IMG/VR virus record: IMGVR_UViG_3300042540_000182
Span: 1 to 29,007 of that record
Source of the DNA: a virus
Length of the DNA stretch: 29,007 nucleotides
Direction: 5' to 3' (one strand)
Both the position numbers and the translations under genes were made by a program. The notes beneath the pieces are model-generated. The model was not told the DNA's origin and searched no databases. It saw only the letters and a list, made by a program, of their open reading frames with translations. This document shows, in pieces, positions 1 to 29,007 of the stretch; within the stretch, counting starts at the first letter, position 1; each line of letters begins with the position of its first letter.

Positions 1-231
1 GAGGTATATGAAGGTACCATAGAATTGGATCGTAAATATGTATTTACAGTAGAGAAAACAATTGTAGATAGGCCAATTCCGCCTAATTTTCAGCCATATT
101 GTGTTAAGGATATAAAGTGTGTAGAGGATTGTGATGGAGAAATTGCTCCTGATGTATTATTTTTAATAGAAAGAACTATAATTAACTGGGGTAAAAAGAA
201 TGGAATCGGCAAATCAACTAAGGATGAATGA
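1..231 (+). CDS. hypothetical protein, 5' end outside window
   Basis: The reading frame is open from the first base of the window to a TGA at 229-231, giving 76 visible residues. The first visible residues are EVYEGTIEL. A TTG at 25 could be proposed as a start, but the frame continues upstream in the same phase, so the gene most likely begins before the window. The visible part contains a YVFTVEKTIV strand-like stretch and three cysteines around residues 33-44, and it ends in a Lys/Asp-rich tail. I do not recognise the family. It is the upstream member of the small-gene block that continues to about 3820. Confidence 0.6.
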   Translation, partial: EVYEGTIELDRKYVFTVEKTIVDRPIPPNFQPYCVKDIKCVEDCDGEIAPDVLFLIERTIINWGKKNGIGKSTKDE

Positions 232-289
232 TCCTAATGAAACCAAACCTCCTGTATGGGAGGATCTAGGTTATGCAAATTACGAGTAA
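200..289 (+). CDS. possible 29-residue peptide
   Basis: ATG at 200 opens a 29-codon frame ending in TAA at 287-289. It overlaps the end of the preceding gene in another frame. A second in-frame ATG at 224 would give 21 residues beginning MNDPNETKPP. The peptide is polar, with a PPVWEDLGY segment. There is no strong ribosome-binding site (GGGGTAAAAAG lies upstream of 200). It fills the gap before the exported-protein gene. Coding status is uncertain because the frame is so short. Confidence 0.3.
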   Translation: MESANQLRMNDPNETKPPVWEDLGYANYE

Positions 290-317
290 AAAAATTAACT
301 AAATTTATTAAACCAAC

Positions 318-830
318 ATGAAAAAAGTATTTATTTCTTTCTTAATGGCTTTGCCATTCTTGTCTGTAGCGCAACAATGTGTAGTAAAAGACTGTGATGA
401 TATGACCGATAAGTGTGTCTATTATCCTAGACATAACATGATTTTAGCTAACGATAATAAAACAGTAGGCTTTACTGTTGATGCTAGAATTGTAGATAAA
501 GCGGGTCAGTTATCTGTAGCTGATATTATGATTAAAAGTGTAAACATTGGTAACTGCAATGAGAATGATAAGCTTATTCTCATGCTATCTGATAGCACCA
601 AGCTTTCATTAGTAAGCTGGAATAAGTTTAACTGTGAAGGTAATTCATGGTTTAATCTAAAAGAATCAGATGTAAACCGTTTAGCTTCTAATAAGATTAT
701 TAAGGCATACTTCCAAAATGGTAGATCCTATGACTCTTTTACAAAAGAGATAGTAGTAGAAGATCAAGACTATTTTGTGAAGATTATTGCTGACTGTAGG
801 GAGAATAAGTTTACAGTTAAATCTAACTAA
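318..830 (+). CDS. exported hypothetical protein with Sec signal peptide
   Basis: The 170-residue product begins MKKVFISFLMALPFLSVAQQ: two lysines, a hydrophobic core, and an SVA site that fits signal peptidase I cleavage before QQ. There is no lipobox, because the next Cys (21) is not preceded by the L-[AS]-[GA] pattern. The mature part is rich in polar residues, carries cysteines at about 21, 26 and 33 plus three further ones, and contains no other membrane segment, so a secreted or periplasmic, perhaps disulfide-bonded, beta-rich protein is likely. No Shine-Dalgarno precedes the start; the leader is A/T-rich and ends AAACCAAC. The family is not recognised. Roles such as modifying the host envelope or blocking superinfection are possible but unsupported beyond the export signal. 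Confidence 0.8.
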   Translation: MKKVFISFLMALPFLSVAQQCVVKDCDDMTDKCVYYPRHNMILANDNKTVGFTVDARIVDKAGQLSVADIMIKSVNIGNCNENDKLILMLSDSTKLSLVSWNKFNCEGNSWFNLKESDVNRLASNKIIKAYFQNGRSYDSFTKEIVVEDQDYFVKIIADCRENKFTVKSN

Positions 831-831
831 G

Positions 832-993
832 ATGCCGGATATTGCAATGTGTTCAGGGGGTGATTGCCCCCTGAAACACTCTTGTTACAGACATACTGCT
901 ACACCATCTAGCTTTAGACAGAGTTATTTCTTAGGAATACCCTTGGAAAAAGATGGTACATGTAAACATTATTGGGAGGTAACAAATGAGTAA
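832..993 (+). CDS. small cysteine-rich protein, possible metal-binding knuckle
   Basis: I choose the ATG at 832, one base after the preceding gene's TAA. A longer frame from a TTG at 787 would run back into the upstream coding sequence. The product has 53 residues with four cysteines arranged MCSGGDCPLKHSC, then a fourth Cys in CKHYW near the C terminus, interspersed with His and Tyr. This resembles small Cys4 proteins common in Bacteroidota phages, of unknown function. A zinc-binding role is inferred from cysteine spacing only. A strong GC-rich hairpin (852-875) lies within the first 15 codons. The gene overlaps the next start by 8 nt. Confidence 0.75.
   Translation: MPDIAMCSGGDCPLKHSCYRHTATPSSFRQSYFLGIPLEKDGTCKHYWEVTNE
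852..875 (+). other. perfect 9-bp hairpin inside a coding start region
   Basis: TTCAGGGGG (852-860) pairs exactly with CCCCCTGAA (867-875) across a six-base loop. It lies about 20 nt after the ATG at 832 and is not followed by a T tract, so it is not a standard terminator. The five consecutive G:C pairs stand out in this AT-rich sequence. It may simply reflect the codons for CSGGDCP. Confidence 0.6.
974..980 (+). promoter_or_regulatory. strong Shine-Dalgarno site for the gene at 986
   Basis: GGGAGGT lies five bases upstream of the ATG at 986, inside the end of the preceding gene. This is near-perfect complementarity to the 16S rRNA 3' end, whereas most genes in the window have no such site. 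It fixes the downstream start. Confidence 0.75.
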
Positions 994-1207
994 ACAAACA
1001 GCAGTAGAGTGGTTGGAATGTGAATTAAAAAAGATTCCATTTATTAATGTTATTGAAGTATTTAATCAAGCCAAAGCAATGGAGAAGGAGCAGATTATTG
1101 AAGCTTACTTAACACCACTATCCAATGAATATTGGTTTCAGAAAGATGAAATATTAAATCAAGAATCAGAAAAATACTACAACGAAACATACGGAGGTGA
1201 CGAATGA
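986..1207 (+). CDS. small conserved phage hypothetical protein
   Basis: A 73-residue acidic, helical protein starting MSKQTAVEWLECELKK. The pattern TAVEWL near the N terminus, a central QAKAMEKEQI helix and a C-terminal EKYYNETYG is one I recognise from many small Bacteroidota-phage proteins of unknown function. The start is supported by a strong Shine-Dalgarno at 974-980. It overlaps the preceding gene by 8 nt and the following one by 4 nt (ATGA), so translation of the three is probably coupled. No catalytic motif is visible. Confidence 0.8.
   Translation: MSKQTAVEWLECELKKIPFINVIEVFNQAKAMEKEQIIEAYLTPLSNEYWFQKDEILNQESEKYYNETYGGDE
1193..1200 (+). promoter_or_regulatory. strong Shine-Dalgarno site for the gene at 1204
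   Basis: GGAGGTGA, three bases upstream of the ATG at 1204, lies within the last codons of the gene at 986. It supports the short membrane protein as a genuine gene. Confidence 0.7.
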
Positions 1208-1335
1208 GCTTAAAAGAGAAATTAAAAGTTTTTGGTATAATGCTTTTATTTACGTCATTGCTTTTATGGAGTTTTTACATTCATAGAAACGAACCTCATT
1301 GGTTTGAAACCCATTATGTAAAAATAATTAAATAA
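1204..1335 (+). CDS. 43-residue single-pass membrane protein
   Basis: ATG at 1204 overlaps the preceding stop (ATGA) and the frame runs to TAA at 1333-1335. The product begins MSLKEKLKVF, followed by a hydrophobic segment at about residues 9-26 (GIMLLFTSLLLWSF core), then a charged tail with HRNEPHW. A strong Shine-Dalgarno (GGAGGTGA) sits directly upstream. The positively charged N terminus followed by one membrane helix suggests an inner-membrane micro-protein. Function is unknown; small membrane proteins of phages include lysis, exclusion and channel proteins, but nothing here selects among them. Confidence 0.6.
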   Translation: MSLKEKLKVFGIMLLFTSLLLWSFYIHRNEPHWFETHYVKIIK

Positions 1336-1344
1336 AAGGAGGTG
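1335..1344 (+). promoter_or_regulatory. perfect Shine-Dalgarno site for the gene at 1349
   Basis: The run AAAGGAGGTGA (1335-1345) is essentially the full anti-SD complement. It is four to five bases before the ATG at 1349 and directly follows the previous stop codon. Confidence 0.75.
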
Positions 1345-1348
1345 AAAA

Positions 1349-1459
1349 ATGATAACTGAAGCATTAATTATATCAGTTCCATTGTGGTATATAGCACTTA
1401 CATTAAAAGATTTGATAAACCAAATTGAAAAACAAGATGAAAGCAACACTAGAGTTTAA
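1349..1459 (+). CDS. 36-residue membrane micro-protein
   Basis: ATG at 1349 follows a perfect Shine-Dalgarno and the frame ends in TAA at 1457-1459. The 36-residue product begins MITEALIISV and has one hydrophobic segment at about residues 5-20, then a charged, amphipathic tail (KDLINQIEKQDE). Its last 23 bases overlap the start of the next gene in another frame. The ribosome-binding site is the main evidence that it is translated. Function unknown. Confidence 0.6.
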   Translation: MITEALIISVPLWYIALTLKDLINQIEKQDESNTRV

Positions 1460-1655
1460 CCTTCCTGAAGATGGGGATGACTTCCGTTATGCTATTAATG
1501 GTGAGGCATACCGTGAAGCTTTACTTAATATCAGAGAGGATGTCCGGCAAATCTGGAAGTATAGAGAACTAGCTGAGGAGCAATGGAATCTTGTAGACGA
1601 AATATACCAGATGATTAACCAAAGAATTAACGAAGGAGAACAAGCCAATGATTAA
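1437..1655 (+). CDS. small conserved phage hypothetical protein (MKATLEFNLPED family)
   Basis: I use the ATG at 1437; an upstream in-frame TTG at 1425 would add four residues. The 72-residue product begins MKATLEFNLPEDGDDF, an opening I recognise from a widespread family of small tailed-phage proteins with a beta strand followed by a long acidic helical region. Aromatic and charged residues alternate (AYREALLNIREDV, IWKYRELAEE), suggesting a coiled or helical hairpin. Function unknown. It overlaps the preceding micro-protein by 23 nt and the next gene by 8 nt. Confidence 0.8.
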   Translation: MKATLEFNLPEDGDDFRYAINGEAYREALLNIREDVRQIWKYRELAEEQWNLVDEIYQMINQRINEGEQAND

Positions 1656-1941
1656 AGAAGGTGATCAAGTAGTATGTATAGATGATGTCTTTGACCCGAG
1701 GTCAATAGAAATTATACCTAATAGACCTATCAAGGATAATATCTATACTGTCCGTGAGATGAGATATTATGATATGCATGATAAGATGGGAATTACTCTA
1801 GTGGAAATTAAAAATCCAGTTATTGTAAAGGATTTATTTGGTAGGAGACAAGAACCTAGTTTTAATATCATTCGGTTTGCCCCATTAGATCAAGTTCTAG
1901 ACAGTATTAGTATAGAAGAATTAGAAGAAGCAGTAATATGA
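1648..1941 (+). CDS. small conserved phage hypothetical protein, SH3-like start
   Basis: A 97-residue protein starting MIKEGDQVVCIDDVF. The pattern GDxVVCID, then PIKDNIYTVREM, then GITLVEIKNP and FNIIRFAPLD is typical of a small phage family with a predicted SH3-like beta barrel and unknown function. The start has a good Shine-Dalgarno (GAAGGAGAA at 1632-1640, nine bases upstream), and the stop overlaps the next start as ATGA. The acidic C-terminal tail (SIEELEEAV) is probably helical. Confidence 0.8.
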   Translation: MIKEGDQVVCIDDVFDPRSIEIIPNRPIKDNIYTVREMRYYDMHDKMGITLVEIKNPVIVKDLFGRRQEPSFNIIRFAPLDQVLDSISIEELEEAVI

Positions 1942-2798
1942 GTAAAGTAGAATTAGTTACCCGAAAGTCTATGCAGATTAGACCTTCGGGTAGATCTACT
2001 GACTTTATTGCACCCAGTTTTGGGTATGGTTGTTTGTATAACTGTGGCTATTGTTACATGAAAAGACATAGGCCAGATGGTTTAACAGTAGCTAAGAATA
2101 TACATGATGTTCTTACTGCTATTGATCATCACTCTTGGTTTGCCGATGTAGATAAACCTAATCAGACTCATGAGCATTATATAACCTATGATATAGGTTG
2201 TAATGAAGACCTAGCACTTCATCATAAGTATTACGACTTTGATAAGATAGTTAGGTTTTTTAAGACTCATGGAAAAGCATTTGGTTCATTTGCTACTAAG
2301 TATGTAAACCCTAAATTGCTGGACTATGATCCTATCAATTCTATGAGGATACGATTTAGTCTCATGCCCCAGAAATATGCTGATTTATTAGAGCCAGGAA
2401 CTAGCAAGATATTAGATAGAATTATTGCTATTGATCAGTTCTTAGAAGCTGGTTGGGATGTGCACATAAACTTTAGTCCTGTAATTGTAACAGAAGGATG
2501 GGAGCATGAGTATGCAGCATTATTTCAGCTAGTAGATAAGCATGTTGGTATAAAACATAAAGTAAAATCAGAAGTAATCTTCCTTACCCATAATAAAGAT
2601 AAGCATGAGTATAATCTAAAGAATAGAATACTCGGAGAAGAATTATTATGGAGACCAGATATTCAGGAAGACAAAGTATCGCAGTATGGTGGTGAGAATA
2701 TTAGATATAAACACAATCTAAAAGATGATTATATCCACCAGTTTAAAATGCTACACAACTTAATAATTCCTTGGAATACAATTAGATACATTTTTTAG
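1938..2798 (+). CDS. radical SAM protein, spore photoproduct lyase family
   Basis: The 286-residue product carries GCLYNCGYC at residues 31-39, a CX3CX2C motif (Cys32, 36, 39) that in this superfamily binds a [4Fe-4S] cluster and S-adenosylmethionine. Family-specific features follow: IGCNED with Cys88, matching in position the hydrogen-donor Cys of spore photoproduct lyases (56 residues after the first cluster Cys here, about 50 in Bacillus); RIRFSLMP; LEPGTSKILDRI; and INFSPVIVTEGW, similar to the AP-I-x-x-EGW region of SplB. SplB reverses the UV-induced spore photoproduct (5-thyminyl-5,6-dihydrothymine) in DNA. The protein is somewhat shorter than Bacillus SplB (about 340 residues). It overlaps its upstream neighbour by 4 nt. 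Family membership is firm; a DNA-repair role, and the exact lesion, are inferred. Confidence 0.85.
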   Translation: MSKVELVTRKSMQIRPSGRSTDFIAPSFGYGCLYNCGYCYMKRHRPDGLTVAKNIHDVLTAIDHHSWFADVDKPNQTHEHYITYDIGCNEDLALHHKYYDFDKIVRFFKTHGKAFGSFATKYVNPKLLDYDPINSMRIRFSLMPQKYADLLEPGTSKILDRIIAIDQFLEAGWDVHINFSPVIVTEGWEHEYAALFQLVDKHVGIKHKVKSEVIFLTHNKDKHEYNLKNRILGEELLWRPDIQEDKVSQYGGENIRYKHNLKDDYIHQFKMLHNLIIPWNTIRYIF

Positions 2799-2799
2799 T

Positions 2800-3114
2800 A
2801 TGACATATGAAGAAAAACTAAAAGTCATTAATCTACTAATGCTTTTGCAGATATCTGTATACGCAGCTGATGAGACTACAACTATCTCTTGGTTCAATAA
2901 ACAGAAAACTAAAAATGTTCTGAATACATTTCTTGATATTATAATTAAGGAACATGGGCATGTGATAAAAAGTTTTTGGGAAATTCCTGAAATGGATATG
3001 TTGGAAATTACCAAAGTTCTTAGTAATTTTGGCAAGGCTGCTGGGTCATTAGAATATTATCATCTAGCGGAAGTAACTAAATTAATTAACGATTATAAAA
3101 ATCAAAATCCATGA
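2800..3114 (+). CDS. hypothetical protein
   Basis: A 104-residue, probably all-helical protein starting MTYEEKLKVINLLMLLQ. The start lies one base after the TAG of the radical-SAM gene and has no Shine-Dalgarno. No signal peptide, cysteine cluster or recognisable catalytic motif is visible. The tight spacing and the 4-nt overlap with the next gene place it in the same transcription unit. Family not recognised. Confidence 0.7.
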   Translation: MTYEEKLKVINLLMLLQISVYAADETTTISWFNKQKTKNVLNTFLDIIIKEHGHVIKSFWEIPEMDMLEITKVLSNFGKAAGSLEYYHLAEVTKLINDYKNQNP

Positions 3115-3485
3115 CGCATTTCTTTTTATGTATTGCATTTGCAGTTGGCGGTGCTGCTATTTCTGGAATCCTTGTTGACCTTAAATGGAGACAGGCCGTA
3201 AAAAAATTAATTGATAAAATCAGTTCTCTTGAAGGAGGTTTAAGTATCAAGCAATTAGAAATCAATAATCTAAATTCAAAACTTATTGCTGCTAATGCAC
3301 GAATCAATATGCTTGATGTTAGCCTTTGTGCAAAAGATAAAGAACTTAACGAGGCCTCAAAGAAAGTAACAAGTACACCAGTTGTTGCAACAGAAAAACT
3401 AGCAACAAAGAAACGTGGACCATACAAAAAGAAAAGATATGGCAGACCAGCTTCCAATAACAATTCAGCTAAGAAAGGAGAATAA
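3111..3485 (+). CDS. membrane-anchored coiled-coil protein with basic tail
   Basis: The 124-residue product has a hydrophobic N-terminal segment (residues 3-22, rich in Gly/Ala) that would anchor it in the inner membrane. A long heptad-like region at about residues 30-90 (KKLIDKIS, LEINNLNSKLIAA, INMLDVS) suggests a coiled coil. The tail is strongly basic, with KKRGPYKKKRYGRP near residues 101-114, somewhat like an AT-hook. The layout of membrane anchor, coiled coil and nucleic-acid-binding-like tail suggests either a tether for DNA at the membrane or a lysis-type small membrane protein; neither is proven. It overlaps the previous gene by 4 nt, and the next gene starts inside its basic tail. 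Confidence 0.7.
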   Translation: MTHFFLCIAFAVGGAAISGILVDLKWRQAVKKLIDKISSLEGGLSIKQLEINNLNSKLIAANARINMLDVSLCAKDKELNEASKKVTSTPVVATEKLATKKRGPYKKKRYGRPASNNNSAKKGE

Positions 3486-3816
3486 GCAATTAGTAATTGT
3501 AAATGAAATGAGTAAGTCAAAGCTTGACTTATTCGTAAAGTCCCTAGATGAGGGACAGGTTGTATCTGTAAACTACGAGGTTATTACTGCAGATAAAACC
3601 TATGCTCAGTTATCTAAACTGATGAAATGCATAAGAGAAGTTGCTACATACACAGGCGATACATTCGAAAGTGTTAAGCATGAAGTAAAACTAAGATCAG
3701 GACTATGCATCAATGGGCAATGCAAATCTTTTGCAGATTGCTCCAAAGATGAAATGAGTCTGGCTATCCAAACTATTATAGAAATAGGTGATATTGTAGG
3801 ATTTAACCTACACTAA
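3439..3816 (+). CDS. conserved phage hypothetical protein, possibly NinB-like
   Basis: I use the ATG at 3439, which overlaps the preceding gene by 47 nt; a second candidate ATG at 3508 would give a shorter protein starting MSKSKLDLF, and a GTG at 3415 a longer one. From there come a strand-rich VVSVNYEV, then KTYAQLSKLMKCIREVA, TGDTFESVKHEVK, and a C-terminal KSFADCSKDEM and IIEIGD. The DKTYAQL-to-CIREVA helix and the following VKHEVK pattern recall the NinB/lambda Orf recombination-mediator fold, but I rate this only as a weak resemblance. The last codons form one arm of a hairpin (3795-3812). Confidence 0.65.
   Translation: MADQLPITIQLRKENKQLVIVNEMSKSKLDLFVKSLDEGQVVSVNYEVITADKTYAQLSKLMKCIREVATYTGDTFESVKHEVKLRSGLCINGQCKSFADCSKDEMSLAIQTIIEIGDIVGFNLH
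3795..3812 (+). repeat. short hairpin at the 3' end of the + strand unit
   Basis: TGTAGG (3795-3800) pairs with CCTACA (3807-3812) around ATTTAA, inside the last codons of the gene ending at 3816. The same two arm sequences recur in the stronger hairpin at 3829-3858, so the four arms could pair in alternative combinations. No T tract follows on the + strand. Confidence 0.55.
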
Positions 3817-3820
3817 TCTC

Positions 3821-3858
3821 AAAAAAATAGATAATGTAGGTTTTACCCTACATTATCT
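3821..3858 (-). terminator. rho-independent terminator of the minus-strand gene
   Basis: A 12-bp perfect stem, AGATAATGTAGG (3829-3840) with CCTACATTATCT (3847-3858), has a six-base loop. Read on the minus strand, it is followed by a run of seven Ts (the A tract at 3821-3827). The stop codon of the minus-strand gene (3843-3845) lies in the loop. It may also attenuate + strand transcription, although the T tract on that side is interrupted. Confidence 0.8.
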
Positions 3859-4202
3859 TCTTTGAGAGGACCATCAACTGGTGTTTTGGTCTGGGTTGCC
3901 GGATCATATTCTACCCAATGCAGCTTATCTTGTTGTCTTGCTGCTGATTCTACTAATGTAAGGAATGCCAAGATAGTTTGGCAATGGTAAGTAAAAGCAT
4001 CGTCAATGTTGCCTTGACCAATCTTCTTCATTACTTCGGTAAAGTGTTCCTGATCTTTGAAAGGAACAAACTCTAGCAACATCTGATTGAATCGCATTAC
4101 GTAATCTACAGGCAATTCAACAGTAATGTTAGTGTTTTCCTTATATACCTCAGCTCTTACAGGCTTGAGATCCTCTACTGGCATTGTTGTTTCTTCTGAC
4201 AT
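3843..4202 (-). CDS. isolated minus-strand conserved hypothetical protein
   Basis: A 119-residue protein, MSEETTMPVEDLKPV onward, read against all surrounding genes up to 20.9 kb. The centre (ITVELPVDYVMRFNQMLLEF, then PFKDQEHFTEVMKKI) suggests one strand followed by helices; the tail is polar and acidic. I have the impression of a small family shared by Bacteroidota phages, but no function is known to me. A Bacteroides-type promoter candidate lies just upstream (4222-4252) and its own terminator at 3821-3858, so it looks like a monocistronic unit, possibly expressed at a different time from the flanking block. Confidence 0.8.
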   Translation of the reverse strand: MSEETTMPVEDLKPVRAEVYKENTNITVELPVDYVMRFNQMLLEFVPFKDQEHFTEVMKKIGQGNIDDAFTYHCQTILAFLTLVESAARQQDKLHWVEYDPATQTKTPVDGPLKEDNVG

Positions 4203-4221
4203 GTTGATTTTATTTAATACG

Positions 4222-4252
4222 CAAATATAAATGAAAGATATAAACCTACAAG
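4222..4252 (-). promoter_or_regulatory. Bacteroides-type promoter candidate for the minus-strand gene
   Basis: On the minus strand TATATTTGC (4229 down to 4221) matches the Bacteroides primary sigma -7 element TAnnTTTG. CTTG (4252-4249), 19 bases further upstream, is a near match to the -33 TTTG. Transcription would begin some 10 bases before the ATG at 4202. The spacer between the elements covers the start codon of the uracil-DNA glycosylase gene at 4231. Confidence 0.45.
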
Positions 4253-4935
4253 AAATTAAGGATAAACTATTTCAAAAATTAAAATCAGCTGGTTGGGGAC
4301 CAGCAACAGTAAATTTTGTAATGTCTTCTGACTTTGATTCTATATTGGAATTCCTTTATAATGAATCAGTTAGTGGTAAAAAGTGGACCCCACAGATAAA
4401 GAATCTATTCAGAGCATTTGAGGAATGTACCTATGAAAATACTAGGGTTATAATACTTGGTCAAGATCCTTATCCCCAAGTAAATGTAGCCGATGGTATT
4501 GCCTTTAGTTGTAGCATGTATGGTACAATAGAGAAATCTTTAAAGTATATGTATGACTCTATAGAAAGAACTACAGATCAAGAATTAGAAAGGTCACCAG
4601 ACCTAACAAAATGGGCTAATCAAGGAATGTTAATGCTAAATAGTGCATTGACTACGACAATCAATAAACCAGGTGCCCATCAGTTAGTTTGGAAACCATT
4701 TACGGCAGCAATTATTGATCATCTAATTTGGAATAAACCAGGTTTGATCTACGTATTTCTTGGCAAAAGAGCACAGGAGTATGCTGATATGATACCAGAT
4801 AATCATTATAAAATTTTTGCTACGCATCCTGCAAGTGCAGCTTATACTGGACAAGCAGAATGGGATTGCAATGATTTATGGAATAAAATAAATAAAGAAC
4901 TGGAAAGAAATGGGAAAGAAAGAATCAAGTACTAA
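4231..4935 (+). CDS. ung: uracil-DNA glycosylase, family 1-like
   Basis: The 234-residue product has the motif-1 sequence GQDPYP at residues 77-82 (the Asp that activates water, and the Tyr), a downstream GIAFSCS pocket strand, the MLMLNSAL strand with the uracil-binding Asn137, FLGKRAQEY, and THPASAAY at 198-205 as the DNA-intercalation/His motif (family 1 usually has HPSPLS). The enzyme removes uracil from DNA, giving abasic sites. The last residue of motif 1 is Pro rather than the usual His, and the HPS motif is altered, so this is a divergent member. UDGs are common in crAss-like replication modules. It starts the replication block 28 bases from the divergent minus-strand gene and overlaps the next gene by 26 nt. 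Confidence 0.9.
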   Translation: MKDINLQEIKDKLFQKLKSAGWGPATVNFVMSSDFDSILEFLYNESVSGKKWTPQIKNLFRAFEECTYENTRVIILGQDPYPQVNVADGIAFSCSMYGTIEKSLKYMYDSIERTTDQELERSPDLTKWANQGMLMLNSALTTTINKPGAHQLVWKPFTAAIIDHLIWNKPGLIYVFLGKRAQEYADMIPDNHYKIFATHPASAAYTGQAEWDCNDLWNKINKELERNGKERIKY

Positions 4936-5227
4936 AAACTATGTACCTCTACCTGATAAGATATCTGTTCGTGGATATTTAGATTACAAATCTGGTGAAT
5001 ATATATTTATTGTTTTTAGCAATAAAAGATATGTTCAGGCAAAGGGATTGTATGACGCTCTATCTATATTTGGTATCAATTACGACAAAGCAAAATTGAT
5101 TGTTGCTGAGATGTCTGATGAGCTAGATACTACTCATAAATTTAGAACAACAGAAGCTAACTATACTCAATTTGCCTTAGACCAAAGATTTCTTTATGAT
5201 ACTAACACAGTTTTACGATATCCTTGA
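4910..5227 (+). CDS. hypothetical protein
   Basis: A 105-residue basic protein starting MGKKESSTKNY, whose ATG lies inside the end of the glycosylase gene (26-nt overlap). A beta-rich segment (ISVRGYLDYKSGEYIFIVF) precedes helical parts. No catalytic or metal-binding motif is visible. Its end overlaps the next gene by 32 nt. The overlaps on both sides suggest translation within one operon and a role in the repair/replication block, but the function is unknown. Confidence 0.7.
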   Translation: MGKKESSTKNYVPLPDKISVRGYLDYKSGEYIFIVFSNKRYVQAKGLYDALSIFGINYDKAKLIVAEMSDELDTTHKFRTTEANYTQFALDQRFLYDTNTVLRYP

Positions 5228-5774
5228 TGAAATAGATGTAACCCCTAATGCATTTCATATTTTATGGTGTATTGCTAACAAGCGTAGACCTAAGTCTGTA
5301 AATGCGCATACTGAATTAAGAAATCTTAATGCAGCTAAACTTATAGATGATAAGTATGCAATAACCGAGGAAGGTAAAACGGTTTTAGATAAAGTATCAA
5401 CCGTATTTAAAACGGAAATAGTTGAGCAAAAACCAATTGTGTCAGATGACTATATTGCTCAGTACCTTAACCTATTCCCTAAAGGTAAATTACCTAGCGG
5501 CAAATCAGCCAGGGTAAATCGTAGGGATATAGATAAGGCCTTTAAATGGTTCTTTCAGAACTATGATTATAGTTGGGATACAATCCTTAAGGCAACTGCC
5601 TACTATGTAGATAGCTTTGAGAAACAAAAGTTTATGTACATGAGGAACTCCCAATATTTTATAGGTAAAACTAATCCAGATAAAACTAAAGACTCAGATT
5701 TAGCAAGTTATTGTGAGATCATTCTAAACGGTGGTTACGAAGAAGAAACCACATTATCAGAAAAAGTAGTATGA
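5196..5774 (+). CDS. winged-helix-like replication-associated protein
   Basis: A 192-residue protein. Residues 1-70 look like a winged helix: helix (FYDILDEIDV), ITP-type turn, helix (FHILWCIANKR), recognition-like helix (AHTELRNLNAAKLI), then a wing (DKYAITEEGK). The C-terminal half has LNLFPKGKLPSGKSAR, a conserved-looking patch, followed by aromatic helical stretches (FKWFFQNYDYSWD, ATAYYVD). Lying two genes before the DnaB-like helicase, it could be a helicase loader or replisome organiser; this is inferred from position and the HTH only. It overlaps the next gene by 4 nt. Confidence 0.7.
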   Translation: MILTQFYDILDEIDVTPNAFHILWCIANKRRPKSVNAHTELRNLNAAKLIDDKYAITEEGKTVLDKVSTVFKTEIVEQKPIVSDDYIAQYLNLFPKGKLPSGKSARVNRRDIDKAFKWFFQNYDYSWDTILKATAYYVDSFEKQKFMYMRNSQYFIGKTNPDKTKDSDLASYCEIILNGGYEEETTLSEKVV

Positions 5775-5968
5775 CGTATAAAAAGTTAGCAGCTGTTGTA
5801 ATGATGTTATCCATCATGCTCCTGTTGCATGTAATTGTTTGGAGAGTTAGTACAGATATACTACACATTCAAATTAGTTTTCTGCAGATAATTTTTATCA
5901 ATATTTTCTTGGAAGTATTGAGCAAAGGTTATAGTTTTATATCCCGGAAAGTTCTAGAATCATTCTGA
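5771..5968 (+). CDS. 65-residue membrane protein
   Basis: The product begins MTYKKLAAVV and has two hydrophobic segments at about residues 6-25 and 35-50, separated by a short polar stretch, with a basic tail (SKGYSFISRKV). Two membrane-spanning helices with both ends inside are likely. Its ATG overlaps the previous stop (ATGA). It sits between the winged-helix gene and the helicase, an unusual place for a membrane protein. Holin-like, exclusion or membrane-docking roles are all possible; none is shown. Confidence 0.65.
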   Translation: MTYKKLAAVVMMLSIMLLLHVIVWRVSTDILHIQISFLQIIFINIFLEVLSKGYSFISRKVLESF

Positions 5969-5985
5969 GTTACTGCTCCGGTAAC
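5969..5985 (+). other. small hairpin before the helicase gene
   Basis: GTTAC (5969-5973) pairs with GTAAC (5981-5985), plus one T:G pair inside, around a five-base loop. It begins one base after the stop at 5968 and is followed by AATTTCATTTT. It is too weak to call a terminator with confidence; it could be a partial terminator or processing site. Confidence 0.3.
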
Positions 5986-6003
5986 AATTTCATTTTCAGT
6001 ATA

Positions 6004-6993
6004 ATGGCAGAAAAAAATCATGCTTGGAAAGGGCAGAAAGATGGTTTTGTCCAAGCACTAGAATACATGAAAGGAAGGAGAGATGGTAAGATACGTAGTA
6101 TCAAAACCCCTTGGCCTAAATTTAATGATGCATCTACCGATGGTATAGAGTGGAATACTCTAACTGTTATCGCAGGTAGGTCTGGTGCTGGTAAGACTTT
6201 AGTAAAAGACAATATTGTAAATAGCGCATTTGTACTGAATAAAGGTGAGGAATTTAGGATATTAGAATTTCAGTTCGAGATGCTTTCCAGAGTAACAGCA
6301 TTACGTGAATTCTCCAGTGTGGTCAACAGATCATACAAAGATTTATGTAGTGCTAATGGTCAGCTAGATGATGAAACTCTTTTAAAATGCTATGACTATG
6401 CAAAGATTAGAGTAAAGTATCCTATTGACGTAGTAGAAAATCCCATGACTGTTAAAGAGATTGAAGAGGTAATCATTGATTACATGGAAAGTCACATTAA
6501 TACAGAGGGAGAAGTTCCAAGATATGTCAATACGATTATTACTCTTGACCATTCATACCTGCTTAAGGTAAACAATGGGCAGAACAAGCAGGATATGCTT
6601 TATGAATTTGCTGAGACTCTTACAAAACTTAAGAGAAGATATCCTATTGCATTTATTATTCTAAGTCAGCTTAATAGAAACATTGATAATCCAGAGAGAA
6701 ATGAAGATGGTAGGGCTGGTAACTATATCTTATCTTCAGATCTTATGGGTGCCGATGCTTTGCTTCAGCATGCTGACATCGTTGTTGGTCTTAACAGACC
6801 AGGGTATTTCAAAATTCGGTACTACGGTCCTGAAAGATACATTATTGATGATGAAAAAGTTATGGTAATGCACTTCCTGAAATGTAGGAATGGTGATACC
6901 AGAATGAGTTTCTTCAGAGGTAATTTTGAAAGCATGAGTGTAGTAGAAATACCGACACCACCGAAACAAGAAAAACGTTTAAATACAAAATAA
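6004..6993 (+). CDS. DnaB-like replicative DNA helicase (SF4 C-terminal domain)
   Basis: The 329-residue protein carries the RecA-fold helicase core: Walker A GRSGAGKT at residues 58-65, a glutamate-containing segment LEFQFEM (87-93), Walker B ITLDHSYLL (179-187), SQLNR (221-225) as motif H3, a conserved Gly-Ala-Asp region (MGADALLQHAD, 248-258), and CRNGDT (294-299), equivalent to the KNRNGPTG motif carrying the arginine finger. These are the marks of the DnaB C-terminal domain, which unwinds the replication fork as a hexamer. The primase-interacting N-terminal domain of bacterial DnaB (about 150 residues) is absent, as in several phage helicases. It overlaps the next gene as TAATG. Confidence 0.88.
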   Translation: MAEKNHAWKGQKDGFVQALEYMKGRRDGKIRSIKTPWPKFNDASTDGIEWNTLTVIAGRSGAGKTLVKDNIVNSAFVLNKGEEFRILEFQFEMLSRVTALREFSSVVNRSYKDLCSANGQLDDETLLKCYDYAKIRVKYPIDVVENPMTVKEIEEVIIDYMESHINTEGEVPRYVNTIITLDHSYLLKVNNGQNKQDMLYEFAETLTKLKRRYPIAFIILSQLNRNIDNPERNEDGRAGNYILSSDLMGADALLQHADIVVGLNRPGYFKIRYYGPERYIIDDEKVMVMHFLKCRNGDTRMSFFRGNFESMSVVEIPTPPKQEKRLNTK

Positions 6994-7538
6994 TGATTAA
7001 GACTCAAGAAAAGAAGAACCTAGTTGATAAAAAAGCTAGGATGCAAAATCTTGTAGAGTATCACCAGAATACTTTTAAGTTACTTGGTGTAGAAGATCCC
7101 CTGTTTGTACCTACAATGGCGTACAAACCTTATACGAAGACAGAGTTACATGTTAGTTTGTTTCCAAGTCAGTTAAGAAAGGAACAGGATATCTACACAG
7201 AGTTTGTAAATAAAGAGTTTGAACCTGAAACAGAGGAGAGAACTCTATATAAATGGAAATATAATAAATACTGGGAAGAGGAGTATGATTCTGTTGAATT
7301 AGAAAACAGCAGTGATCGTAGATACTTGGTTCCTGTAAGTGAATTAGAAGCAGTTATAATTCCTAAACCAAAGCAAGAAGTTGATTCTGAGATAATTACG
7401 TTTGATACCTTTGATGAAATCATGGATCCAGACGAAGATTGTCCATTAGATAGAATAACTTTGCGAGATTTAGCTGCAATTATGCTGAATAAACCAGTAA
7501 GCAGAAAGAAGTGGCTAAACCAAATAATTAAATCATAA
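6993..7538 (+). CDS. hypothetical protein in the replication operon
   Basis: A 181-residue protein starting MIKTQEKKNLVDKKARMQ: basic helical N terminus, a Tyr/Trp-rich middle (YKWKYNKYWEEEYDSVEL), and an acidic, low-complexity region (EIITFDTFDEIMDPDEDCPLD) before a short C-terminal helix with KKWLNQIIK. It begins and ends in TAATG overlaps with the helicase and the Sak4-like ATPase, so translation is coupled and a role together with these is likely. Candidate roles such as helicase loader or recombination mediator are speculative. Confidence 0.75.
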   Translation: MIKTQEKKNLVDKKARMQNLVEYHQNTFKLLGVEDPLFVPTMAYKPYTKTELHVSLFPSQLRKEQDIYTEFVNKEFEPETEERTLYKWKYNKYWEEEYDSVELENSSDRRYLVPVSELEAVIIPKPKQEVDSEIITFDTFDEIMDPDEDCPLDRITLRDLAAIMLNKPVSRKKWLNQIIKS

Positions 7539-8281
7539 TGGAAATCGTACTGCCAACCAAGAAACAGAAGCCAGATACTGCAAGTCCAGAGAATCTTGTA
7601 ATCTTTAGTAAGCCTAAGGTAGGTAAGACTACCTTGTTTGCTGATCTACCTGATTGTTTGATTCTAGATTTAGAATCTGGTTCCAAGTATGTTGAGGCTT
7701 TAAAGATTGGTGCTGCTAATGTAGATGAGATTAAGGCAATCGGTAAAGCAATTAAGGATGCAGGTTATCCCTATAAGTACGTAGCTGTAGATACAATTAC
7801 TGCTTTAGAAGAAATTTGTATCCCATTTGCTGAGGAACTTTATTCTCAATCTCCAATGGGAAAGAGCTGGTTTACAGATGGTAAGACTAAGTATGGTAGC
7901 ATACTTAACATGCCTAATGGTGCTGGTTACCCTTGGTTACGTGAAGCATTCTCCACTATTATTGCTTATATTAAGAAGTGGGCACCAAGAGTTATTCTTG
8001 CTGGTCACGTAAAGGATGTGCTGTTGGAAAAGAATGGAGCTGAATTCACATCAATGGATTTAGACCTAACAGGTAAACTTAAAAGGATTATCATGCAGCA
8101 CTCTGATGCAATAGGATATTTGTACAGGAAAGGAGATACAAACATTCTTAGTTTCAAGACTAAAGATGATGTATCTTGTGGTGCAAGACCTATCCATTTA
8201 AAGAATAAAGAATTTGAAATTTCAAAAATTAACGAGGACGGTAGCGTAACAGTTGACTGGTCTCAAATCTTCATCGACTAA
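7538..8281 (+). CDS. RecA-fold ATPase, Sak4/AAA_24-like
   Basis: The 247-residue protein has Walker A SKPKVGKTT (24-32), followed by DLPDCLILDLESG, a pattern typical of phage AAA_24/Sak4 proteins, and Walker B YVAVDTIT (81-88). ILAGHVKD (about 150-160) resembles the sensor region, followed by a polar LDLTGKLKRI segment. Sak4 proteins are single-strand annealing/recombination ATPases that act with an SSB, here encoded just downstream. I do not see a separate exonuclease next to it, though a PD-(D/E)XK protein lies at 14999. Confidence is high for the ATPase, moderate for Sak4-type recombination. Confidence 0.8.
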   Translation: MEIVLPTKKQKPDTASPENLVIFSKPKVGKTTLFADLPDCLILDLESGSKYVEALKIGAANVDEIKAIGKAIKDAGYPYKYVAVDTITALEEICIPFAEELYSQSPMGKSWFTDGKTKYGSILNMPNGAGYPWLREAFSTIIAYIKKWAPRVILAGHVKDVLLEKNGAEFTSMDLDLTGKLKRIIMQHSDAIGYLYRKGDTNILSFKTKDDVSCGARPIHLKNKEFEISKINEDGSVTVDWSQIFID

Positions 8282-8291
8282 ATTTAAAACC

Positions 8292-8981
8292 ATGATTAGT
8301 ACAAAGAACATTAAAGAAAACGGTTCATCATCATCAGTAGCAAAGACATTGTCCCCAGGAAATGCCTCTGTAAAAATTTATAACATCCGACTTGAGGCAA
8401 CACCCTATAATAAGGAAGCTTACAATATCATTCTAGATGTTGAAGGTCCTGCATTAGGTGATGACTTTGAAGGATTTTATGTTGACAAAGACAATCCAGA
8501 TTTGGGTCGTCATCAGGGTCAGGTAGGTCGTGTTAAGCTTACAGAATATCCATTTGCTGATGCAACAACTCCGAAAGGAAATGTAATTGTTCGTGATGAA
8601 GAGATTCTTAAAGCAATCAAGAACCTGTGTAAAGAGACTAAGTCACTAGCCTGGTTAGAATCACAAGATGAAAAGCATGATACTGTTGACTCATTGGTTA
8701 ATCAGTTTAATTATGATAAACCATTTGCCAATAAGTTCCTACGTGTATGTATTGCAGGTAAAGAATACCAGAATAAAGCTGGTTATACTAACCACGATTT
8801 GTATTTTCCTAAATGGTCTAAGGATGGCATTGCATATGAAAGTGCTGAGATTGACGAAGTAAAAAGCAAAGTAGTTAAGTTCAATACTGAAGTTCATATT
8901 AAGAAAAGCAAGACCGTAGAGGTTAAAACATTTGGAGAGTCTACAACAAAGAAGTCTCTGGCTGATGATTTCGAGTTGTAA
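8292..8981 (+). CDS. putative single-stranded DNA-binding protein
   Basis: I start at ATG 8292 (MISTKNIKENG) rather than the TTG at 8253, which lies inside the ATPase gene. The 229-residue protein has a Ser-rich N terminus, a beta-rich centre (VKIYNIRLEATPY, YNIILDVEGPALG) and a C-terminal tail ending LADDFEL, an acidic tip plus hydrophobic end reminiscent of SSB partner-binding tails. Its place next to a Sak4-like ATPase and helicase fits. The OB fold itself is inferred, not shown. It is the last gene before the terminator at 9002. Confidence 0.65.
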   Translation: MISTKNIKENGSSSSVAKTLSPGNASVKIYNIRLEATPYNKEAYNIILDVEGPALGDDFEGFYVDKDNPDLGRHQGQVGRVKLTEYPFADATTPKGNVIVRDEEILKAIKNLCKETKSLAWLESQDEKHDTVDSLVNQFNYDKPFANKFLRVCIAGKEYQNKAGYTNHDLYFPKWSKDGIAYESAEIDEVKSKVVKFNTEVHIKKSKTVEVKTFGESTTKKSLADDFEL

Positions 8982-9001
8982 TAGTTAACTTATAAGATAA
9001 C

Positions 9002-9037
9002 AAAGGGGGCAGAATTAACTGTCCCCTTTAATTTTTT
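9002..9037 (+). terminator. rho-independent terminator after the SSB-like gene
   Basis: An 11-bp stem, AAAGGGGGCAG (9002-9012) with CTGTCCCCTTT (9019-9029) containing one G:T pair, has a six-base loop and is followed by TAATTTTTTAT. It closes the unit 4231-8981. The primase gene starts 13 bases after the stem. Confidence 0.88.
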
Positions 9038-9042
9038 ATAGC

Positions 9043-10011
9043 ATGCTTAGTACAAGATCAATAGTGGTATCAATAGATGAGGTTCCATCTACTTGGATAT
9101 ATGAATATTATTGTAAGCTAACCGAAAAGCTTACAGGTCAGAGTGTTAAGATGAAATCTTTGTTTAATCATAAAGATACTAACCCTAGTTTCTTTATCTA
9201 TTACAGAGACGGTAAGTATAAATGGAAAGATTTTTCTACAGGCTTTGGTGGTAGTGATGTAAATCTGGTTTCTGAAATGTATAGTTTAGAATATCCTGAA
9301 ACTGTTCAGTTGATAATGAAAGACTATTCAGTATTCCTAGAGAAAAACAAAAATGGATATACACTTAGTCCAATAGTTGAGGAAAATAAGTATGAGCTAT
9401 CAACCGTAGTAACAAGACATTGGAATAATCTAGACGCAAGTTACTGGCTACAGTATAATATAGGTTCTGAAACATTAGAAAGATTTAATGTAAAGCCTAT
9501 TGAATATTATGCTTTTACTTGCACTGACAAACCAGGTTTTGATGTGCGCAGTAATTATATGTATGGTTATTATAATTCAAATAACCAGATATGTAAAATC
9601 TACAGACCTAAAAGCCAAGACTATAAATTCATAAAGGTCAGGGATTATTTGCAAGGCACAGATCAGCTAGAGTTTAATAAGCCATATCTAGTAATATGCA
9701 GTTCTTTAAAGGATGCTATGTGCATAGATTCTATGGGTTATCCTATAGAAGTAGTTGCACCGGATAGTGAGAATAGTATAATCCGTAAAGAGATAATTGA
9801 TTTATATAAAATAAAATATAAAGCTATTTGTACTTTACTTGATAATGACAAGGTTGGTATAGAAGCAATGGCAAAATACAATGCACTTTATCAGATTCCA
9901 GGTATACATCTCAAGTTAGAAAAGGATTTATCTGACTCAGTTAAAGTTCATGGTATTGAAACTGTGGATAGAATTCTTAGACCGATCCTTAAAAACATTT
10001 TACTAAGATGA
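9043..10011 (+). CDS. DnaG-like primase without zinc-binding cysteines
   Basis: The 322-residue protein keeps the outline of DnaG-type primases. Residues 39-78 (SLFNHKDTNPSF, then WKDFSTGFGGSDVNLV) correspond to the CHC2 zinc domain, but all zinc-ligand cysteines are gone. The Toprim domain (about 214-290) contains LVICSSLKDAM, where the usual Glu is Ser as in many phage relatives, APDSEN, and TLLDNDKVGIEA (264-275), the metal-binding Asp pair. It synthesises RNA primers for the polymerase at 16909. No helicase domain is fused. It overlaps the nuclease gene by 4 nt. Confidence 0.8.
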   Translation: MLSTRSIVVSIDEVPSTWIYEYYCKLTEKLTGQSVKMKSLFNHKDTNPSFFIYYRDGKYKWKDFSTGFGGSDVNLVSEMYSLEYPETVQLIMKDYSVFLEKNKNGYTLSPIVEENKYELSTVVTRHWNNLDASYWLQYNIGSETLERFNVKPIEYYAFTCTDKPGFDVRSNYMYGYYNSNNQICKIYRPKSQDYKFIKVRDYLQGTDQLEFNKPYLVICSSLKDAMCIDSMGYPIEVVAPDSENSIIRKEIIDLYKIKYKAICTLLDNDKVGIEAMAKYNALYQIPGIHLKLEKDLSDSVKVHGIETVDRILRPILKNILLR

Positions 10012-10430
10012 GTTGGTTATATAACGGTGCTGTCTTTACTGAAGACATGATACCTGAAAATGCTTTTGGTTTTATCTATATCATGGGAGCCATAATTGAT
10101 GGTAAATCAGTAAGTTACGTTGGTAAGAAAAACTTTTATGCAGAAGTAAAAACAAGACTTAGTAAGAAGGCAATGCCTACAGACAAACGTAAAAAGACGT
10201 ACAAACGTGTACGGAAATGTACGTATCAAAATTATTTTAGTAGCAATGAAGCACTAAAACAAGCTCATAAAGATGGTGTACATATTAAAAGAGAAATCAT
10301 AAAGATATGTTACACTAAGTCTGAGCTGTCATACCAAGAAGTAAAGTACCAATTTATGTTTGGAGTACTTGAATCTGAATCTTGGTTAAATGGAAATATT
10401 CTCGGTAAATTTTACAAACAAAACAAATGA
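10008..10430 (+). CDS. GIY-YIG-like endonuclease (T4 Seg/endoII-like)
   Basis: The 140-residue protein has GFIYIMG (21-27) and SYVGKKNF (36-43), matching the GFxY...YxGKKxF form of the GIY-YIG motif in phage nucleases. The rest fits this family: TDKRKKTYKRVR (58-69), FSSNEALKQAH, KREIIKIC, YQEVKYQF with a probable catalytic Glu111, and NGNILGKF (128-135). Such enzymes cut host DNA or act as free-standing homing endonucleases. The Tyr of the second motif is preserved; catalytic Arg/Glu assignments are inferred. It sits between the primase and the small genes at 10427, overlapped by 4 nt on each side. Confidence 0.75.
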   Translation: MSWLYNGAVFTEDMIPENAFGFIYIMGAIIDGKSVSYVGKKNFYAEVKTRLSKKAMPTDKRKKTYKRVRKCTYQNYFSSNEALKQAHKDGVHIKREIIKICYTKSELSYQEVKYQFMFGVLESESWLNGNILGKFYKQNK

Positions 10431-10792
10431 CTGAAGCAGAAATCATGGCAGCTATGCTGTCTATATACGAGCAAGGAATAGAAATGGTAGAAGTAGACTT
10501 CTCTGGATCAGGAGATAGTGGTGATATAGATGAATGGAGATATCTTGATGCTGATAATGATGAAATTGATATCGATGATAAGTCAGAGGCAATAATAAAA
10601 ATGATTGGGGAAGAAATTATTAATCATAATTATGGCTATGACTGGTATAATAATGAAGGTGGTCGTGGTACATTGTATATGAATCTTAAGAAAAGAACTT
10701 GGAAAATAGAGGGTGTTCAGTATGTAGAAGAACCTAATAGTGAAGAAGGAGAACTTGTAAATATCTTAAGTAAGCTAAATGTAAATTCCTGA
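10427..10792 (+). CDS. small acidic protein resembling DUF6878
   Basis: A 121-residue, strongly acidic protein. The VDFSGSGDSGDIDEW segment (23-37) and YDWYNNEGGRGTLYMNL (70-87) match what I remember of the DUF6878 pattern (a YSGSGDSG motif plus W-x-N-[DE]-G-G-x-G). The function of that family is not established. The next gene looks like DUF6915; to my recollection such small genes occur near each other in bacterial and phage genomes, but I cannot verify this here. It shares its stop with the next start (TGATG). The assignment rests on motif memory only. Confidence 0.6.
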   Translation: MTEAEIMAAMLSIYEQGIEMVEVDFSGSGDSGDIDEWRYLDADNDEIDIDDKSEAIIKMIGEEIINHNYGYDWYNNEGGRGTLYMNLKKRTWKIEGVQYVEEPNSEEGELVNILSKLNVNS

Positions 10793-11133
10793 TGGCACAT
10801 CCCCATGAACATGCAAAAAGTTCTGTCAAAAAATGGGGTGGTAAACTAGAAGATTACACAGACATTCATGATTGGTTTGATGAAACTAAGGCCTGGTATG
10901 GTCATAGTATGCATCGGCTATTCCGTCATCACAGCGAGGGAATATTTGAATGTGAAAGAATCTTCGGTGCTTACTTCATCAATTCTGATGGTAAGAAAGT
11001 TTACACCCGTTATGTTGGAGAACAACATGTAAAAGAAGATTGCAATGGTTACATACCAAGTGCAAGAGAATGGATATTATTTATGAATAATCCACAAAAG
11101 TGGATGCTTAAAACACTGGATATCAATGACTAA
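10792..11133 (+). CDS. His-rich small protein resembling DUF6915
   Basis: The 113-residue protein begins MAHPHEHAKSSVKKWGGKLEDY and continues IHDWFDETKAWYGHSMHRLFRHHSEGIF, VGEQHVKED and IPSAREWI. This layout matches my memory of DUF6915 closely (MAHPxxHA, IHxWFDxSKAxYxDxRHRALRHHAEGIF, RYxGEQHVxEDLGxIP). The many histidines (HPHEH, HRLFRHH, EQH) suggest metal binding, but no function is established. It directly follows the DUF6878-like gene and overlaps the next gene by 8 nt. Confidence 0.7.
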   Translation: MAHPHEHAKSSVKKWGGKLEDYTDIHDWFDETKAWYGHSMHRLFRHHSEGIFECERIFGAYFINSDGKKVYTRYVGEQHVKEDCNGYIPSAREWILFMNNPQKWMLKTLDIND

Positions 11134-11572
11134 TCAATTAGAATTAACGTCAGAGATTTGTGATAACATGCTTAAAATGATGCAGTCAAGTGACAAGGAT
11201 AACTTGACAGTTGCTGCAGAGACTATTAGACATATAGATGTAACTGAAAATCTACCTTATCTATTAATCTTATTTAAAGAATCAAGTGCAGAAATTCGTG
11301 CTGCTGTATTTACAGAAACTATGATGGAGGATAAGTTAAGATTGATATGCAAGCATACAGATTTTGATGCCCCTATTACCTATAACGCCATATACAATGA
11401 AATAGTATACCATAATGTTTCAGATAAGGCTATGGAATATTTCTTAGATAAGTTTTCAGTTTCCATAAAAAGAAACATGATGGAATGGGGATTCAGTTTC
11501 CTAACTAATTTTAATCTAAAACTAATACCTATTAAGAATGAATCATCAAGATTCACTAGCAAAGATCAGTAA
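11126..11572 (+). CDS. hypothetical helical protein
   Basis: A 148-residue, mostly helical protein beginning MTNQLELTSEICDNML. It has alternating amphipathic helices with a repeat-like feel (NLPYLLILFKESSAEIRAAVF, about residues 39-60). No catalytic motif or signal is visible. Its end overlaps the zincin/VWA gene by 35 nt in another frame, which suggests that the two are expressed together; an adaptor role for the downstream VWA/MoxR pair is possible but purely positional. Confidence 0.65.
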   Translation: MTNQLELTSEICDNMLKMMQSSDKDNLTVAAETIRHIDVTENLPYLLILFKESSAEIRAAVFTETMMEDKLRLICKHTDFDAPITYNAIYNEIVYHNVSDKAMEYFLDKFSVSIKRNMMEWGFSFLTNFNLKLIPIKNESSRFTSKDQ

Positions 11573-12740
11573 AGAGCTAATGCTGAAAGAACCATTCTAT
11601 GGTTTGTTTCTCATTGGTCTTAATAAGATTTGGTCTGAGAGAATACCTACTGCAGGTGTCTCTAAAAATAACATCAACTATCAACTCGTAATTAATTCTA
11701 ACTTTTGGGAATCTTTATCTGATTCTCATAAGTTGGGATTACTAAAACACGAGTTATTGCATATTGCATTCTTCCATATATGTTCTGAGAATGTTGGTTA
11801 CGATAAAAAACTTTCCAACATTGCAATGGACCTAGAGATTAATCAGTACATTGATGGTATTAACTTACCAGATGGTGGCTGTACAATCCATACAGATCCG
11901 TTTGCACAGTTGAATCTTCCAGTAAAGGTAGGCTGGCGTATATATTATGATCTTATCAAGAATGAATTTGATAATAATCCTGGTAGTGAATCTAGTCAGA
12001 GAATTCAACAGATGATTGATGGTCAAGGTTCTGGAGAATCCCACACTGAAATGGGAGATATGATACCTGATCACGGTACATGGGAAGAGTTTGATAATTT
12101 AAGTGATGCAGAAAAGAAGCTGATTGAAAAGCAAACAGAACACATTCTGTCTGAGATTCAAGATCAGGTAGAAAAGTCAAGAGGTAATATACCAGGAGAA
12201 CTAAAGAATATTCTAGAGAGATTAAATGTAAAAGAGCCACCAAAGTTTGATTGGAAAGCTTATCTTAGAAGATTCACCGGAGGTTCTCAAAGGGTATATA
12301 CCAAAAAGCTTAGACGTAAGTTTAATAAAAGATTTGAGGAAAACCCAGGTCTTAAGATTAAACAACGCCGGCATATTCTGGTTGCTATTGATACTAGTGG
12401 ATCTGTTTCAGAAACAGAATTAAAAGAATTCTTTCATGAGATAGATCACATTAATAAAACTGGTAGCGATATTACAGTAATACAGTGTGACACATCTATA
12501 CGGTATATTGGAGAGTATAAAAGGGGTCAAGAATTAGTAATCCATGGAAGAGGCGGTACTAGATTTGATCCTGTCCTAGAATACTATAATGTAAATACTT
12601 CAAAGTATACGTGTCTAGTCTATCTTACTGATGGATATTGTGATACGGATGTAAATGTAAAAGGTAAAATGCTTTGGGTAATATCTACCCGTGGTAGCAT
12701 AAATAAATCATTAAAAGGACCACAAATTAAATTGAATTAA
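11538..12740 (+). CDS. VWA-like metallopeptidase-type protein (DUF2201 family)
   Basis: A 400-residue two-domain protein. The N-terminal part has LLKHELLHIAFFH: HExxH plus a third His (71-80), a zincin zinc site, followed by MDLEIN (97-102). A low-complexity Gly/Ser/Glu linker (about 145-180) leads to a von Willebrand A domain with a MIDAS metal site: AIDTSGS (283-289), GGTRF (339-343, Thr341) and LTDG (363-366). Proteins with this architecture usually pair with MoxR-type AAA+ ATPases, encoded here one base downstream. In that partnership the ATPase remodels or loads substrates, while VWA binds partners through a divalent metal. Whether the zincin site is an active protease is unknown. Confidence 0.85.
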   Translation: MNHQDSLAKISKELMLKEPFYGLFLIGLNKIWSERIPTAGVSKNNINYQLVINSNFWESLSDSHKLGLLKHELLHIAFFHICSENVGYDKKLSNIAMDLEINQYIDGINLPDGGCTIHTDPFAQLNLPVKVGWRIYYDLIKNEFDNNPGSESSQRIQQMIDGQGSGESHTEMGDMIPDHGTWEEFDNLSDAEKKLIEKQTEHILSEIQDQVEKSRGNIPGELKNILERLNVKEPPKFDWKAYLRRFTGGSQRVYTKKLRRKFNKRFEENPGLKIKQRRHILVAIDTSGSVSETELKEFFHEIDHINKTGSDITVIQCDTSIRYIGEYKRGQELVIHGRGGTRFDPVLEYYNVNTSKYTCLVYLTDGYCDTDVNVKGKMLWVISTRGSINKSLKGPQIKLN

Positions 12741-12741
12741 G

Positions 12742-13911
12742 ATGGCACAAGTAAATTTGAATACTTCAGAACTTAAAGATTTTATTAATCACATTGTATC
12801 TAATAACAGATATCTTCAGCAAAATGGAAAGATTCCAGTAGCTGTTGCTGTAGAGGGTGAGGCAGGTATCGGTAAGACAAGCACTATTCTAGAGATAGGT
12901 AAAGACCTAGGACTACATGTTGTAAAGTTAAATCTTGCACAGATAGAAGAGATTGGTGACTTGACCGGTTTTCCAATGAAAGAATTTGAAATCAAGAAAG
13001 ATGATGTAACTAAATGGGTTCCTGAGAATACTTTGCCTTTATATATCCAGAACAAGTATATTCCAACTGGTGAAAAGAGAATGACCCATGCTGCTCCTGA
13101 ATGGATTCAAGGTAAAGGTGATGGTGGTATTCTTATCCTAGATGACTATACTCGTGCTGACTCTAGATTCCTGCAAGCTTGTATGGATTTGATTGACCGT
13201 CAAGAATATATTTCATGGAAGCTTCCAAAAGACTGGCATATCATCTTGACTACGAATCCTGACAATGGTGATTACAATGTAACATCTATCGACGTTGCAC
13301 AGAAGACTCGTTTCATTACTGCAAATCTTAAGTTTGATATTGATTGCTGGGCAAAATGGGCAGAATCTGCAAACCTAGATACTCGTTGTATCAACTTCCT
13401 ATTGTTACACCCAGAGCTAGTTACTAAGGAAACTAATGCTCGTAGTATTACTACTTTCTTTAACTCTATTAGCAGCTTTGATTCTTTTGAGAATAATCTT
13501 CCAATGATTCAGTTTATTGCTGAAGGTTCTGTAGGTGATACGTTCGGTACGATGTTTACAATGTTTATCAATAATAGACTTGACAAAATGATATCTCCCA
13601 ATCAGATTCTTTTGAATCCAAACTGGGATAATGTAAAGTCAGAACTACATGATACAATTGGTTTGGGTGCATCTTATCGTGCAGATATTGCAAGCGTGAT
13701 GGCAACACGTCTAATTAACTTTACTACTAACTATAGTAACACGCAACAAGTAACAGATAAAATTCTGGAACGCGTGAAACAAGTCTCAATATCTGATGTA
13801 TTTACTAATGATATTAAGTATCATATCATTAAGAACATTATCAGTGGTAATAAAGCAAAGTTTACTAAGCTGATGATGGATCCTGAAATTGTTAAAATGG
13901 CTGTAAAATAA
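12742..13911 (+). CDS. MoxR-like AAA+ ATPase
   Basis: The 389-residue protein has Walker A GEAGIGKTS (39-47), Walker B GGILILDDYTRAD (128-140), a sensor-1-like ILTTNPDNGDY (168-178) and QKTRFI (187-192) with a possible arginine finger. The Walker B is DD rather than the usual DE, as in MoxR-type proteins, where LDE/LDD both occur. It starts one base after the VWA gene, the typical partner. Such pairs act as chaperones or metal-cofactor/assembly machines in bacteria. Substrate unknown; presence in a replication region suggests remodelling of a phage or host complex. Confidence 0.85.
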   Translation: MAQVNLNTSELKDFINHIVSNNRYLQQNGKIPVAVAVEGEAGIGKTSTILEIGKDLGLHVVKLNLAQIEEIGDLTGFPMKEFEIKKDDVTKWVPENTLPLYIQNKYIPTGEKRMTHAAPEWIQGKGDGGILILDDYTRADSRFLQACMDLIDRQEYISWKLPKDWHIILTTNPDNGDYNVTSIDVAQKTRFITANLKFDIDCWAKWAESANLDTRCINFLLLHPELVTKETNARSITTFFNSISSFDSFENNLPMIQFIAEGSVGDTFGTMFTMFINNRLDKMISPNQILLNPNWDNVKSELHDTIGLGASYRADIASVMATRLINFTTNYSNTQQVTDKILERVKQVSISDVFTNDIKYHIIKNIISGNKAKFTKLMMDPEIVKMAVK

Positions 13912-13917
13912 TAAACC

Positions 13918-15006
13918 ATGCAGAGAAGTCAAAGATTAACAGAAGAACAATTAGGTAGATTAAAGTTTATTGAAGGGTCTGGTCTTATGATCAGACCCGG
14001 TATGCATTATAATATCCATTTCATTAATGAGGATACTTATAAGAAGTTAGATAAAATGTTTAAGTCGTATGCTGACATAACTAGTATACAAAAAGATGCA
14101 AAAGGATTTATCTTACCAAAGAATAATCTTAAGAAGGATGACATTAAAGAGATATGCAAGCGTTATGATCTTAAAATAACTAATGATATAAGCAAAGCAG
14201 ATTTCTTTATTGGCAATGATCATGTGTCTACATATGTATCCATGCATGATATTTCTACAGATTCTAGATGTCTTCTTACAGAGGGTTACGGTACGCATAT
14301 TCTGACGTATGATTATATGGGCCTTGATATAAAGAATCAATTCATAAACTTTATGTCCCAAAGATCATCAGCTAGTGCAGATCTTTTAAATGAGCAGACC
14401 TGTGTAGTATATACTAAAGAGATTAATAGTAGGTATGAGGAATGGACTGCCTATAGTTATGAGCGTAATCTACGTTATATTTCAGACGATGGTCTTTTTA
14501 TTCTGTATAAAATGCTTTCTAAAAAGATTCCTATTATTAGTGTAGATAGCTTATTCAAAGGTATTGATAAGGTAACTATCGATAAGGATATCCATGATAC
14601 TCTAGCGATGATGCTTCGTGGATCAGATGAAGATAAAGCCGTGGCTATGAACATGTTATATAACTGTAACATTGATGAGTCATACTATTACATCTGGAAG
14701 TTATTGAGGGAAATTTCTTATACCATTACTTATTATAAACATCGTAATACTAAGGCACATAAAACATTCATGCACAATGTTGGTCATTTAAATCATACGG
14801 ATAACATTGAAGCACTTGAACAATTCAAAACCAAAGGATGCCTGACCCCAGAAATCTATATTGAATTATCTGAGAAGATTATCAATAGAGTAAAGAGCTA
14901 TGGTGTAATTGAAGAAGTGGAAAAGAACAATGTACTTAGAGTAAACGTTGAAATAATTCCATACGAAGAATATATGCAACCTAAAAACGAAACAGCAGAT
15001 GTTTGA
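13918..15006 (+). CDS. hypothetical protein in the replication block
   Basis: A 362-residue protein starting MQRSQRLTEEQLGRL. The N-terminal part alternates strands and helices (IRPGMHYNIHFI, DIKEICKRYDLKITND); the middle is Tyr/Arg-rich (YEEWTAYSYERNLRYI); the C-terminal part is helical, with an acidic end (VNVEIIPYEEYMQPKNETADV is the last segment). I do not recognise the family or any catalytic motif. It stands between the MoxR gene and the PD-(D/E)XK nuclease, overlapping the latter by 8 nt. Confidence 0.8.
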   Translation: MQRSQRLTEEQLGRLKFIEGSGLMIRPGMHYNIHFINEDTYKKLDKMFKSYADITSIQKDAKGFILPKNNLKKDDIKEICKRYDLKITNDISKADFFIGNDHVSTYVSMHDISTDSRCLLTEGYGTHILTYDYMGLDIKNQFINFMSQRSSASADLLNEQTCVVYTKEINSRYEEWTAYSYERNLRYISDDGLFILYKMLSKKIPIISVDSLFKGIDKVTIDKDIHDTLAMMLRGSDEDKAVAMNMLYNCNIDESYYYIWKLLREISYTITYYKHRNTKAHKTFMHNVGHLNHTDNIEALEQFKTKGCLTPEIYIELSEKIINRVKSYGVIEEVEKNNVLRVNVEIIPYEEYMQPKNETADV

Positions 15007-15958
15007 TCCCCAAGCAGAAGATAGATTTTATGAGAACAAGTTTTATTTCAGTTACTCTGGATTAAATAAGTTATTGTATTCACCGTCTATATTTTATAAG
15101 CATTACATTTTAAATCAGCAGGAAGACAGAACAGATACACATCTTGTAGAGGGCAGGCTATTGCACTGCCTTCTGCTTGATGCAGAATCATTTGATAAGC
15201 AATTTGTTCTTGCTTCCGGATCTATACCTACAGGTCCAACCAAGCAGGTAATAGATCGTGTATTTAGAAGTGCTGTAGAACAGAGACGTACAGATGAATC
15301 AATGTCAAGTTTTCAGAGCGAAATACTTGACATCCTTAGAGATATTAATTTTCATCAGAGACTTAAAACAGATGAGCAGAGAATAGAAAAAATCCTGACG
15401 GATGATGCCATTAGTTATTTTGAGTTCCTGAAGAACAGATCTGGCAAGGATGTTATTGATGAAGATATGTACACTAGAGCAAAGGCTTCAGTAGAGGTTA
15501 TTAGAAGTAACCAGATGGCTATGGATACTTTGTCTGGTGATCGTGTAGAAAGCGAGATTATGTTAAATTGTACTATTAGTGATTATCCTTTTGGTATTAA
15601 AGGTATTGTAGATAGGATTATAGAAAAGGATTCTAAGGTCACAATTTGCGACCTTAAAACTACTAATAAGACTATTAGTGATTTTGCAGATACAGTTGAG
15701 TACTATAACTATTGGATGCAGGCAGCAATCTATACAGAGCTTGTTGCATGTACCAGGCAGATTGATCCATCAGAAATCAGCTTTAGTTTTTTAGTAATCG
15801 ATAAATATCAGCAGGTTTATGTATTTGATGTTGAAAAAAATACTATGTTATTATGGAGAGAAAAACTTAAAGGCAAGCTTGACGTAGCAAAATATCATTA
15901 TGACAATCGATATTATGCTTTACCTCATGAGTTTGCAACAGGTAAAATCACCCTATAA
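14999..15958 (+). CDS. PD-(D/E)XK superfamily nuclease, RecB/Cas4-like
   Basis: The 319-residue protein shows the RecB-type nuclease signature: LVEGRLLHCLLL (49-60) with Glu51, IKGIVDRII (200-208) with catalytic Asp205, TICDLKTTNK (215-224) with Asp218/Lys220, and YYNYWMQAAIYTEL (235-248) containing the QxxxY motif. Enzymes of this kind resect or trim DNA ends as exonucleases, needed for recombination and packaging of phage DNA. It can be the nuclease partner of the Sak4-like ATPase and SSB. It overlaps its upstream neighbour by 8 nt and lies directly before a conserved hypothetical gene. Confidence 0.85.
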   Translation: MFDPQAEDRFYENKFYFSYSGLNKLLYSPSIFYKHYILNQQEDRTDTHLVEGRLLHCLLLDAESFDKQFVLASGSIPTGPTKQVIDRVFRSAVEQRRTDESMSSFQSEILDILRDINFHQRLKTDEQRIEKILTDDAISYFEFLKNRSGKDVIDEDMYTRAKASVEVIRSNQMAMDTLSGDRVESEIMLNCTISDYPFGIKGIVDRIIEKDSKVTICDLKTTNKTISDFADTVEYYNYWMQAAIYTELVACTRQIDPSEISFSFLVIDKYQQVYVFDVEKNTMLLWREKLKGKLDVAKYHYDNRYYALPHEFATGKITL

Positions 15959-15960
15959 AC

Positions 15961-16512
15961 ATGATAACTAAACTGTATACTGAATATATCCAAAAGTCTA
16001 GATTATTTATATATCCACTATTGGATATTAGAAAAGGTTCTGAGGCTGTTCCAATTGAGAGTTACATCAGTTGGACCGGTCTTCATGATCCTGAAGATAA
16101 GAAGTTCGTATGTGTATATCACTTGAGGGACGATGATGTATTTAGAAGATTTGAAAAGAATAAACTTACCAGCAATAAACTTTTCCATTCTTTCTATGAG
16201 ACAACAAACGATGAAGGTGTGTATGTTTTTGATATGTCTAGTTATAAACACGACTGGGAACAATTCTTAGCTGGCAAGTATTCTCATATGACTACTGATA
16301 CTAAGAATAAAATCCTTAAGTTTTTTATGGCTAATAAGTCTAATTATCATCAAATAAACAGCTATCTAAATCCCGAAATTTACTATGAGCAATATGCTAA
16401 CTTACTGAATGTCAGTGAAAAGATTCTACGTGATGTTGGCGAGTTATGTTCAAAGCCAGATTTAAAGAAAGAAAATTTGAAAGCAAAGGTTAAATCTATA
16501 TCTTTGTTCTAG
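15961..16512 (+). CDS. hypothetical protein with C-terminal ISLF
   Basis: A 183-residue protein starting MITKLYTEYIQKSRLFIYPLLDI. The first half looks alpha/beta (ISWTGLHDPEDKKFVCVYHL); the second half is helical and basic. The last residues are KSISLF, resembling the xLF ending of sliding-clamp-binding motifs but without the Gln. The gene sits two bases after the nuclease gene and two genes before the polymerase. Family not recognised; a replication accessory role is suggested by position only. Confidence 0.8.
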   Translation: MITKLYTEYIQKSRLFIYPLLDIRKGSEAVPIESYISWTGLHDPEDKKFVCVYHLRDDDVFRRFEKNKLTSNKLFHSFYETTNDEGVYVFDMSSYKHDWEQFLAGKYSHMTTDTKNKILKFFMANKSNYHQINSYLNPEIYYEQYANLLNVSEKILRDVGELCSKPDLKKENLKAKVKSISLF

Positions 16513-16530
16513 TATCCTTAAAAAACCAAC

Positions 16531-16902
16531 ATGAATAATATGATGTTATTTACGTCTAGTTGGAAAAACACTAAGACGTTTAAGTTAATTCCTACAACGG
16601 CAGACTGTCCATTTGTAGAATGTATCTTTGATCCGCAAGTTAAAGTTCTAGCCATAATTGGTAAAAACAAAAAGGATCAATTTCACTTAATCCCTAAGCT
16701 AGATCTTAATGGTGATCCTGAACCAAGAAAGAATCCAAGATCAGCTGATAAAATTGTAAAGGAAGAAAGAAGAACTCTTGAAACATATCAAGAGTATTAT
16801 CTGGAAGAAAGACCTGAGATTGAAGCATTTGTAACCCATTTTGCATTTAACTCAGATGCTTATGATTTCAAAAAGTATTTTGAAACAGAGGTAACAGAAT
16901 AA
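16531..16902 (+). CDS. hypothetical protein upstream of the polymerase
   Basis: A 123-residue protein. The N-terminal half is beta-rich (TFKLIPTTADCPFVECIFDP, VLAIIGKNKKDQFHLIPKL), followed by a basic linker (PRKNPRSADKIVKEERR) and a helical acidic end. No motif is recognised. The start is preceded by AAAAAACCAAC, the same short leader ending as at the gene at 318. It ends six bases before the polymerase start, so co-expression is likely. Confidence 0.75.
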   Translation: MNNMMLFTSSWKNTKTFKLIPTTADCPFVECIFDPQVKVLAIIGKNKKDQFHLIPKLDLNGDPEPRKNPRSADKIVKEERRTLETYQEYYLEERPEIEAFVTHFAFNSDAYDFKKYFETEVTE

Positions 16903-16908
16903 TGACTA

Positions 16909-18897
16909 ATGAATCATTGGATTATAGACTATGAGACATTAGTAGATTGTACTGTTTTATGTGCTCAGCACTATAAAAATCCTGAAGATTTAAAGGTATT
17001 TGTTGTATCTAGGCTTCGCAATGATATACAGAAGCTGTATCTATTCCTTGTAGATAATGTAATTGATGACCAGTTCCATATCAGTTTTAACGGTATGGGA
17101 TTCGACAATCAAATTACAACATTTATAATGAGTCGTTTTGGTGTTGGTATTTATGATACCATGAACGGGCAAGATATAGCTGCTGAGGTATATGAAGAAG
17201 CACAAAGAATTATCAGTGAGCAAGATTTCAAATCTAGTTGGAAGAAAAATGTAATAAACAGCATTGATCTTTATAAACTAAATCACTGGGATAATCCTGC
17301 AAAGAAGTCTAGCTTAAAGTGGATACAGTATAGCATGGATTGGTATAACATTCAAGAGATGCCTATTCATCATACTACATCTATTACAAAACAAGAACAG
17401 CTAGATACCATTATTCAGTATTGTATTAATGACGTTAAGTCTACCACTAAAATATATCAGCTTAGTACAAGTCAGATAGCTTTACGGAAAGCACTGACAA
17501 AAGAATATGATATTGATATGTTTAGTGCATCTGAACCTAGAATATCTAAGCTTTTATTCATGCACTTCTTAAGTAAGAAGACAGGTATGAGTAAGTGGGA
17601 ACTAGGTCAGCTCCGGACAAGGAGAGAAACAATAGACATAGGTAGCATAATACTGCCCTACATTAAGTTTAAACATCCTGAATTTAAGAGTATACTAGAT
17701 AAGTTTAAATCCATAGTTCTTGATACAAGAAATACAAAAGGTGGATTCAAATATTCTATTACACATAAGGGTGTTAAAACTGACTTTGGTTTGGGTGGTA
17801 TTCATGGTGCAACATCTCCAGGTATTTATGAGGCTAAAGACGGAATGATTATAATGACTAGTGACGTTACTAGTTTCTATCCTAATCTAGCCATCATGAA
17901 TAAATGGTCACCAGCACATTTACCTAAGGAAGAATTTTGTGAGCAGTACCAATGGTTCTTTGAGGAAAGGAAAAAGATACCGAAGAAAGATCCTAGAAAT
18001 TATGTTTATAAGATCATTCTGAATAGTACCTATGGTCTTAGCAATGACGAGAATAGTTTCTTGTATGATCCTGAGTTTACTATGCGCATTACTGTAAATG
18101 GTCAGCTTTGTTTGACTATGTTATATGAGATGCTTAGCACTGGAATCCCTGGGTCAATTCCTATTATGCAGAATACAGATGGTCTTGAGATGATGATACC
18201 AGCACATTATAAAGACAAGTATCTGGAAATCTGTGCAGAATGGGAGAAGCTAACGAAACTAAATCTAGAGCATGATCAGTACAATAAAATGATACTTGCT
18301 GATGTAAACAATTACATTGCTGTACATAAAACTAAATCATGTTCTAAGGAAGAGTGGGAAAACTTGAGGTCGCAAAGTCCACATTATATATTTACCCAAG
18401 ACAAAGATTGCTATTATTATAACGCAACTAAGTGCAAGGGTAGATTTGAATTCTCGGATCTAGCTCTTCACAAGAATAAAAGTTTCCTGATTATCCCTAA
18501 AGCTATTTATTATTACTTCGTTCATGATGTACTACCAGAACATTATTTACGAGACAATAAAAATATATTTGATTATTGTGCAGGTGTAAAGGCTAAGGGT
18601 GAATGGAAATTTGTTGAGACTTGTGTCGTTGGAGTAGAAAGAATAAGTAAAGAGCTACAGAAAATAGTACGATACTATGTTTCAAACAAAGGTTGTAAAA
18701 TAGTAAAACGTAATACTGCAGACGGCAGAGAAATACAAACAGAATCAGGTAGATGGCAGCAGAAAGTATTTAACGAGTATGTAGATCTTGCCTGGTCTGA
18801 TTACGATCTAAATGAAAAGTATTATATAGATCGTATCTATAAAGAGATTAGTAATATTACTAGGTCTCAAAACCAATATCAATTAACACTTTTTTAG
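16909..18897 (+). CDS. family B DNA polymerase with 3'-5' exonuclease
   Basis: The 662-residue polymerase begins with a DEDDy exonuclease: Exo I DYET (7-10), Exo II NGMGFDNQ (61-68), Exo III YCIND (171-175). GLGGIHG (294-300) matches the YxGG region. The palm has motif A SDVTSFYPN (318-326), motif B KIILNSTYG (368-376) and motif C QNTDGLEM (421-428), where the first Asp of the usual DTD is Asn. It copies the phage genome. The C terminus ends QYQLTLF, a textbook bacterial sliding-clamp-binding peptide, as in E. coli Pol II. The gene is short for the family (typically 550-900) but complete. It precedes the gene at 18899 by one base. Confidence 0.92.
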   Translation: MNHWIIDYETLVDCTVLCAQHYKNPEDLKVFVVSRLRNDIQKLYLFLVDNVIDDQFHISFNGMGFDNQITTFIMSRFGVGIYDTMNGQDIAAEVYEEAQRIISEQDFKSSWKKNVINSIDLYKLNHWDNPAKKSSLKWIQYSMDWYNIQEMPIHHTTSITKQEQLDTIIQYCINDVKSTTKIYQLSTSQIALRKALTKEYDIDMFSASEPRISKLLFMHFLSKKTGMSKWELGQLRTRRETIDIGSIILPYIKFKHPEFKSILDKFKSIVLDTRNTKGGFKYSITHKGVKTDFGLGGIHGATSPGIYEAKDGMIIMTSDVTSFYPNLAIMNKWSPAHLPKEEFCEQYQWFFEERKKIPKKDPRNYVYKIILNSTYGLSNDENSFLYDPEFTMRITVNGQLCLTMLYEMLSTGIPGSIPIMQNTDGLEMMIPAHYKDKYLEICAEWEKLTKLNLEHDQYNKMILADVNNYIAVHKTKSCSKEEWENLRSQSPHYIFTQDKDCYYYNATKCKGRFEFSDLALHKNKSFLIIPKAIYYYFVHDVLPEHYLRDNKNIFDYCAGVKAKGEWKFVETCVVGVERISKELQKIVRYYVSNKGCKIVKRNTADGREIQTESGRWQQKVFNEYVDLAWSDYDLNEKYYIDRIYKEISNITRSQNQYQLTLF

Positions 18898-18898
18898 A

Positions 18899-19780
18899 AT
18901 GAGCAGAACATTGCCAAAAGGTATAACCCGTTCCTTCCTGGAGCAGGTTCCTATACCGAATCATGGAGGTAGATATACTCCTATTAGTCACAAGTCTATT
19001 ATTGACAAGAGTCTTGGGACAATTGTAAACAAAGGTTTTAATATCAAAGACGAATTGTATGCTTCTAGCTACTCAGGTAATGTAGCTATGGGTAAAATTC
19101 TTTTGGATTACGGTACAGATCCAGATTTGAAGATGATGTTTGTATGGGGTAACTCATATGATAAATCAACAAGATTCAAGTGTGGTATCGGTGCCTACGT
19201 AGCAAAGACAAATACTTATGTATTTGCCGGACATCTATCCAACTTTGCTAGAAAACACACAGGTAATGCTGACCAGTTAGCTGTAGAAATGATTGAGACA
19301 CAGCTTAATCAAGCTAACATCTTCTACAACTATTTGTGTTCTAGTAAGAATTCAATGATTCAAAAAGAACTTACACTTAAGCAGATGTCTGAAATCATTG
19401 GTGTATTGTTTATTGAAGAAGAGGTTCTTAATAAAGAACAAGTATCCCAAATCAAGGACATGCTGTGTGGTAAAGTAAAGTTATTTGATGAATACTCTGA
19501 GAATAATCTTTGGAACTTCTACAACATCATTGGTATAGCATTAAGAGCTTCACATCCTAAGACATGGTTTGAGGATCAGAGCAGAGTGCATGCTTACATT
19601 ATGAATAATGTTGTTAGTGTAGCACCACCAGTTGTAATTCCTCAGATTGAACAAGAGCAAGTTCCTGAGAATCAAATGAATATATTTGATGTCATTGACG
19701 AAACAGAACCTGCTATAAATTCTGATGAGATTCTTAGTATCTTTGACGACAATAGTCCATTAGAGCTTCCTGAACTTTAA
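18899..19780 (+). CDS. conserved hypothetical protein with internal clamp-like motif
   Basis: A 293-residue protein starting MSRTLPKGITRSFLEQ. The middle (MFVWGNSYDKSTRFKCGIGAYV, residues 80-101) loosely recalls the NSHDGS region of DUF932 phage/plasmid proteins. An acidic, Pro-rich C-terminal tail (about 240-293) carries NQMNIFD (258-264), which fits a sliding-clamp-binding peptide, and the repeat-like SIFDDNS. It follows the polymerase by one base and ends the long replication unit at a terminator. Possible polymerase accessory or clamp-interacting protein; not proven. Confidence 0.75.
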   Translation: MSRTLPKGITRSFLEQVPIPNHGGRYTPISHKSIIDKSLGTIVNKGFNIKDELYASSYSGNVAMGKILLDYGTDPDLKMMFVWGNSYDKSTRFKCGIGAYVAKTNTYVFAGHLSNFARKHTGNADQLAVEMIETQLNQANIFYNYLCSSKNSMIQKELTLKQMSEIIGVLFIEEEVLNKEQVSQIKDMLCGKVKLFDEYSENNLWNFYNIIGIALRASHPKTWFEDQSRVHAYIMNNVVSVAPPVVIPQIEQEQVPENQMNIFDVIDETEPAINSDEILSIFDDNSPLELPEL

Positions 19781-19787
19781 TTAACCA

Positions 19788-19819
19788 GGGGAGGGGCATA
19801 AAATCCCTCCCCATACTTT
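19788..19819 (+). terminator. terminator-like hairpin after the polymerase unit
   Basis: GGGGAGGG (19788-19795) pairs perfectly with CCCTCCCC (19805-19812) across a nine-base loop. The following ATACTTTAACT is only a weak T tract, so termination may be partial. It separates the polymerase unit from the nucleotide-metabolism genes. Confidence 0.7.
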
Positions 19820-19826
19820 AACTACT

Positions 19827-20237
19827 ATGAACTTCGAAGAGTTTGAACAGATGTCATTGCATAGTCTTGCTGAGATTATGGAAAGATTTCACAAGAAGAA
19901 TGCTGAATATGCATCTACAGAAGATGTATTTTCTAATTTTAAAAGAGCGGCAGGAGGACTGTCCTACCATTGTAAAGCTGAGCAGGTAGCATGGGAATAT
20001 GCTGTTAAACACCTGCAGTCTGTAAAAGATATGATTGCTTCAGAGACATCAACAGCTGAGGCAATAGATGAAAAGATTGGTGATGTAATTGCTTACATGC
20101 TAATCATAAAGGGTATGTTATATAAAAGAATTAATCATAATCCTAATTATCCAGACTATGAGGGTGTAAGTGATAATCTTTGGAGTAGTTCCGAATGCCT
20201 GCATGATAAATTAATTTATACCCTTAAATCCGAGTAG
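19827..20237 (+). CDS. all-alpha NTP-pyrophosphatase/Nmad1-like protein
   Basis: A 136-residue helical protein. KKNAEYASTEDVFSNFKRAA (23-42) follows the pattern K-N-x-[ED]-Y...D...NFK of DUF1599/nucleotide-modification-associated domain 1 proteins, and EKIGDVIAYMLI (82-93) supplies the second acidic ExxxD site; together they suggest Mg-dependent NTP binding in the MazG-like superfamily. Such phage proteins limit or modify nucleotide pools. The C-terminal Cys and Trp-rich stretch (NLWSSSECLH) is outside the core. The gene begins after the hairpin at 19788 and is five bases from the next. Confidence 0.65.
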   Translation: MNFEEFEQMSLHSLAEIMERFHKKNAEYASTEDVFSNFKRAAGGLSYHCKAEQVAWEYAVKHLQSVKDMIASETSTAEAIDEKIGDVIAYMLIIKGMLYKRINHNPNYPDYEGVSDNLWSSSECLHDKLIYTLKSE

Positions 20238-20242
20238 TTGAT

Positions 20243-20623
20243 ATGAGAGATTATATTGAAATGGTTGGTGATTTCCACACAGTATTTGACCAAAAAGACG
20301 GAAATAAACCAAGACTAATTAGTACTAATGAAGGTAAATTAAGATATTCTCTACAAGCTGAGGAGAATAATGAATACCTAGAAGCTGTAGAAGCTGGAGA
20401 TTTAGTTGGAATTGCAGATGCTTTAGGAGATCAGCTTTATATTATCTATGGTACAATCCTTAAACACGGTCTTCAGCACAAGATCGAGGAAGTATTTAGA
20501 GAAATTCATAGATCTAATATGAGTAAATTAGGTGCTGATGGCAAACCAATTTATAGAGAAGATGGTAAAATATTGAAAGGTCCTTCGTATTTTCGTCCTA
20601 ATATTAAAGCTATAATAGAATGA
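20243..20623 (+). CDS. MazG-like nucleotide pyrophosphohydrolase
   Basis: The 126-residue protein has QAEENNEYLEA (38-48), giving the ExxE metal site (Glu41/Glu44), and ADALGDQLYIIYG (58-70), giving the second acidic pair (Asp59/Asp63), both typical of MazG/phosphoribosyl-ATP pyrophosphohydrolase-like folds. The C-terminal RSNMSKLGADGKPIYREDGK pattern (91-110) is that of the Cof-type, phage-encoded MazG family. The enzyme hydrolyses (d)NTPs to monophosphates and pyrophosphate; specificity is not visible. It follows a related all-alpha protein by five bases and overlaps the next gene by 4 nt. Confidence 0.8.
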   Translation: MRDYIEMVGDFHTVFDQKDGNKPRLISTNEGKLRYSLQAEENNEYLEAVEAGDLVGIADALGDQLYIIYGTILKHGLQHKIEEVFREIHRSNMSKLGADGKPIYREDGKILKGPSYFRPNIKAIIE

Positions 20624-20904
20624 AACAACCAACAATCCAAATCCATGATTCAAAAAGAAGAATCATGGTAATCAATGAAGAAACTGGTGAGAAAGAAAGA
20701 ACAACTGTCTGTGGCTATGTTGTAAAAACAGTAGCTAAGAACGGTCAGATTCTTCAAGTATCTGAAGTATTTAACGATACTAAAGCAGTTAAAACACACA
20801 TCAGGGCAATGATGGTTGCCTGGTGTTCTGATGAAATACTTGTAAGTATCGTTGATAAAACAAAAGAAACTAAGTTTAGCAAATTTGCTACAACTTTAGT
20901 GTGA
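20620..20904 (+). CDS. small protein, possibly YegP/DUF1508-like
   Basis: A 94-residue basic protein. A beta-rich start (IQIHDSKRRIMVINE) precedes GYVVKTVAKNGQILQVSEVFNDTKAVKTHI (33-62), whose ANGQ-xLxxSExFxxxxAxxxxI shape recalls the DUF1508 (YegP) repeat; this is a loose match. The last gene on the + strand before the convergence point, it is followed by the strong terminator at 20938. Overlaps the pyrophosphohydrolase by 4 nt (ATGA). Confidence 0.6.
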   Translation: MKQPTIQIHDSKRRIMVINEETGEKERTTVCGYVVKTVAKNGQILQVSEVFNDTKAVKTHIRAMMVAWCSDEILVSIVDKTKETKFSKFATTLV

Positions 20905-20937
20905 TCATCTGTTTTGTTATTTGTTAGAGTGGCGGAG

Positions 20938-20966
20938 AACCCCGGGTAATACCGGGGTTTTTCTTT
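20938..20966 (+). terminator. terminator at the strand-convergence point
   Basis: An eight-bp GC-rich stem AACCCCGG (20938-20945) with CCGGGGTT (20952-20959) around GTAATA is followed by TTTTCTTT. It ends the + strand units. The minus-strand basic protein stops at 20965-20967, inside the T-rich flank, so oppositely directed transcripts meet here; the T tract favours + strand termination. Confidence 0.85.
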
Positions 20967-21108
20967 ACCTACCCTGACCTTTATAGGCCTTCTTATAGTT
21001 CTTGCTAGACTTCAAACCACTGGTTTTACTTTTAGCAATTACACCTGGTCTTTTTTTTCTGCTGCCTTTAGGTGCAAAGGCATTTTTTACTGATACTGTT
21101 TTTGCCAT
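20965..21108 (-). CDS. 47-residue basic protein, likely conserved phage structural or DNA-associated protein
   Basis: ATG at 21108 (minus strand) opens a 47-residue frame ending in TAA at 20965-20967. The product begins MAKTVSVKNAF and contains RKKRPGVIAKSKTSGLKSS and KNYKKAYKGQGR at its end. I recognise this KKRPGV...KSKNYKKxYxGQG pattern from small basic proteins found in many tailed phages, of unknown role. It is about 40% Lys/Arg/Ser and has no hydrophobic core, so nucleic-acid or protein-surface binding is likely. A Shine-Dalgarno-like GGAG lies eight bases upstream (21117-21120) inside the end of the giant gene, supporting coupled translation. Confidence 0.75.
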   Translation of the reverse strand: MAKTVSVKNAFAPKGSRKKRPGVIAKSKTSGLKSSKNYKKAYKGQGR

Positions 21109-21112
21109 TGTA

Positions 21113-24100
21113 TTATCTCCAATTTGATGATTTAACCCAGTTAGTTGTTGCTTGTGCGGGATCTAATGATTTACCTGTAACGCCGAATGATCTAAAGAAA
21201 TAACTTATTGCCTTACTTCCTTCTTCTCCTTCTTGCATCCAAGAGTATGGTCCTTCTCTCTGATCCCAATATGCTTTAGTATCATCTATTCCGAAAAGTC
21301 CATTACCTGCTACAAGAGTTGCAGCAGCACCCATTTTCTTATAGTTATCTAAAGTATTTTTCATTGCTATTGCATCCATCTTAAGCATCTCCAAATAGTT
21401 ATCTGCACCTAGTCCAGGTATAGGTAACCATTGTACTGTTTCATTCTTAAGTTGCATTGTCATAAGGAGTGCATGGTTAGTTAACCATCCCCCTAATTTA
21501 AAGTCTGCCTCATTTTCACTTACCCCAAAGAAAGGTAATGGTCCTGATCTAGCTCTAATCTTTTCAAACTTATCTTCATCATCTTCATCAAATCCAAAGA
21601 TCATTGAGATAGCCATGCTAAATAAAATAAGGTATGCTACATCTGCAGTTGTCTTAAACATTGCTGCTTTTTCAGATGGAGACAAGAAGCTAAAGTATTC
21701 TCCTCTGCTTTGTATTCCTCTGAACAGTGCTCTCATAGCTTCAACATGGAATCCCATTACCGTATCCCCAACAGCGGCATCGTATCTGTATTTAGGATTA
21801 CGTATGCTACCTCTGAACTGATATCTGTTCAAGAACATTCTAATAAACCAGCGCTTAAATGCAATGATAAATCTAAATGCCATAAACTTATCAGCCTCAG
21901 AGTAATCAAATTTAGCAAAGGAACCGTTGAGATTATTGTTGACACCCTGTACCTTATTCTTAAATGCTTTAAAGTTTGCACCACCAATTCCCCATTCAGG
22001 GTCTACACCTTCTTTTAATCTTATTTGATTGTCTACTGTTTCCCACGCATCTATATATGCGATTCTTTTAGTAACTCCATTAATTGTTTGGGTTACATTT
22101 TTTTCATGATTCATCATTGCACCAAATATGGACAATGATGAATTTAATTCTGTCCATTTACGGAAACTAGTCATCCAGGTCAGTCCACCAAGAGCATCTT
22201 TAGTTAATGATCTTGAACCGTGATCTGCAAACTTTTCTTCAAATCGTCCCTGTACAGCGTCAAAGATTTCTACAAGCTGTTCATCGTGTGACTTAGGTCC
22301 AAACTTATTTACATTCAGACTTATCTCCCACATTGTTTTATTAGACCAAGCTACGCCTTTAGCATAGTTAGTCATGTTATAGTACTGGCCACCGGCAGCT
22401 TCTTGCATGCTTTGGATTCTAGCAGAGAAAGAGTTCTTCAATCCACTTGGTATATCCATAGCAAAGTATCCAAAGGCAGATAACTTCATGATGTTATCTA
22501 CTGCCTTATTAATCCAGTGGTTGTCTTTATCTTTTCCAAGAACACCTTTACGTACTACTCCTTCAAATTCCCTCTCTATAAAATTGTCTATTGCTGTTTC
22601 TCTAACTGACTTTTCTTTATCTTTTCCAAGAGTTGTTTTTTCAGCAACCAGATTCCAGGGACTATTGTTCCTCTGCATCTTCTTATGAATATTTTTAAAT
22701 TCATTGATTGCATCAGAAGAACCTCTCATTACCATCTGCAGTGCTCTAGCTACAGGATTCATTTCAATGAGTTTCCTTTGCTTTTCAGATGCAATCATAA
22801 ACTTTAACATACTATATGTTAAGTCTAATGATACATCATCAGCTTCTAGTGCGGACAATCCGGTGATTGGTATTCCAGCATTTTCATCATTATATACTTC
22901 ACCATCCATGATCATCATCTGATCCTTAAAGTTGTAGCCTTCTTCAGCATCATCCGGTGCAGGTTGAAATAATGACTTAACTCTTCTCCACCATCTAGAT
23001 ACTGGATTCTCTAATTTACCTTCAGCGGTAAAGTACTCCATTCTAGATTCGTAACCTTCTTTTCTGTAGCGGGGTATATCAAACCCAAGCTTTGAGTTGT
23101 TTGGACTTCCCTCTTGAAAAGTAAAATGCCATTTAGTTAAAGCAATAATAGCATTGTATAAGTTCTTATCCGTATCTCGGATACTAAAGAACTTTTCATT
23201 TACATATTTCTTATCTTCAATATCAAGTCTAGGTAACCAGTTGCCCTTATTATCCATATTAGCTTTGGTAATATCTCCTTGCTCGATTGCCTCTAGTACT
23301 GATACAGGCTTTGTTATAAACTTATCCTTTACAGTTCTTTCATAATATAAATGGTTAGGCATACCAACTATAGCTTCTTCCTGACCCAAGGAGTTAGTAA
23401 AGCTAAATATTTCAAAGTACTGTATGTTCTTGGGTCTTACTACACTCCATGCCTTAACTCTTTCTAACTTTCTAGTCTTTACACCAAACTTATCGGTAAC
23501 TGTTTTGATAATATGGTTCTTATCAAACCAGTCTTTAAATTCTGGATTGGTACTAACTACAGTATTATAGAAGTCCATATTCAAAACTCTATCTGCAGTA
23601 TCCATTGTAAGATCTTTCATGTCAAAGTTTGACTCTAGAAGATCCATGTCAACAAGGCTCAGATAGTTATTGAACATATCCATGTAATAATCTGTTGGAT
23701 ATGATTGCTGGAGTTCACCAAGTTCTGAGTATAGCTGATACAGTTTAGCTTTATCTGCTTTAGTTAAACCAAACTGTGATTTCTTATCTAGTAATACCTT
23801 TACTTCTTCACGTTCTTCTTTAGTAATAGGTTCCCCTTCAGATAATTTTTCATAGTAATTACTAAGGGTAGCATGCTCAAGTTCTGTTAGACCAGTAAGC
23901 TTAGGTAGATTTTCTTTTGCAAGATTGATTAACTCTTGTGTTTCTTTAATAGCTTCAATATTACGGAGGTCCATTGCTGTACCTTCAGGCTGATTATCCT
24001 CATCTCTATAGGGATTCATCAGCTGTAAAAGCTTTTCGTAATGCTTACTTATATCATAATCAGTCTGTAAATTCTTAGGTAGCTTACTAGTTATTGTTTT

Positions 24101-26845
24101 AATTTCATCAGTAATCCTTTTTTGTTCAGCATAAAAGCTATCCTTAATTACAGTTCTGGTATTTTTTTCAATCCACTTATTTCTAAGTTTCATGAATGGA
24201 ACACCCCATTTCTCATATCCTTGGTCAATAAGTGACTGTTCATATGCAGCAAGAGAATTAGTAAACAGTTCTGGAATTAGAGTATTATCATACAGATCTT
24301 TAGATGCGTTTCTAAATTCTCTAAGTCTTTCTGCAATCTTTACACTTTCCTCATCTTTTAATTGACCAGAAGAAGTGTAGTTAGAATGTAACTGTCTGTA
24401 TTCTCTCCAAAGATTGGCTAGTTCATCTCTAGTATCAAAGTTCTCATTAGTCGTAGAGATACCAATAGATGTAGTAAGATTCTGAATTTTGGATAACAAT
24501 TCATTTCTTGCAGCTTCAGCCTTTGCACCTATGATGTCGCCAGGTCCTTGATTAAAAACACTAAACCTATTGTAGTATGCATCAGTATATGGAGTATGAA
24601 AATACTTTTGCTCATATGCTCTTTTCTCCTGCTTAAGTCTTAGTACTTCATCATTGTTACCTGATGTGTAAGCTACTTCAGTTGCTGCTCTAATCTCCGA
24701 TTCTAATCTAGAAATGTCAGAACGATAATCTTTCCAAGGATTGATAATGGTATTTACATCCTTGGTAACATACTTACCGTCTTTATCAATACTACCCTTC
24801 TTATCTCTAAAGGTTGACCTTCTACCAAATGCTGCAGGGTTTGATTGGTTATATCCTGCTGCCTCAAGTAATGGCTTAACCTCATTCAAGAAAGTATTTC
24901 CTTTCTTTTGTGCAGAGTTAAATACATCTGTGAGGTTATTCTTTACCCATCCCGCAAATCCAAATACAATTGGATCTTGGTTATATACAAAACCTTCAAG
25001 AAAAGAATTAAGAGCATGACTGTCTCCAAGTTTACCAGTCATTAAATAATCTATCTTTTCATCAGTAAGATATGCTCCATCTCTGTAGCTCTTCATTTTT
25101 AGAATCTCATAGTTGTGAGACTCTATAGATGACATTGGCTGACCTTTTTCTTTTTTGTTTTTTAGGTCAAGAAATTCGGAAAGTTCTGGACCTTCAAGAC
25201 CCCAATAGTCTTTTTGTTTCTGAGCTATAATACTTGCAGGGGCATTTCTTTTACGAAGATCCTCCATCATCTGGTCATACTTAGCATCAATTGCAGTTCG
25301 CATTGGTGCTATATGAGACTTTAGAATTTGTGATACACCTTCAGAATATACTTTGTTTGCCGTCTTTTGTGCATTAGATATCTTTCTTCTAATACCACCA
25401 ACTAATGATATAATAGGATTATCAGGTTTAATTACCCCAGACTGCAACTCATCATTGATACCGGTCTCTAATCCATTTAAGAACTCGTCCCATGAATTCA
25501 TCATGTTGTTAAAGTAAAATACTTTAGCTACATTATCCTGGGAATTCATATCCTTCACCAGATTGATCAGTTCAGTATGAACTCTATCTGTCATTACATT
25601 AAGGCGGAGTAAACTATCAAGGAATGCCTTAGTGTGCTGCTTAGCAAATTCAGCATCCTGTTGAAGTCTTGTCATTTCATTTACCAAGTATACATTCTTA
25701 CTTTGGTAAGGTGCCAAGCTTTCGTAAATCTCTCTAAGGTCCGACCTCTGGTACAAATCTTTAAGGATTTGCTCCATTGCCTTATAGTCCTTATTGTTTT
25801 TTATAAGCTGAATGTGACCGGAGATCATACTGAATAACTCATCAGTTGAGCCTTGCAAAGTATTCTGTGATACTTTTTCCATTGACTCAATTAAGTTATC
25901 GTACTCAGTCATGTAGGCTGCTATGTCCTCACGTGTAATTGTGTTTGGATCTATATCAAACTTTTCCAACATTAACATGTCGGCCAATTCACCAAGAGTA
26001 GTATTAGCATCAAGTTTTTCAACTTTTACTTTTCCAAATGCTCTACGTAAGAGTTGTTTAATAGCATATAACAGATTGGAAATGAACTTGTTAAATGCAG
26101 AATCAGATGTATCTGTTGCTGCTTTAGTTAAAGCCATAACCAATACCTCCTCCATTACGATTGGATCATTTGGTGCAGCAGAAGGATAAGCTTTCTTTGA
26201 ATTGTCAAGTAATTCTTGACCTTTCGGTGTAGCCATTACCTGCTTATAAAGACTATCAAATAGTTCAGGATTGGCTGTTGCAATTGCTCTTACTAGAGGA
26301 TGAGCAAATTCATGGAATACAGACTTCTCTGTTGCTAGTTCTGGTAAGATATAAATAGTATCTCCAAAATAAAAAGCAGGTTGTCCAGACCAAACATTTA
26401 CATCTTTAGTAATCTCTTGTGCTTGAGCAGCAGTAACAAATTCATAGGGTACGCCTAAATTGCTACTTAATTTTTCTGCAACAGCTTTTATAATAGCACG
26501 GCCCTTAACATTTGACTGAGATTCAGTGTCAATCTGTAGGCCTTCTCTTATAACCTTATACCAAGGAAATGCATTCTCTATATCAGCAAAGTAATCTTTA
26601 GAACCTACTGGAGCTTCTGTAACCAACTGCCTATCAGGAGAGTTAATGAAGATATTATAATCATCCATTATTTTATTGAACTCATTACTAGTCGGCATAG
26701 TAGGTTCTTCCCCTGGCTTAAGGCTAGAGTTATGAATCATATATGCTCTCAATGCCTGACTTACAGCAGATCTTTCAGGTATACCTACGGATATAGCATG
26801 TTCTACTAATGGTTCAAATTCTGATGGTATCGGACAAGAGTTCAT
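21113..26845 (-). CDS. 1910-residue virion-type protein with N-terminal zincin motif
   Basis: One of the giant late proteins. Residues 178-182 are HEFAH (in KSVFHEFAHPL), and EEVLVMAL at 232-239 gives a candidate third zinc ligand, so an HExxH zincin metalloprotease domain occupies about residues 80-290. The remainder is mostly long helices, with several coiled-coil-like stretches. Near residue 1740 a hydrophobic segment (AYLILFSMAISMIFGF) is followed by an acidic DEDDEDK stretch, and further hydrophobic patches occur near 1440-1450. Similar giant proteins in crAss-like phages are ejected cargo proteins linked to the virion RNA polymerase; a protease inside fits processing of cargo. No DxDGD polymerase motif is visible. 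Starts in TAATG overlap with the previous gene. Confidence 0.8.
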   Translation of the reverse strand: MNSCPIPSEFEPLVEHAISVGIPERSAVSQALRAYMIHNSSLKPGEEPTMPTSNEFNKIMDDYNIFINSPDRQLVTEAPVGSKDYFADIENAFPWYKVIREGLQIDTESQSNVKGRAIIKAVAEKLSSNLGVPYEFVTAAQAQEITKDVNVWSGQPAFYFGDTIYILPELATEKSVFHEFAHPLVRAIATANPELFDSLYKQVMATPKGQELLDNSKKAYPSAAPNDPIVMEEVLVMALTKAATDTSDSAFNKFISNLLYAIKQLLRRAFGKVKVEKLDANTTLGELADMLMLEKFDIDPNTITREDIAAYMTEYDNLIESMEKVSQNTLQGSTDELFSMISGHIQLIKNNKDYKAMEQILKDLYQRSDLREIYESLAPYQSKNVYLVNEMTRLQQDAEFAKQHTKAFLDSLLRLNVMTDRVHTELINLVKDMNSQDNVAKVFYFNNMMNSWDEFLNGLETGINDELQSGVIKPDNPIISLVGGIRRKISNAQKTANKVYSEGVSQILKSHIAPMRTAIDAKYDQMMEDLRKRNAPASIIAQKQKDYWGLEGPELSEFLDLKNKKEKGQPMSSIESHNYEILKMKSYRDGAYLTDEKIDYLMTGKLGDSHALNSFLEGFVYNQDPIVFGFAGWVKNNLTDVFNSAQKKGNTFLNEVKPLLEAAGYNQSNPAAFGRRSTFRDKKGSIDKDGKYVTKDVNTIINPWKDYRSDISRLESEIRAATEVAYTSGNNDEVLRLKQEKRAYEQKYFHTPYTDAYYNRFSVFNQGPGDIIGAKAEAARNELLSKIQNLTTSIGISTTNENFDTRDELANLWREYRQLHSNYTSSGQLKDEESVKIAERLREFRNASKDLYDNTLIPELFTNSLAAYEQSLIDQGYEKWGVPFMKLRNKWIEKNTRTVIKDSFYAEQKRITDEIKTITSKLPKNLQTDYDISKHYEKLLQLMNPYRDEDNQPEGTAMDLRNIEAIKETQELINLAKENLPKLTGLTELEHATLSNYYEKLSEGEPITKEEREEVKVLLDKKSQFGLTKADKAKLYQLYSELGELQQSYPTDYYMDMFNNYLSLVDMDLLESNFDMKDLTMDTADRVLNMDFYNTVVSTNPEFKDWFDKNHIIKTVTDKFGVKTRKLERVKAWSVVRPKNIQYFEIFSFTNSLGQEEAIVGMPNHLYYERTVKDKFITKPVSVLEAIEQGDITKANMDNKGNWLPRLDIEDKKYVNEKFFSIRDTDKNLYNAIIALTKWHFTFQEGSPNNSKLGFDIPRYRKEGYESRMEYFTAEGKLENPVSRWWRRVKSLFQPAPDDAEEGYNFKDQMMIMDGEVYNDENAGIPITGLSALEADDVSLDLTYSMLKFMIASEKQRKLIEMNPVARALQMVMRGSSDAINEFKNIHKKMQRNNSPWNLVAEKTTLGKDKEKSVRETAIDNFIEREFEGVVRKGVLGKDKDNHWINKAVDNIMKLSAFGYFAMDIPSGLKNSFSARIQSMQEAAGGQYYNMTNYAKGVAWSNKTMWEISLNVNKFGPKSHDEQLVEIFDAVQGRFEEKFADHGSRSLTKDALGGLTWMTSFRKWTELNSSLSIFGAMMNHEKNVTQTINGVTKRIAYIDAWETVDNQIRLKEGVDPEWGIGGANFKAFKNKVQGVNNNLNGSFAKFDYSEADKFMAFRFIIAFKRWFIRMFLNRYQFRGSIRNPKYRYDAAVGDTVMGFHVEAMRALFRGIQSRGEYFSFLSPSEKAAMFKTTADVAYLILFSMAISMIFGFDEDDEDKFEKIRARSGPLPFFGVSENEADFKLGGWLTNHALLMTMQLKNETVQWLPIPGLGADNYLEMLKMDAIAMKNTLDNYKKMGAAATLVAGNGLFGIDDTKAYWDQREGPYSWMQEGEEGSKAISYFFRSFGVTGKSLDPAQATTNWVKSSNWR
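21117..21120 (-). promoter_or_regulatory. ribosome-binding site of the small basic gene
   Basis: GGAG on the minus strand, eight bases before the ATG at 21108, within the last codons of the upstream giant gene. It decides the start of the small gene and suggests coupled translation. Confidence 0.5.
22524..22631 (-). repeat. in-frame duplicated 30-residue unit within the giant protein
   Basis: The 18-base sequence TCTTTATCTTTTCCAAGA occurs at 22524-22541 and 22614-22631, exactly 90 bases (30 codons) apart. The encoded units both begin LGKDK and keep a loosely matching A-x-D-N stretch seven residues later (TAIDNFI and KAVDNIM), so this looks like an old tandem duplication. Unit positions are about residues 1405 and 1435. 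Confidence 0.6.
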
Positions 26846-29007
26846 TATGCTAATTTACAAGATTTTTTAAGGTCAAATATTTCGTCATCTGTTACAGGCT
26901 GTCTAGACTGTACAATTCTTCTACCCTCAAGTGTCTTTAAGTAATTAGGATTTAGGTATCCGAATTTCTCAAATAACTGCTGCGAAAGATAGTTAAAAGT
27001 TTCTGGAGCTGATGGTTCAAAATCTGGTTTTTCTTTAAGCGGTAAGTACTCATTATATCCAGCCATATATTGACCATAACCGTTAGCATCAAATAATAAT
27101 TCATAACCCTCAGCTTGCTTACTTTTTAACTCATTGATCATTGCATCAATCATTTCCTTGTTTTGCTCTAGGGTATCGTCAGTAAACATTAGTTTTTTGT
27201 CTTGTTTACCAGCACGAGTAGTAGGCATTGAACCTTTTTTAGTTATAATACCGTAGGCATATTCTCCCATTGCTCTATAAGCTGAGTTGTTGCCCTGTGC
27301 ATTTTTAGTTCTTCCGTCTATCTCATTAAATACAACAAGTTGTTTATCAGTGCTTTGTGCAAGAACACTAGCAAACTCCTTCATTATAGCTTCCGTGAGA
27401 TTTTTATCTCCAGTTGAAAACTGTGTACTATTAGTTAAGTTATCTTTTACTAGTGTAAATTTATCTAATTCAATACTCATCTTTCCACTAGGAGCATCAA
27501 GATCAATATACTCTTTTGTGTATCGTCGATATGTGGTTATTTCATCAATAGATTTAGCAAAGGCTTTTACTTTTACCTTCAGAGCCTTATTACCTTCTTC
27601 AGAATACTGTGCTTCAAATAAACTATCGTATAAATCTAATGGGCTAGCATCAGGATTAGCCAAGAACTGCTCATATGGTTCCTTAACTAGATTAAGATAA
27701 CTTTCGTTTGATACAAACGGAACTAGACTGAATGTGCTTGCAGTATCAATACCAGACTGAAGTAATGCAAAGTGTGTCATCTTCTGAAACAGATTGCTTA
27801 GTAAAGCATTCTCAAAAGAATCTTTTACCTTTCTTACTGTAGCATCTGAAAGCTCTTGTAGATTGTCATAGAGTCTTTCTATATCTTTTCCTTTTGGTCT
27901 TCCCCCAATTCTAAGGTTAGATATTTCTGTATTTCCGTATCTAGTATTAACGATCTCCAGGTCACTAAGGAACTGGTACTTTTCAAATAGTTCTGGATTA
28001 GTATCTTTCAGAGCCATGATTTGCTTAGCATATGCTCTCTTGCCAAAGAACATATGCCCATGGTAATTCAAACCATCTAATGTTCTATCTCTAAGGACCA
28101 TCTCATATGCTTTGAAATCTGCATTTGCATCCCCAGTAAATTCTTTTTTATACTCAAAGAATTCTTTGGTCTTAGATATGTTTTCAAAACTATTAGTACC
28201 TATGGACCTATTAATTTCTCTTTGGTATGTGTACTTATAATACAATCCCTCCGAAACATCTCTATCATAGAGGGATAAAACTGTCGAATCTATAGGTGCA
28301 ATTGCATATCCCCAGGCTTGTCCTGATTTATATTTTTCAGAATTAAATATCTCTTTAATTTTTGCCTTATCTACATAAAGTACACCGTCCTTTACAAAAG
28401 CACCATTATTAAGTGATTTTACTTCTTGAATATCATAAGTAAGATCTACGCCATTATATGTTTTTGCATTTGGATCAAACTTATAATAATGCTGCTGGAA
28501 GATAAATGAAATAAGATCTGATCTATATTTATTGATCACATCTTCATCATCCGCCATACCTATTTTTTTCTTAAGTGTTGACAGCTTTTGTCTAAAATTC
28601 TTATCCCGTGCCAACAAAGCAGAAGATATATGATTATTTAATTTGTCACCATCTCTTAATGGGAATATATCTTTGAAGACATCAACAATAAAATCTTGAA
28701 TTTTAAACGCACCCTTAGGAGAGTTATTGATTATCATGTCAACAGACTCCTGTGATATACCATTTGCCAGGTCATTTAATTCACTGAGTTTTGTTCTTGC
28801 TTCAAACAGTGTAGAGGTTTTACTAGTATCAAAGTTTAACTTCTGTGTAAGATTAGTAACTCCATTTGCCATTTCTTCTACTTCTAGATAATGTGCAAAC
28901 ACTGCTCTATCTACATCTGTATACTCTTTACTTTTAATATTATCCTCAAGTGCTTTCTCTGAGAAAAGATTTTTATCTGCATTCTTAGCAAGTCCCTCAA
29001 TTGTTGG
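26845..29007 (-). CDS. very large virion-type protein, C-terminal part only
   Basis: The frame is open from the right edge of the window, and no stop codon occurs in the 35 codons upstream of the GTG at 28902, so the gene begins outside the window; about 720 residues are visible. They are mostly helical with Tyr/Lys-rich segments. The C-terminal region (FDANGYGQYMAGYNEY, ETFNYLSQQLFEKFGYLNP) resembles a motif I recognise in giant proteins of crAss-like phages. No DxDGD polymerase signature or other catalytic motif is visible here. The stop (TAA) overlaps the ATG of the next gene as TAATG, so the two giant genes are translated in tandem; in related phages they may be one polypeptide. Confidence 0.75.
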   Translation of the reverse strand, partial: PTIEGLAKNADKNLFSEKALEDNIKSKEYTDVDRAVFAHYLEVEEMANGVTNLTQKLNFDTSKTSTLFEARTKLSELNDLANGISQESVDMIINNSPKGAFKIQDFIVDVFKDIFPLRDGDKLNNHISSALLARDKNFRQKLSTLKKKIGMADDEDVINKYRSDLISFIFQQHYYKFDPNAKTYNGVDLTYDIQEVKSLNNGAFVKDGVLYVDKAKIKEIFNSEKYKSGQAWGYAIAPIDSTVLSLYDRDVSEGLYYKYTYQREINRSIGTNSFENISKTKEFFEYKKEFTGDANADFKAYEMVLRDRTLDGLNYHGHMFFGKRAYAKQIMALKDTNPELFEKYQFLSDLEIVNTRYGNTEISNLRIGGRPKGKDIERLYDNLQELSDATVRKVKDSFENALLSNLFQKMTHFALLQSGIDTASTFSLVPFVSNESYLNLVKEPYEQFLANPDASPLDLYDSLFEAQYSEEGNKALKVKVKAFAKSIDEITTYRRYTKEYIDLDAPSGKMSIELDKFTLVKDNLTNSTQFSTGDKNLTEAIMKEFASVLAQSTDKQLVVFNEIDGRTKNAQGNNSAYRAMGEYAYGIITKKGSMPTTRAGKQDKKLMFTDDTLEQNKEMIDAMINELKSKQAEGYELLFDANGYGQYMAGYNEYLPLKEKPDFEPSAPETFNYLSQQLFEKFGYLNPNYLKTLEGRRIVQSRQPVTDDEIFDLKKSCKLA

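Follow-up and report, generated by a model that had tools for sequence, protein, structure and literature searches.

The window, a 29,007-nt stretch from an uncultivated virus in IMG/VR (IMGVR_UViG_3300042540_000182), contains at positions 1938-2798 on the + strand the spore photoproduct lyase (SPL)-family radical-SAM gene of the phage. An earlier note, made from the letters alone, had proposed a gene at this position, and the ORF proved to be real, with a product of 286 aa. This product is a short form without the approximately 55-residue N-terminal part of the cellular members. The ATG start codon of the SPL gene shares the sequence ATGA with the stop of the preceding gene (1648-1941, + strand), a small gene of unassigned function that occurs in six viral loci, and the next ORF begins one base past the end of the SPL gene. 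Given this overlap and the one-base gap, the SPL gene looks like a member of a transcription unit.

Downstream on the same strand are a uracil-DNA glycosylase (UDG) gene (PF03167; 4231-4935) and a DnaB-like replicative helicase gene (6004-6993) that opens a conserved replication/recombination block; the SPL gene is located 1.4 kb upstream of the former and 3.2 kb upstream of the latter. The block continues with genes for a Sak4-like recombinase, a probable ssDNA-binding protein and a DNA primase (7538-10011, + strand), which are syntenic with the SPL gene in relatives; the second of these products had no family match, and its designation is a guess from position. The order small genes-SPL-UDG-DnaB-Sak4-ssDNA-binding-like-primase was conserved, with local insertions, in many relatives. 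UDG homologues were found in 29 of the first 80 viral loci, many of the remainder being cut contigs. In a different set of loci (L008, L019, L020, L026 and L056), the SPL gene is located near a family-B DNA polymerase gene, which the window phage carries at 16909-18897 (+ strand). The earlier note had placed the SPL gene among accessory genes, apart from the repair and replication block; it lies instead directly upstream of the conserved UDG/replication block.

Several other genes of the window were recorded in passing. A SegE-like GIY-YIG endonuclease gene (10008-10430, + strand) lies inside the replication block, and the region 11538-13911 (+ strand) encodes an AAA ATPase that appeared MoxR-like by eye, preceded by a DUF2201 metallopeptidase/VWA-like protein. 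The ORF at 318-830 (+ strand), present in four viral loci, encodes a protein with a signal-peptide-like start (MKKVFISFLMALPFLSVAQQ). Two giant ORFs of 1910 and 685 aa (21113-26845 and 26845-28902) occupy the strand opposite to the SPL gene; the 1910-aa protein has a HEFAH metallopeptidase-like motif and matched nothing in Pfam or among the deposited phages.

Profile searches related the product of the SPL gene to two SPL families. TIGR03886 (NCBIfam, "spore photoproduct lyase family protein") matched it over model positions 60-346 (E=1.1e-94), positions 1-59 being absent, and the Pfam family SPL, PF20903, matched it with E=2.6e-20 and 73 bits, above the cutoff of 27 bits. However, its TIGR03886 score of 317.5 bits was below the equivalog cutoff of 437.55 bits. 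Part of the shortfall is due to the missing N-terminus and part to divergence, since a shortened cellular fragment of 287 aa (L148) scored 506; we counted the low score against our best explanation because the missing N-terminus accounts for only part of it. The canonical SPL model, TIGR04070, matched the window protein with E=1.6e-19 and only 70 bits against an equivalog cutoff of 400 bits, and we therefore did not file it as a SplB orthologue. By sequence, its only convincing relative of solved structure was the Geobacillus SPL (E=3.5e-12 with a single sequence and 2.6e-19 with a profile). Judged from these matches, the window protein is a member of the SPL family (TIGR03886/PF20903). The earlier note had named closest homologues with a non-DNA substrate as a result that would speak against it; the closest homologues were SPL-family proteins rather than enzymes of that kind.

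The motifs listed in the earlier note, CX3CX2C at C32/C36/C39, C88 in IGCNED 56 residues past C32, RIRFSLMP, LEPGTS and VTEGW, were all found in the window protein. The cluster motif, together with Y38 and Y40, is encoded at 2031-2057 and C88 at 2199-2201, both on the + strand. A profile alignment to the Geobacillus enzyme (GtSPL) matched C32, C36 and C39 with the cluster cysteines, Y38 with Y96, Y40 with Y98 and C88 with C140, the H-donor Cys (C141 in BsSPL). In SPL, C140 (B. subtilis C141) gives hydrogen back to the thymine allylic radical, and the Tyr equivalent to Y40, helped by the Y38 equivalent, regenerates the adenosyl radical (PMC3742179, PMC5368176). The aligned residues thus provide the window protein with the putative complete set of the canonical SPL mechanism, namely a fourth Cys as H donor and a Tyr pair for SAM regeneration.

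C32, C36, Y38, C39, Y40, C88, T120, K121, R137, R139 and S141 showed no variation among 64 intact viral homologues and are the same in GtSPL. Of 151 further viral sequences, 148 had Cys at the C88 position, two (L169 and L170) had Glu and one (L277) had Ser; the Cys was retained in 212 of the 215 viral sequences read across the site, a count in which the two sets share some contigs. L277 is a split-intein phage SPL with the sequence ITYDIGSNED at this site, and its SPL is possibly inactive or altered. The position of GtSPL S142 is occupied by E90 in the aligned window protein, which we counted against our best explanation.

An AlphaFold model of the window protein built from 73 homologues (pLDDT 94.1, pTM 0.91) superseded an earlier model from 17 viral sequences, in which the pLDDT was 50-64 around the cluster. 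A Foldseek search of the PDB with the newer model ranked six SPL entries first, all with E<=4.2e-18 and a TM of 0.84-0.87. The entry after these had a TM of 0.43, and among the PDB matches listed no non-SPL entry exceeded 0.52. The superposition on Geobacillus SPL that the earlier note had advised gave TM 0.87 and an rmsd of 2.3 Å for 4fhf, which contains the bound spore photoproduct. The cluster motif lies in a partial TIM barrel, the arrangement by which the radical SAM superfamily is recognized. Since only SPL structures overlay well, the window protein is an SPL-fold radical-SAM enzyme. A position of C88 far from the lesion pocket, the other result that had been named as adverse, is argued against by the alignment and by the predicted fold match to the lesion-bound SPL. 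No close fold was found among UniProt viral proteins.

As the earlier note had recommended, we searched for homologues in phages. Scans of IMG/VR with the window protein and with a Deinococcus protein revealed 89 and 284 encoded viral relatives, respectively, the two sets overlapping. Among 50,697 deposited phage genomes, there was no match to the window protein at 1e-5 and no convincing SPL copy. The viral relatives that carry the gene number in the hundreds and are known only from environmental DNA. Weak matches to MT835514 and MT835770 (L166 and L164), "unverified" and unannotated fecal scaffolds labelled "Bacteriophage sp.", were rejected as phage evidence. Both have a clostridial-looking SPL gene adjoining an SDR gene, and their phage label is doubtful because the remaining genes look bacterial.

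Intein-chimeric rows were taken out of the first alignment (A1) before the profile work. Because its outgroup branch was very long, the first tree was rebuilt with eight canonical SPL neighbours and GtSPL as the outgroup and with five long-branched rows omitted. The phage SPL copies formed one clade in the rebuilt tree (100/99), inside the branch of the non-spore-formers. The window protein grouped with the TIGR03886 members and outside TIGR04070, the two branches being fully separated (100/100). Several contigs assigned to Bacteroidetes, Flavobacteriales or Kordia bins (L082-L084) and one assigned to a Rickettsiales bin (L085) belong to the phage clade, and of these L082, L083 and L085 also encode homologues of other window genes. 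The host of the window phage is likely a member of the Bacteroidota; because relatives sit in Bacteroidota bins, it is unlikely to form spores, as had been surmised at the outset. No named phage close to the window was identified by megablast of 24 kb or with the 1910-aa protein. The window DNA polymerase matched many phages at only 32-36%, and no taxonomy is therefore claimed for the phage. The dN/dS of the window copy against relatives was 0.12-0.17 (0.06-0.21 over all pairs computed), indicating that the SPL gene is under purifying selection.

A split intein interrupts the SPL gene immediately ahead of C39, the third cluster Cys, in 44 loci of related viruses (for example L063:5293-7136; L061-L068, L071 and L243-L279, with some contigs counted twice). 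At the end of the N-half are a 98-aa intein-N and a stop, and the C-half starts with an intein-C of ~36-40 aa that ends in NYFANGILTHN and is followed by CYMKRH; no contiguous intein version was seen among the 44 loci. The distance from the stop to the C-terminal HN was 663 nt in nearly all of them. In all 44 loci, a zinc-finger/HNH-like ORF lies on the opposite strand between the two halves and overlaps ~266 nt of intein-N; the HNH assignment was made by eye, as the ORF had no Pfam match. Variability at intein codon positions 1/2/3 in 24 distinct sequences was 0.32/0.42/0.26 in the overlap and 0.16/0.09/0.75 outside it (28 nt). The third positions were least variable in the overlap, as expected if the antisense frame were the more constrained one at the protein level. 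Split-intein "fractured genes" with endonucleases were reportedly described in phages by Dassa et al. in 2009. The antisense overlap of intein-N merits separate study; the window SPL copy itself is without an intein.

The cellular members of the family differ at the catalytic position. Among 80 loci from the genome collection, the C88 position was Cys in 56, Glu in 23 (YDIGENSD) and Tyr in one broken Rickettsia copy. The Glu type has the sequence YDIGENSD/ENGD and comprises L133, L135, L139-L141, L143-L153, L155-L161 and P0002, the latter from a Deinococcus gobiensis plasmid. The 15 Glu-type sequences sampled in the tree, from Actinobacteria, Alphaproteobacteria and a single PVC bin, all fell into one clade (100/100). 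Members of this clade keep the cluster cysteines and both Tyr residues, and no substitute Cys was common to all of the Glu-type members. Because such a large cellular clade has Glu for the catalytic Cys, the family name carries little weight by itself and is no guarantee of SPL chemistry; for the phage protein, the presence of C88 is informative. Annotations as "spore photoproduct lyase family" span at least two active-site types, Cys in the phages and Bacteroidota and Glu in Actinobacteria and Alphaproteobacteria.

In eight Bacteroidota loci (L091, L093, L094, L096, L098, L100, L111 and L117), the TIGR03886 gene directly adjoins a canonical, TIGR04070-type SPL gene, which was established by profile for L100 and by an FEASCYTDP-type motif and the tree for the other seven. 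This proximity ties the family to UV-lesion repair. It also suggests that the roles of two SPL-type enzymes in one bacterium are not quite identical and that their substrates differ in part. The splB gene is LexA-regulated in alpha- and beta-proteobacteria (PMC3323433), cellular SPL-family genes occur in operons with ImuB-C (PMC3765255), and an SPL-family gene is UV-induced in Curtobacterium (PMC12029717). On the D. gobiensis plasmid (L165:3800-7559), the SPL-family gene is followed by genes for a DEAD/DEAH helicase and a DUF790 protein, which we take to be a Bax1-type nuclease; the two are possibly an XPB-Bax1-like excision pair.

The phage protein shares with canonical SplB (TIGR04070; Geobacillus 4fhc/4fhf and B. 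subtilis) its predicted fold (TM 0.87), CX3CX2C, the catalytic Cys, both radical-transfer Tyr residues and the TKY, RxRxS and EPGTS motifs. However, the two are only ~20% identical and on separate branches (100/100), the phage protein is without the N-terminal part and has CNED in place of CTSD, and the phage is not in a spore-former. TIGR03886 copies of the non-spore-formers Spirosoma, Pontibacter, Deinococcus and Methylobacterium have the motifs in common with it, belong to the same family over positions 60-346 and, among those listed, are about 42-49% identical to it. They are ~345 aa in length, whereas the phage form is ~286 aa, usually is without a Cys at position 280 and keeps the C88 that is Glu in the actinobacterial/alphaproteobacterial clade. 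A short cellular clade from Lewinella, Cesiribacter, Odyssella and Rickettsiaceae was sister to the phage clade in the first tree (96/89). It shares the short N-terminus and C88, but its cluster motif contains two additional residues, giving CX3CX4C (CRNSYCY; e.g. CAGGCRNSYC); this type was found in L086, L087, L089, L090, L092, L103, L106, L130 and L138 and in the viral contigs L076-L080. Photolyases (CPD, 6-4) directly reverse UV dimers, as SPL does, but are light-driven flavoproteins without homology to SPL.

The phage enzyme is of the SPL family and fold, has the catalytic residues, is under purifying selection and belongs to a viral clade, and its gene has an operon-like position. In our best explanation, it probably carries out the light-independent reversal of a UV thymine lesion, most likely the spore photoproduct or a lesion closely related to it. 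By analogy with characterized SPL, the [4Fe-4S] cluster at C32/C36/C39 would split SAM to yield a 5'-deoxyadenosyl radical, which would abstract the C6 hydrogen of a thymine-thymine photolesion, and the bond joining the two bases would then break. C88 would donate a hydrogen back to the thymine allylic radical, and Y40, aided by Y38, would return the radical so that SAM is regenerated. The enzyme may be made early in infection and reverse, in the dark, UV thymine lesions in the incoming phage genome before or during replication, and perhaps in host DNA as well, while the neighbouring UDG would deal with uracil.

Two other substrates seem improbable. The earlier note had also offered action on a modified base, and radical-SAM enzymes do serve some phage hypermodification pathways; with the SPL gene near replication genes, the enzyme might decorate thymine in phage DNA as an anti-restriction measure. 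However, no hypermodification genes were recognized among the window genes scanned, so that the window gives no support to this proposal; the DNA-damage context of the cellular kin and a conserved H-return Cys that fits reversal rather than addition also make base modification very improbable. The short form without the N-terminal part would be compatible with a radical-SAM protein acting on a non-DNA substrate or with a captured host gene without a selected function, but dN/dS values of 0.06-0.21, the clear gap from SPL to every other radical-SAM structure and the conserved location leave this a marginally smaller chance still.

The lesion itself is less clear-cut. We regard a thymine-type UV photolesion in DNA as very likely the substrate, and the spore photoproduct itself as a somewhat favoured one. 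The enzyme might instead be an SPL-type lyase for a sister photolesion, such as a mixed-pyrimidine or other stereochemical dihydrothymine adduct, with the TIGR03886 branch splitting the work with canonical SPL. The pairing of both genes in several Bacteroidota makes this a serious rival, and the full separation of the two branches, the phage CNED around the catalytic Cys and the Glu of the sister clade also favour it. It nevertheless appears unlikely, as the C/Y/Y residues that transfer the radical in canonical SPL are all present in the phage and Bacteroidota members, and SPL structures, among them the lesion-bound entry, gave the best overlays with the model. The spore photoproduct is a lesion of dry or A-form DNA, which we counted against our best explanation; its identification as the phage lesion is tentative, and its formation in dehydrated capsid DNA is a hypothesis. 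Our literature search found nothing relevant on phage SPL or on this lesion in virus particles, and no biochemical test of a TIGR03886 member.

The enzyme family itself is known; the viral SPL clade is genuine and, as far as our searches show, previously unreported, with no such enzyme found in the deposited isolate phage genomes or the literature searched. A large viral clade with its own dark-acting lyase for thymine photolesions, encoded together with uracil repair and replication functions, could tentatively be taken to mean that a spore-type (dry/A-form) lesion forms in packaged phage DNA and matters enough to be repaired, or else that the TIGR03886 branch repairs a photolesion without a known enzyme. 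Confirmation of our best explanation would place phages alongside spore-formers and desiccation-tolerant bacteria in the use of radical-SAM photolesion reversal, and the formation of the spore photoproduct in densely packed viral DNA would become testable.
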